This document shows, one piece after another, positions 1-64,000 of a stretch of 64,000 bases of DNA. The notes beneath the pieces were generated by a model, which was not told where the DNA came from, did no database searches, and saw only the letters and a program-made list of their open reading frames with translations. The stretch comes from Euborellia annulipes (Eukaryota; Arthropoda; Insecta; Dermaptera; Anisolabididae). How positions within the stretch are numbered: position 1 is the stretch's first letter; each line of letters opens with the position of its first letter. The stretch is from the NCBI GenBank assembly GCA_023213315.1, contig JAKCPI010010620.1, forward strand, positions 1-64,000. Reading direction: 5' to 3'. The position numbers and the translations under genes are program-made.

Positions 1-236
1 AAAAAAAGTACATCGGTAAAGTACTAGTACTTTTTGGCCGATTTTGTTTAAAAGCTTATTTACATGAGGTCGGAGGGTGCCTAACTTAAATATAAAATTT
101 CAACCTCCTAGCTCATTGAGGGAGCCAATTTTTTTTGACTCAGAGGACCTCAAAACATGTATATCCATCAAAATATCGACATCGATTTTTTGACATTTTT
201 TACTTTCTCTCTCTATATATTTTATATATAGGGTAA
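1..236 (+). repeat. R1 repeat, partial copy cut by window edge
   Basis: It has AAAGTACTAGTACTTTTTGG, then ACCTCAAAACATGTATATCC, and ends in the terminal hairpin ACTTTCTCTCTCTATATATT facing GGGTAAGAGAAAGT. Same orientation as the 58.05-kb copy. Confidence 0.85.
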
Positions 237-814
237 GAGAAAGTAAAAATTATTATATTTTGTATAAATAACAGTCTAATTACTAAAAATTATATAAAAA
301 ATAAAGAAAATAAATTTATTTGATTTTATTAAAATAAAGTTTTCACAAAAGTTTCTGACTCTCTTGCTAGGGTAAGGGGCCAGCGGTTCGCATCCCGTAT
401 CATGAAACAAAATTTTATTTCAATTGAATTGGCTACCAATCAATTTAAACATATAGAGACGGGGTCTAAATGACCACAAATGCTAAAAAAAAGACCAAAT
501 AAATCATAGAATTGCTATTTGAAGTATAATTACTTTTTCTCAAAAAATATAGGGGCCCTAAAAAAATTTTTGCACAGGGCCCTAAAAAAGCTAGTTACGG
601 CCCTGGTAAACATTTATGTTAATTTTGCCTAGCTACGCGGGCCGCATCATGTTGCGGCATGTCGGTTACCCCTAGGTTAGGGGCTAGCACCTTCTCTCTA
701 AAATATTATTTACAAAGAGGTGATATACATCGCACTGAGGAGTATTAAAGTGGGATTTCCTTTTTCAGAAATATACATTTATAAATTATATTTGGAAAAT
801 TGTTTCCTAAAAAC
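237..814. other. AT-rich, no gene recognised
   Basis: Contains a lone B-box-like GCGGTTCGCATCC (383-395) and the palindromic GGGGCCCT pair at 550-590, perhaps ends of an old DNA element. Confidence 0.4.
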
Positions 815-862
815 ACCTCTGGTGTGACTTAACGCACAGCATTCAACTTTCTCTTACCTTCG
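815..862 (+). repeat. half of the R1 GGTGTGAC hairpin
   Basis: GGTGTGACTTAACGCACAGC then CAACTTTCTCTTACCTTCGG, without the return strand. Confidence 0.55.
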
Positions 863-1261
863 GTAATCGAAAACAAAAATAAAGAAAAAATATGACAAAA
901 TGAATGAATCACAAAAAACTTTTAAGGGAAATTCAGGGATTTCAGTTTATAAGAATATTTTTTAATGTAGCCTAATATAAATAAAAGTGCGAGGCTCGAG
1001 CGCACCAATGCAATTACAGTGCGCTCTAGTGGCAAACTCAAGAAACAATCCATTTCCCCCGCCATTAATAATTTGGAAACTTTTATCCAAACCATGTTTG
1101 CTTAATTTTTGTTCAAATTCATTCTGCGTTCAAATAAAAATTTTGTTTGAATTTAAAAGAATAACTATTGAATATCAATTTGAAGAAATTTTCTGTGAAG
1201 ATCAGTTAACTAATAATCTTTTTTTTAAACAAATTCTATGTTAAGATAAAATGTGCCTGAG

Positions 1262-1385
1262 GGCCCGGCAAGAAGAATGAACAAGGGCCACCAAGATCAA
1301 TATTGTTAAGCAACGCCAACTGGTGCTGAGATCGGAATAGGGGGCTCTCGAAAAACAAGCCCGTCGGAAGCCATCGATATCTTTC
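1262..1385 (+). repeat. possible 5S-rRNA-like (SINE3-type) fragment
   Basis: TTGTTAAGCAACGCCAACTG, GTGCTGAGATCGG and the following G-run recall the 5S rRNA internal promoter order TTAAGCA-CG, GG-T, CTTAGATGGG. Similarity is partial. No target duplication found. Confidence 0.25.
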
Positions 1386-1422
1386 TTGTTTAATAGATAA
1401 TATAATACTTGTATATAAAAGT

Positions 1423-1824
1423 TAGGAACCGACCGAATATTCGGTTTCGGTTACGATTTCGGCCAGTTTCGGGCAAAAATCATGGTTTCGGCCGTAGTTT
1501 CGGTTTCGGCCAAAAGTAGCCGAACTTTCGGCCAAAAAGGCCGAAACCAGAGTCTGAAAAAATGGGATGAGACTCGCATGCAAAAAAAAAAAAAATAAGG
1601 TCAAATGATTTGCAATTGAGGGAGAAAAAAAATTTAGTCACCTAAAAGAAAATGATTTTCACGGGAGGGAAAAAAAATTTCAAAAAAAAAAAGGTAAAAT
1701 GAAAATAAAATTTTTATAGGAAATACAAGTTTCGGTTTCGGTTACGGTTTCGGCCGAAACTAAGGTTGAGGCCGAATAGTTCGGTTTCGGTTTCGGCTGA
1801 AAATCTTGTTTCGGTCGGACCCTA
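1423..1824. mobile_element. hAT-type element with GGTTTCGGCC subterminal repeats
   Basis: Ends are TAGGAACCGACCGAA and TTCGGTCGGACCCTA. A perfect duplication ATAAAAGT lies at 1415-1422 and 1825-1832. Each side carries many short TTTCGG/CCGAAA units for about 120 bp, probably transposase-binding arrays. The centre is A-rich and non-coding. Confidence 0.85.
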
Positions 1825-2190
1825 ATAAAAGTCAAATGACTTAAAAAAAAATTTCTTTGTTCCCCAAAAATGTAAAAGTTTTCTGGAATAAACGATTTAT
1901 TTATGCCCCCTATGCGTCCTTTAACGTGCCATATGTAATATATAGTGAGAAATTATTGCTATCAATTCGAGTCGATATTTTGACGGATATACATGTTTTG
2001 AGGTCCCCTGAGTTCAAAAACGTGGGTCCTGCAAAATGGTCTGTCTCTCTCTGTGTGTGTGTGTGTGTGTCGGTGATCAAAATATCTCAAGAACGAAAAG
2101 TTTTAGGAGATTCAAGATGATAAGAAATAGTTTCCAAAGAAGAATGCAGCCAAATTTATTTCATTTAATTTTAATAAAAATTCTTAATCA

Positions 2191-2235
2191 CTTGCTGACG
2201 TTTCGGTTCGGGTTTGAACCATCATCGGAGCTGTG
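2191..2235 (-). ncRNA. hammerhead-like motif (arm 1 of 2113-3255 element)
   Basis: Minus strand: stem I GCT with AGC, plus CAC with GTG; core CCGATGAT; stem II GGTTC with GAACC; then GAAACGTC. Position 4 of the core is C instead of U, so self-cleavage may be weak. Confidence 0.6.
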
Positions 2236-2639
2236 ATTTTGTCTTTATGTTTTTAAACAATACATTCAAACTATTATGGTAGTATAGATAGAGCAAATTA
2301 ATATTATAATATAAAATAGGTGAATATAATCTCAAAATATTTTTATGTAATGGCAGGAAATAGAGCCCATGTATCGTCCTGCTCCTATGTACTACAAAGA
2401 TACACTTAAAAATTATCGTATAATTTTAATTAATAAACATTCCCTTCTATTTTTTGAAATCTTTGATGATTCTAAATCTAATTAATAATGAATAATATAG
2501 AATATTTAAATGGAATAAGAAATTAACTCATATGATACTAAAAGTATTTTATTTTATTATTTACATATGAATGATTTAAAACTTAATAATCAAATTAAAG
2601 TTTTATATTTCATTTAAATGTTGAAAATAAAATGAAATG

Positions 2640-2850
2640 AATTACCTGAATGATTTGTAATTAGCTAAGTGGAGGGAGCGAGGGACGTGGAGTATTTGCA
2701 TGAGCCAGCGTCGGCATCCGAAGCTCTTCTGCCGGACGGGGGTAAGGGGAGAGGCGAGCAAGCGCCGAGAAGAAGATAGGGAGGGAAGGAGCGTGGGTGG
2801 AGGGGGAGGGAGGGGTGTGATCGAAAATGTAGCCTCAACAATCACTCACA
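2640..2850. other. purine-rich GC island inside the 2.1-3.3 kb fold-back element
   Basis: It contains GCGTCGGCATCCGAAGCTC and G/A-rich GGAGGGGGAGGGAGGGG. Short frames on both strands are low-complexity. It is probably cargo of the element. Confidence 0.35.
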
Positions 2851-3090
2851 CTAAAAAAAATATTTCATTGTTTGAAATAAATTATTGAAAAAATTGATAT
2901 TATTTAATAAACCAGGCAGGAAATAGAGCCAAAGTATCGTCCTGCTCCTATGTACTAGGCTCTATTTCCTGCCATTACATAAAAATATTTTGAGATTATA
3001 TTCAACTACTTTTATATTATAATATTAATTTGCTCGATCTATACTACCAAAATAGTTTGAATGTATTGTTTAAAAACACAAAGACAAAAT

Positions 3091-3135
3091 CACAGCTCCG
3101 ATGATGGTTCAAACCCGAACCGAAACGTCAGCAAG
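3091..3135 (+). ncRNA. hammerhead-like motif (arm 2 of 2113-3255 element)
   Basis: Same sequence as the minus-strand motif at 2191-2235. T-GGCTGC follows at 3174-3180, 45 nt after the GTC. Confidence 0.6.
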
Positions 3136-3889
3136 TGATTAAGAATTTTTATTAAAATTAAATGAAATAAATTTGGCTGCATTCTTCTTTGGAAATTATC
3201 TCTTATCATCTTGAACATAATACTACAGCTATAACAAATATTCAATTACTAGTTCTAGGAGATTGAAATTTTATATTTAAATTAGGTACGGGGGGGGGGG
3301 GGGGGGGGGGGGCCCCCTGGATTGTGACACCAAGCTTTTAAACAAAATTGTCTAAAAAGTACTAGTAATTTACTAATGTACTTTTTCAGTTTTTTTTTTT
3401 TTTTATTTACTTAAAATGGTTTTGATTAAAATTCATAAATTAACTATTTTTTAGACAGTAAAATTTTTCGTGAAAATTATTTGAAGTACACTTTACTGAA
3501 ATAGTATTTCAGATTTTTCAAATTCATTTTCCGGCTCTTCCTTCCATAGAGTCAATGTTAAATTCCTATGGGGATTTAAATGTAAATTTCGATGGGAACT
3601 TTTTACACATTTAAATAAGTTTTTTCCAATTCTTATGAAATTTTGTATTTATTTAGGATTCTCTATTGTATATAAAATATCCAAATATCAGATTAAAATT
3701 TGGAAAAATAACCATATTTTAAGTATTTTGAATCAATTGACTTTTTTATTTTTTACTAATGAAATACAAGTGGTCAAGTTAACTAATGTGCTATGGGAAA
3801 TTAAATATATTTTAACACAAAGATATCTGCTATGACAGCACATAACCTTCGATTAAAGGAAGTTGCGTTAATCACACCAGGTTTTTTAA

Positions 3890-4856
3890 TATATTTTCTA
3901 GTCTTCCTTATTAGTAAAAATATCTTAATTAAAGTATAATTAAATTATACTTAAAGTATACTTTTTTAATTAATTTTTATAATTATATAATATTTCATTC
4001 TTTTAATAAAAATTTTGTTGTTTTGGTGTCCAGATGGCAGTTTATTTTCGTTATCTATTGTTTCTGATTAATTGAGCATTTGTTGTTTTTTCTAAAATAC
4101 AACTTAGCTTAAATATTCAATTTGGTTGACACACAGAGAGACCATTTTTCAGGAGCCGAAAAACGTGTATTTCTGTTAAAATGTAGTCATTAAGAATCGA
4201 TAGGCGTGTGATATGAATTAGCCACACCAAATTTTTCTTCCATTAATTTTAATGAAATTTAACAAACTAAAAAATTACAAAAATATTCTTAATTAATTTG
4301 AAAAGGAAAATAAAATGCTCCTTTGCTTTTGAGAGAAATATTCTCTAGAGTAGAGAGAAACTGAAATACTATCATTTCAAGGGATGAGGATTTTATTAAG
4401 CTAATGTATGTGCATTGGAAGGCGTATTTGATAATTACCGCCCCACCTGCATATTGTTTCCTTGATGAGGGAGGATCTTTGCAGATTGAATGGAGCTTTT
4501 CTACTCAACTAAACACATAATGGATTCCTTTTCTTTTAGCTTCGTCAAGAGCAGCTTGCATTCACGGCTCAGTCTTATTTTATGGCGAGAAGAAAGAAAA
4601 TCGAAAAACTCACTAACTAATATTTATTTTTTTTGATGGAAAACAAAATGAAATCTCTTCGAAATTGCGGATGTTGTTAAAATCAAAATGCACATTTTAT
4701 CAAAGATAAATGCGTTGTTCTTTCTTGGGGCATAGACCCCCCCTTATCTGACTCATATTATTTGTCTACTGGCGTTTTTTATTGCTTATAATATTTAGGG
4801 AAGAAAATATTAAATAAGTTTTTTTCACTTTTTCTTTGTAAATATTTTATTCTTTT
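3890..4856. other. AT-rich, nothing recognised
   Basis: No frame above 60 codons and no repeat shared with the rest of the window, apart from ACACACAGAGAGACC near 4130, a decayed R1 scrap. Confidence 0.4.
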
Positions 4857-5139
4857 TACTTTCTCTTACCTAGACTATATATGTATATGAGAAAGTATTG
4901 CGATCATGTCAAAAATTCGATGTCGAGATCTTGATGGAAATACACGTTTTGAGGTCCCCTGAGTCCAAAAAAGTGGGCCTTGCAAATTGGCCTGTATGTG
5001 GACATTTTTAAGCATGAAGGAAATGAGCTATGAGGTTGAAATTTTATATTTAAATCAATGAAGTCAGTGACTGTTTTTCTATAGACAGGAGAAGGAGCAG
5101 GTGCAGCCAAAAAATAAAAGCCTCCGATTTAATACATTC

Positions 5140-5184
5140 AATGAGTCGTTTCGGGTGAATTTTATTTACCCATCTTCAGTCCTT
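5140..5184 (-). ncRNA. hammerhead-like motif, decayed cleavage triplet
   Basis: Core CTGAAGAT, stem II GGGT...ACCC, then GAAACGAC instead of GAAACGTC, so the cleavage triplet is lost. Confidence 0.45.
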
Positions 5185-5356
5185 CTAAATTGTTAAAAGT
5201 CCCGGAGTTGGTCAATAGGGCAATACATGTAAATGTGGGATGTGGGCCATCGTATTTATTTAGTTAGAATGCGATGGCGCACATCGCCAGGACATATGAT
5301 ACATAAATTTACACATATTGCCCTATTGACCAACTCCGGGACTTTTAACAATTTTG

Positions 5357-5401
5357 AAGGACTGAAGATGGGTAGATGAAATTCGCCCGAAACGTCTCAT
5401 T
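5357..5401 (+). ncRNA. hammerhead-like motif
   Basis: Stem I AAGGA with TCATT (one mismatch), core CTGAAGAT, stem II GGGT with GCCC, GAAACGTC. TGGCTGC follows at 5433-5439. Confidence 0.55.
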
Positions 5402-6104
5402 GAATTGTATTAAATCGGAGGCTTTTATTTTTTGGCTGCACCTGCTCCTTCTCCTGTCTATTTTATATTTAAGTTAGGCACTCCCCTGAGGCGTGAAAAT
5501 ACGCTTTTGAACAAAATCGGCCAAAAAGTTCTACTACTTTACAGAAGTACTTTTTCATTTATTTTTTCCGATTTTTTCAAAATTCGCTCTAACAATTTTA
5601 ATTAAAATTCATAAATCAACTATTTTTAGATGCTTTTTAAAAAGTATATTAGTAAATTTGTTTGAAGTACACTTTACTGATGTATTATTACAGTTTTTTT
5701 CAAATTCATTAGAAAAAAAACCCTTTTAATAAGAGAGAAAAACGACCAGTGGCGCCTGCAAAATAGGCAACTGCAACTCTAAACTGTCGAAATGTTAGCA
5801 TGACGACTAGGATATCTAAAAAAATATTTAGTTCATAATTACATTTGTAAAAGTAACTGTAATGAATTTTAATATCAATAAATAATTTATATTTTTACAT
5901 TGATATAAAGTGTGTGCTTATTTTGATGAAGTTATTGTAAAATAATGATTTACTTCGTATTTCTTGATGACGTTTCGAGAGTTGGCGTTTCTTATTACCA
6001 CAACGAGCTATCATTCTATCGATATCTCCTATATTTTGTTGTTTTTGAATCCCGGTCTCACGTGTAGTTTATAATCTCGATTATTTTTTCAGATGTTTAT
6101 ACTA

Positions 6105-6295
6105 ATTAGCAAAATTTGATATGAAATTTTTTTATTAAGATTTTTATTCTATTTTTTGTTTGTAGTTTACAGGTGCACACCTGTGTCTTTTTCACACCAT
6201 CGTCCCAACCGAAACAGATGTGCATCTGTAAAATACAAAAAAAAAAGAATAAAAATCTTAATAAAAAAATTCATATCGAATTTTATTAGAAAAAT
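6105..6295. mobile_element. fold-back element with CCGAAAC loop
   Basis: AAAATTTGATATGAAATTTT and TTATTAAGATTTTTATTCTA are matched inverted at 6235-6290. The loop CACACCATCGTCCCAACCGA then AACAGATGTGCATCTG is hammerhead-like in arrangement but lacks the core triplets. Confidence 0.55.
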
Positions 6296-6671
6296 AATCT
6301 TTCTTACTAATTTTAATCTAAAAATTTAACACAAAAAATAAACTACAAGGGAGTCAAATACTTTTTTATTAAAGTAATAAAAATTTTTTTTATTGTTTAG
6401 TAAATATTAATTAGCCTATATATGAATTTTATTCATGTACCCAAATGTGAAATATATTTTTTATTTATTATTATAGATCAACATCATCTACTAGAAAAAA
6501 GCGATCTGAAATAATATTTAATGTCATTTTTCATGAATTTATTTTATACCCCTAGTAATCTTAATTTCAAATTTTATTAAAATCAGATAGAAAATAAAAA
6601 CAATTTGTCAAGTGTGGGGGAAGAGAGAAAGGCGATCTAAAATATTTAATTTAACAAGACTGTTTTTTGTT

Positions 6672-6747
6672 GGTAAGGCCCCTGGGAATCGAACCCAGGA
6701 TCTCCAGCGAGGGCCTTGTGACACTTGACCTCACCAACAAAAAACAT
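6672..6747 (-). repeat. tRNA-like sequence with nested inverted repeats
   Basis: Read on the minus strand, GTTGGTGAGGTCAAGTG leads to a clean T-arm (CTGGG, TTCGATT loop, CCCAG) followed by GGGCCTTACCAAC. GTTGGTG and TACCAAC can pair as an acceptor stem, and AGGCCC pairs with GGGCCT, so it does not fold as a normal cloverleaf. It is a SINE head or decayed tRNA rather than a working tRNA. Confidence 0.5.
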
Positions 6748-6785
6748 TATTATATCTATGATTCAGTTAAAGTCCGAATCGAAAA

Positions 6786-7040
6786 ATATTTAACTCTTCT
6801 TCTTCTGTCATCGCCCCATTTCTGAGATGCGGGGTCGGCAGACCTCTTTTCCCTACAACCCTACCAAGCGTTTTTGCGACCGGAAGAAATAGGACTGGCC
6901 AGCCCGTCGTACGGTCTGACGCCTGTTGAAAAGAGACAGACATACAAAGAAGGACAACCTGTCCCAGCTCGGGCAGCTCGTGGTCGCCATCCACGTACCC
7001 ACAAAATGTGGGCCTCTGAGCGAAAATATTTAAAATCATT
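6786..7040 (-). repeat. 240-bp GC-rich repeat, copy 1
   Basis: GATGCGGGGTCGGCAGACCT, GTTTTTGCGACCGGAA, GTCTGACGCCTGTT and GCTCGTGGTCGCCATCCAC recur inverted at 13680-13915. Overlapping frames on both strands are not conserved between the copies, so it is not coding. Confidence 0.75.
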
Positions 7041-7079
7041 TTTCAGAAATATATATATTTTTCAAGGCAATTTTTAAGC

Positions 7080-7975
7080 TCAAATTGATATTTAAGAATT
7101 AGTATAGGAAAAAGACATTTTCACCAAATGGAGCTTAGGGATCGGCTTTTTGAAAACGCCGGCTTACTATATAAATATAAACTAAACATAATCCTTAAAC
7201 TTCATAAAATTTCGACAAAAATGACCGCGCTGTGCCTTTATAGAACATGATTTTACCCCAAATGGGGATTTGGCACTTTAAAGAATCTTCTAAATCCGTT
7301 TCGAGTTAATGTCTTCTCTCTGAGCCTCAAGTCACGTGTTTAGATAGAATGGATACCAAGTTATTAAGAGAAACTCGGAAGAGTTATTATAAAATTAACG
7401 AAGCATTGAGGCAGGTTCATCACGTACCAGTCAAGTGGATCCTGCCAGCCTTTTTGGCATGAACCTTAAAGCAACCTGTTCAACAAGTAAAACTACCGGG
7501 CTTTCGTCGAGGTTACAAATTTGCAAGCTATACAGATTTTGTGTGGTGAAGTCGTAATAGGAAAGCAAAAGGAGCGTCTCCCAGTCATAGCACCTGCTCT
7601 ATTTAGGAAAAATAAATTAATCATAATGTGAATTTAATATCAAAATTAAATATATACTTTAATCTTGATATATACCAAGTGAATCGGGATTTTGAAGGGG
7701 AAATCACAAAATTGGGTTTAGCCAGTATGAGTTCGAACAAAATTTTTTATTGAGTCTCTGAAAGGATTTCTCTCATATAAAAATAATAAATAAATATCTA
7801 TCAAAGAAAGTGTTGAATTCATGGATTTTATTTTTTTAAATTTATATGCCAAAGTCCGAGGGTGCCATGCCGTTGAAACATGACGCAGTCGGGCTTTGCT
7901 TCTGTATAATTTGAATGGATTATAGGAAATATCAATTTATACAAAAGAATAAAAGCAAATAAGTTGATTATTTTC
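7080..7975. other. no gene recognised; mixed composition
   Basis: 7320-7580 is somewhat less AT-rich (GGATCCTGCCAGCCTTTTTG, CACGTACCAGTC) but has no usable frame. The rest is AT-rich. Confidence 0.35.
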
Positions 7976-7983
7976 TTAATGTA

Positions 7984-8199
7984 GGTTAGGTTAGGTTAGG
8001 TTGAAGTGGCGTCCCAGAGAGGGAACACACTTAGGCCAATAGGCCTTGTGATACCACGGTGGGGCATCCCCTACCTACCCTAAGAGGAGACTCGGCAGGA
8101 TGGTTGAATTATTTGCGGCAAGCTGGATCCGAACCCGAGTCGTGTTGAGACTTCGGACTCCGTAATCCTAAGCTTAGCCGGCTTAGCCATTGCCTCCTC
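7984..8199 (-). mobile_element. tRNA-derived SINE with CCTAA-repeat tail, 11-bp target duplication
   Basis: Read on the minus strand it starts GAGGAGGCAATGGCTAAG, with A box TGGCTAAGCCGG and B box GGTTCGGATCC about 55 nt later. A tRNA-unrelated body follows, then a 3' tail of about four AACCT units (TTAGG on the other strand). The flanks TTCTTAATGTA at 7973-7983 and 8200-8210 are identical, proving retroposition. Confidence 0.9.
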
Positions 8200-8428
8200 T
8201 TCTTAATGTAAAAAATGAATATTTTGGCTTAAATTAATATCGATATGAGATATTAAATGTAATAAATATCAAAAATTTCTTTTAATATTTTTATTTTTTT
8301 TTTAAAGGAATTTGTAATTTGATGGCTTTCCAAACAACAATGGCCTCAGATGCCGAAAAAGATCATGCGAGAAAAAAAAACTTTTCTATACTTGCGCAAA
8401 TTAAATGAAAAGCTATAAGCCACTAACT

Positions 8429-8662
8429 CAGTGGTTCCCAACCGGTGTGCCGCGACACCCAAGGGTGCCGCGAGAATGCCTAAGGGGTGCCGCGAGATAT
8501 TTAGAAAAAAAAAATAATAAAGAGACGGAAAAAAAAACAAAGGAAAAATTTTTGGCAGGGCGGCAAAAATTTCGTTTTGCTAGGAAGGGTGCCCCTAGTG
8601 TGTAATGTTATTCCCAAAGCACCTTTGGGGTGCCGTGGACTTCAAAAGGTTGGGAACCACTG
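8429..8662. mobile_element. hAT MITE, 234 bp, perfect 8-bp target duplication
   Basis: Ends are CAGTGGTTCCCAACC and GGTTGGGAACCACTG. The duplication CACTAACT lies at 8421-8428 and 8663-8670. The interior has repeated GGGTGCCGCGAG-like units. This end sequence is typical of widespread animal hAT elements. Confidence 0.92.
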
Positions 8663-9061
8663 CACTAACTGATTATTTTTAGATTTTTTAAAATGAATGC
8701 ATGATTTGATCTCTAAGATTCTCAAACCAAAAGACAAATTTCAAAAAAGATTTTTTTAATTTACTCATAAAGGAATTTTTAATTTTATTTAAGGTCTTTT
8801 CGGCATTGGAAGCCATTAAGAGCCGGTCTTTATTTATTTCATTTGATTGGTATCCAATTCAAATGAAATAAATTTTTGTCGCATGAGACGGATGCGAGCC
8901 CTTGGGCCCTAGAACAAGAGGCAGAAACTACCACTGAGTATCAAGGCATTCATACGTGTATTTGTCAATTTTAGTTATTGATGACATTCAACTTTTGCAC
9001 ACACCATGTCAAAAAAAATTTATTATTTATTTGAATAAAAAAATTTTCAGAGGCGACTAAA

Positions 9062-9319
9062 TTGACCTCAACTCTCATTTTTTTTTCCAAGGGTATGTTT
9101 GCCATTCGAATGTTAGCAATTGGCTGTTCCAGTGACCCTCGCCGACTATTCAATGAGTTAAATATCCGAGGCGGGGGTGGCTTCAGACAACGAGGTCGTC
9201 GTCGTCAGACCCGACAATTAATTAACTACATCCTGGCGGAACGGAGCAGGAAACACATCATCTGCGTTCATGAGAAAAGCCGCAGGCGACATACAGAACG
9301 CAAGCCAATTGTCTGCTGA
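9062..9319 (+). other. GC-richer island with an 85-codon frame, unidentified
   Basis: 9130-9330 stands out in base composition and has CGAGGTCGTCGTCGTC. The frame reads RRLFNELNIRGGGGFRQRGR, Arg-rich, then CHEK-type residues and a stop. I recognise no family and no splice structure. It could be a promoter/leader exon or an old transposon. Confidence 0.2.
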
Positions 9320-9899
9320 CCGATCGAAAAGAGTTAATCTTTCAAAAAATTATTCAACCACCCCTTCCTCTTTTGCTCCTCTTTTTTTGATTAACCGGAA
9401 CTGTAACGGATACTGCGTTATTTACTAACGCCTGGAACTTATTCAGTGCAAACCCACTTCTATATAATCTTCAATATTTAAAAAAAAATATTTTTTCTCT
9501 TAACACTATGAACTTTTTTATTAATCATAGTAATATAATTTATTTTTATATTTTTAGCATTTAGCCATTTTTGCCCCCAAAAAGTAATATAATTAATTAA
9601 AATTAAAAAAACGGGATTTTTTTCAATAGAATGCATAATATTTCACGGAGATGGAAAAAGATATAACTGAGAAAGGTGAGATCTTTCAGGAGATTAGGAA
9701 AAGAGGGGGGGGGGTAATATTAATATGGTTGCAAAGAAAAAAAATTATTGCTAAAATAATTAGAAAAAATATAAAATAGAAATCATTCGGGCGCTCAAAT
9801 ATTGGAAGTAGGTAGATAGCGACCACGAGTTACCTGAGCTATGACTGGTTCTTTTAATCCTCCTCCTCACCCCTTAGATTATATATAATTATAATATAT

Positions 9900-10046
9900 G
9901 GCAAATATATTTCCATTTAGGGGGTGGTCTCGTGTTCAAAGGGGCCTCGAAATTTTTTATATTTTTTTGTTATTCAATCTCTTTTTTTATAACGGTGCCA
10001 AAAATGGCTGGAGGCCTAATGCCAATAAATAAATAAATAAATAATC
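9900..10046 (+). repeat. probable LINE 3' tail
   Basis: GGCTGGAGGCCTAATGCC is followed by (AATA)n at 10020-10045, the usual close of a 5'-truncated LINE. No coding part remains. Confidence 0.35.
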
Positions 10047-10594
10047 TCTCTAGAGGAGGGGGATAAGAGAGAGGGGTGAGGGAATAAATAATCAATTTCC
10101 AAAACAAAAATCTAGAAAGAATTTTATTTAATATTTATTTGTAACCTAAAATATTGTAAGAAAATAAAGTTGATCAACTCTATTATTTCAATTATTTTTT
10201 TTATTTTTCTTTTTCTTTATTATAATTCCTATGTATTATATGTGATTAAATAAAATTCAAAATTCAATGTTTAAGATTTCTTTTTTAGTTTTCATGTTTA
10301 TGTGGCCCCACTTTTTTTTCTGCATTTGGGACCTCAACCAACCTAAATCCGCCCCTGAATAAAAGAAATTCCAATTTCTTGTTTTTTTTTCTTTTCAAAC
10401 AAATTCCGAGTAGATAGAAAGCCAGTAAAGCTTTTATTTTTAATATATATGCTATATTATTTTCATATTTTGCTTTTCCACCTTTATCTCATCTTTTATT
10501 GTCACTATTATTATTATTCGATTCCAATTCAGTGCCTGCTTGAGGATTTGTTTACATTCATGGAATACACAAATGAAAAGAATACACCCTAAAT

Positions 10595-10815
10595 ATTTCC
10601 CTATACATTTCCTATGGGAGAAATCGTAACTTTAAAAATTAATAACTCAAAAAGTTATGGGAATTTCGGGATGAAATAAATTTTTCTGTAATCCCGAGAA
10701 GGTCCTCTTTATGCATAAAAAATTTCATTTCAAAATTCCAACGGGAAGTTGCCTAAATAGAGCGTGACAGACAGACAGACAGACGGACGGACATTAGTGA
10801 ATTATATATATAGAT
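10595..10815 (+). repeat. repeat ending in an AGAC tetranucleotide run, copy 1
   Basis: CCTATGGGAGAAATCGTAAC, TTCCAACGGGAAGTTGCC and GAGCGTGACAGACAGACAGA then TATATATAGAT. Found inverted at 60985-61215 and, more diverged, at 51400-51570. Confidence 0.75.
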
Positions 10816-12220
10816 TATTTAATTGAAGCTCTTTATTTAACATTCACTACAAATTTCCTCAAAGAACAATCATTTCCCCATCCCCACTTCACCAAAAATT
10901 GCAAACTTTTTTCTTAAAAAATACGAGCGTACCCCCCCCCCCCAATCTTTAAACCCCCTCGTCATGCAATTACAAATTGTCAAGTTTGAGTAATTTTGCA
11001 ACGGTTAGTATAGGCCTACTCATCAGCGGTGGTTTAATTTATTAGGAAGACTGCAAATTGTCCGGAAGGAGATGTTTAAAAAATAACCATTGTGAAAGAT
11101 CCATGCTCTTGTGTTTATATAGAATTAAAGTGTAAATGAAGCTGAATACATATGTATGCATACATGGAACAATTTATATATTAAATAGCTGCGCAACTCG
11201 CCTTTGGCGGGTAATTTGTTCATTTCGAAATAAGTTTCATATATTATATTAAATATTCTGAGAGCATCCTCAGAAAAATTCTCTTCAAATAATTTCTTCG
11301 ATTTTCCGTGTTAAGTTATTTAGCGTTCTTTAATCAATATTTTCGAGAAAATTTATCATAAATTAGTTTTTGAGTTCACTTGCTTCTATGTTTCAAATTA
11401 AACTGTTTAATTAGCTAGCTCGGCGGTCCCTGCACCACTTCACTTAAATCTTTTACCTCAGATTAATAATCCTTTGTCGGCTGGTAACTATGTACTTGGT
11501 CTTTTGGTTTTTGCTCTTGGCTAAACCATGTATATACTCTGTTGAGCTATTTGATCGGTTTCATTTATAGTTTAATTATATAGTGGAAACAGCCAAAGTT
11601 GATAAACTCTTTGATTACTTGAAAATTCTCAAGTATTCACAATTTAATGGGGACCGGTCACTGATATTGCAAATATTTATCAGTTTCGGTTATATACTGA
11701 ACCATTATCAGGCCTAAAAAATTCAAAATTTACAAAAATCAAACAAACAAATCCATCAATAGCAAGTTTTTTTACATTATATTTTCATTACAATTATATA
11801 AATATGAGTAAAATTATTTAGTAGAATGGTTGGTTCATTTTGTTACGATATATTTATTATCATAAAAAATTTTATTACAAATCTGTGATTAACTATTAGT
11901 TAACGATTAATTTATATATTAAATCATCATTTCATATATTTATATAATTGTAATGACAATATCAAAAATCATTATTAACTTAAAAATTCAACAAAGTAAA
12001 TTTTTAAGCAATCAACGAGTTCATTTATAGCGTTTAGAGCCTTTTAATTAAAAATTTGGAAAAGTTTGAAGAATTTTAATAAAAAAATTTCACAAAAAAA
12101 AAGGTGAAATAATTTTTTTGTATAATATTATATTATTATTGAATATTTATAAAAGATAAACCATTTTTTATTTTCTAATTTAATTTATAGCCAAAATGAT
12201 TTAAAAAATTTCATTGCTTA
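10816..12220. other. AT-rich stretch with one degenerate hammerhead-like trace
   Basis: At 11665-11720, minus strand, CTGATAAT, a GGTT...AACC stem and GAAACTGA recall the hammerhead families, but the triplet is lost. A C-run lies at 10932-10943. Otherwise nothing. Confidence 0.4.
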
Positions 12221-12280
12221 AGACGGGTATCGAACTACTGAAGAGGCGAGACCTCTACCTCTGCGTTACTGCTTTCATTA
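12221..12280 (-). repeat. tRNA-like / SINE head
   Basis: Minus strand: A-box-like TAACGCAGAGGTAG and B box AGTTCGATACCC, 30 nt apart. It is too short for a complete tRNA and lacks a pairing acceptor stem. Confidence 0.45.
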
Positions 12281-12914
12281 ATACGTTTTTATGAACTCGC
12301 ATGCTTTTAATTCGTTGGGCGATAAATTTTAATTTAATCCAATGCTTTGGTCATACTAATATAAACAACTACCAACAATCTCTTTTTATTTATTGATATT
12401 ATAGTGTCATATCACTCATATACAATCGAGTGAAAGAAATTCCGCCATGCGGTCTTTGACTAGTTCAGGGCGACGGACATTCGGTCTAAGCAAATTCAAA
12501 ACACATTTTCTCCTTGAAATAATAAAGACTTTAATTCTGCTGGACATTAAATTTTTATATATTCATAATCACACCACTTATTATTAATGAAATAAAAGCC
12601 ATCGTTTCTTTCTCTTATGGTCATTTACCTTTCTTTTGTCTCTAGTTTAAAATTTAATAATCGAGATAGCTATTGAGTCAGCTCATTAAAATATATCTTC
12701 CAGGATTGTCTTTTAAAGTTTAAAAAAATATTTTTATTTAATTCACTGATATATATTTATTATAATGAATATCTGAGAATAATTTGAGCTCCTTTTCTCA
12801 AGGGAGAAGTGTCCATCGAGATCTTGTGTTCAAAAACTACTATCTGTATCAGCCAAAAGTATCCATTGGCTAGAGATCTGACTCCGCGCTTCCTAGAGAG
12901 CTTAGAGACGTGAT

Positions 12915-13655
12915 TAGAGACATGAATCCAAAAAAGTGGTTTTCGCGACATGGTCTGTCTGTGTGTCTGTGTGTGTCTCTCTGTGTGGGTGTGTGTATAA
13001 ATAAATAAAAATTTATTTCTGGATAAAAAGAAAGAAAAATACATTACATTAAGTTGAGTAAATTCTCCAGAAATTAGGTACCTCCTTAGGAGACCCATCA
13101 TTTACAATTTACTTACTTTAAAATAAATTTAAATATTAACAATAATATTGTACTAGTTTATCTGTCTGTGAACAAAATATCTCAAGAACGAATAGAGCTA
13201 GGAGATTGAAATTTTATATTTAAGTTACGTACCTCCCTGAGACGTGACACAAAGCTTTTGAACAAAATCGGCTCAAGAGTACTAGTACTTTACTGATGTA
13301 CTTTTTCAGTTTTTTCGATTTTCTCAAAATTCGCTCTTATGATTTTGATTGAAATTCAAAAATCAATTATTTTTTAAATGCTCTTTCAAATGTATATTTT
13401 CATTTTTCCTTTAAAATTGTTTGAAGCACACTTTACTCTTGTACTTCATAGGAAAGATAGGAGAAATGGTTGCCATGGTAACAAAATATAAATATTTTCC
13501 CATATTTATAAATTTTACATCTTGAATTCTAATACATGTATATCTGTGGAAACTACCAGGTAAATATATCTCTACACAAAAAATCTGTTGTGACAAGCAC
13601 AGAACACAACTTTCGATTACCGATTACCAGTCACACCAGATTTTTTATATTTTTT
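12915..13655 (-). repeat. R1 repeat with an internal insertion
   Basis: 12915-13005 (CATGAATCCAAAAAAGTGG, (TG)n) and 13150-13655 (GAACGAATAGAGCTAGGAG to the terminal hairpin GGTTGTGAC-like / CAGTCACACCAG). About 140 bp at 13008-13148 is an unrelated insertion. The internal ATGGTTGCCATGGTAAC palindrome is kept (13467). Confidence 0.75.
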
Positions 13656-13679
13656 TTTGTTTTACTAACATCAAGAAGA

Positions 13680-13915
13680 CTTGCTCAGGGGCCCACATCT
13701 TGTGTGGATGGCGATCACGAGCAGCCCGAGTTGGGACAAGCAGTCCTTCAGTTCTGTATGTATGTCTGTCTCTTCTTTCCTCTTTTAACAGGCGTCAGAC
13801 CATACGACGGGCCGGCCTGACCTATTTATTCCGGTCGCAAAAACGCATGATAGGTTTGGAGGGAGAGAGTGAGGTCCGCCGACCCCGCATCGCAGGAAAA
13901 AGGCGAGGATAGAAG
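13680..13915 (+). repeat. 240-bp GC-rich repeat, copy 2
   Basis: Inverted partner of 6786-7040: GGATGGCGATCACGAGCAGC, CATACGACGGGCCGGCC, TCCGGTCGCAAAAACGCATG, CGCCGACCCCGCATCG. It directly follows an R1 copy. Confidence 0.75.
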
Positions 13916-14149
13916 ACAAGAAGACAAACAAGTTTTCTCGTGAGATGGCATAATGGCCGTTGATAATTTCCAAATTTTCGCCGTTTCAGACAGACTATAA
14001 TAGTATACGAGTAGATACACCATTTGTTTATTAAAATAATTAATGTACTCTAAATATAGACATATTTGAATCTGTTAAACTAAAATTTAAGGATTTATAT
14101 GTTGCGGAAATTATTTTTCAACTCCTGGAAATTTATTTTCAAATTAAAA

Positions 14150-14410
14150 AACCTTTTTTTAATAAAAATTAAAAGTAAACACTAGGTTTAGTTTAAAAAA
14201 TGTTTGTTTTTTTTTTGTTTATGTACATTGGATGTTAAAGCCACATCATCAGAACCTTATTACAAATTATACAAATTATAAAAGTTTGTAATAAGCTTGG
14301 GGGGGGGGGGGGGCCGATGATGATGTTTTAACATCAAAATGTACATAAGCCAAGTAAAACTCCTTTTTTTAAACTAATCCGAGTGTTTGGTTTTAATTAT
14401 TATTAAATTA
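14150..14410. mobile_element. fold-back element with poly(G) tract
   Basis: Left arm 14170-14255 (AACACTAGGTTTAGTTTAAA, GTACATTGGATGTTAAAG) recurs inverted at 14318-14400 (CTTTAACATC-like, AAACTAATCCGAGTGTTTGG). A run of 15 G lies at 14299-14313. CATCATCAG at the loop side recalls the hammerhead families, but GAAAC is missing. Confidence 0.55.
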
Positions 14411-14479
14411 TTTTAATTTTAAAAATGTAGTGCCTATGGTGAATTTAGATTATATTAAAAAACTCAACCAGCAAAACAT

Positions 14480-14990
14480 TTTTTATTTCATTTTAGAGGG
14501 GAAGAAAGGGGACTTTCAATTATGAGTGGACTAGGATCTCGGGGGAAAACTTTGAATTATATAGAGGTTAATAATAAAATGAAGATTCATCTTTTGCGTT
14601 TCTTTCATCGAGGAGATCGAAAGCGAGGAGCCGATCGCAAGGAGTGAATTTCAAAAATCTTGACGAGGGAGGAAATGTCCAAGCCGCATTGGAGGTGTAC
14701 AAAAAGTACAAGTACTCATTTTGTAAAGGGTGGGGAGTAAATGGTGACGAAGTACTCGTGAGTGGTGGGGGGAATGCGCAGATGATGATCCTCCAGAGAG
14801 CGCTCGCTGATCAGAATCAGAAGACAGAAGAGTGTGTGTTTGTTGTTGCTACTTTACTTTACTTTAGCGCGCCCCCCCGAAGTGTTCACGACCTGAGTGA
14901 ATCCCCCAAATACCCTTGGGATCGTTTTATACCCTCTTGAGCCCATCGAGATCGACACCATCTACGATAAAGCGATCGCTGACTTAAAAG
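14480..14990 (+). other. candidate GC-richer 5' exon, possibly the ELK leader
   Basis: This stretch is clearly less AT-rich than its surroundings, contains no transposon signature I recognise, and ends with a good donor (CTTAAAAG followed by GTAAATAC at 14991). It holds an uninterrupted frame at 14644-14940, but the peptide resembles nothing I know. About 4.7 kb downstream lies the first ELK coding exon, whose upstream side has usable acceptors (TTCTAAAG before the start codon). I infer a first, mostly non-coding exon of ELK. It could also belong to an unrelated transcript. Confidence 0.35.
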
Positions 14991-17900
14991 GTAAATACGA
15001 TTACCTCAAACCCTGCTGCTTTTTTTCTTCAACACTTTTTTTACTAAAAGTCATATAATGGATATATTTGTTGCAAAATTTAGAATAAATTTTTATTGGA
15101 TTCGTTTGTTTTGTTGATTGTTAAAAAATGTCAGAGGCGCGGCCAAATTTTTATTATTTATTTATTCTTAAAAATATTTTATTAGGCATGTCAAACATTT
15201 TTTTTTCTCATATGAGAGAAAATTTTGCATTATACTTAGTTTTTTATTTAGTCTAAAAAAAAAAAAAATACAAAAATTCTTCAGTTAAATTTTTTGAAAA
15301 TTTGTTTTTCATGAAGAGCAGAATCCCTTGCTGGTGTTTTTATTTATAATTATATTAAAATAATCAACTAATTGAAATAGAATCATAGAGTAGAGCTCGT
15401 TATTTACTATTTTTACGGTTTCGAGACGCTTCTCACTTTATTCAAAATTGAATAAGGTACAATTTTTTTGATCATCTCGGAAAATTCCTTTTTTTAGAAA
15501 TCTTTTTCCTGTTACCAAATTTTGGGTGATTTTTTTTAAAGATTTTTCTACGATTACATCAGAGGTCCAATGAGAGGGGGAGGGTCCATTATACATTATT
15601 TATTTATTTATTTAGTGATATAAGATTCCCAACAGAAATAAATTCCCAATTATAGGGAAAATAATTACCAGTAAATTATACATTCTATAATACTACTGGA
15701 TGTTTAAGAATTACAAAAATATTTCACAATGAAGAGAAAAAAAAATAAAAAACATTATAATATTTTGGGGTAAAGGGTAAAGTATTCGCTGCCCCTTTGA
15801 TGGCAGATGACCCTCTAATTCAAATGAGTTTGATTAAAACGGCAAAAAAAGTGTAGCATTTATTTTTTAATACAAAAATGTTTATCATAAAATACAAAAT
15901 AAAACATTGTTTGTTAATTTATAAATTTTTTTCTATTTCATTATAAAAATATTACTTTAGAGAGGCCTAGTTGATGAGAAACGGGGGACGGGGGAGGAAA
16001 CTTAATATTTGACATTTACCCTCTCTTGAAATCAATTATTTCAGAAAATATTTTTAATTTATAAATTAATAAATAGTCTTTGTTTTTGTTTTTATTTGTG
16101 GAAAGTACATATTTCATGTTAATCAGTAATTTTTTTCGCTCTCAAAATTAATTGTAGAATTAGATTAATTAAAAGATGTCGCTTTCTAATCACCCAAAGT
16201 GATTGGTTGAAATTCTATCCCAGTGATTGAAGAAGGCATAAAAATCCCCTTTTTTTATTTGATTTAATTTAAATTACAAAACGCTAAAAGGGCTTTTATT
16301 GACAAGATAAAGATTCTTTCTAATTATTTCTTTACTTATATAAATAATTAATTGTATTTTATTAATGTTGAATTGTTAAAAATTAATTAAATTAGTTTAA
16401 ACTTACAAAATTAATTTTCGATTTCTAACAGCTGGAGAGCTAAAGTCCCGAAACTATTCATGTTTTTTTTTTTTTTTTTTTTCAAAATCTGACAATTCTC
16501 TCCACCTAAATCTAAATAAGGAATAAAACAAATTGCGAATTTTAAATTTCGGCACTCCTGGCCTTTTTGAAAGCTCTTCAAGGACCTGGGAAAGAATTTT
16601 TTTTTTAATTTGAAAAAATGCAAAATGATAGTTTTCAATATAAAAACGCTAAAATGCCTTAAACTTAAATGAGTAGAAAGCGATATGAAAAAAATTTGCT
16701 AAATTAGAATTTTGTCAGTTTTAAAAGCGCTTAGTGCCTACTTTGGATAACTAGACAAACTTAAAATAAAAAGAAATTCAGGGGCGTATATAAGGGGGGG
16801 GGGGGGGGGGGCCCGGCCTCCCCCCCCCCCCCCCTATATAATTAAATTCATTATATAAATTTCGGTTTCGCGGCTCAAATACGCGATATATATAATATTC
16901 TTAAATATTATATATAATTTCTTATTTATTAATAAAAAGAAATATTGAAAAAATCAAATTTGTACACTTTTCATTTGTTTTGTTTAATATAATTATATTA
17001 TCTGCAAAGAATGTGAAAAATTTTATATTATTTTGAATAAATTTATTTCCGAAAAATTAAGTAAACGTATAGATGCCTGTCTTAAGATTATTTTATTTTA
17101 TTCATGTGATCGACTCTTAAATGAAAATGTTTTTATGAAATTTGCAAATTATATTATTTTTTTCAATTAAACATTTCTATTTCCATTAATTTAAGAGGAG
17201 ATATCTTTCACTAGTTCAGAATTGTACAATTTATGTATTTTAAATGCAGGAAGTACAAAATCATATTTCATCATTCCCTTTCATTTAGTATTTTTAACTC
17301 TATTAAATTTTATAAAAATTTTTAAATACATTTTGGATTAATTATCATTTTCTTATCTAATTTTTTAATTTAATTATCAATTAAAAAATTTATTAGGGCA
17401 TTTGAATGCGGTATTATTCATAGCAATTGCGAAATTGTTTTTTATTTGAAACAGGCGTGAGAAAACAAAGCTAAAGATATATATGATAATATAATCTTAT
17501 TTTTCTTCAATCACTAATTTATTTAAATTAATTAATTAGAAGATAATAAAATTTATGATTAATAAAAGTTATCGAATAAAGTATTCTCATTAGATTACAG
17601 AAATCATTTAGGAGGGGCAAACGAGAAACCCCCCCCCCCTCAAAAGACAAAATTAGCTTTTGCTTTTAATATAAACCTGAGCCTCATTTGGGGATTAGGC
17701 TTTAAGCTAAAAAAAGTATAAGTTAAGTGGGATAGAATTATGTTCTATCCTCTCCAATCCCCTAAATTAATCTATACTCATAAATTTAATACACAGACTT
17801 GAAAATAAAATGAGCCAAGTCAAAAAAAAAAAATGTAAAATTTACTTTTTTTTTTATTTAATTTTATTTACAATAAATTTTTTAAACAAAAGATAATTTT

Positions 17901-18394
17901 TTTTTATTCAGATGCATTTTGAATTTAATTTATTCAGTAATAAGTTAATAAATATTTTTGTTGAGAGGCCAAATTGACGATGTGAGTTTTCTTTTCTTTA
18001 CGACGGCTTTGCTTTGATGTTAAGCACGTTTTTGTTTTTTATTCTTGGTGAGGGGGTGTCGGCATGAGGGGGGTGAGGGGCCCAAACCAACCTGAGGCCT
18101 GAGACCTCAGAGATCGCTAACGCAGCCATTTATTTTTTATGGCTGTTGTTTTCTTTTTCACTCACTGCCAAAAATTAAAGTCTTTTTTTTTTAATTCTAA
18201 TATTTAAATACCTTTTAATGAAGACTCGATTTAATGGACTTGTGGGTTAATGAAAAAAATGTGGGAGTAAAAAAAAAGTGAGGTGTGGGCGCGCAACTGG
18301 ATCACGGGGTGAATGAATAATTATAAAATAATTTAAAGAAGTCATCATATGTGAGGAAAAACAAAAAGATTTTGGCTTTGAGCTATTAAAAAAA
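14991..18394. other. long AT-rich stretch, probable ELK intron if the 14.5-kb exon is real
   Basis: A/T runs, a (TTTA)n run near 15600, and the G/C block at 16786-16850. No coding frame with recognisable content. Confidence 0.4.
16786..16850. repeat. poly(G)/poly(C) block beside a CAGGGGCGTATA end
   Basis: TCAGGGGCGTATATAAG is followed by about 19 G, GCCCGGCCT and about 14 C. It looks like a deleted hAT MITE reduced to one terminus and its G-rich palindrome. Confidence 0.5.
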
Positions 18395-18500
18395 AAAAAT
18401 GGCCGCACAGCACACAACTTTCTCTTACTTTCGGCAATCGAGAGTTTTGTTCTGTGCTTGTCACACTAGATTTTTTGTGCCCAGATATATTTAGTTTCCG
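18395..18500 (+). repeat. solo R1 hairpin
   Basis: GCACAGCACACAACTTTCTC, TTCGGCAATCG loop, GTTCTGTGCTTGTCACAC. Only the hairpin end and about 30 bp (ATATATTTAGTTTCC) remain. Confidence 0.7.
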
Positions 18501-18546
18501 GTAGTAGTCACATGAGAATTCAAGATATAAATTTTGAAGTTTAGGC

Positions 18547-18899
18547 CAGTACCGTAGCCAGGATTTCTGTTTGGGGGGGGCCCAAAGTTTTATGACCCCC
18601 CCCTCTTATCCAAGAAACTTAAAGTGGAGAAATTTTTTTTAGATAAATAAAAAACAAATAAAAAACATTTTTTTTCTTGAAATAAAAAATAATTTTAATA
18701 CAAAATTCGTAAATATTAGAGATTTTTTCAATTATTTATAAGTTTTTTGTTAAATTTTAGAGAGTTAAATTTTATGAGAGTTAATAAAATAATTATTAAA
18801 AAAAAAAATAATTAGGGAAAACAATAGGTATTTTTTTGTTTTGGAGACGGCTTTGGGGGGGGAGGCCCGGCCCCCGCCCCCCCCCTGAATACGCCACTG
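18547..18899. mobile_element. hAT-like element with poly(G)/poly(C) tracts
   Basis: It starts CAGTACCGTAGCCAGG and ends TACGCCACTG, with G-runs or C-runs just inside both ends, similar in layout to the 22.8-kb MITE family. A target duplication is not clear. Confidence 0.55.
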
Positions 18900-18904
18900 T
18901 AGCT

Positions 18905-19045
18905 GTGGTTTTTTGTAAAAATTACAACGTTTCGACCACTCATTTGGTGGCCTTCTTCAGGTACAATTCAGTTTAGATTACAAAGTTTGTTACATCTGCA
19001 ATGTGCCTTTATAATCTTAACTAAATTGTACCTGAAGAAGGCTTC
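18905..19045. mobile_element. fold-back remnant with hammerhead-like motif
   Basis: Left part: GTAGCTGTGGTTTTTT, then a minus-strand motif at 18921-18963 (CTGAAGAA, stem GGCCAC with GTGGTC, GAAACGTT). An inverted TTGTACCTGAAGAAGG recurs at 19025-19042, where the second arm is truncated. Confidence 0.6.
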
Positions 19046-19237
19046 AAGATGTAAAATTTATAAAAATAGAAAAATATTTATATCATGTTACCCCTTTAAT
19101 TGCGCCAACATTTTTTTGAAAAAAGGGATTTTGAAAAATTTGATTTTTTTTTTTTTTGTATTTAATTTTAATAAAAATATTTTTAGGAATAGGTAGATGT
19201 ATGGCAGCCAGCAAGTGATAAAGAAACTCTATTTGAT

Positions 19238-19284
19238 TATCGTCGACGTTTCGGGATCACGTCGATCCCATCTTCAGGACGATA
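19238..19284 (-). ncRNA. hammerhead-like motif, best-formed stems
   Basis: Minus strand: stem I TATCGTC with GACGATA (7 bp), core CTGAAGAT, stem II GGGATC-GACGT-GATCCC, GAAACGTC. All core bases agree with CUGANGA/GAAA/UH except one extra U before stem II. Confidence 0.7.
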
Positions 19285-19358
19285 AACTGTTAATGTTTCT
19301 TAGTTGCAATTTTGTATGAACCAAAATTGCAAATATCTAAGCAACAACAACAACAGTT

Positions 19359-19405
19359 TATCGTCCTGAAGATGGGATCGACGTGATCCCGAAACGTCGA
19401 CGATA
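19359..19405 (+). ncRNA. hammerhead-like motif, best-formed stems
   Basis: Plus-strand twin of the motif at 19238-19284. It has perfect 7-bp stem I and 6-bp stem II. TGGCTGC is at 19433-19439, 34 nt after GTC. Confidence 0.7.
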
Positions 19406-19725
19406 ATCAAATAGAGTTTCTTTATCACTTGCTGGCTGCCGTACATCTTCCTAATCCTAATAATTACCCCTCAGCCATCGAAATTCTTCTACTTAAAATA
19501 TTTTTTTCATTTTTAGTAATATTTTATAGAGTCAAAAATATTATTTTCTAATTTTGAGCTCTTCTCATTCGAGTTCTTGGAGAACTTTGCTCCAACTGCT
19601 CCACTGGCATTAAAAAATAAAGGGATATAAAATTCTCCATTTTTATGAAAAACGAAAATTTTCTTAGACATTGTTTATTTTCGTGCTAGTAAAGTTGTCG
19701 TGTGTATTTTTGTTCTAAAGTGTCA

Positions 19726-22700
19726 ATGGAGAGCAACATCACTTTGTGGCAGTTTTTACTAGAACTGCTTGTAAGCAACCGCTACAAGGAAATCATCAGC
19801 TGGACCAATTGTGAGGGTGAATTCAAGCTAGTTAACGCCGAAGAAGTGGCTAGGCTCTGGGGCCTGCGTAAAAACAAAACCAACATGAATTACGACAAAC
19901 TGAGCAGAGCATTAAGATACTATTACGACAAGAACATCATTAAGAAGGTCCTAGGACAAAAATTTGTGTATAGGTATCAACTTAATACATTTATTAAATG
20001 TAGCGATTGGCAGAGATTTAGAGAAAAAAAGAAAATTCGAATTAAAGATATACTGGTACAGTACGTACCTAAAGGGACCAAACCCCAGGGGTGGGAGTTT
20101 CTGCTCTTTGGACAATCAGGATACAGTGTGTTTCAAAAAGGACTTTACAACTTTGAAAATTTTGTCAGAGAACCTACACAGGTGATTCTAGTGTCAAATT
20201 GGAGAGAAACACATCAAGTTTTGACTCGCTTAAGTGCCAAATCGCACTATCACGAGCTTTAGCGGCAATTGAGCGTTAAAGATGGCTGTCTTCACTGGAC
20301 CAGAGCTAGCTCTGTCTTTTGGTTTGAAGAATCATATATAAATTTATTCAAAGAAGCTACAGAGCTGATTTTAGTGTTGTTTAAAGTAAAACACATCATG
20401 TTTTTTTTACCCCAAACCATGTGGCTTCCGTTGGTTATCCTGCACGCATCCCATCGGTAGTCAATTTCTTCCCAAACTCTTTAGTTTGAGATAAAAAAAA
20501 AAATTGATGTGTTTTCCTTTAAACAAACTAAAACCAGCTCTGAGCTTCTTTGAATAAATTTATATGACTTTGATTCTTCAAACCAAAACACAGAGTCAAA
20601 ACTTGATGTGTTTCTCTACAAATCGACACTACAATCACCTGTGTGTTCTCTGAATAAATTTATATGAATTTTCACAATTGTAAAGTCCTTTTTGAAACAG
20701 TCCATATAAATTCGACAAGTCTTATAACTCGGCTTTTGATTAAATCTCGAAGAGTAAATTTTTCTTTAACCGTTTTTGTATAGAAATCTGTTTCTGGCAC
20801 CTCTCTAAGAATGTCGCTTTATATCTACCGATTTTTTTAAAAGCTCATCGATAATTAATTGAAAATCCAAGTTGTCAAGGGTTTATTATATGTATACAAA
20901 CACAAGCGTCCTTCGAGGTGAGATCTAGGGTCCGGAGGGAGCCAAACACTCTACCACAACTATGCTGGGTCATTTTTGATCACAGCATCAAGGTTCTGGA
21001 ATTCTCTCCCCTGGGCAAGGACCTTTGGCTCTTTCAAGGAAGCCCTGTTCAAATATATTCCGCTAGCTAGGCGCTGGGGAGGGGTGGGGGTTGGATCCGC
21101 GTCGTGTAGTGAATTCAAGAATTAATGATTGTTTCTTTTATTTTATTATTTATTTTTGTGCTAATCTTGCATATCATTAAAAAAATTTGTTTAAATATAT
21201 TTTAAACTCAATCTGTAAATTAAAACTTATTGCATTTTGTCTTTTTCTCTAAGAAGCTCTGCTTCAGAGAATCTTTAAATAAAATTCTAAATAACAGAGG
21301 AATGCAGCCAGGTAGGAAACCTCTATTATAAAATCAAACTCCTTTGTTGCAAGACGTTTCGGTCAATTTTATTGTGCCATCTTCAGGTTTTCTAAAAAAC
21401 GCAACAAAGGAATTTGATTTAATAATAGAGGCTTCCTACCTGGCTCTTCATTCCTGTTATTGAATTCTACACAGCCATTTTCTAAATTAATATTAATTAA
21501 TTAAAATTCTAAATTTCTTTCGATCGTCTTCAGGCTCATCAAAGAAGTTGAAAAGATTATTTCTCATTTAGCATAAGATGTTACCAACTCAAATAAAGTG
21601 AAAAAAAAACTTTTCTACTTCTTTGATTAAGCAACAAGCTTAAAGATGATTCAAAGATAGAATTGAAACGTTGCTTGCAATTGAATAAATATAATTGGCC
21701 CGGAAAAGCTCAGTTTTTTTAGTTTTCCGCAAAAAGAAAGACGTATTTAACATAGTCTGAGTTTCGATTACTATTATGAGAGGAAATGTATTGTAATTAA
21801 ATGATGAAGCTTTAAAAAATGACCACTTTGAATGGTTTTCATTCAATTTTTACTTTTATTCGGTTTTTCGAGGCAAATATCTTTGCATGCTTTTACTCGT
21901 TTTATTCCCACACACGCTCATTAAATGAAATTAATAAATATTTATTTTAGATTTGTCTCTTTCCCGGAGATCGTTAAGATGGAGAATAAGATTCCGTTTA
22001 GTGTGAAAATGGAGAGTATGCAGAGAGCACCGAGGGTTTCTGCCCCTTCGATGTTCCTTCCTGCCAGCAATCATGACCTTGTCTTGCCCCCACCGAGCCT
22101 TGCGTCGCCTCTCTTCGCCCCTGGTACAGGTACTCCATCCCCCTCTTTGTTTCTTCTTTGCTTTCACACCCTGTAACGCTTATCGCTCAAACTTTGGTTT
22201 TAGGCTTGCAACTGGCTGATTTGTGTCCATCTCCGTTCGGGTTGACAGCTCCTTTGATCGAACTGTGGAAAACGCTTCCTCCCCCTCCACCTCAGCCGCC
22301 TCAAATGATGTTAGCACAGAGTGAAGATGAACGGGAGATCAATTTGTCCCTCCGAGCTCCTAAATCTATGGCGTTAAAATCAGCAAGAGTAGGCAGACTC
22401 GGGTAAGCTAGAATCAATTTTGTTCTCTTCTTTCTTTGTTTTCGGTTTTACGCATTCAGGTTCCTATAAATAATTTAGTGCTCATTTGCTTTGTTGATAT
22501 TTTTCAATGATGGTCGAACCGTATCGAAATTTACAAACTTCCAAAAAACGAAAACGCTTGAACCTTGCTGCTATTACTGTCGAGTCCTGTTGTTTTCCCT
22601 TTTTCAAAGAAAATTTAAAAATGTATAGAATTTTTTCTTTTTTCTGCTTTCCATTATTATAAAAACAGAGATACTGTCACAGAACGTTGGCTAGGAGGGG

Positions 22701-23958
22701 CAAAATTTGTGGTCCACAAGAATGGAGAGGAGAACCTTCTTTTGAAACTCTAAATGAATTTCATAATAGGTTTTATATAGCCTAATTGTTTTTTTTTTTC
22801 AGTGCCAAAAGTGTGGGGTTAGATACAAGAGCGGATCCAGAGGTGTTTCTCGGGGGGGGGGGGTAATCTGGTGTGACTGGTCGCATTTTTTCTTAATTTC
22901 GGTAATTTAAAGGCGCATTCTGTACTTGTTTGCCAGAATATAAATACAAATCAAATTTTTAAGTATTAAATTTTAAAATTTTACATTAATAATAAATTTT
23001 TTTTTCGAAAACAAGGTTTTTTTTTCAAATCTCGGGGGGGGGGGGGGGGTAATTACCCCTTTATCCCCCCCTTTCTCCGCCCTTGGTTAGATATCTATTG
23101 ATCATCATTATGTTAATGTGAGCTCCCTAGATTATACGAATCCCTATTAATTAAGCAAACATTGCATCATTATTGTAAAGATTTTGCATAAGTACAGGGC
23201 GCTTTGGTTAAGTGCTGCTTCTCTTGTCAGCTTTGTCAACTATCTTGAGAGTTTGTAGGCAAGGGCGGATACAGGGGGGTAAGGGGGGTAATTACCCCCC
23301 CCCCCCCCCAGATTTGAAAAAATACCTTTTTTTCGAAAAAAAATTTATTTTTAATGTAAAATTTTAAAAATTAATACTTAAAAATTTGATTTGTATTTAT
23401 ATTCTGGCCAACAAGTACAGAATGCGCCTTTATATTACCGAAATTAAGAAAAAATAGTGTTCTGTGCGACGAGTCACACCAAATTACCCCCCCCCCCCCG
23501 AGAAACACCTCTGGATCCGCCCTTGTTTGTAGGTTCTATTGAAAGGAAGAGAAAATGGAAAAGTGTATTGACCAGAACTTGGGAAGAAATTGATCTTTTT
23601 CTAAACAAACGAGATTACAAAAAAAGAATAAAAAAAATTGCAGTCATTTCCCTGGTAAGAATTTTACCACAAATTCCTTTTTTTTATCTTTTCTAGATTT
23701 TCCCGGCGCAGAGGTCCTTCGCCAAACTCGAAATTATCATTAAGCCAATTTCCAAATACATCGAGGCCTGTAGAATTCTGGAAAAGTCTCCTTCCAGTTC
23801 TGCACCCTTACGCCACGGGGAGTTTCCCGTACCCCCCTGTGCCCCTCATATTTATCACCCTGTACCACCTGCTGCACCTGCTAACTTACAAAATGCATCA
23901 TCTTCGTCCTCAACAGCAAATCATCTTATTAATGAATAAACACTTATTTTATTTTTAG
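19726..23958 (+). CDS. ELK: ELK/TCF-type ETS-domain transcription factor, 4 coding exons
   Basis: Exons are 19726-19973, 21951-22129, 22204-22402 and 23697-23958 (about 295 codons). Exon 1 encodes the ETS winged helix (residues about 5-86): LWQFLLELL opens it and the recognition helix reads [17 protein letters not shown], with the two DNA-contacting arginines. [15 protein letters not shown] aligns with the ELK start, so Met 19726 is chosen. The frame splits inside an Arg codon and resumes with FVSFPEI, matching the ELK FVYKFVSYPE junction. Exon 2 has two VKME sites (psi-K-x-E), as in the SUMO-modified R motif of ELK1. Exons 3-4 are Pro/Ser-rich, with [13 protein letters not shown] and RPVEFWKSL resembling the ELK C-domain FWSTL core. 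Known role of the family: nuclear, MAPK-responsive, binds GGA sites, often with SRF. It is shorter than human ELK1 (428 aa) and I see no clear SRF-binding B box. Exon 4 is open in a second frame; see findings. The ETS class is certain, the ELK subfamily likely. Confidence 0.88.
20085..20705. repeat. long inverted repeat in ELK intron 1
   Basis: Left arm about 20110-20430 and right arm 20490-20705 are inverted copies: TTTCAAAAAGGACTTTACAA, GAGAAACACATCAAGTTTTG, TTTTGGTTTGAAGAATC and AAATTTATTCAAAGAAGCT each recur inverted. The left arm has an extra segment at 20230-20310. It lacks the hammerhead core. The ELK exon 1 frame reads through the donor into this arm, which is not coding. Confidence 0.75.
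20890..21125 (+). pseudogene. short LINE C-terminal remnant in ELK intron 1
   Basis: One plus frame reads [20 protein letters not shown] and [15 protein letters not shown], the familiar last segment of LINE proteins (RFWNSLP, then FK-x-x-L). The upstream part is gone. The 3' flank is ordinary AT-rich intron. Confidence 0.6.
21286..21468. mobile_element. fold-back element with a single hammerhead-like motif
   Basis: Arms AATAACAGAGGAATGCAGCC and its inverted partner at 21445-21468 enclose AAACCTCTATTATAAAATCA / inverted. A minus-strand motif occupies 21353-21386: core CTGAAGAT, stem II GG plus CAAT with ATTG plus CC, GAAACGTC. The second arm has lost its core. Confidence 0.7.
22826..23085 (+). 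mobile_element. hAT-type MITE with poly(G) tracts, ELK intron 3, copy 1
   Basis: It starts CAAGAGCGGATCCAG and ends CTCCGCCCTTG. It is flanked by a perfect 8-bp duplication GTTAGATA (22818-22825 and 23086-23093), the hallmark of hAT insertion. A G-run sits just inside each end. The middle contains a decayed version of the GGTGTGACT hairpin seen in repeat R1. Confidence 0.9.
23260..23525 (-). mobile_element. hAT-type MITE with poly(G) tracts, ELK intron 3, copy 2 (inverted)
   Basis: Same family as 22826-23085, in opposite orientation. The ends are CAAGGGCGGATACAG and CTGGATCCGCCCTTG. A perfect 8-bp target duplication TTTGTAGG lies at 23252-23259 and 23526-23533. With copy 1 it could fold a hairpin across about 700 bp of the ELK primary transcript. 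Confidence 0.9.
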
Positions 23959-24164
23959 TTCAACTTTGTTTTGTACTTTAATAGATTTTCTAAAATACTA
24001 TTTATTTTCATTAATTTTATTTTAATATATTAGCATCCTTATTTATTTCATGGTTATGGTGTTTTCTTATTCTATTTTTCTTTTAATTTTTGGTGAATTC
24101 GAAAAACAGTTTTTCATTAAATAAGTAAAAATGCCATTAGGAAGGCAGAAAATATTTGTGGTCA

Positions 24165-24500
24165 TTTATTTATTTATTTATAGCCTTTTATTGGTTCGCT
24201 AGTAGTTTTTTACATAGCAATTTTACATTGATTTTTTTTTTTATAATATACATATGAATAAATTAAAAATAAAAAGTTTTCTTAAAGTGGAACCAGGCCC
24301 CTACGGGCATAGGCCTCTCCCAGTTGTCTCCAGACTCTTCTTCGCTTGGCGATTCTGGTCCATTCTATTCCTGCAGTCTTCACAATGTCGTCGGTCCATC
24401 TCGTCCGCTGTCTTCCCCTTTTTCTCTTCTTGTCGAGTGGGCACCATTCCGTAATTGTCCTCGTCCATCTGTCCTCTTCTGTTCTGGCTATATGTCCTGC
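24165..24500 (-). pseudogene. RTE-like LINE C-terminal fragment just downstream of ELK
   Basis: On the minus strand one frame reads AGHIARTEEDRWTRTITEWC, then RGRQRTRWTDDIVKTAGIEW, then RRVWRQLGEAYARRGLVPL and TAA at 24284-24282. This is the diagnostic end of RTE/craniofacial-like LINE proteins (GRP-x-RW, then W-x-LGEAY). An (AAATA)n tail follows at 24165-24180. A Tc1/mariner-type MITE abuts its 5' break. Confidence 0.85.
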
Positions 24501-24514
24501 TATTTGTGGTCATA

Positions 24515-24750
24515 GGGTGGGCCAAAAAAACTCATTTTTTATTTGGAAGTTGTAATAGCGCGGAAAAGTTGCGAATTATATGGACAAAAAAGGTCTTTTT
24601 TCATATTTTGTCCAACTTTAGGGCCTATGCGCGACCGAAAGATGTCAACTGATTTTGATAATTTGTTTTTGTTTTTTTGTCTATGTAATTCGCAACTTTT
24701 CCGCGCTATTACAACTTCCAAATAAAAAAATGAGTTTTCTCGGGCCACCC
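24515..24750. mobile_element. Tc1/mariner-type MITE, 236 bp, TA target duplication
   Basis: Terminal inverted repeats of about 75 bp begin GGGTGGGCC on the left and end GGCCACCC on the right, and continue as a match of TTTGGAAGTTGTAATAGCGC. The element is flanked by TA (24513-24514 and 24751-24752). There is no coding capacity; the centre is 80-90 bp of unrelated sequence. Confidence 0.88.
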
Positions 24751-25670
24751 TAATGTATGATCTTCTCTCTTGTTCATGAATTTAAATGAAAATAATTCGA
24801 TGAATGGGAAAAATTTTATTTCGATGTGTTTGATAGGGTGTATTCGGTTCTTTTGAAATTTTAAAAGAAAATTCAAAAAGTTTCTTAATTGGTTTACTAA
24901 ATTTTACTTGTGGGTTTATAAAAATTTTTCATTATAAAAAAAATTGAAATTTCTTAGTTTCCGAATTGATTAAACTAAAAATTAAAAGAAAAATCTTGTT
25001 GTTTCATTAACATTTATTATTTATATTAATATGTATATATGAATGTTTGCCCGAGTGGAGTGTTTGTGTTAATAGAATTGTTATAAATTGTTTTCAAAAT
25101 GTGATTCTTGTTTTACTGCATTCATTTCAAGTTCTAAATAAGATTGTTTCATAAATTAAGAAACTTACAAAGTGAAAATTTATATCACATAGTCTCTCTG
25201 TTGATATGCAAATAAGATTTTAATAAAGATCATAAATATAGATAAAAAACTATAATTGAATCCATTTATAATTAGTAATGTTTATTTATATTTACGTTTT
25301 TTTTTTTGTTTTTTTTTTTAATAAATTGAATAAAAAATAAAATAAAACTGTTAAACTAAAAATAAATCTTAAAATATTTTACATTTATAAAAAATGAAAA
25401 AATTTTGTGATCTACTTTGTGATATATATAATAAATATCTATAGTTTTTTTAAAATGGTATAATTTTTTTAATAAAATATCAAAAAAACGTAAAAGTAGT
25501 ATTTATTACTCAAAAAGTTTACAATTTCTTTCATATTTAATTTTTTTTGAATTTCTATAATTTTAAAATGGAGAAGCCTAATGTATATATATTTACTATT
25601 AACAAGTTAAGACAATTCCGGGTGAGATGCTCAATCAGCTCTAATTTTCAAATCGCACTGGTTGTGTCAT
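24751..25670. other. AT-rich intergenic, nothing recognised
   Basis: Only A/T-rich low-complexity sequence between the MITE and the SINE. Confidence 0.45.
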
Positions 25671-25673
25671 TTA

Positions 25674-25820
25674 GAGGAGGCTCGTGGCTAATCAGAAACT
25701 AGAGTTGCTATACAACTCGAGTTCAAATCCCACATGGTGTGAAAATTCTCAAACATTGCCTCCGTCTCTCTGTAATTGGATCTAGTCTCTGTTGAGAGAT
25801 GTGAAAATTAAAAAAAAAAT
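25674..25820 (+). mobile_element. tRNA-derived SINE with A-rich tail
   Basis: It starts GAGGAGGCTCGTGGCTAATC. The A box is TGGCTAATCAG and the B box GAGTTCAAATCC (25719-25730). The 3' body (25765-25810) ends GAGAGATGTGAAAATT plus an A-run. The body recurs on the minus strand at 41111-41192. The head matches that of the 7984-8199 SINE. Confidence 0.78.
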
Positions 25821-25868
25821 GTCTGCTCGTATTATTCCAAAACAAAATACAGATGAAGTAAAGGCCTT

Positions 25869-26604
25869 GTGATTATTTCTATTTTATATTGCTTAATGAA
25901 TGTAATATTTAATATTTTATTTCTTGAGTTGAATAGCTGTAGATATTTAATTATAAGAAAGGAACGGGAGCCGACCAATTTCAAGCTAGAAAAAAATTAT
26001 CATGTGTATGGAGAAGACATATTGACAGAACACCAGTGCCAAATCTGGCTTGCAAAATTTCGATTGGGCAATTTTGATTTCGAAGATACCCCTCGTTCTG
26101 GAAGGCCAAAAGCTGATAAAGACACAATCAAGACATTAATTGATGCAAAGCGGGGAATAACAACTCGTGAAATCGCTGTGAGATTAAATTTATCGAATCA
26201 TGATCATTTGAATAGCCTAGGAAGCAAATCACAGAAGCCAACGCGACGGCACAAATTTATTTCAGTAAGAACATGAGGAATTCATATATCGAGCTTTGAG
26301 ATTAAACCTAGCCCTTTCAAATGATCATGAACGGTCGAATTCGAGAAATTTAAATAATTCTTTTCTTACTTGAACAGCATTTTTACCTTTTCTATAGTAC
26401 AAAAGTGAAATATCTATATTTAAAAGGGCACCAACAAAAAACTACTGCGTAGAATCAATCGAAATTTTCACAAGAAAGCCTTGCTATATTAGATGTCAAA
26501 ATATATAATTAATTATATGGCTTAAGTGTGACGTTAGCTTTGAAAAAATACAATCAAGTCCTTTGTTGGGGAAAAAACGAAATTACTTTCCGAACAATCC
26601 AATA
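25869..26604 (+). pseudogene. broken mariner transposase with right terminal repeat
   Basis: The frame 25869-26276 contains HVYGEDILTEHQCQIWLAKF, then FEDTPRSGRPKADKD and TTREIAVRLNLS, the N-terminal helix-turn-helix region of mariner transposases. The DDD catalytic core is missing after about 26270. At 26578-26604 the sequence GAAATTACTTTCCGAACAAT is a mariner terminal repeat ending next to TA. The left terminal repeat is not visible. It is an internally deleted, dead copy. Confidence 0.82.
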
Positions 26605-27350
26605 AATAAAGGTGGGGCATCTCGGGAGAGATGGGAAAATATACATTTTCAAAAAATTGACTATCTTTTGCATTGTATTATTCAATGGTAGATAATTTAT
26701 GAAAATCGATTACATTTTTAAGATATTGATAACACAATAAGTTGATTTCATCGATTGTATAAAATTCTATAAGTATTTTCCTTTAGGTGGGGCATCTCTC
26801 CCGGAATTATATTATATTGGTGTTGTATTCATCTCTTAACGAGAGATCTAGACAAACTTTTACCTTAGGGATGATCTTATTAATTAACTTCTTAATTTTA
26901 AAAAATACAAAATATTAACTATATGAAAAAAAGACTAAGAAATGATATCTTAAATGTTTTTGAGTAGCTCGTATAATTAGCTATTAATAAGATCAATTCC
27001 AAGTTAAGTCTTGTCTATTTTACAGTTTAACAGAAGATAAGTATTGGTTAATCGCTCTGGGGCAGCGAAGCTTGACTGGATATTATTTCAACTGGTTCAC
27101 TGAACTATAAAAATATATATATAGCCCTAGGACTCAATAAAAACTAAAATTATTTTCGCGGAGAGCCTAAAAATCTTTATTTATTAAAGTAGTAGTTAAC
27201 AATTGTTGAAGTGTAGTCTATTTTCTTTTTTTACATATATAATACATTAGTTATGAATTCTACTGTATAAATAAAAATTGTTTAGTTATAGTTAGAACAT
27301 CACGAAATAATACTATGCATAAATAAATAAACACGAAAAAATAGTTAATT
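26605..27350. other. intergenic 3' side of IDH3G
   Basis: Two direct AGGTGGGGCATCTC units (about 26612 and 26787) flank 165 bp. Toward 27180, minus-strand AATAAATAAAG could serve as the IDH3G poly(A) signal. Confidence 0.35.
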
Positions 27351-30300
27351 TCAGAGGGTTTTCTTGGTGATTTCTAAATATTTAAGAATATTTTGAATAA
27401 TGTCGGATGTCTTTGCCGTTCCTCCAAGATCTGAAAAAAATAGTGATCAAATGAAAAATAATTTTTGTGTTAGTTAACTCAACAGACAAATGTGGAATTT
27501 AATTTGATAATTAAGCACGACGTCCACGAGGAATTGTCCGAGCCTCATTACGAAAGTACAAGTACCATAGTATATTATTCCAAAGAAGAAAAGACGAAAT
27601 AATAATAGTGATAGAAATAAACAACTATTTTTATTTATATAAGCAATAAAATAACTGATATTCCTTGTTTACCTGATGTGTGAAGTCTGTCCTGATTAAT
27701 AGTTTTATTAATAGCGTCCTCAATAATTTGGGCATGTTTATGATGCCCCAAATGCAGAAGTAAATCGACAGATGCATTCAACATAGCAATTGGGTTTGCG
27801 ATATTTTTTCCCGCTATCGCAGTTCCAGTGTTTCGAGTTCCAGGTTCAAACATGGCGTACTTAAAAAAAAAATGGACATTTTATAAATTAGAAGTCTTTG
27901 AGTATTACAATAAAAAATTTTGTAAACATTAGAAGTAGAATCAAAACAATTAAAAAATAAATTATAAATTATTCTCACTTTATATTTAGAAAAAATTACA
28001 AAGAAGTAAGCAAGTAAGTTTTTTTGGTACTTTATTTTATATATTTATAATGAATGTATTTAATTATGTTTTAGTTGCTCTGATGATGGATCGAAATTGA
28101 ATAAATACAATCAGCATTTGTGTTTTTAGTTCTTTAGAGCATATTTTATAAACAATATCAATCTGTCTACATTGTCAGATTTTTCTTCCGTGGTTTTTTC
28201 TAAATATAAAAATAAATATCTGACCATATCATACATATTCTTTATAATTTTTTCTCTTTTTGTTTGGCATATAATTAAAATGAGGTATTAAATGCTAGTG
28301 AAATGATTTAATACTTAAAGGGCTTCGAGAGGCAAAAGTGCTCGCATGTTTTTGCCGATATGATGGCGTTAGGGGTCTTAAAAGTTTATCCAAAAAGCCC
28401 GAATATTACGAAAATTTGCCAAAAGATAACAGGATGGTAGGGCTTTATTTAATCTCATGTATTTGTTTGATTTTCATTGATAATGAATAGTTTATATAAA
28501 TATTATTATATATTATATAACTTTTATAACAACATAAAAATATATAAATGTAAGTGATCTGATAATGCCGGTTGTTAGACAAGCCTGCCATCTTTTGCAA
28601 GAGCGCTGAACTATTTGGCCGTTAATTTTTAATAATAATAATATTTATTTCACTTCCAAACAGAAATAATCCAATTATATGGAAGTTAAAAGAGGAAAAA
28701 TCATACATAAGAATCACAAAAGAACAAAAATTTACAAACAAATTCCGTATACAGAGTTGGTATACACTCAAATAGACAAGTCTGCCTCCCTCCGAGTGTA
28801 TTCAACAATCATCCTTAATACAGGTGACCTTTCTCCGATCACTGTTCGACATTGCCTGAGGTAGAAGAGGGATCCAAACCTCAGGGCGAACGCCGGGACT
28901 CTAAAACCAACCTTGGCACAACAAATACGAAATTTATTTTTGACTTTGTCACCACTTTATTTAATTATTATATTAATGATTTTTACATTTTTAGATTAAA
29001 AAAAAATTACAATTTTCAAAATAGAGTTTTTTTGCATTTTCTATAAATATAAAAAAATATTTTTTAATTAATCGTAATTAAAAAAAAATTCTATTATGGA
29101 TCCTCACGAATTTAAATCATTTAAATAAAAACCGCATTAAAAAAATACTTTAATATGTCTCAGTAGTTTCGGACTAAAGATTCAAAGTGCCCTCCTGAAG
29201 CCCCTTAACATAATTTACGGAACTGTCAAATGGGGTTAAATAAAAGATTTTTGGACGATAGTGAGTTTTTTTTCAATATTCCTAAAAATAATAATTACTA
29301 GTTAAATAAAGAATGATTAAAACTTAAGAAATTACATGATCGCCGTAATTCTTGCCAGAAAGGAGTCCAGCGCCTCCAACAAGTCCACAGATAACATTTG
29401 AGACAATTGTTCCATAAAGGTTTGTCATAATCATGACATCAAATTGATGAGGTTTCGATACAAGTTGCATACAACAATTATCTATAATCATATCGTTATG
29501 TTCTATCATCGGATATTCTTTCGCTATTCGACGAGAAGTTTCCAAAAATAAGCCGTCGGATAATTTCCTGTAACATTGTATTAATTAATTATATTATATA
29601 TAGTATATTGACACCATCTTAGGTGCAAAGTATGATTTTCTTGAAAGAACTTGTCATAAAATGAGAAATTATCAGAGACAAATAGCCTGCGCATGATGAC
29701 AAGCTCTCTCAAAAAGATTACACAAGTCAACAAAAAAAAGATTTTTTTTTTTTTGGGTTTCTGTTTTAATGCTGGAATTCTGATTCTTGTCACCAAAAAA
29801 CACTTAAATTTCCATTTTTAGCTTTTAAAGTTTGCTTTTGTTTAATTGGTACAGGGGTTTGAAAAAATAAAAAAAACCTCAAAATTTGTGTACTTTTTTC
29901 AGTTTTTCGCTTATATCTTGTAAACTAAACATATTTTCTCCACTACAGTAAAATACAAAATTGTAGAGTATTAAATTTGCTAAAATTTGGTTGATAAATC
30001 AAATTTGTAAACTCAATATTAACCGAGAAACGGCCTAACGAATTCTTTCTATGTTTTACATTCGAGAAACATGGTCTTACTTTGATCGGCCCTACCCGGG
30101 TTAATATTGGGTCTACATATTCGAGCATTAAGCTCTACAACTTTGTATGGTACTATGGTGCACAAAATATGCTTAGTTTACGAGATATACAGCAGAGATT
30201 TACAGCAATAATAGTCTCGAGTTCAAAGATTCATTTTCTGTTCTGGGAGTGACAGTTACATCTGATCTCTCCTGGAGCAACCACATCTCTTCTGTGGTTA

Positions 30301-33300
30301 AATCTACCGCAAGGAAATTGGGTTTCCTATTCAAAACGAAGCGTTACTTTTCCTCCCAACAACTCCTAATCCTCTATAAAGCCCAAATTCGGCCGTGTCT
30401 TGAATATTGTTCCCACCTTTGGCGAGGGGGCGTCGAAAGACGCTCTCTCCTCCTTGGAAGCCATACAGAGGCGTGCAATTAGACTGATAGGTGATTCTAC
30501 CCTTACTGCATCCCTACAGTCACTAGATCATAGAAGAAGAGTATCTGCACTATCTCTCTTCTACAGGTATTACCATGGTCAATGCTCTGCCGAATTAAAA
30601 TCAATTATCCCACCCAATGCAACATATTCACGGAACACAAGAGAGGCATCTTCCCAGCATCCCTATGCTGTTCAGATCACGACTAACAGAACAAAACAAT
30701 TTCATTCTTCCTTTGTCCCCATGACCTCCCGTGATTGGAACAAGCTCCCTGCGTCTATCTTCCCCAAAACCTACAATCTTCAGATTTTCAAGTCTAACCT
30801 CAACAGGCATCTTCTCAGTTCCCGCAGTTGAGTTTCCCCTTTATGCTTCTCCTTTTGTTTTTATTTTCTTCCTGGCTGCATGTGACTATTGGTCATTATA
30901 GGTCTTCGGACCTTATGCACCCATTCCAAAAAAAAAAAAAAAAAAATATAAAAATGTCCGGTCTTCTTAGTAAAAAATTCGAAAAATTGCTCTAGTACAA
31001 AAGCAAATTTTGATCAAAAAAATTATTTTTACATTTATTTTTAGAGTAGGAGAAACAAAAATTTCATATGAAGAAGCCAGACCCAAAAATCGTGTTGACC
31101 AGTGTTATACCTATATTGAGGATAGTGTGTGTATAGCTAATAAAAACATTTGCTATAAATTGATCTAGTGAGAGGAGAACGAAGAAAGGCTAGTTAATTT
31201 CTCTCTCTTCGTTTCCTGTTAATGAATTATCTACAAAATAATACAAATCTTTATAATTAAGGGACCCTTCTTTATTGTGTTAGGTCTATTCTATTAGGTT
31301 ATAGCAGTGGTTCTCAAACTTGTGTATTTAGAGCCGCCCCTTTTCTAGTTAGAATAATTATGTGTCCCCTGCAAGAAATTAGATGAAAAAAACCCACGAT
31401 ATTACTAGCTAAACTTTTATGAAATACTTATTTAAAAATAAAATTTGAACTTGTTCATTATATGATTGACTAGCAATGTATGCATGGCATTATTTATTAA
31501 TGTGACTCTCAAATGTTTAAATGTAATGGATCTAAATGCGAATATAATACTCACCTTATAGGTAAATATATAATTCTAAATATAAAATCAATTACTTAAT
31601 TTTTAATTTATTATATTCTGCCATTTAGATCCAGCCCTCACTGAGGAAGGCTTACAGCAGAGTAGCCGAAACCTGACGGTCTGAGATCAAATAGATTTTT
31701 AATAAAATAAATATATAAATTATTTATATATTTTATTTGGACTGAAAAGACCTATCACCTTTCCAATTACTAGCCATGGTTTGATACTCGTGCGAAGTCG
31801 CGGTAACCCATCAAGATGATGTTACTTAAGGCGCTTAGGGCCGGTAGCTTCATCTATGGGTAGTTAGTGGAGTCTAAGTTAAGTGGCTTTTTTTTGTAGT
31901 GCAGAAACCCTCTTTAGTTTTATTCTTATAGTAAAATATACGATATCTCATCATTTTATTGATAAAAGGAGTAGATATATTTGTTATTTTTATTTTTATT
32001 CAACTTCTTTTAACAATAAAAAGACGAGATGTGATATATTTTAGGGCTGCTTGCATAGAGGTAGCCATTTTGCTTTCAATTTGATAACTTCAATTAGTTT
32101 CTGTATTACACACTAACTATAGGTCAACTAACTACCCATAGATGAAGCTACCGGCCCTGAATGTATGCCTTAAAAATATTATTTTAATTTGAGTTATAGT
32201 AACAATTTAATTATTAGACGCCCCCTTCCACAGTTTGAGAACCGTTGAGTTTTAGGAAATCTTTTTTAAATCTAATTTTATACTTACATTATATTTGCTT
32301 TATGAATAGTTGTGACTCTTTTTCTTCCATTGCGTTTTGCATATTCGAAAGCATATCTCGCTACTCTCTCAGAATTTGATTGAGTTACAACTTTCATGCT
32401 CTCTATAACACCTACAACACTCTTAAAATAATTTGTAAATAATATACCAAGAAAATAAATGAATGATATTTAAATGGACATTTACTTCATGCTCCAACAT
32501 GGCGTATTCCCCTTCTGTATTTTGACGAATAATAATAATATCAATCCCCTGTTGACGAGCTTTAACGCCAGGATACGATTTGCAATTGACGATGTTAATA
32601 TAAAGATCTAATTCGTTTCGTAGAGCGACATTTCGAGAGATGACACCTGTATCCATGCTGCCAGTTTCAATATTACCTGCAATTGGAAAGTTAATTGAAA
32701 AGAGAGATGATTTGGTATAATAAGAGGTAAATAGTTTTTAAGGATTTTAAAATCTCTTGGTTTCAAATAATTTTATCCAAATTGAAGGAAACAATTTTCA
32801 AATTTTAACATAAAGGTTAGAAAATTTCAAATCCAGTTAAAACATATTTGTTTACCACAGACCAAGGGCGGATCCAGAGGTTTTTCTCGGGGGGGGGGGG
32901 GGTAATCTGGTGTGACTCGTCGCACAGCACACTATTTTTTCTTAATTTCGGTAATTTAAAGGCGCATTCTGTACTTGTTTGCCAGAATATAAATACAAAT
33001 CAAATTTTTAAGTATTAATTTTTAAAATTTTACGTTAAAAATAAATTTTTTTCAGAAAAAAAAGTATTTTTTTCAAACCCCTTGTATCCGCCCTTGCCAC
33101 AGACAAACATAAATAAAAACTAATTTTCAGATGTACCTTACTACTTAATAATAATACAACATACGTAAAAATACAGAAGAGAAAACTAATAAATTATAAT
33201 ATAGGTCAAAGACCAAGAAATTTTCTGCTCTGTTTTTCTATCAGGGGCGTATAAAGAATTTTTCCGGGGGGGGGGGGGGGGGGCAAACTCATTTTTAAAT

Positions 33301-35381
33301 ATCTCTCTCTCCACATACAAAAAAATATTTTTAAAATACCGGATATAAGTGAGCCCCGGGCCCTCTCAAAGACAATATTTTTATTAAAAAAATGCTTATA
33401 TATATATATATATATATATATTTATTTATTTATTTATTATTACACAGGCAATTAGCCCAAATACACTTCACTTTTGTTGTATTAATTACACACATTCAAT
33501 ATACAATTTAGCCCTTCTTTTAAATACATTAATTGTTGGTATGTCCATGTTCGGGCAACGCTCATCATTTCCCAATCTGGATAATCTAGCAATAGGGGAC
33601 AGAGACCATATGACGTCCTGTGCGCTGGTACTACAAATTTCTTTTTGTCACAAAATTCATAAGATGATTCTTTAAAAGCAATCCTTGATTTTAAACCAGG
33701 ACATAATAATTGGTTATTAATGATCTTATACAACACACAGGATCAACATAGTCCCTACTGGACTGCAACGTGCTCAACCCTGTCCTGAAACTCATAATCT
33801 TACCAGGAATGAAAGTTAGAAGAAAACGCAGCCAAAATTTTTTCTTTAAAAATATATTTCAGCAGCTGACGTTTCGGCTTTGGTCAAAGCCATCCTCGGA
33901 GCTGCTATTGGTCATCATATACATATATTTTGAATTGTATCAGGTAATAAAATTAATTTAGGATATAACATCAGGGAAAAAAGTCTTCAGTTCTAAGACA
34001 AACTTTTTCCTTCTTCTATCACCAATACAATATATTTATTTTTTGTGCCTAATGTGATAATTGACTCAGGGCAGTACCATTTCATCTAATCCAATAGCAG
34101 CTCCGAGGATGGCTTTGACCAAAGCCGAAACGTCAGCTGTCGAAATATATTTTTAAAGAAAAAATTTTGGCTGCGTTTTCTTCCATCTTTAATTCCTGAT
34201 ACAAATTCCACCAGCCATAAAAAATACCCTTATACTCATAATCTTACATTTCTTTATATTCAGATATATATATAATATATTTCATTTTTTTTATTACTTT
34301 TATTTATGCGACGCACATTCTCAAACAAAAATATAGAAACCGTATTTATACATATAAATTTGAAAAATTTCGGGGGGAGGGGGCTTCGCCCCCTCCCCCC
34401 TTATATACGCCCCTGTTTTCTAATAATGTATTATAATTAATCAGTAGGATCCATCCGAAGAGAAGTGTTTGTCTATTTCTCTGGTTATTTGGTTGTTAAT
34501 TCAAACTTATGAATGATGACTCTAACTGGAAAAGATTTGGGAGCCTGTCCCAGTAAAATCCAGAGACTCAGTAACCACATTGAAACAACAAGAGAGGCTC
34601 TAGTTTTTATTTAGGAAAGAAGAAAGTATTTTTACGCCTATTATTTAATAAATTTCAACAAAAATAAGGCTTATACCTTTCAGACAAACTCCATTCCTTT
34701 TTATAGATGTTAATGCATATTCTAGGTCCTCATTTCCTTCACTTTTTGGATCAATTTGAATTTCTTCAAAGTCAACAGGAACTCCTGTATAACTATAAAT
34801 AAATTATTAATAACATTACATGCTTATTTTAAAAAGAGATAATGAATAGATATGAATTAGAAAATTTCAAAATTTAATTTTCTCTTCCTTATAAAGTTAA
34901 TTTTAAGCATCAAAAATTTGTTACCTTCAAGATAAACGAACCAATCAGTGTCTTTCGAAATTTGACTTCGACTTATAAACCATTGGTGAGTTTTGAAAAA
35001 TGGAATTGATAATTATCAATTGGTTCTTACGTAAATATTTCCTTGACGTGTTCCATGAGCTCAGGTCCAATTCCGCCTCCTGGTAGCATAGTGACCGTGT
35101 GCCGTCCTCCATATTGCGCTTTTGGGATGGCAGCCTGGACAGTATCACCGTGAATTCATTTTACTCGAGATCATGTAATTTTATCCAATCCCTAAACATT
35201 AACAAATTGACTCCAAGTATATTTCAATATTTCTCTTTTTTATTATTCTTACAAACAAAGGTTTTTAATGTAATTTTGTAATTAAAACTGTAATCACGTG
35301 AAATTTTAAAAATTGTACCTTGAGTCAAAGTGATTTATCTGACAGAAAAAGAACCTGGACATCAATTAATATTTTTAAGAG

Positions 35382-35418
<37 letters not shown>

Positions 35419-38276
35419 TTTGGAGAAACGTTTTACAGTTACAATATAGCCGAATCGTGAATTGAAATTGCAAAAGAAAATATAAAATTTTAGGAAAAAT
35501 GATGTCTTATTATTATTCTCCATTGAGGAAAAAACTTTTTTTTTTAATTAACTTCTGCTTTTTGCTTTCCACTTACATGGGTGCCCAAAATAGTTGCCCC
35601 ACATGCCAGGATCATCTCTCTGTCAGCTTATTATATAAATATCGTATATAAAGGCCTACAATAATTGATTAAATTACTACTTGATATTTGGACACTTTGA
35701 AATTTGTCCCTTTCCTAAAGATCTCCATAAAGTGAAATTGAAAAAATATGCATTTGATATGAATATTTCACATTTATGTATATATATATATATATATTTT
35801 TTTCTTTTATATATATATGGCATATATTAAATTTCTTAATGCATAACTTATATGTAAATCGGGCCTTAATTTATAATTTTAAGTATAAAACAGTGGTTCC
35901 CAAAGAAGGTCTTGGTAAAGCATTCGGGTGGTCGCGAGAAAGGTACCAAAATAAAATGTTAATTGAAAAACAGCTTGATAAATAATTTATTTTAGTCGCG
36001 TAATTAAAAATTTAACAAAGAAAATAGTCATCAAATCAGTCTAATTTAATATCTAACAATTTAACTATAAAAATGAGAAATGTATCATCAGTACATTGTT
36101 ATTACTATATATATGCGCTAACCACTGACTTCCTGTGTGTAGTGTGTATGTGCCTGTCAGGGCGCTGATTGGCCAGAATAAAAGGAAATTGAGTTAGAGA
36201 GGGGAAGTTAAAACTTCGGCAAGTAATTGCAAAATTTCCAAACAGTGAGCAAGAATAAATTTGATGAATTTGCTCTCCGGAGGCGAAGCCCCCTGGCAAG
36301 TGGTAAAGCCCGCCTCCGAAACAAATTAAAAACATAAAATAGAAAAATAAAAAAAATATATATGGTTAAACAATCACTTAATTTAGTAGGTTACTTTTTT
36401 TTTTTTTTTTTTTTTTGAGATAAATAAAATTTAAAAACAAGGTTATATGTTTCAAGCAGTATCAAGCAGTATTTGTATTAAGGTTGTATTTGTATGAGTT
36501 TCACGAGGGTGAAACTGACATAAATACAACCTTTGTTCAAAATGTTTCACTTGAAACCCACACCGCAATCCTTAAATTTAAGTAATTGTATTACTTCTGA
36601 AAATGATACATTGAGTGTAGAAATACGTATAAGGTGTTTATAATATATTGAAGCATATATATATATATTACATAATTAACCTCATTAAACCATAATGTTT
36701 CAATTAGAGCCAATGGTTAAATTTGTTTACAAACTTAAGGCAACTTTGGGAACCACTTGAATAAAATTTATATTTAATAAAAAATTCTATTATTGATCTT
36801 TGAACATTACATTATTAGAAAAAGATGGGATTTTGACAAAAGTAGAAGAAATACATCAAAATTACCATCTATTCATATTTTTTTTCTTATGCCCAGCAAT
36901 GGCAAAAACTCCATTTAGCCAGATCTATTCAGTATAAATACTAGATTTAATGTTAAATAAATCAATAAAATCGGGGGGGGGGGGGGAGTTAGTTTCTGGA
37001 TTATCTTTGATTTATTATTTATATAAATAGTAATTTCCATAAGGGGAAATTTTACAGAAGGGGTGTATAACAACTCTAATTAACTTTCTATTTCAAATGA
37101 TTTCCAAAAACTAGTAAATTTATTAACCTTGACCTAAAAACAGACTGAGTAGAAAAACATCGATTTGTAAAAGAAATTTCCAATAACATCTAATTAGTTG
37201 CATATTGGAAAGTTTAGAAATTATAATTTTTTTACAAAACGCAATTTATAGCTGTGATGTTATATTCATAAGAGGGTAGAAAATGAGAGATGCAGCTAAG
37301 GTTTTTTTCTTCATTCATTTGATCCGCACGGCTGATGTTTCGGTTCCGTGTTTGAACCATCTCCAGAGCTGGCGAAAAGTCATTATCAAAGTGCCATAGT
37401 GAATTTTATACATTGTTGAACCAAACTCTTAAATAAAATAATAATAATTTATGTACCTGGTCATCTCATACTGTGTATATATTTATTATTTAAAAGTTTG
37501 GTTCCACAATGTATGGAATCCACTATGAGACTTTGATAATGACTTTTCACCAGCTCTAGTTCAAACACGGAACCGAAACGTCAGCCGTGCGGATTAAATA
37601 AATAAAGAAAAAAATCGTACTGCATCTCTCATTTTCTACCCTTTTATGAATATAATTTTTTTTTCTTTTAATTCTTCAAATCAACTCTACGAATCGATTC
37701 TCCTATCTCTGTTAAAAAGAAAGTTTGTAAACACGGCTACAGAACGGATTTGACAGATCAAACAAAAATAAAGCTTTAAATCAAAGTCCAAAGACAATAA
37801 TAACATTCTTGGAAACAAGAGGTTGCTGAAAAGTACTTCATTTCAAGTTCAAAACTGAATAATCACTATACAAATGAAATACTACTTCGGCTTCGTCAAA
37901 TGCTATGTTAAACTTTTTTTTTTTAATTGAAGGCATTTTAATGTAGTGCATTTTCTTTGAATTTTTATTTAAAATTTTTTTTTTTTGATAAAAATGGAAA
38001 AATATGTAAGTAAAATTAATAATTACGGTATTATATAAGAATAAATTTACATAAGCGAATAAATACTCACAATTGCTTTAGAAATGGTTGTTTTATGTTG
38101 TAAATCGAAATCAGACAATGTTGCTTGGGAGAGCTTTAAAAAATATAAATAAATAAATTAGTAATTAGTAATATATAATAAATTAAAATATTAAAAATTA
38201 CATTTCTCGAGAAGACGGTGGAAGGAAGGAAAAGATTAAAGTTTCTCAGTGAGCTCTTGAATATTCTTATAGCCAT
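27351..38276 (-). CDS. IDH3G: isocitrate dehydrogenase [NAD] gamma subunit, mitochondrial, 9 exons
   Basis: Exons in transcript order: 38276-38202, 38133-38071, 35134-35031, 34792-34677, 32676-32486, 32421-32288, 29567-29336, 27859-27673, 27430-27351. All joints keep frame, giving 393 codons plus TGA, the length of human IDH3G. Residues 1-25 ([20 protein letters not shown] onward) are basic and amphipathic, a mitochondrial presequence. Then come [109 protein letters not shown] and [21 protein letters not shown] and the C-terminal HTS-GDLGG segment favour gamma over beta. Gamma is a regulatory subunit of the heteromeric TCA-cycle enzyme that oxidises isocitrate to 2-oxoglutarate. Odd points: residue 66 is Gly where the family has Asp (PGDGIGPE), and IMTNLYG replaces the usual VMPNLYG. 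Introns 2, 4, 6 and 7 hold nested transposons; introns 1 and 5 are only 68 and 64 bp. Confidence 0.95.
30225..30950 (+). pseudogene. 5'-truncated, frameshifted LINE fragment in IDH3G intron 6
   Basis: Plus-strand frame 30249-30440 reads [20 protein letters not shown] and [19 protein letters not shown] frame change near 30430 continues as [20 protein letters not shown] to [20 protein letters not shown], ending TTGAG about 30830. This is the segment after the reverse transcriptase in CR1/RTE-type elements. A 3' UTR and a poly(A) run (30928-30945) follow. It is antisense to IDH3G. Confidence 0.85.
31305..32247. mobile_element. old hAT-like element in IDH3G intron 6
   Basis: It begins CAGTGGTTCTCAAACTTG and ends CAGTTTGAGAACCGTTG. 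The flanking 8-mers GGTTATAG and AGTTTTAG agree at 6 of 8 positions. It contains a nested inverted-repeat element (31837-32158). Confidence 0.7.
31837..32158. mobile_element. nested element with AGGGCCGGTAGC inverted ends
   Basis: AGGGCCGGTAGCTTCATCTA at the left is matched inverted at the right end, and the match continues through GGGTAGTTAGT, about 31 bp in all. No clear target duplication. No coding content. Confidence 0.7.
32863..33096 (+). mobile_element. hAT-type MITE with poly(G) tract, IDH3G intron 4
   Basis: Third copy of the 23-kb family. Ends are CAAGGGCGGATCCAG and TATCCGCCCTTG. A perfect 8-bp duplication CCACAGAC lies at 32855-32862 and 33097-33104. The right-hand poly(C) tract is lost here. 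Confidence 0.9.
33420..33775 (-). pseudogene. LINE C-terminal fragment nested in a hAT element
   Basis: The minus-strand frame 33736-33482 begins [20 protein letters not shown] and has [13 protein letters not shown]. After a frameshift the expected close reads [18 protein letters not shown], then stop. A (TAAA)n tail is at 33420-33440. It lies inside the 33242-34415 hAT-like element, so it inserted later. Confidence 0.65.
33863..33904 (-). ncRNA. hammerhead-like motif
   Basis: Stem I CAGCT with AGCTG, core CCGAGGAT, stem II GGCTTT-GACC-AAAGCC, GAAACGTC. Confidence 0.65.
34098..34139 (+). ncRNA. hammerhead-like motif
   Basis: Identical plus-strand twin of 33863-33904. TGGCTGC follows at 34168-34174, 33 nt after GTC. 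Confidence 0.65.
35891..36759. mobile_element. hAT-like element in IDH3G intron 2
   Basis: Ends are CAGTGGTTCCCAAAG and CTTTGGGAACCACTTG. The flanks are A-rich and only roughly duplicated. The interior holds a GC-richer patch (36110-36320) and a strong hairpin at 36480-36535. No transposase is seen. Confidence 0.7.
36480..36535. repeat. near-perfect 24-bp stem hairpin
   Basis: AAGGTTGTATTTGTATGAG followed by TTTCAC faces GTGAAACTGACATAAATACA and ACCTT across a 4-nt GAGG loop. It lies inside the 35891-36759 hAT-like element. Confidence 0.75.
37265..37655. mobile_element. fold-back element, AGAGGGTAGAAAATGAG family, copy 1 (IDH3G intron 2)
   Basis: Outer arms ATATTCATAAGAGGGTAGAA and the inverted partner ending at 37655. 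The minus-strand motif at 37329-37372 reads CTGGAGAT, stem II GGTTC with GAACC, GAAACATC (decayed). The right arm (37541-37587) has lost the core but keeps GAAACGTC. Same family as 43912-44314. Confidence 0.78.
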
Positions 38277-39150
38277 TTTTAATAATCTAAAAAAATGAAT
38301 TTAATTAACAAATTAAATTCTATATAACTTCAAGTAGACATTACCTTTTTTAATTTAGAAATAAGAATTAATCTAAAAATATAAAAGAAATGAAGTTAAC
38401 TTTTCTGCATACCTGGGGTATAGAAAATATTACCAACTGTATATTTAATTTTTTGGTTTTAGAAAATAATTATTGAATTTTAAAATATTTTTTAATTAAT
38501 ATTTCATCATCTTGATTTATTTAAATATTTTTTTTTATTTTTATTTAATTCAATAGTAATATATAATTTCTATCATTATTCTTGTGTGTTTTTCAAATTG
38601 ACAAATGGTTAATTTATTACACAGAAAGACGCACTTGGGAGTAAATGGATAGTGACCACGAGATACCCTAGATAAGGCAAAAAATAATAATTTTAAATTG
38701 TTTTGGATTAAAAGTAGTTGGCAGCTTTGTTGAAAATTGAACGCACTGCTCACTTGAGTTCACTTCCATTTTGCTAAGTTCACTCTTGGCTAAAAAGCCG
38801 ACATCATTTCACACAACTCTTCTTTAGACAAGCGGGTATGTTTCAAAATATTGACGAAAAATTTAATTAACATTCATTGTTTACTCACAAATATTTAATC
38901 ATTTTTTTTTTAGTTAATATTTCATTAATACACAAAAATTATTTTATATAAATTATTTTAAAATACAACTCGAAAAAATTTTATTATAAATCAAAGCAAC
39001 AAAAAGAATGTAAGTTACAATCACATAAAAAAATACTTAAATATTAATTAATAAATTTTTATGTTTAAATTACAGCAAGATAAGCATAAATGAAATAAAT
39101 AGAATTAATTATTTTTGGGAAAAATAATCCTTCTTTAAAATTATATCAAA
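38277..39150. promoter_or_regulatory. divergent IDH3G/UBXN1 intergenic region, probable bidirectional promoter
   Basis: The start codons of IDH3G (minus, 38276) and UBXN1 (plus, 39151) face away from each other across 874 bp, with no other gene between. The least AT-rich part is 38740-38840, which has CCATTTTG, a core like the YY1 site, and is the likeliest initiation zone. A possible leader acceptor (seven T then AG) sits just upstream of the IDH3G ATG. Shared regulation is inferred from the layout alone. Confidence 0.5.
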
Positions 39151-42100
39151 ATGAGTAACCAAGATTTAGCAACGTTAAAAGAAATGGGCTTTTCTACAAA
39201 TAAAGCGTAAGATTTTTTACTAAAATATATTTATTTCGCAACTGTCAAACAATGCATGCTGAGTCATGTTGCTTTCCACTTTTCAAATAATTACTTATTA
39301 TAAATAAAATAATCACTCCACACTCGTTCGTCAATCTATCTTGAAATTGATTTTTTCCTATTTTATTAAATTATTTATAATTTCAAAAAATTGTCTATTT
39401 TATGTTGAATTTGTTTGACATATTCATCACACTTAATAAAATTTGACATTTAAAATTTATCACAGAAATTTGCTTATTATTTGACACCTGTAGCATTAAA
39501 TATATATATATATACACTAATAATTTCTGAGTAATCACAAACCTTAAAAGTCCTATAAACCTTGCCTCGTATTCTAAGCTTAAATAATATAAATAAATTT
39601 TGAGCTTCGAACATTTTTATTTTTAAAAAATACACAAAGGCAAAATAAAATCTTTTTTTTAATAATATACTAGTTGCTCAGCCCTCCTCTCCCACAATAC
39701 CAGCTCTATCTGTTCTGTTAGAAATTTTCTACCTTAACTTTTTTTATAATAAATGATCTGTAAAGATTTAATGCTATTTTTCACGTATTTATACCCTGAG
39801 GAACCCCTATCATAAATTTTATTAAAATCTAAAGAAAAATAAAGAATCTAATTTTTATGGAGATCCCCTACTCCTAATCTGAATGAATGTTAAATTCTTT
39901 TCCTATTAAAAAAAAATTATGAAAATTCATTCAGCAGTTTTTCAGTATATATGTTAAAAACAGCTGAACAAGAGACAAACTGCTTTATATATATATATAA
40001 TAGGAAGTATATAGTTATTTAATATGAAGATGAAGATTTCTTGAAAGATGAAATAGTATTTATTTTTTCCATTGACTCACTTAACAAATTTTGGTTTTAG
40101 CTCACCCTGCATGATTTAGTTATCTCTCTACCAGAGATTTTATTTATCCTAATAATGTTTTATTGCTTTATTTTAGGATGAAAGCTTTGGCAATTACTGG
40201 AAATCAAGGAGTTGAAGTTGCCTTAGAATGGTAAATAATAAATATATGATAAAATTTATTTCAATATTAAATTTAAAATTTTTTTAGGCTTTTGGCTCAT
40301 GGAGAAGAACTAGAAAATCTTCAAGATCACCCTACAGTAAGTTCACAGACTTTTCCAGAGTCCAGAATCAATGCGAGCTCAGCTATTTCTTCTGCACCTC
40401 TTACTCAAGAAAAATTGGATCCTCCGAATGAATGTGAAGCTGCTGGAGAATCGATTTGCGTAGGAACTCCTTTTGGCCAACCAAATGAACCCACTCAAGC
40501 GCATGAAGAAGCGGGTCAAGGGGAAGCAGCCTCTCCTAAAGATAGTATTATAGACCATGCTCAACTAAATGATATAAAAAAGTTTAAATGTGACAAGTAA
40601 GTCTATGTTTATTTATGATTTTTTTAAGTGCAATTTTTCAGATGGACGCCCAGGAATTTCTTAATGAATAGTTTGAAAATTACTGGGTAGAAGGTTTTTA
40701 GTTAATAAGTGAAGAGGCAGCCAAAATATAAATTAGTTTATAGATTAGTTTATTGGCAACTTTTTCTAGGATGGCCGAACTCTTTAGAATATATATTTCG
40801 AACTTCCTTGGTGTCCAATGTTGTCCAATTTAATAATTTGTTATTAAAATCGACTTCGACTACAGGTACTAAATAAAATTAAGTATTAAATTTTGATAAG
40901 AGCTAATAAATATCGTGATCTTATTATTTTAGCTGACATGCAATTCTGTTTTTTTCCACAATCTTCAAAAAATTGATTTCCTCTACATGCGAATTACATG
41001 CAAATTACATTTTGTCAAAATATTTTTATTGAAACCCTGAAATGGTTTAACAATTTACAAGTAAATCTCGTGTTGAATAAAATAATACTGCCAAATAAAC
41101 TCGTACAGTATTAAAATATTTTTTTATTTTTTTTTTTATTATTTTCACATCTCTCAACAGAGATTAACTCCAATTACAGAAAGACGGAGGAGAAATTGGG
41201 TTTTTTGAATTTACTTATTATTTATATAATAGAATATATATATATGCGAAGATAAGTTTTCTCGGGTTAAGTCGCTTGTGATGTTGAGATCCTCTTGAAA
41301 ATGGTTCCAAAAGGAGAGCCGAAACGTCGAGTAAATCTCAACATCACACGCGACTTAACCCGAGAAAACTTATCTTCGCATACATCCGGTCGTGGAAACC
41401 TTCCAGAATATATCCATATATATATATATTATAAGCTTATTCAGCCGTTTTGTTAATAACAAAGAAAATATGTCAATTTCATGGAAATGAGACTTCGGAC
41501 TTTCCGACACCGACAAAACGTTTCAACTAACAATAAAACAATACTGGACATTTTAAAGAGTGTCTAATACACTACAGATTGCGACTAATCGCAATGAAAA
41601 TACATAAAACCGAGCTGAGCGATAAAAATAAAAAAAAGCAATTATCTACATGTTATTTCAATGGAAAAAATTCAACGATCGAAAGGAAGTACTTACAATT
41701 AAAATTAAGGGCTGAAACTTCGAGCGAAATTTTTTTTTCGATGTTTGGAACAATATTTCAGTATGTCCGCGAAAATAAAAAAATGTTCGTTTCAAATGAA
41801 ACACCCTAATATATTTATATATATATATATTAAATGAAATAGAGCGTTTTCAATTAAATGTCACTCGATAAATATGAGATCAACTCAAAGACTTTCATAC
41901 TAGAATATTAATGCCTCGACTCTAGTTCTTTTTGTGGGATTAAAATTTTACCATATCATTTTTGTATTTAGTTATTTATTCGGAAAAAAAATTTTAATCA
42001 ACAAATTTCAAATATTTTTTCTAGATGTGGACTCGTCTTGACAACAAGTGAAATGGAAAAACATGCCAAGGAAACAGGTCACACTCAATTTGTAGAAAAT

Positions 42101-45100
42101 GTAACATTAAGTGAAGAAGATAAAAAAAAACAACTTATTAAATTAGCTGAAAAAATTAAACAAAAACGAATGGAACGCGAGGCATTAGAAAAAGAAGAAG
42201 AATTACTTCGTGAAAAAAATCGAATCAAATCCGGAAAAGAAATCAGCGCTGCTAAGAAAAGGTACGAATAAATTACTATTCACGAGAAGGGCAGAGGCAT
42301 CCAAAATAAAAATGCTCTGAATGCTAGGATATTGGACAGCATTCATCTGCCTCTGCCCTTGTTCATAATTAAGTAATCACAGCTAATATTTATTTATCAA
42401 TTACTATTTATTTTATTTGAAAAGTGATATATATATATATATGGACCCTGTTATGCAATGGTGTGTCAAAGACCAAACATCGTGTTTTGAGAAAATCAAC
42501 ATTAAAGTTTTTCTGATTTAAATTGTTTTTATTAGATTATATATCATTTTTTTTGTCACTTGTGCAAGTAAATACTGTAATTATGGCAGATATTCATAAA
42601 TTATCTCTAAAAATACGAGTAATTTAGAGAAAAACAATAAAATATAAAAAATTATTTTTGCAAAATTCTCTAACAAGGAGACGGCCAAGTGAGTATATCA
42701 CGGATTCGTTTGAAAAAAATTGAGGTGATACTTTGAGCCAAAAAAATGTTCACATGTTTCGGCGTTTTACTCCATAGAGCCCCGATTGGCAAAAAAAAAA
42801 AAAATAAATACTGAAACAATTTTCGCGCTTTCAAGTAGTTTCTGTTTGAAACATTACGTAACAGTCAGCTGTGGCTGGGCTGGTAGCGTAGCTGAGTGAT
42901 AACTATGTGGTCCCGGGTTCGATCGACGGAGTATTCAATTTTTTTTTTTTTTTTCAATCTTTTTATGTTATTGTAACAAATAATATATTTTCCGACAAGA
43001 GGTCCCTTTTCACTTCCCGCATCACTTATATAGGCCTATTAGATTTACTCTCATCAATTAGTAAGGAGGCGCATAATAACCTCAGTTGTAGAAGAACTCT
43101 AAGTCTTAAACAAATTGGAGGTTGGGGGTATTTATTTTTGATATAAAATTATTTTTTACAATAAAATCCCAATTAATTTTTTCAGGCTTGAAGAAGCTGA
43201 AATGAAAAAAATTATTGAAGCACGGAAACGAGAGAAATACGAAGATAAGGTAGCCCGAGAAAAGATAAAACAACAAATTGAAGAAGACCGAAGAGCAAGA
43301 CGAGTCAAGTTTGGAAACGTGTCAGGAGAACAATCGACGAGTAGTAGTGTCCCAAGCTCAAGCACCTCTACTGCTACTAGCGCTTCAATAAGCTCACCTG
43401 TATCGAATAAATCCTCGACATCCACTTCTACTGAAACTTCCAAAACTAAAATTCAGGTGCTTTTGTTTGTTGATCATTTTCTGCATTGGCTTCTCATGGC
43501 ATTATTAGTGTTTTTTTTTTCTTCTGTATGCAACTGCCAAAATCAAATTAAATTTTATTCTAGAAATGAGAAAACATTCCTATTACACACGAGAGAAGTG
43601 AAACGTTTACTCAAAATTCACATTCACGATCGGAAAAAGGTTAGCAAATTGGCTAGGTCTATTGAATTTTTCATTTATTAACTCTTTTTGAGATATAAAT
43701 GTGTTGAGTCTAGCAGCGTCGAAAGCCATTTTTTAGTCTATGTGCAATAAAATCCAAATTTGCTGGGTCTCTTCGCACGTGAACGAATCCTTCCTCAAAA
43801 AATTTTAAATTTACGTACTGTTATTAAGGAAACGTACAAATTTTCGAGTGTATCTTTATTTAAAGAAAAAAAGAAATATTTCAAATCAAAAGTATATTTT
43901 AACTTAATAAGAGGGTAGAAAATGAGAGATGCAGCTAAGGTTTTTCTTTATTTATTTAATTCACATAGCTGACGTTTCTGTTCCGTGTTTGAACTATCCT
44001 CAGAGCTGGCGAAAAGTCATTATGAGAGTGTCATAGTGGATTTTATACATTGATGAACAAACTCTTATATAGTAAATAGATACACAGTGTGCGATGATAA
44101 ATGAATTCATTTATGTACCTGGTCATCGCAGAGTGTGTATAAATTTATTATATAAGAGTTTGTTCATCAATGTATAAAATCCACTATGACACTCTCATAA
44201 TGACTTTTCGCCAGCTCTGAGGATGATTCAAACACGGAACCGAAACGTCAACTGTGTGAATTAAATAAATAAATAAAAAACCTTAGCTGCATCTCTCATT
44301 TTATACCCTCTTATTATTTAATATAACATCTCAGTTATAAATTGTTTTTTTTTTTTTTTTTTTTGTATATTTTAACCAAATATTCACAAATTGCTGACAA
44401 GGAAGCTAGAAATGTGTAGTTTTGAGAGATTTGCGATAGTATCCAAGTCCCCAAATAGTCAGTCCCCCATGGCATGTGTCCATTGTAGGTTGCCTGGTAG
44501 CGACTTTCAAAATGCTGCATGTCCTGATAAAAGCGCTCTCCTTGCTCCTCGGAATAGCCACCCATAATCTCTTAGAATTTTGTATTCAATTAAGAGTTTG
44601 CGACGATTAGAAAAAATTCTATTCAAAATTGGGACTAAAAGAATAGAAAAAAATGCAAAAGTTGACAGTTATGTAAATATCATTGTGACGGTCACAAAAG
44701 CGATGTTTCAAGGATCTAACGACTATTTTCTACGCACTTGCTGCTCAATTAACCAGAAAGAGAAATTTTTTGAAAATTTGTTACATACTGTTATGGCATT
44801 ACTCAGTAGAGAATTCATTGGCTAATTTGATAAGGTTTTACTTTAAATTGACTCATATTTTTTTTTTGCTCTCCCTCTTTAGTTGCCTTCATCTAATTTT
44901 TCTCAATCTATTTCAGATTCGACTTTTAAATGGTAATACAATTCAAGAGAACTTCGGTTCAAAAGAACAACTTTCGTGCGTACGTTTATTTATAGATTTT
45001 TATAGAACAGATGGTACTACTCCTTATGATTTAATGACAAATTTCCCAAAGCGCGTTTACGCTGACGAAGACTATGAAAAGCCATTAGATTCATTGAGTA

Positions 45101-45222
45101 AGTATAATTTAAATATTTAATGCCTACTTACTTTAATATTAATTAATATATAAATTTCAGATCTAACGCCATCTGCTGTTTTAATTATGATTAAAAAGCA
45201 GGATCAACCTCTAGCAGAATAA
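39151..45222 (+). CDS. UBXN1: UBX domain protein 1 (UBA-ZnF-coiled coil-UBX), 7 exons
   Basis: Exons: 39151-39206, 40177-40230, 40288-40596, 42025-42261, 43186-43456, 44917-45097, 45161-45222; 389 codons plus TAA, all with GT/AG borders and matching phases. Residues 1-40 form a UBA domain (LKEMGFSTNKAMKALAITGN then QGVEVALEWLL). Residues 138-159 are a C2H2 finger split by intron 3: Cys138 and Cys141, then His153 and His159, followed by TQFVE, like the finger of YOD1/OTU1. I recall a similar finger in arthropod UBXN1 but not in human. Residues 165-285 are charged coiled coil (KQRMERE-type repeats, SGKEISAAKKR), then an S/T-rich linker. Residues 309-389 are the UBX domain (IQIRLLNGNTIQENF), with NFPKR in place of the FPR loop that contacts p97/VCP. 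Family role: ubiquitin-binding p97 cofactor in the cytosol. AATAAA occurs at the stop codon and at 45657. Confidence 0.94.
41111..41192 (-). mobile_element. 5'-truncated SINE tail, UBXN1 intron 3
   Basis: On the minus strand CCTCCGTCTTTCTGTAATTG and TGTTGAGAGATGTGAAAAT, with an A/T-rich tail, match the 3' body of the SINE at 25674-25820. The tRNA head is absent. Confidence 0.75.
41247..41412 (+). mobile_element. fold-back element with hammerhead-like loop, related to 51.6 kb (UBXN1 intron 3)
   Basis: GCGAAGATAAGTTTTCTCGG is inverted at 41361-41380, giving a 44-bp stem around a motif at 41292-41331. Downstream, CATCCGGTCGTGGAAACCTT and CCAGAATATA match 51605-51640. Confidence 0.78.
41292..41331 (+). 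ncRNA. hammerhead-like motif, core decayed
   Basis: Stem I CTC with GAG, core TTGAAAAT (two core changes from CTGANGAT), stem II GGTTCC facing GAGAGCC (imperfect), GAAACGTC. Confidence 0.45.
42287..42361. repeat. 75-bp mini inverted-repeat element in UBXN1 intron 4
   Basis: AAGGGCAGAGGCA at the left is matched by TGCCTCTGCCCTT at the right. Too short to carry anything; a minimal MITE or hairpin just after the exon 4 donor. Confidence 0.6.
42876..42932 (+). repeat. tRNA-like / SINE head in UBXN1 intron 4
   Basis: GGTAGCGTAGCTGAGTGATA resembles an A box/D-arm and GGGTTCGATCGAC a B box. A T-rich run follows. No 3' family partner was found in the window. Confidence 0.45.
43967..44008 (-). ncRNA. 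hammerhead-like motif
   Basis: Stem I AGCT with AGCT, core CTGAGGAT, stem II GTTC with GAAC, GAAACGTC. Confidence 0.6.
44212..44255 (+). ncRNA. hammerhead-like motif
   Basis: Core CTGAGGAT, stem II GATTC with GAACC (one mismatch), GAAACGTC. Stem I is weakened to AGCT with AACT. TAGCTGC is at 44284-44290. Confidence 0.55.
44390..44575 (-). pseudogene. fragment of a transposon-associated protein (SEEQGERF family)
   Basis: A minus-strand frame starts MGGYSEEQGERFYQDMQHFE and SRYQATYNGHM. I know the pattern SEEQGERFHQD...RYQG from repeat-borne proteins common in arthropod genomes; its function is unclear to me. The rest of the protein is absent and the 3' side runs into A/T tracts. It lies in UBXN1 intron 5, antisense. 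Confidence 0.5.
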
Positions 45223-45690
45223 TAAAACTTTTCAGATCTAAATGTGAAAACCCGTTTGGTGTTGATATAGGTAAAAATTTGTTAATGATTTTACTTGCTC
45301 TTAAGAGGGATATAAAATTATAAATATAGAATTACATACCCGTCCACAATTAGTCTCAGAATAAGAAAAAATAGTAATTTCCTAATTAAACCCTTTTATT
45401 GCCCTTCACAAAAATCCTAGCACAAGATCTTATTTCTTTTTATCAATTAACAAAGTGGTATGTAATTTTATATTTTGCTTATCTTGAAGTAATTTTTGTT
45501 TTGTAAATTTATCAATATTAATTTTAAACTTAACATTTAAAATTGAAAATTATTTATTAATTGCATAATAATGATAATTTTTTTATTTTTTTAATTTCAT
45601 ATTCAAAATTAAGTATTATCTACTATGTACAACACTGAATATACCATATGAATTTCAATAAATCATTTATATTAAAAAAATGAAAGCATT
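45223..45690 (+). other. UBXN1 3' untranslated region (inferred)
   Basis: AT-rich sequence after the TAA. A canonical AATAAA at 45657-45662 is the best-placed poly(A) signal; an earlier AATAAA overlaps the stop codon. The end point is inferred. Confidence 0.45.
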
Positions 45691-45904
45691 TTATTTAAAA
45701 ATAAAGAATATAAAATTTCTAACAATCCCTCTTCTAATATTAACTATTAAATAATTATAACCCTTAAGGGGCTTCAGGAGGCCAATTGAACCTTAACTCC
45801 GAAACTACTCAGGGCCGTTCCTGGCTAAGTTGTCGCCTCCGTGCCTGGTCATTTTTGGCGCCTCTCATCCAACCACTCGTGGTTCCTCTAGAAATTATGT
45901 AATA

Positions 45905-46000
45905 AATCTGGTGTGATGCGCGCACAGTAGACAATTTTCTATTAACTTCTGTAATTGAAAGTTGTGTTCTGTGCTTGTCATACCAGATTCATATAAATTT
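45905..46000 (+). repeat. solo R1 hairpin
   Basis: AATCTGGTGTGATGCGCGCA to GTGCTTGTCATACCAGATT, the diverged hairpin alone. Confidence 0.65.
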
Positions 46001-46144
46001 TGTAAGAAACGATTCAAATTTTAAGGGAATAAAGCGTCCTTTTTTGGAATGCCTGAGCTATAACAATATACAAAATTTTTATTTTTTATCGGGCTGTTTC
46101 ATCTTTTTACAATTCTCTTTGAAGTATTTTGTTGTTGTTTGGGA

Positions 46145-46340
46145 GGATTAGCCGAGTCTTTTAGATAAGACAACGTAACTAGAAGGCACCACGTAGAGGT
46201 TCCTTCGCTGGCGAATAGCTAAGCAGGGCAAGCTGCAGATTAAGGAACTGGAATTAAGGAATGTTAGCTCGTTCGTGTTCGAGAAATCTCCTCATCGGGA
46301 TTGAAAGGTGCGAGATAATCTCACCCTCCAGTAACAGGCA
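46145..46340 (+). repeat. possible SINE (tRNA-Ser/Leu-like head)
   Basis: GGAGGATTAGCCGAGTC has an A-box-like core, and GTGTTCGAGAAATC about 110 nt later is a poor B box. It is GC-richer than its surroundings. Weak call. Confidence 0.3.
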
Positions 46341-46644
46341 CAAATGAGTCAATTTCAATTCTTGAATGCTGGAATTTCTTTCCTTCTAAGTAATTCAACT
46401 TCAGCAACTTCAATTCTTGACTTGTTTCAATTTTATCTTAGGAAATAATTTGCAAAATGTATGAGTGAGTGGCAAATATAATATAATTCTTTTCTGGACG
46501 GTTTTTTGCTTGAAGATCGAAATTGTCAATTTTCTGAGATTTCATCCATGTTTTCTATATTTTAGATCATCTAACAGTTATCTGAAAAAAAATTTTATTC
46601 TAACTAATAATATTCAATCGAAATTATTTAAATGTATAATATAT

Positions 46645-47325
46645 ATATATTTTTTTTTTTTTTAATTTATATTTATTTATTTATTAAAGTCCAGGTACAT
46701 AGGGCTTTGTACAATGATGATTGACATTTATTTACATAATGAATGGCAAATTGACCGCAACATCAGTGAACTCCCATCCCGGCGCAGCTCTCAAGGAGAA
46801 ACATAGACAAAAAAGAAAAAAAAAACTCGAATCACGGGATGGACAACAGTTACGATCTTGAATCGTCCCCGGCCTGGCTAAGATACGAAAAGGATAAGGA
46901 GCGGAAGGCTGGGAAGTGCGCGCATCTCCGAATCTCAACGGGCAGGTCATTCCAAACCCTCGCAGCAGTGACCGCAAAAGACTGAACCATCATCCCGGAC
47001 CTATGGACAGGACAACTCAGATTGCACGCCCTACGCGAGGGCCCGAACGAGAGATTTTCATAAAGATAGTCAGGAACCCCGGATTTTAAGATTTTAAACG
47101 TGGGGCAGGCGTACCTAAAACCCATGAACGTCCGCAGGTCAGTCCCCAGAATCTCGCCAACTTGCTGGGAGACGTGGTCTCTAAATCTTAAATTATATAT
47201 GTATCTTATACACGAGTTGAATGCTACTTGGAGTCGCCGATAAGAACGCGAATCCAGGTTATAAAAGACCACGTCTCCATACAATATTAATTCTATAATA
47301 TTAAAAAAATTACCTTTCAGCAATT
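46645..47325 (-). pseudogene. 5'-truncated LINE, C-terminal fragment of the RT protein plus tail
   Basis: The minus-strand frame 47323-46850 reads ILYGDVVFYNLDSRSYRRLQ and, near its end, AARVWNDLPVEIRRC, the typical closing segment of Jockey/RTE-like LINE proteins. Downstream on the minus strand the element ends with CTGGACTTTAATAAATAAAT and an A-rich run, a standard LINE 3' end. Nothing upstream of the C-terminus remains: a dead-on-arrival copy. Confidence 0.8.
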
Positions 47326-47404
47326 ACTCCTCTACTATCTACTAGGAAAAACATTCCATTACAGAATAAGAGCATAAATTAAAATTTTGACTTCATTGCT
47401 TAAA

Positions 47405-47880
47405 AAAAATCTGGTGTGACTGGCGCACAGCACACAACTTTCTCTTACCCTTCGGTAAGAGAAAGTTGCGCACTGTGCTGGTCACACCAGATTTTTTGTG
47501 TCGAGATATATTTAGTTTCCGATAGCACCTTAGTTTCAAACTTGCATTTTAAATGTTGACTGCTTCAAATAAACTATGGTTATTTTTCAAAATTTTAATC
47601 TCATATTTGGACATTTTATACACAATATAGAATCGTAAATAAATACAAAATTTCATAAGAATTGGAAAAAAAATTTTAAATGCGTAAAAAGTTCCAAAGG
47701 GGACCCCCTTTTGAATCGAAATTAACATACAAATCCCTATAGGAAATTAACATTGTTTCTATGCGAAGATAAGGTGGAAAGGGAATTTAAAAAGAGTAGA
47801 GAGAGACGATAATGTTTGCAAGTGGGAGAGATATATATATATGTTTTCTTTGAAACAATTAAAACAGAAATAAAAAAAAA
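47405..47880 (+). repeat. R1 repeat, truncated tandem copy
   Basis: The hairpin (CTGGTGTGACTGGCGCACAG) plus about 350 bp nearly identical to the start of the next copy, ending in GCGAAGATAAGGTGGAAAG and an AGAGAG tract. Confidence 0.85.
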
Positions 47881-48888
47881 ATCTGGTGTGACTGGCGCAC
47901 AGCACACAACTTTCTCTTACCCTTCGGTAAGAGAAAGTTGCGACTGTGCTGGTCCACCAGATTTTTTGTGTCGAGATATATTTAGTTTCCCATAGCACCT
48001 TAGTTTCAAACTTGCATTTTAAATGTTGACTGCTTGAAATAAACTATGGTTATTTTCAAAATTTTAATCTCATATTTGGACATTTTATACACAATATAGA
48101 ATCGTAAATAAATACAAAATTTCATAAGAATTGGAAAAAAAATTTTAAATGCGTAAAAAGTTCCAAAGGGGACCCCCTTTTGAATCGAAATTAACATACA
48201 AATCCCTATAGGAAATTAACATTAGGCCTATGAGAGAAGGCGGAGAGACAGGCGATAATGTTTGCAAGTGAGAGAGAGAGAGATAAATGTTTTCTCCTAA
48301 GCAATTAAAGACACAAATAAAATAAAAATAAATGGGAATTTAAATAATAATTGATTTTTAATCTAATAAAAAGAAAAAGATTTAAATTCCGTTACCATGG
48401 CAACCATTTCTATCTTTCCTATGAAGAACAAGAGTAAAGTGGTCTTCAGAAGATTTCAACGGCAAAATGAGAATATACATTTTAAAGAGCATCTAAAAAA
48501 TAATTGATTTTTGAATTTTAAAAAAATCCTTGGAGGGAATTTTGAGAAAATCGAAAAAAACTGAAAAAGTACATCAGTAAAGTACTAGTACTTTTTGGCC
48601 GATTTTGTTCAAAAGCTTATTTTGAGCGTGTGGGAAGGTACCTAAGTTAAATATAAAATTTCAATCCGGTAGCTCAATTCCTTCATGCAAAAAATCTGTC
48701 CACACATACAGACACACACACACACATACATACACACACACACACAGACCAATTTGCGGGACCCACTTTTTTGGACTCAGGGGACCTCAAAACATGTATA
48801 TCCATCAAAATCTCGACATCGAATTTTTGACATGATCGCAATACTTTCTCTCCTATATATTTCATATATAGGCTAAGAGAAAGTAAAA
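47881..48888 (+). repeat. R1 repeat, near-complete copy
   Basis: It runs from the CTGGTGTGAC hairpin through AAACTATGGTTATTTTC, the ATGGCAACCATTTC palindrome half, AGTACTAGTACTTTTTGG and an (AC)n tract to the terminal hairpin ending GGCTAAGAGAAAGT. No coding capacity. Confidence 0.88.
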
Positions 48889-48889
48889 A

Positions 48890-49665
48890 GAAAAAGGCAA
48901 ATGAAAAGATTAGAATCGATGGGCTGTGAAGTTGAATACCACTTTCTGCATCGCTGGATTTTTATATATTTATTATAATAATTTATTATAAAGTCAGATG
49001 TATAGTGAGGACATCTTTCGTCGCTCTTTTGGATAAATATTATCATTGATTTTTGAAAATGAATCGTCCTAAAAAAAAAGAAAATTGAATTAGAATTGAG
49101 TCTAATCAGTTAATTTTGAGAATATCAAGTTAGTGTACTATTTACCTTTCATTTGCAAGATTTTTTCTCTTCTCTCACACAAATATTCACTATTTAAAAG
49201 TAAACAACAAATAAATTATCTCTTTTAGTTTTCCGACAATAATTATTTACTTATGGAATATATTTAATGTCTCAATTGTGTTATTAAAAATGTTATAATT
49301 CCTGACCTGAAAAAAAAATTTAAATTAGCCTTAATTCTAATCAGTTAATTTATAAGAATTATGAATTAGTGTTCTAATTTATGTTTACCTTTAATTTTCC
49401 AAAAAGTATTGAAAATTTTCTCTCTTCTCTCACTTTTATACACTCACAAAAACACTAAATAAAAAATAAACACCAAAAAAAGATATCTTCATCTACTACA
49501 ACAAAACGTGTATATAGTAAATGAAATTAATAAGAAAAGAACAGCAAGAAGGTTTTAAATAATTAATTATCTCTTGCTTGCCGAATGCAAATTATATACT
49601 ATATATATATATATATATTTTTGATGAATATATATATATATTTACCGTAAACCGAGAGTCTGAGG
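48890..49665. other. AT-rich, nothing recognised
   Basis: Two loosely similar segments (about 49075-49200 and 49310-49440, both with TTAATTTTxAGAAT and TTTTCTCTCTTCTCTCAC) suggest an old duplication. Confidence 0.35.
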
Positions 49666-49833
49666 AAATCATATCAGTGAGAATGAGTGTGGATTACAAG
49701 CAAACGAGTGCGGGGGCTGAAAGGGATTCTACCTAGCCTAACACAAAATACGCAAAAAGACAATAGAGAGAGTATTTGTAACCCCGTCTCCACCATCAGA
49801 TCGGTGGAGCCCTCGGGTTCCTAGCCTCAAGGA

Positions 49834-50061
49834 TTGCAATTTGGACCCTCCAGGCTATTCCTGGAGAAACTGCACCCTTCCCTGACTCGATTTGCTCATA
49901 GAGCCACCTCAAACCCACCCTCACAGATACAAAAACCTATCAGACTCACGAATGCGCCAACAAAAGATGTCTTTTCGCAAAACACAAGAACACTTGCAAC
50001 CTGGGCTTCGATCTTTCTATCAGATCTGACCACATCTCCTTATGAACAGTTCATGGAATAA
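49834..50061 (+). other. unassigned open frame in a GC-richer block
   Basis: A 75-codon plus frame (FGPSRLFLEKLHPSLTRFAH onward) in a block at 49670-50240 that is clearly less AT-rich than its flanks. The opposite strand also stays open for long stretches. No domain is recognised. The block may hold exons of the minus-strand transcript suspected at 50.4-50.8 kb. Confidence 0.2.
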
Positions 50062-50394
50062 ATCAAAGAGAATATCTTTCATTTTAGCTCTCTGTATGGA
50101 TCCTAAATTAAAAAAACAAGGCATCCTAACAAAACGAACCATGTAAAAGATTAGAGTAAGGCACCTGAAGCTAATAACAACAACTATCCAACAGAGACCT
50201 AAAATGAAAGTATTCACGTTGGTTCTCCACTATTAGATACAGGTTCAAAAAAATCCCTCTCGTTGGCTCGTTGGCATGGTGCACCCTCCACCCCTCTATA
50301 TTTAAATCTTTAAACTACATTTAAGGTGTGAAAATAGATTTTCTAAATTATAATTATCGAAAAGTGAATACAATTAAAATTTGTATTCGTTTAG

Positions 50395-50825
50395 CAATCA
50401 TACCTTAAGCCCTGGGTACCAAGATGATGAAGAAATCCGGCGGCGGAAGAGACTCTTTACTATTTGGAGTCAGCTGAAAAAAGAATATCCTAACAAGCTA
50501 ATCTAATCTACCCCCTTCAATATTCTTGCACCATGCATAATACCTTTGTTCTGTTGACCCTCAGGAATCTGTAACAAAAAGAAAAAAATGAAATTAGAAT
50601 CACATCATTTATATATTTTTGGATTTATGTGTGTATGTCTAGAGAATAAAATATTCACCTCCTGAGGGGTTGACCGTCGCTCGAAGCTCCTTGCCTGGTA
50701 CTCGTAGAGCTGATCCATCGAAGCTCCCTTGCACTCGTAGAGCTGATCCAGTTGATTGCACTAGTTGAACACTGAGCACTGAACACTGAATACTGAACAC
50801 AATTGCACTGGAGAAACACAGACCT
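50395..50825 (-). other. candidate small spliced transcript (three exons with good splice sites)
   Basis: On the minus strand, 50823-50660 follows TTTCTTTTTTGCAG and ends before GTGAAT; 50575-50551 follows TTTTTGTTACAG and ends before GTATTA; 50475-50408 follows TTCTTTTTTCAG and ends before GTATGA. The ATG in the first exon gives MDQLYEYQARSFERRSTPQE, then IPEGQQNKADSK and a stop: a 32-aa peptide, in frame across both joints. I recognise no homologue. The first exon has imperfect duplicates (GAGCTGATCCA units; GAACACTGA units). It may be a leader, a lncRNA, or coincidence. Confidence 0.3.
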
Positions 50826-50992
50826 GCAAAAAAGAAATTGTTTAAGAATCTATCCCTTAGAGGTCTAGCAATCTAGTGAAAATGATTTTCCATTAGGATT
50901 TTATGAATGAAGTTTAAAGGAGTACGTCACAGGGATTTATTTCCACCGGCCCTTCCCTTTGTATGACCCTGCCTATATTCGATATTAGACAG

Positions 50993-51049
50993 GGGCGTTT
51001 ATAAGGGGAGGGGGAGGCCTAAGGGGGCCCGGGCCCCTCCGAAATTTTT

Positions 51050-51090
<41 letters not shown>
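50993..51090. repeat. hAT-like terminus with G-rich tract and (TA)n
   Basis: ACAGGGGCGTTTATAAGG and a G-rich run match the left terminus of the 33242 element, then a (TA)n microsatellite at 51055-51087. The other end is not visible. Confidence 0.45.
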
Positions 51091-51399
51091 TATATGTACG
51101 GGTATATGGCCAATTTCTATATTTTTGTAATGAGAAAGTGCGTCGCAAACCTTTTGATATCATGAAAAAGGGCGAGAAATGGACACCGAACTTTCTATAA
51201 TGGATGAAATTCTAATAACAATAATTAGAATAGTAATGTCGCATATATTAAATATTTATATAGAGATTCAGTATATATTCTCTCACTTTTCAAGTTGTTC
51301 ACAATTTTCGATGCATTTTATTATGCAAATAGGGGCCTAATAAAAAAATTTTTATTCTAATCCATAGTTTTATCCTTACTTACTGAATGTATCTATACT

Positions 51400-51570
51400 C
51401 AATGCTTTCCAATAGGAAAATCCTCAATTTTTCAAAAATATTTTTAGCCTCCCAATTTCGGGATTTTCCTGGGGTGTCCAAAATGTCCTCTAAAAGGGTG
51501 CAAAAAAATTTCATTCAAAGGGAAGTCGGTCAAACAGAGGGTGACATACGGGCCAGAGCATTCTGAAATT
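51400..51570 (+). repeat. diverged third copy of the AGAC-ending repeat
   Basis: GGGAAGTCGGTCAAACAGAG then GGTGACATACGG parallels GGGAAGTTGCCTAAATAGAG then CGTGACAGACAG of the 10.6-kb copy; the upstream part is only loosely alike. Confidence 0.5.
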
Positions 51571-51586
51571 ATTTAGATATGTATAC

Positions 51587-52483
51587 TTATATATATATAT
51601 ATATATGTTCTGGAAGGTTTCCGCGACCGGATGTATGCGAAGATAAGTTTTCTCGGGTTGTGTCGCGTGTGATGTTGAGATTTACTCGACGTTTCGGCTC
51701 TCCTTTTGGAGCCATTTTCAAGAGTATGGAATTAGGGGGAATTGTTGGGGTGGTTTGTTTACGGGGTCGCAGTCTTGCTGGTCCCCAGGTCAATTTGGAT
51801 GCCTCAGAGGCTTGGTTTGGTCTCTGAGAGCAGGAGGAAGGTTGAGTGTGTGTAATTGCGTTTGTGTTCGGTTTAGGTTGACTACGGGGCCTCAGTCTGC
51901 CTCCCCAAGTCGATGTGTTATTGGTTTGGTTAGTGGATGTGTTAGGAGATTGGGTGCGTGTGTGTGTGATCGTGTCTGTGTTTAATTTAGGTTGACTTTG
52001 GGGCCTCAATCTGCCTACTCCCCCAGTCGATGTATTGCTGGATGTTTCCGAGGCTTGTGTTTGTGTTTGAGATGTGTTGGGTTGTATGGTGGCGGTTTGC
52101 GTGTTGATGGTCGAAGTGATTTGTGTTTTGGTTTTTCTTACTGCTATGGCGCTCGAGGTCTTGCATGCTTGACGGCTAGCTGACGACTGAACCTTCTCGG
52201 TTGGGTTTGCTGCTTTTATACCTGAGTAGGTGGGGGTACTAATGGTCATTCCTTTGTTATTGACTGACCCCTTTTTAGAGCTAATTGGTTTTGGAGTGGT
52301 AATCCCTTTTTGAATCTTAATGAGCTGCTTAATTGGTGTGGTGGAAGGGGGCTCTTTGTTAGGTTTAATGGCCTTGCTAATTGAAGTCCCTTTATTAGAA
52401 GTAATCCCTTTGTTAATGTTAGAAGTTTTGATAATTGATTTGTTAACGGGTGTGTGTGTGGAATGTGAAGTGTTTATTATCAA
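51587..52483 (-). CDS. uncharacterised S/T/Q-rich ORF with peptide repeats, probably retroelement-derived
   Basis: 298 codons from ATG 52483, ending in (TA)n sequence. The protein is low-complexity and basic. The first half has INKGITSNKGT-like and PISSKKGS units, the second half three copies of a GRLRPRSQPKPNT unit followed by ITHT. No catalytic motif, signal peptide or membrane segment is seen. The last 45 codons (MAPKGEPKRRVNL onward) simply read through the hammerhead-like motif and the sequence shared with 41.3 kb, so the frame is physically part of that element. It lacks introns. It could be a structural protein of a Penelope-like or other retroelement, or a chance long frame in a GT-rich strand; I cannot tell. 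Confidence 0.4.
   Translation of the reverse strand: MIINTSHSTHTPVNKSIIKTSNINKGITSNKGTSISKAIKPNKEPPSTTPIKQLIKIQKGITTPKPISSKKGSVNNKGMTISTPTYSGIKAANPTEKVQSSASRQACKTSSAIAVRKTKTQITSTINTQTATIQPNTSQTQTQASETSSNTSTGGVGRLRPQSQPKLNTDTITHTRTQSPNTSTNQTNNTSTWGGRLRPRSQPKPNTNAITHTQPSSCSQRPNQASEASKLTWGPARLRPRKQTTPTIPPNSILLKMAPKGEPKRRVNLNITRDTTRENLSSHTSGRGNLPEHIYIYI
51684..51725 (-). ncRNA. hammerhead-like motif inside a 298-codon frame
   Basis: Minus strand: stem I ACTC with GAGT, core TTGAAAAT, stem II GGCTC with GAGCC, GAAACGTC. It lies in sense within the ORF 52483-51587. Confidence 0.5.
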
Positions 52484-52530
52484 AACTTCTAATTAGAGAC
52501 TAATGTTAGAAGTTTTGATAATAAACAATA
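52466..52530. repeat. hairpin at the 5' end of the 51.6-52.5 kb ORF
   Basis: GTTTATTATCAAAACTTCTA is repeated inverted as AGAAGTTTTGATAATAAAC after a 15-bp gap. Confidence 0.7.
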
Positions 52531-54370
52531 AATAAAATATTGATTTGAGATCTCAATGTGTGTGTGTTTTTTGTGATTGAGTTAATATATTGTATATTGT
52601 ATTATTTAACGTTTAATTAAATATATTTATATATTATTAATTCTAATCCCTTATTCCCACATTCTCTCTTAATATTAAATCTAAAACAAATTTCCAGATA
52701 GTTTATACTTTTTTGGGATCTTTTCTCCATTTAATTCAAAATTTGTAGAACTCACATTTTTTTTTTATTAAAAAAAAAAAATTTCATGTTTAAAATAAAG
52801 GATATCGACTGTAAATGTAAGAGATGATTAATAAGATGATTTTTCTAATGTGAAAGGTAAGGAAATGAATTTATCAAAATCAATTAAAAATAAATAACTT
52901 GTAGTTGAATAAATATATAAGTAAAAATAAATTTTATATATATATATATATCGGGAGGAATGAATCCATCTTTTAATTAGATCACCTTGTCACTTTAATA
53001 TATATATTTTTTGGATCACACTGACATTTGTCATTATAAAAATTGTTTCTATTATATTTTATTTGTTAAACTTTGAGTCTAAAATCCTGGTTTAATTCTC
53101 TTCAATGCAAATAACAAGTGTCTGTAACTAAATTGTACTTGAAAATCACACGATTAGAGACCAAAAGTTGAACAAATAAAATAAAAGAGAAAAATTTTGT
53201 TTATTTATTAATGATGAGAAACAGTGGGATCCAATATATATAAATAGGGGTATAAATTCATAAATGATCTTGATAAATCCATTCTCTTCTCTTTCAAATT
53301 AGAAAATCATCTTTTATTTTAAATATAAAAATTGATTTTTTCTAAAATATATATATATATAAGGATGTCCGCATTATAAATATTCGTTTAATAATTTTAA
53401 AAAGAAGCATAAAAAGGGGAAAAGATGAATATTATCTGATTCCAAAATGAAATCAAAACTATTTGGAAACTTATTTTTTGTATTTACTTTTAAATAAAAG
53501 GAAAAATATTTAGAATTATAACTGCATCACGTAAGACTTCCTATGAATTAATAAAACATGCTATCTATTTAAATCACAGTTAATTGTTAATTAAAATTCA
53601 AGTGGAAAATGCTTTATATTAAAATTTGATTAAGTTACCTGTAATTTGTTAGATCTGTCAGACTGATTTTGTTTAAAATAATTCACTCACATTTAAGAAA
53701 ATAATTAGAGAAATTAAAATAATTAACGAAATACAATCAAGGAATTATCAAAGAATATATAAATAAATAAGAATATGAAAAGAGAAGAAAGGTTAACTGG
53801 GCAACTAATTATGCTAACTCACACACACATAAAATGATTTAATTTGTTAGAAATAAATATTACATAATAAAATCATGCGGAATGGGTTAATTAGCAAAAT
53901 AAATAATTAAATTTACCTTATATAAATGTGATGACAGCAGAATTTAGGCGGTAAACATGTTACACGATGGAGGAAATAGACAGATCAGAGAAGCTGTCAA
54001 ATGGACGACCAACTCTTTGACAATTAATCATAAAAAAAAAAAAAAAATTGTATAAAATAAATTATTCTAACTTTAAAAATGATTTAGAATAATTTTTTAT
54101 ATATATTTTTATTTTACTTTTAATTTATTTTTCATTATATCAAAAAAAAATTAAATTCACATGTCTGTTAATATTTTTCTTTTTTCAAAACAATAAAATA
54201 TTATTTTAAAAACAAAATTAATTTTAAAAAATTCTTACATATTATATTTTAAAGTTAAAATAATTTATTATTTAAATTTTATTTTTCATATGGATTTTGT
54301 TATCAGAGATGCTGTTTCCTATCTGTCATCGGTTGTCTATGAAAATAAATTTTCAATAAATCTAATATAA
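52531..54370. other. AT-rich, nothing recognised
   Basis: Low-complexity A/T sequence. GACGACCAACTCTTTGACAA at 54003 recurs at 55996, a small shared piece flanking the R1 insertions. Confidence 0.4.
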
Positions 54371-54372
54371 AA

Positions 54373-55030
54373 AAATCTGGTGTGACTGGAGCACAGCACA
54401 CAACTTTCTCTTACCTTCGGTAATCGAAAGTTGTGTTCTGTGCTTGTCACACCAGATTTTTCGTGTCGACATATATTTAGTTTCCACCAATATATTAGAA
54501 TTTAAGATGTCAAATTTATAAACATGGGAAAATATTTATATTTTGTTACCATGGCAACCATTTCTCCTATCTTTTCTATGAAGCACAAGAGTAAAGTGTG
54601 TTTCAAACAATTTTGAGGGCAAAACGAGAATATACATTTGAAAGAGCATCTAAAAAATGATTGATTTATGAAATTAAAAAAAAATCCTTGGAACGAATTT
54701 TGAGAAAATCGAAAAAAACTGAAAAAGTACATCAGTAAAGTACTAGTACTCTTTGGTCGATTTTGATTAAAAGGGTTATTTTCCCGGTCCCTGGGGGTGT
54801 TTAACTTAAATATAAAATTTCAGCCTCATAGGTCAATTCCTTCATGCTTAAAATTGAACACACACACACGCAGAGAGAGACAGACCATGTCGCGAAAACC
54901 ACTTTTTTGGATTCAGGGGACCTCAAAACGTGTATATCCATCAAAATCTCGACATCGAATTTTTGACATGAATCCAATACTTTCTCTCTCTTTATATTAG
55001 CATATATATAGAGGTAAGAGAAAGTAAAAA
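54373..55030 (+). repeat. R1 repeat, short variant
   Basis: The hairpin at 54373-54462 is followed directly by ATATATTTAGTTTCC and the ACCATGGCAACCATTTCTCC block. The ~350-bp CTTGCATTTTAAATG module of the longer copies is absent. It ends in the ACTTTCTCTC hairpin. Confidence 0.85.
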
Positions 55031-55514
55031 CGACGCCCTTGTTGAGCTTCGCCCCCTCAGCCCTCAAAGGCTAGTTACGCCGCTCCCTTGAATTTGCCTA
55101 TGGAGATAATGAGTGTGTTAAGAGAAATATTTTTAGCAAAATAAACAACTTTCACAATACTATTTTGAAATGTATAAGAGGGGGGATTCGTTAATAGAAA
55201 TATTTCTCCGCCCCGAGGAGATATATATGGTATATATATAAGTGAAAATTTCTAAATTTCTTTTGTAATCTTGCGATCATGTCTCACACAAATAAAATAG
55301 TAAGTTTTTAATTTTTTACTGGGAATTTACCTTTTGCTAATAACTAAATAAATATTTGAGCTAGATTTCAAAACTGGGCCAAAATATTTGTAAAAATGCA
55401 CAAAATTAATGATAAAAAATTCGCGTTTATATTTCCACCCCTTCGAAAAATAAGGGTAAAAATAACATGATATATCAGTGACGGTCTGATAGATATAGTT
55501 CCCTTTTCGGTCAT

Positions 55515-55982
55515 AAGATGGCGCTACAGTAGTTTTAGCAGCTTTTTACAATCTATATTTCATTATAAAAAATTTTTTTAAATATTTATCAATTTTTTAC
55601 TAAACTAATTAAGTAGAGTATTTACTAATTAAGAAATTGTTTAAAATATTTTTTGACTATATTCAATAATAAATTTTTTACTTCAATCAAAATGAAGAAT
55701 AAAGATTGGTAAAGAAATCAAAGGTCGATGAATATAAATATGGCAAGTGAGATTATTTTCAATCATTATATCCCAAAAATCAAATTAAACATAGTACAAA
55801 CATATTTAGTATTTGGGTCATAAGATGGCCCTACTGTTGATTTATCAGCTTTTAACATTATATATTTCATTATATAAGATTTATTAAAACATTTAACAAT
55901 TTTTAGGCTTAAACCAATTAAATAGAGTATTTACTAATTAAGAAATTGTTAAAAATATTTTTTGACTATAGCAAATAATAAA
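55515..55982 (+). repeat. two direct copies of a 165-bp AT-rich unit
   Basis: 55515-55685 and 55817-55982 share GGTCATAAGATGG, then TAGAGTATTTACTAATTAAG, AAATTGTT and ATATTTTTTGACTATA. About 130 bp separates them. No coding signal. Confidence 0.7.
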
Positions 55983-56072
55983 TAAGAGCAAATAGACGAC
56001 CAACTCTTTGACAATTAATCATAAAAAAATTGAATAAAATAAATTATTCCAACTTTAAAAATCTGGTGTGAC

Positions 56073-58051
56073 TAGGGATACGGTATCGAAAAAAAGTATC
56101 GATACTTGTACTTGGTATCGTATCGATACCAGAAAGTATCGGATGAAAAGTATCGATACCAGTAGGTATCGAGTATTTTTTGAAGTATGAGTATTTTTCC
56201 TCTTTTTTTAAGTTTTTTCGGCATCTTAGGCTACTGACGTCTTTCAAAGGGCCCAACGGAAAATCAACGAGGTCTACTGGTATTTTCCTCAAAGTAATGA
56301 GCATCAGGAGGAAGGGGCTTTCTCAACCAAAATACGGATATAGCCAAAATAGAAGTCTGTCCATTTTCACTGGTCGACAAAAATGAACTTTTTTCTTTCA
56401 CAAGAATAAAGATATAGATATGAGATTCTAGAAATATTTTTCATAAATTCAAATATCATTTCAGTTTTTCCCCATCACGACACCCATTAAAAATATGCAG
56501 ATAGTTTTAAGGTTGTTCGGATAGTACATCGTAAGTCATAATAGAATCTAAATTTTTTTTTAAATAAAATTAAAAATTTGAATGCCAAAATTCCTTATTA
56601 TAATTTAGTCGTGACCTATCATAGTTTATAATTGGATTAAGTTAATAATTTAATTACTAAAAATAATAAATGAATAACTTTCGACTTGAGCAGTTTTTCA
56701 CGTAATATAGAACTGGCAACATTGCATTCATCAACTATCTATTTTAAATCTTAAACACCTTAAATTTTATTTTATTTAATATATTACAATGTTTAATGCA
56801 AATCAGTTTAAACACAATGGACGATTTGCGAGAAAAAATATTGTAAAATTGAAAAAAAAAATGTATCTGACATAGAGAAAAGACACTTATGTTATGCGAC
56901 GTTGCCAGGCTGGTCTGACTCTCGAGAATTCATTATTTTTAAATATTAGCGACTGTCATTTTGGAGAATTTTTTGACTTTCTTGTTAAAATATCTTTAAA
57001 AGCGGTCGGCAGAAACTTTTGATTTTATTTTTAACGTAATCCTCGGAAGTGAATTAATAAAATGTAAGTTTTTTTGTTTTTGTATCAGATGTAGAAGGTG
57101 CCTATATAATTCAATATGTGTGCGTTTCGTCGTTATTCCCCATAGGCTACATGTTAAATTTCAATTTTTTAAAAATTAATTACACGATAACCCTGCGTCA
57201 GATCTGCTTCAAAATTTTATTTTATACGTATTTGATAGTGATTAATAACATATTAAAAAATTAGCTTTTAATCAGATAAAGTGCTTTAATGTCCGAACAA
57301 CCTTAATACATATAAAGTCTCAACACAATAATTTAGACGTGCAACAAACGGCTTGAAATTCAGAAAAATCGAGTTTTTTAAGTTTTTAAAAAAATATTGA
57401 AAATTCAAAATAAGAGCCGTTTTAGAGCACATTTTCTAGTAAAATTTATTTTTCTCTATATCTCTAAAACTGTGCATGATGGAAAAATTTTAACTACATA
57501 TCTGAATGTACTAAATTCACTAATCAGATTTCTTGTGAAGAAAACCTTGTCGACCAGTATTTTTATTAGTTTATATATTGGCCTTTCTATGTCATATTTG
57601 CGCACTTTTAAATTAAGTAAATACAGTTTGCAATATACAAAAAAAATTAAATTAGAAATTTAATGTTATTAAATGAAAGGGTTTTTATTAAAAAGTATCA
57701 AATTTTCCATTATTAATAAATTATCAGGAATATGATCAAACAAAGTCTATCCCGCAAATATCGACCTTCTGTTATAAAGTATATCAACTTACTATTTATA
57801 TCAAGAAAAAAAGAATATGAGATATTCTTTAGCAGAATCTCAATTAAAATATTTATATAACGTTTAAAGTCTGTCTATATGGCCTAAGATGCCGACAAAA
57901 CTTAAAAAAAAAGAAAAATTTGAATGAGTACTTTTCATTCGATACCGGCAATCAAGTACTCATATGAGTAAAGTATCGAGTAAAAAAAAGTACTAGTATC
58001 GAAACAAAAGTATCGATACCAGTAAGTATCGATACTTTTTTCGTGTCCCTA
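56073..58051. mobile_element. hAT-type element, 1.98 kb, with GTATCGATAC arrays, inserted in an R1 hairpin
   Basis: Ends are TAGGGATACGGTATCG and TCGTGTCCCTA. A perfect duplication GGTGTGAC lies at 56065-56072 and 58052-58059; it is part of the R1 terminal hairpin, so the insertion split an R1 copy. Both ends carry repeated GTATCGATACT units over 120-150 bp. Matching inner segments lie at 56215-56235 and 57885-57905. No transposase frame is visible. A second element appears nested at 56506-57308. Confidence 0.85.
56506..57308. mobile_element. nested DNA element with TTAAGGTTGTTCGGA ends
   Basis: The left end reads TTAAGGTTGTTCGGA and the right end TCCGAACAACCTTAA. TTAA at each end suggests a piggyBac-like, or a TA-type, target duplication. 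The interior is AT-rich without a long frame. Confidence 0.6.
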
Positions 58052-59077
58052 GGTGTGACTGGCGCACAGCACACAACTTTCTCTTACCGTTCGGTAAGAG
58101 AAAGTTGTGCACCGTGCTGGTCACACCAGATTTTTTGTGTCGGGATATATTTAGTTTCCGATAGCACCTTAGTTTAAAACTTGCATTTTAAATGTTGACT
58201 GCTTCAAATAAACTATGGTTATTTTTCAAAATTTTAATCTCATATTTGGACATTTTATACACAATATAGAATCGTAAATAAATACAAAATTTCATAAGAA
58301 TTGGAAAAAAAATTTTAAATGCCTAAAAAGTTCTAAAGGGGACCCCCTTTTGAATCGAAATTAACATACAAATCCCTATAGGAAATTAACATTAGGCCTA
58401 TGAGAGAAGGCGGAGAGACAGGCGATAATGTTTGCAAGTGAGAGAGAGAGAGAGAGAGTGATATATGTTTTCCCGGAAACAATTAAAGACAGAAATAAAA
58501 TTAAAAAAAAATGAGAATTTAAATAATAATGATGATGATGATTTTTAATCTAATAAAAAGAAAAAGATTTAAATTCCGTTACCATGGCAACCATTTCTAT
58601 CTTTCCTATGAAGAACAAGAGTAAAGTGGTCTTCAGAAGATTTCAACGGCAAAATGAGAATATACATTTTAAAGAGCATCTAAAAAATAGTTGATTTATG
58701 AATTTTAAAAAAAAATCCTTGGAGGGAATTTTGAGAAAATCGAAAAAAACTGAAATAGTACATCAGTAAAGTACTAGTACTTTTTGGCCGATTTTGTTCA
58801 AAAGCTTATTTTGAGATTCTTCAAAGGTACCTAAGTTAAATATAAAATTTCAATCCGCTAGCTCAACTCCTTCATGCTAAAAATCTGTCCACACACACAC
58901 ACACACAGACACACACACACACACATACACACACACAGACCAATTTGCGGGACCCACTTTTTTGGACTCAGGGGACCTCAAAACATGTATATCCATCAAA
59001 ATCTCGACATCGAATTTTTTGACATGATCGCAATACTTTCTCTCTATATATTTCATATATAGGGTAAGAGAAAGTAA
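58052..59077 (+). repeat. R1 repeat, left arm of a 2-kb palindrome
   Basis: Complete R1. Its first 16 bases (AATCTGGTGTGAC) were separated by the hAT element at 56073-58051. It contains GATGATGATGATG and two AC-rich microsatellites. Confidence 0.9.
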
Positions 59078-59133
59078 TAATATTTTATTGCTTTGAAAAA
59101 AGAAAAATACGAATTTTTAACAGACGTGAATTT

Positions 59134-60112
59134 TTACTTTCTCTTACCCTATATATGAAATATATAGAGAGAGAAAGTATTGCGATCATGTCAAAAATTC
59201 GATGTCGAGATTTTGATGGATATACATGTTTTGAGGTCCCCTGAGTCCAAAAAAGTGGGTCCCGCAAATTGGTCTGTGTGTGTGTGTGGACAGATTTTTA
59301 GCATGAAGGAGTTGAGCTAGCGGATTGAAATTTTATATTTAACTTAGGTACCTTTGAAGAATCTCAAAATAAGCTTTTGAACAAAATCGGCCAAAAAGTA
59401 CTAGTACTTTACTGATGTACTATTTCAGTTTTTTTCGATTTTCTCAAAATTCCCTCCAAGGATTTTTTTTAAAATTCATAAATCAACTATTTTTTAGATG
59501 CTCTTTAAAATGTATATTCTCATTTTGCCGTTGAAATCTTCTGAAGACCACTTTACTCTTGTTCTTCATAGGAAAGATAGAAATGGTTGCCATGGTAACG
59601 GAATTTAAATCTTTTTCTTTTTATTAGATTAAAAATCAATTATTATTTAAATTCCCATTTTTTTTAAATTTATTTGTGTCTTTAATTGTTTCAAAGAAAA
59701 CATATATGTCTCTCTCTACTCTTTTTAAATTCCCTTTCCACCTTATCTTCGCATAGGAACAATGTTAATTTCCTATAGGGATTTGTATGTTAATTTCGAT
59801 TCAAAAGGGGGTCCCTTTAGAACTTTTTAGGCATTTAAAATTTTTTTTTCCAATTCTTATGAAATTTTGTATTTATTTACGATTCTATTTTGTGTATAAA
59901 ATGTCCAAATATGAGATTAAAATTTTTAAAAATAACCATAGTTTATTTGAAGCAGTCAACATTTAAAATCCAAGTTTGAAACTAAGGTGCTATCGGAAAC
60001 TAAATATATCCCGACACAAAAAATCTGGTGTGACCAGCACAGTGCGCAACTTTCTCTTACCGAAGGGTAAGAGAAAGTTGTGTGCTGTGCGCCAGTCACA
60101 CCAGATTTTTTA
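59134..60112 (-). repeat. R1 repeat, right arm of a 2-kb palindrome
   Basis: Inverted relative to 58052-59077, with a 56-bp spacer (59078-59133). In the region of the AGAGAG tract it matches the 47405-47880 copy better than its partner arm, so it is more likely an independent insertion than a fresh inverted duplication. Confidence 0.9.
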
Positions 60113-60984
60113 TGTTGGGGTGGGTAAGTTGTCAAAATGACCAATGGGCGGAATTGCAAAGTTTATCCTTCCGGTTCTATTTTAATGTTAGAGTAGGTAA
60201 GTTATCAAAATAACCTATACGATTTTATATATTCTAAATTTACTGCATTTACTTCATTTAACTGCTGTTTCATTTAACTGCTGTTTTGATTTGTAGAAAT
60301 TTCAATCATAGCTTATATATTAACCTTGACTAAATTTCACTACCGCGTGTTAAAATATATATGAAATGAAAGAAAAAATTTATTATTGAATATTTAAAAA
60401 AAATAATATTCCTATTTTGAAAAGCCGTATAAACTCTACTAAATTAGTTTTGTAAAAAAATTGATCAATCCTTTAAATTATTTTATTACATTAAAAAACA
60501 TGGATGTGAAATGTGTTCATGCTTATGGAGCCATCTACTGATTGATCAAGTAACTATTAGCCATTATAGCCGTCAAATTAGGGTTTCACCTCGGAATGAA
60601 AGATAATAAGCTGAATTTTTGTATGGACCTTTATTTTGGCATTCTAAATGATGTCTCAAAAGTCACATATAATCGCGTGTCCGCGTCACGCGATATTCCA
60701 GGTCAAAGATCACGAAAATCAGTTTTTCGCGAATATCTCGTTTCCTATACCTTAACTGATATTTGGACCTATTATAAAAGTTGTAGAGTATAAAATTCTC
60801 TACAATTTATATCTGAAGCATTTTTTTATACGACTAACTGTTTTTGAGGTAGAGCGTAAAGAGTGCGCAGCGCATAGCCTTATATGGCCTAATGCACGTA
60901 ATGTGTGACTCATTGTATTCATACGGTATTGTAAGTCGTATAAAGTTTATTATTGATTAAAAAACAACTGCCATTATCTATCTA
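60113..60984. other. no gene; short duplicated unit and a GTTGTAGAG-type segment
   Basis: GGTGGGTAAGTTGTCAAAAT and AGTAGGTAAGTTATCAAAAT are direct near-copies (60117 and 60190). 60700-60850 (TTATAAAAGTTGTAGAGTAT) resembles 29930-30030 in content but not closely. Confidence 0.3.
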
Positions 60985-61215
60985 TATATAATAATTACGG
61001 AGTGTCCGTATGTCTGTCTGTCCGTCTGTCCGTCTGTCACGCTCTATTTGACCAACTTCCCATTGGAATTTTGAAACGAAATTTCGCAGTCTTATAGAGG
61101 ACGTTATGGAGAGTCCCGGAAAAATACTCGGGTCCCAAAATTTCTATAACTTTTTGAGTTATTAATTCTTAAAGTTACGATTTCTCCCATAGGAAATGTA
61201 TAGAGAAATATTTAA
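60985..61215 (-). repeat. repeat ending in an AGAC tetranucleotide run, copy 2
   Basis: Inverted partner of 10595-10815: TATGTCTGTCTGTCCGTCTG, TTCCCATTGGAATTTTG, GATTTCTCCCATAGGAAATG. The LINE 3' end begins immediately after it. Confidence 0.75.
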
Positions 61216-64000
61216 TAATAATAATAATAATTTATTTCCAACACGGAGATATACATATTTACATACAATGTATTTCTCAATGCATCGAAGTCCTCATCTA
61301 CAGCAGAAGCCAGTTTGATGACGGACGCTCGAGCATAACTAACTGTTCAATTAACATTTTGATTCATTTAAAATATATTTAAATATGAGAACATACAAAT
61401 AAATTACAATTATTACTTTCTCTCACTTGAAATATACAATAACTATATACAAGAATTATAAATATTATAATTATTTTAAAATTTTTTATTTTTTATTTTT
61501 TATTTTTTTAAATTATTATTCAATACAATTTTAATATAATTATTTGACATGAAATTTATGTCTAATTCATTGATTTTTAGCTCATTAAATTCCCTTTGTG
61601 CTCGTGTCATAGGATTCTTATTATTAATTTTTTTAATATAAAAAAGACCTTTGGATCTGCCTTGTTGGTTACACTTAAAATTAACTTGTTCCAGTAACAA
61701 TGGACAATTCACATAATTATTTAATATCTTATATAAGAACAGAATATCATTAATTAAAACAAATTTATCTACTGATTTCAAACCGATTATTCCGCACACA
61801 ATTTGAAAATTATAAAATTTATAAAATCTTAAATATTTAACATAAACGTGCCATACAAATTTCTTTACTAACTTATCAAAAATATCAAAGTTTCTCTCAC
61901 CGCCCCATATTACAGAACCATATAATAATCTGCTTAAAACCAGACTTCTAAATAGGGAAATGACACAGTCTTTATTGTGAAATTCTCTAGTTATATTCTG
62001 GATCAGGCCTAGCACTCTGTTACAGTTTACTCTCGTCATTTGAAGATGATATTTAAATGAGAGTTTTCTATCAAAGTACACACCTAGATCTTTGATTGTT
62101 TCCGTGTTGGTTATATCATCATTGCCCAGTTTATAGACATATGTTAAAGTCAGAGTTTTTCTAGAGTAAGATATTGATTTTGTTTTACTTTTATTTATTT
62201 TAAGTCCATTTTTAGAACACCATTCCTGCACAGTGTCGATGTCACGTTGTAAGCTGGAGCAATCCAGTACATTGTCTATTGACCTAAAGACTTTCAAATC
62301 ATCAGCATACAACAAAGCTCTTGAGAATTTCATGTTGTCTAAGAGGTCATTTATGAAAATTACAAAACACAATGGCCCCAAGACACTTCCCTGAGGAACT
62401 CCATTGTCAACCAAATACGAACATTCTGATACAATATTGTTACATTTTATGGTGTTCTTTCTTTTACTGAGGTAGCTCGAAAACCAAGAACATATTCTTT
62501 CATCGACGCCGTAACGGGACATCTTGTCAACCAACAAGGAGTGATTGACGCAGTCAAATGCCTTAGATAAATCAAAGTACACCGTGTCCACCTGTCTACC
62601 ATCCATCAGAGCATCAGAGACCACCGATGAGAAACAACACAAGTTGGAGATGGTTGATCTGCCCACAAGAAAGCCATGTTGATCGTCATGGATTATTCCC
62701 TTGAAATGAGAGCTTAATCTATCGTAAATTATTCTTTCAAAAATCTTTGCGAAGTTGTTAAGTATGCTAACTGGTCTATAGTTAGAAACCTCTACAGTGG
62801 AGCCTGACTTATGCACTGGAACAATATACGCCTCCTTCCAGAGTTCAGGATAAGTTTGCTGCTTTAAACTTAAATTAAAGATGTAATGCAGAGGTACCAG
62901 TAGACATTCAAGACATCCCTTAATTAAAAATGAAGGAATGCCATCAGAACCGCACGTTCGTCCAGGTTTAAGTTTCTTTGTCGATCTGATGATATCACTC
63001 AAAGTTATATTGAAGTACGGGAGAATGTTATTAGAGAAACCCAGGCTAGATGAGGGAAACAGCCGAGATTGAACAGGAGTGGCATTTTTAAAGTAATCAG
63101 CAAAAAATTTCGATATATCACAATTTTCTACTAGACATTTAGAGCCATTCATGAGACAGATTTTAGAATGAGTCCCCTTAATATTATTATTGATGTAATT
63201 CCAGAAATTTTTTGGCTGTTGAGTTAGATTATTTTCAATATTTCTTAGATATCTCTCTTTACAAATTCCTAATTTCTTTTTAAAAATTTTACGGACATTA
63301 TTGTATTCATTATAGAGATCTAGGGTGTGAGTTCGTTTCCATTTTTTATGGAGAAAATTCTTTTTTTCATTTAAGTGAATAAGCGAACGAGTAAACCATT
63401 TAGGATATTTATTTCTAAGATTGGAATTGTACATAGGTATATGTTTGTTCATAAAAAATAATATGGTAGATGTGAAGTTTCTAACAATGTCATCAACCTT
63501 TCCATCATTTAATATTGAGTTCCAATCTTTATTAAGTAGATCTAGGTATAGGCCGTAATAATTGCCTTGACTATAGTTAAAATGTCCGTTAGATGCAGAA
63601 GATGGGAAATTGTCTTGTTTATTTATTTTTAACTGAATAGACAGTGTCGGATGATATCTGTCAGGTGTTACTAGGTCATGTAATGAAGAACATATGTCTA
63701 TTTTATTGGGAATATTGGTTAAACAAAGATCAAGTAGATCTCCATAATAATTGTAAATGAAATTACGCTGGACAAGATTTAAAAATGATTGAAATGATAC
63801 AAGTGAAATAGCCCTATTTTTAACAGACTGTGTACACTTTGAACATGATAGAGTAGACCAATCAATTTTGGGGCAATTAAAATCCCCCACCAAAATGATG
63901 TCATAACATGTAAAGTCTAGGGTAGATTCAATTTTACTAAAATAACTATTTAACAAGTTTTCGTCCATACCTGGAGGAATATAGATATTCCCCAATAGAA
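61216..64000 (-). mobile_element. non-LTR retrotransposon, 3' part with open endonuclease/RT frame
   Basis: Minus-strand frame from the window edge (63995) to a TAA at 61500, 831 codons, its 5' end outside the window. Order: C-terminal part of an AP-type endonuclease (VGDFN at residues 36-40; the usual SDH site reads PDRYHP at 111-116), then reverse transcriptase with GSDGIPSFLIKG (about 349), YRPVSILNNFAKIFERII (about 406), FDLSKAFD (474-481), VPQGSVLGP (533) and the catalytic YADD (563-566). The 3' UTR runs to about 61216 and ends with AAATAAA and an (ATT)n tail, the usual LINE terminus. Motifs place it near the Jockey/CR1 groups; the exact clade is uncertain. There is no frameshift or stop in the visible part, so it is young or recently active. 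It sits beside a diverged repeat (60985-61215). Confidence 0.93.
61500..63995 (-). CDS. LINE ORF2 endonuclease/reverse transcriptase (partial, N-terminus outside window)
   Basis: Coding part of the retrotransposon above. The polymerase nicks target DNA and copies the element RNA at the nick (target-primed reverse transcription, known for the class). The two catalytic Asp of YADD and the first Asp of motif A (FDLSKAFD) are intact. The endonuclease SDH motif is changed to PDRYH, which may impair cleavage. A long C-terminal region of about 200 residues follows the RT and has no motif I can name. Confidence 0.92.
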   Translation of the reverse strand: MGNIYIPPGMDENLLNSYFSKIESTLDFTCYDIILVGDFNCPKIDWSTLSCSKCTQSVKNRAISLVSFQSFLNLVQRNFIYNYYGDLLDLCLTNIPNKIDICSSLHDLVTPDRYHPTLSIQLKINKQDNFPSSASNGHFNYSQGNYYGLYLDLLNKDWNSILNDGKVDDIVRNFTSTILFFMNKHIPMYNSNLRNKYPKWFTRSLIHLNEKKNFLHKKWKRTHTLDLYNEYNNVRKIFKKKLGICKERYLRNIENNLTQQPKNFWNYINNNIKGTHSKICLMNGSKCLVENCDISKFFADYFKNATPVQSRLFPSSSLGFSNNILPYFNITLSDIIRSTKKLKPGRTCGSDGIPSFLIKGCLECLLVPLHYIFNLSLKQQTYPELWKEAYIVPVHKSGSTVEVSNYRPVSILNNFAKIFERIIYDRLSSHFKGIIHDDQHGFLVGRSTISNLCCFSSVVSDALMDGRQVDTVYFDLSKAFDCVNHSLLVDKMSRYGVDERICSWFSSYLSKRKNTIKCNNIVSECSYLVDNGVPQGSVLGPLCFVIFINDLLDNMKFSRALLYADDLKVFRSIDNVLDCSSLQRDIDTVQEWCSKNGLKINKSKTKSISYSRKTLTLTYVYKLGNDDITNTETIKDLGVYFDRKLSFKYHLQMTRVNCNRVLGLIQNITREFHNKDCVISLFRSLVLSRLLYGSVIWGGERNFDIFDKLVKKFVWHVYVKYLRFYKFYNFQIVCGIIGLKSVDKFVLINDILFLYKILNNYVNCPLLLEQVNFKCNQQGRSKGLFYIKKINNKNPMTRAQREFNELKINELDINFMSNNYIKIVLNNNLKK

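Follow-up and report, generated by a model that had tools for sequence, protein, structure and literature searches.

The window analysed here, that is, the whole 64,000-nucleotide stretch of the Euborellia annulipes contig, carries mirrored hammerhead-like motifs that are real. The reading that we prefer, with a probability of about 0.86, is that the fold-back elements holding these motifs are insertions of Penelope-like elements (PLEs) that carry type I hammerheads with one extra base in the core (+1 hammerheads), that their mirrored form had a two-ended origin, and that cleavage would take place as a likely protein-helped dimer. The initial annotation, made from the letters alone, had proposed a hammerhead fold with covarying stems, an extra base and a link to PLEs, and as a whole that interpretation is supported.

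In the proposed mechanism, each fold-back would be a non-coding PLE insertion composed of two copies of a terminal segment placed head to head, and both outer ends would be regions in which reverse transcription started. One end would start at a distal site and keep a tail of about 33 nt, and the other would start at a proximal site. Within each segment lies a hammerhead of type I whose core has a single extra base (U or A, '9a') after A9 and before stem II, and whose stem III, in most cores seen, is reduced to the self-complementary ACGU. In PLE RNA, cleavage would occur after GUC, with the hammerheads most likely acting as a dimer aided by the PLE protein; in a transcript of the whole palindrome, the core would be masked by the opposite arm. 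A broader proposal is that +1 hammerheads form a distinct natural core class of animal PLEs and phages that lies outside current models, that in PLEs they act as protein-assisted dimers via a palindromic stem III, and that every mirrored insertion is a two-ended integration from two different reverse-transcription start sites, exactly one of each. We offer this broader proposal tentatively, and on balance would not expect it to hold in full.

This one genome offers more than 31,000 strict copies and many families, with target sites that can be read, so that two questions become testable: why PLE insertions have a head-to-head arrangement, and what purpose the hammerhead serves. Three features deserve pursuit: the strict insertion of one base, the same insertion in viral-contig hammerheads with complete stems, and the rule of one tail for each element.

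Hammerhead cores in the window

An alignment (A1) was made of ten core families from outside the window, none of which shares a stem II sequence with it, and a covariance model (R1) was built from these ten families with stems I and II written in as in a hammerhead. R1 independently recovered all 15 positions that had been named in the window (one best pair and 13 others), at most 6 nt off and with E values from 4.5e-13 to 9.4e-4. Over the whole window, R1 gave 21 matches at E <= 10, 17 of them below 1e-3, including all 15 named sites; the further matches include 21632(+) (E 1.8e-6), 31633(+) (E 9.9e-4) and 37548(+) (E 0.022). At E < 0.03 there are 18 sites, of which 12 make up six mirrored pairs and six are single.

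A sequence descriptor (YYGANRA, n bases, stem II of at least 4 bp, GAAAC-GTH, stem I of at least 3 bp, with n = 0-4) found nine matches in the window at n = 1 and none at n = 0, 2, 3 or 4, and 60 dinucleotide shuffles of the window, whose G+C content is about 31%, gave no match at any n. When the demands for stem I and GTH were dropped, n = 1 gave 15 matches in the window, three of them doubtful-looking (43288, 54311, 11680), versus a shuffle mean of 0.33, and the spacings 0, 2, 3 and 4 gave 0, 0, 0 and 1.

The best pair lies in the fold-back F3, with one core in the left arm (19237..19285, minus strand, one extra U before stem II) and one in the right arm (19358..19406, plus strand, with a fold-predicted cut after C19398), each with an R1 E value of 5.3e-13. 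Its stems had been put at 7 bp (stem I) and 6 bp (stem II); both are present, and measured as unbroken runs with G-U allowed they come to 8 and 7 bp. The extra base before stem II, reported as a U, is indeed a single extra base in the core, but it is an A rather than a T in the single core at 18918..18968(-), found by the descriptor and R1, and also at 31633(+). The latter core (31633..31681) has a looped stem III (ACC-TGAC-GGT) and belongs to the core family of PLE loci L179 and L185. A second single core, at 51680..51729(-), is a U3-A8 variant within a 140-bp stretch that has 94% identity to 41289-41428, and the core at 21632..21680(+), outside the initial list, is decayed. Among the weaker sites, 21347 has two contiguous stem II pairs, and a stem search found neither stem III nor stem I there; the sites at 5137 and 5354 have a stem I of 2 bp each.

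Covariation of the stems and the hammerhead fold

The claim that the stems covary is upheld by the alignment and by counts for stems I and II that exceed those of shuffles. In A1, 91.1% of the cells pair, and the covariation score is 0.906 versus 0.233 (sd 0.056) for shuffled alignments, a value reached by 0/500 shuffles, although these shuffles overstate the significance because the families may share ancestry. Sliding the structure by 1-3 columns lowers the pairing to 21-52%. A larger sample comprised 89 loci (357,468 bases, overlaps doubly counted), which were picked by an F3 core or a GIY-YIG match or are the window itself. The descriptor, run over these loci with 0 to 3 bases before stem II, gave 112 matches (76 of them F3-type), which correspond to 23 distinct cores in 18 clusters. 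Pairs 1, 2 and 3 of stem I are formed in 18, 18 and 15 of the 18 clusters versus shuffle maxima of 15, 14 and 14, with three to four pair types among the clusters at pairs 1 and 2, and pairs 4 to 8 stay within the shuffle range. Stem II was examined in 53 strict-pattern matches among those listed, 44 of them distinct. Here the free pairs 3, 4 and 5 are formed in 39/44, 31/43 and 32/43 of the listed matches versus maxima of 30, 25 and 29 in 2000 shuffles, and pair 6 (29/43, maximum 32) lies within the shuffle range.

The cores thus combine CUGANGA and GAAA with covarying stems I and II, and they have a stem III with A15.1-U16.1 and a cleavage triplet NUH, as in hammerheads generally. U4 is replaced by C in 5/23 distinct cores of the 89 loci. 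Both 41287-41336 and 51680-51729 carry U3-A8 in place of C3-G8 (core TTGAAAA), and one of the 23 distinct cores is U3/G8. Strict-pattern counts over the assembly, made for two of the four classes, gave 31,357 for C3/G8 and 2,377 for U3/A8. Natural U3-A8 hammerhead cores have been described, and the change keeps activity (PMC3088659).

The hammerhead topology with a near-absent stem III, as initially proposed, is borne out. It is important to note that the main search patterns require an ACGU stem III, so its frequency there carries no information. Stem III is ACGT (ACGU in RNA) in most cores seen, and in two cores found without that demand (L180 and L189) it is ATAT (AUAU), likewise self-complementary. 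A looped 3-bp stem III (ACC/GGT) with a 4-bp stem I occurs in L181, L184, L185 and at 31633 of the window, and L151 has a looped stem III of 5 bp; the stem search found no stem III in L168, as at 21347. Since the ACGT stem III amounts to two pairs with zero loop, a dimer would be the natural way to form it, and the self-complementary sequence points, indirectly, to dimer action.

The extra base between A9 and stem II

Exactly one extra base precedes stem II in 23/23 distinct cores of the 89 loci and in 112/112 matches, and the cores therefore differ from the canonical Rfam hammerheads (RF00163 and relatives), in which A9 sits directly on stem II. The whole assembly (903,471,066 bases in 25,949 contigs; the window is G000:C7403) was scanned with a strict pattern that fixes CTGA, GG/CC and GTC, which means that other families are missed, and that allows W (U or A) as the extra base. 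It gave 15,765 + 15,592 = 31,357 matches. The same pattern minus the extra base gave 108 + 115 = 223, and reversed-pattern controls gave none for either. Of the 44 distinct listed cores, 27 have a T as the extra base and 17 an A, the pattern having allowed T or A alone.

At gathering score, Rfam found no hammerhead in the window and, over sixteen loci, one tRNA and nothing else. The gathering scores are blind to the difference between the two classes, because three cores without an extra base (L009, L015, L016) were also unmatched. In permissive mode, neither 19180-19470 nor 19350-19412 (both in F3) nor the core of L182 matched a hammerhead; the run on the palindrome was dominated by microRNA families with long hairpins, which a palindrome would be expected to hit. 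Such ribozymes may be undercounted when current hammerhead models are used for searches, as the strict insertion of one base suggests.

The descriptor classes recur in viral contigs, which were taken to be phage. With no extra base there are 48 loci, 16 with three stems; with one extra base, 22 loci, 14 with three stems (10 distinct, the base being T in nine and C in one); and with two extra bases, 17 loci, none with three stems. One core of each class was run through Rfam in permissive mode: the core without an extra base matched Hammerhead_1 (E 0.018, 18.9 bits, gathering 34), and the +1 core (L003) gave no hammerhead match. Prokaryote genomes, used as a chance control, gave at least 118 pattern matches, and stem I reached at least 3 bp in 11 of the 118 matches listed.

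The literature searched, which did not include Cervera and de la Pena 2014 and Lunse et al. 2017, yielded no description of a one-base insertion before stem II; section 8 of PMC3088659 describes other core insertions and does not include this one. One published sequence already shows the extra base, namely that of PAc, the Poseidon PLE of the lizard Anolis carolinensis (PMC11167929). The +1 core should disturb the usual stacking of A9 on stem II, yet by the PAc precedent it can cut, which makes it of interest for structural biologists.

Mirrored elements, tails and target-site duplications

F3 had been described as a fold-back spanning 19189..19456. A fold-back is present there but is wider: the element extends over 19185..19494, between two 11-bp target-site duplications recognized by flank comparison (AAAATATTTTT at 19174..19184 on the left and AAAATATTTTT at 19495..19505 on the right). 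Its inverted arms (19179-19297 and 19346-19464) are 95% identical, and its right end carries the tail (about 19463-19494). Five further mirrored PLE insertions hold two cores each, all found by R1. F1 (2113..3250; cores 2189-2236(-) and 3090-3137(+)) is flanked by a 14-bp duplication with one mismatch (2099-2112 / 3251-3264), and F2 (5054..5459; cores 5137-5187(-) and 5354-5404(+)), whose left end has an extra stretch, by one of 13 bp (5041-5053 / 5460-5472). F6 (33804..34233; cores 33860-33907(-) and 34095-34142(+)) has a 14-bp duplication (33790-33803 / 34234-34247) and a stem II as in PLE locus L187. Duplications of 12 bp flank both F7a (37234..37650; cores 37326-37374(-) and a decayed 37548-37590(+); duplication 37222-37233 / 37651-37662) and F7b (43904..44364; cores 43963-44011(-) and 44209-44257(+); duplication 43892-43903 / 44365-44376). 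Besides these, a fold-back at 21293..21496 has one weak core (21347-21394(-)) and an 18-bp duplication with one mismatch (21275-21292 / 21497-21514), and another at 41240..41385 has one U3-A8 core (41287-41336(+)) and AT-repeat flanks in which no duplication is callable.

Accordingly, 7/8 window elements (the six mirrored pairs and two single-core fold-backs) have duplications of 11-18 bp with at most one mismatch. Their longest exact shared flank words are 8-14 bases, versus at most 7 in 50/56 mispaired controls; the word of F7b is clipped in this comparison, its duplication being 12 bp by direct alignment. Target-site duplications of variable length, as expected of PLEs, thus occur both in these elements and in the genome copies of F3. 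By eye, F1 and F2 seem to be nested in copies of another dispersed repeat (2000-2110, 3260-3340, 4950-5060, 5460-5560).

Exact 35-mers of F3 occur 269 times in the assembly, and among 100 listed places 18/18 close pairs run reverse then forward. From these, 28 places were fetched (18 pairs and 10 single), of which 22 hold two cores (<= 4 mismatches) and six hold one; the 22 and the window make up a sample of 23 F3 pairs, with core spacings of 99-804 bp. All 23 pairs point outward, an order that has exceptions, since a close pair in the U3-A8 list (C650:122464+ / 122670-) faces inward. Exactly one tail, about 33 nt long, is present in 22/23 pairs (11 on the right, 11 on the left), none in one and two in none, which corresponds to the optional tail of 30-40 nt at one end that is known from PLEs. 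An independent choice at each end would give exactly one tail in half of the pairs at most, so that the probability of at least 22 of 23 is about 3 in a million, although the pairs are less than independent because palindromes are inherited. Ten further F3 places comprised two complete pairs with one tail each (L279, one such pair, seems to be an allele of L195), two pairs clipped by the fetched stretch, and six single cores. Exact shared flank words of at least 11 bp occur in 15/23 pairs versus 14/506 mispaired ends, and these 15 words begin 60-68 nt beyond the cut at the end that lacks a tail and 88-103 nt beyond it at the tailed end. Outward ends that differ in the tail fit two reverse-transcription starts on two target strands.

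Some centres are common to two copies at 71-92% identity (e.g., L194/L195, L196/L212, L197/L211, L198/L201, L200/L204), and palindromes therefore also spread as units; in L202, L205, L208 and L216, the palindromic ends are short or absent. Repeated formation and inheritance of palindromes both seem to occur. By eye, the tails of F1, F3, F5, F6 and F7 share a short word like CAGCYAT across otherwise unlike families, and their arms share a word like GCAGCCA; these shared end words may mark the start of reverse transcription.

PLE loci of the same genome

The link to PLEs was initially drawn by analogy. The same genome contains PLE loci whose terminal repeats hold the core, and the ends of the window elements are of the PLE type. 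A profile search with PF01541 (GIY-YIG) gave at least 118 matches (150 scored of 710 candidates), and twelve of the loci were fetched for a core search, of which 11 contain the motif by R1 at E <= 1. In five of these (L179, L180, L182, L188, L190) the core is also in the R1 training set; outside it, L186 and L187 score below 1e-12 and L189 scores 6.7e-4, and L184 (0.022), L185 (0.036) and L181 (0.33) score weakly with complete stems. The one locus without an R1 motif at that threshold, L183 (G000:C21118:20500-27000), has an open frame of 609 aa whose N-terminal part is a GIY-YIG domain and which looks like bacterial UvrC; the contig may belong to a symbiont or contaminant.

In 7/7 self-compared loci (L179, L180, L181, L182, L185, L186, L187), the core lies in direct or inverted repeats that flank the open frame. 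The type I order, near-absent stem III and position in PLE terminal repeats are those of the minimal hammerheads of PLEs. In L182, two open frames of 822 aa are arranged head to head, and each has the motif both upstream and downstream. By Pfam cut-offs, L182 and L180 pass RVT_1 and GIY-YIG, L179 passes RVT_1 alone, and L181 falls just under RVT_1. L186 and L187 have the F6 core type (stem II of L187 is identical) and 12-bp flank words. The window fold-backs are too short to hold a frame with reverse transcriptase and GIY-YIG domains, which makes them non-autonomous copies.

Comparison with known systems

The closest system described is PAc, whose hammerhead is at the start of the PLE open frame and shares with the window cores the order CUGAGGA, U, stem II, GAAACGUC, the same extra U and the ACGU stem III (PMC11167929). 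PAc differs from the window copies in being autonomous and tandem and in having an ATG inside the core, whereas those copies are short, mirrored and non-coding and have other stem sequences. The PAc cut is placed 26 bp past the start codon in the text, and the printed letters agree (PMC11167929). The PAc hammerhead cleaves with PAc protein present, the protein being needed; the single changes C3G and G8C abolish cleavage, and combining them restores it in part (PMC11167929). By analogy with PAc, which has the same extra U and cleaves in the presence of its protein, cleavage of the window copies is plausible. The same study reports that PAc extends both target strands and that the tail spans the distance from one reverse-transcription start to the other (PMC11167929).

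Penelope families of the rotifer Adineta vaga also have head-to-head inverted pLTRs, forming palindromes, with an optional 31-bp tail at one of them and target-site duplications of 8-10 bp; unlike the window elements, the described families keep most of an open frame (PMC3846280). The word hammerhead does not appear in the text of that paper. The architecture and the kind of ribozyme were therefore already known from rotifer PLEs (PMC3846280) and PAc (PMC11167929). Minimal type I hammerheads of PLEs (Cervera and de la Pena 2014; Lunse et al. 2017) likewise combine type I order, a reduced stem III and PLE association, and the title of Lunse et al. 2017, as given in citing reviews, names cleavage as dimers. 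PLE hammerheads have been called conserved, with an unknown role (PMC7761336).

Alternative explanations

In the main rival reading of function, what preserves the hammerhead fold is its use by the PLE protein for binding or folding, and self-cleavage is residual. PAc hammerhead mutants still insert normally in vitro, and RNA-seq gave the authors no ends at the site of the cut (PMC11167929); mobility may thus not depend on cleavage. The predicted fold of the isolated F3 core is a hammerhead (-17.4 kcal/mol), while in that of the 310-nt element 47/47 core bases pair with the opposite arm; because of this predicted masking, which also suits a binding role, palindromic copies are probably poor ribozymes. 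The ends of inverted arms were examined in 12 distinct single-core F3 copies, in seven of which the inverted arm was in reach. One of these (L217) was left out of the count since its query began at the cut, and among the six readable ends none is at the cut, with no peak in this very small sample: two arms stop 14 and 38 nt beyond the cut, and those of L278, L281, L282 and L286, read from the letters, pass it and terminate within the core (L281 and L282 seem to be a single insertion that was duplicated). On reading, one arm seems to start at or near the cut site in 41240-41385 and 21293-21496. Against a mere binding role, the catalytic roles of the hammerhead core nucleotides are established, and the nucleotides kept across families are those that catalysis needs. 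Moreover, 41287 and 51680, with 2,377 genome matches of their kind (the strict counts covering C3/G8 and U3/A8), replace C3-G8 by a change that keeps activity. We consider the binding role improbable, though far from negligible. In the preferred reading, and as the predicted folds suggest, the mirrored cores probably arise as a side effect of PLE integration and do not serve as a device of two strands; the transcripts in which cutting would matter are those of tandem or autonomous PLEs.

As to the mirror itself, the second arm could be a snap-back copy of the first made by self-priming, the course favoured by the authors who proposed it for Adineta PLEs (PMC3846280). Several inner regions are palindromic throughout (L207 96%, L199 94%), and by reading the arms of one element often have private variants in common. 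But full copy-back would tend to give two tails, which are seen in 0/23 pairs, each arm of L208 matches an arm of a different element, and PAc extends both target strands (PMC11167929); self-priming is thus unlikely, if still a serious contender beside the two-ended origin. Ordinary terminal-inverted-repeat DNA transposons (MITEs) with chance hairpins would account for long inverted repeats, short non-coding elements and flanking duplications. Such elements have symmetric termini and a fixed duplication length, whereas here one end alone is tailed, the duplications vary in length, the cores lie 99 to 804 bp apart and covary, and PLE loci carry the core in their terminal repeats; this candidate was rejected as very improbable. 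Equally improbable are metazoan retrozymes, small tandem hammerhead units that spread via circular RNA. These resemble the window elements in being non-coding and in having type I hammerheads in non-autonomous retroelements at high copy number, but they are sequence repeats with tertiary contacts, circular RNA intermediates and no PLE ends (PMC7761336). The window elements have a PLE tail and duplications, most cores seen are without a looped stem III, and the units are inverted rather than in direct tandem in 23/23 F3 pairs, on which ground this candidate too was rejected.

Other observations

At G000:C5140:26561-26819, three pattern matches without the extra base lie on the same strand 113 bp apart, perhaps a small tandem array of another hammerhead kind. 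Two open frames of the window mark the genome as animal-like: an ETS-domain frame of about 180 aa, unbroken across the domain, at 19720-20259(+), 0.2 kb from F3, and a long one of LINE type at 61500-63998(-), which has an endonuclease and a reverse transcriptase domain and is cut by the window end.
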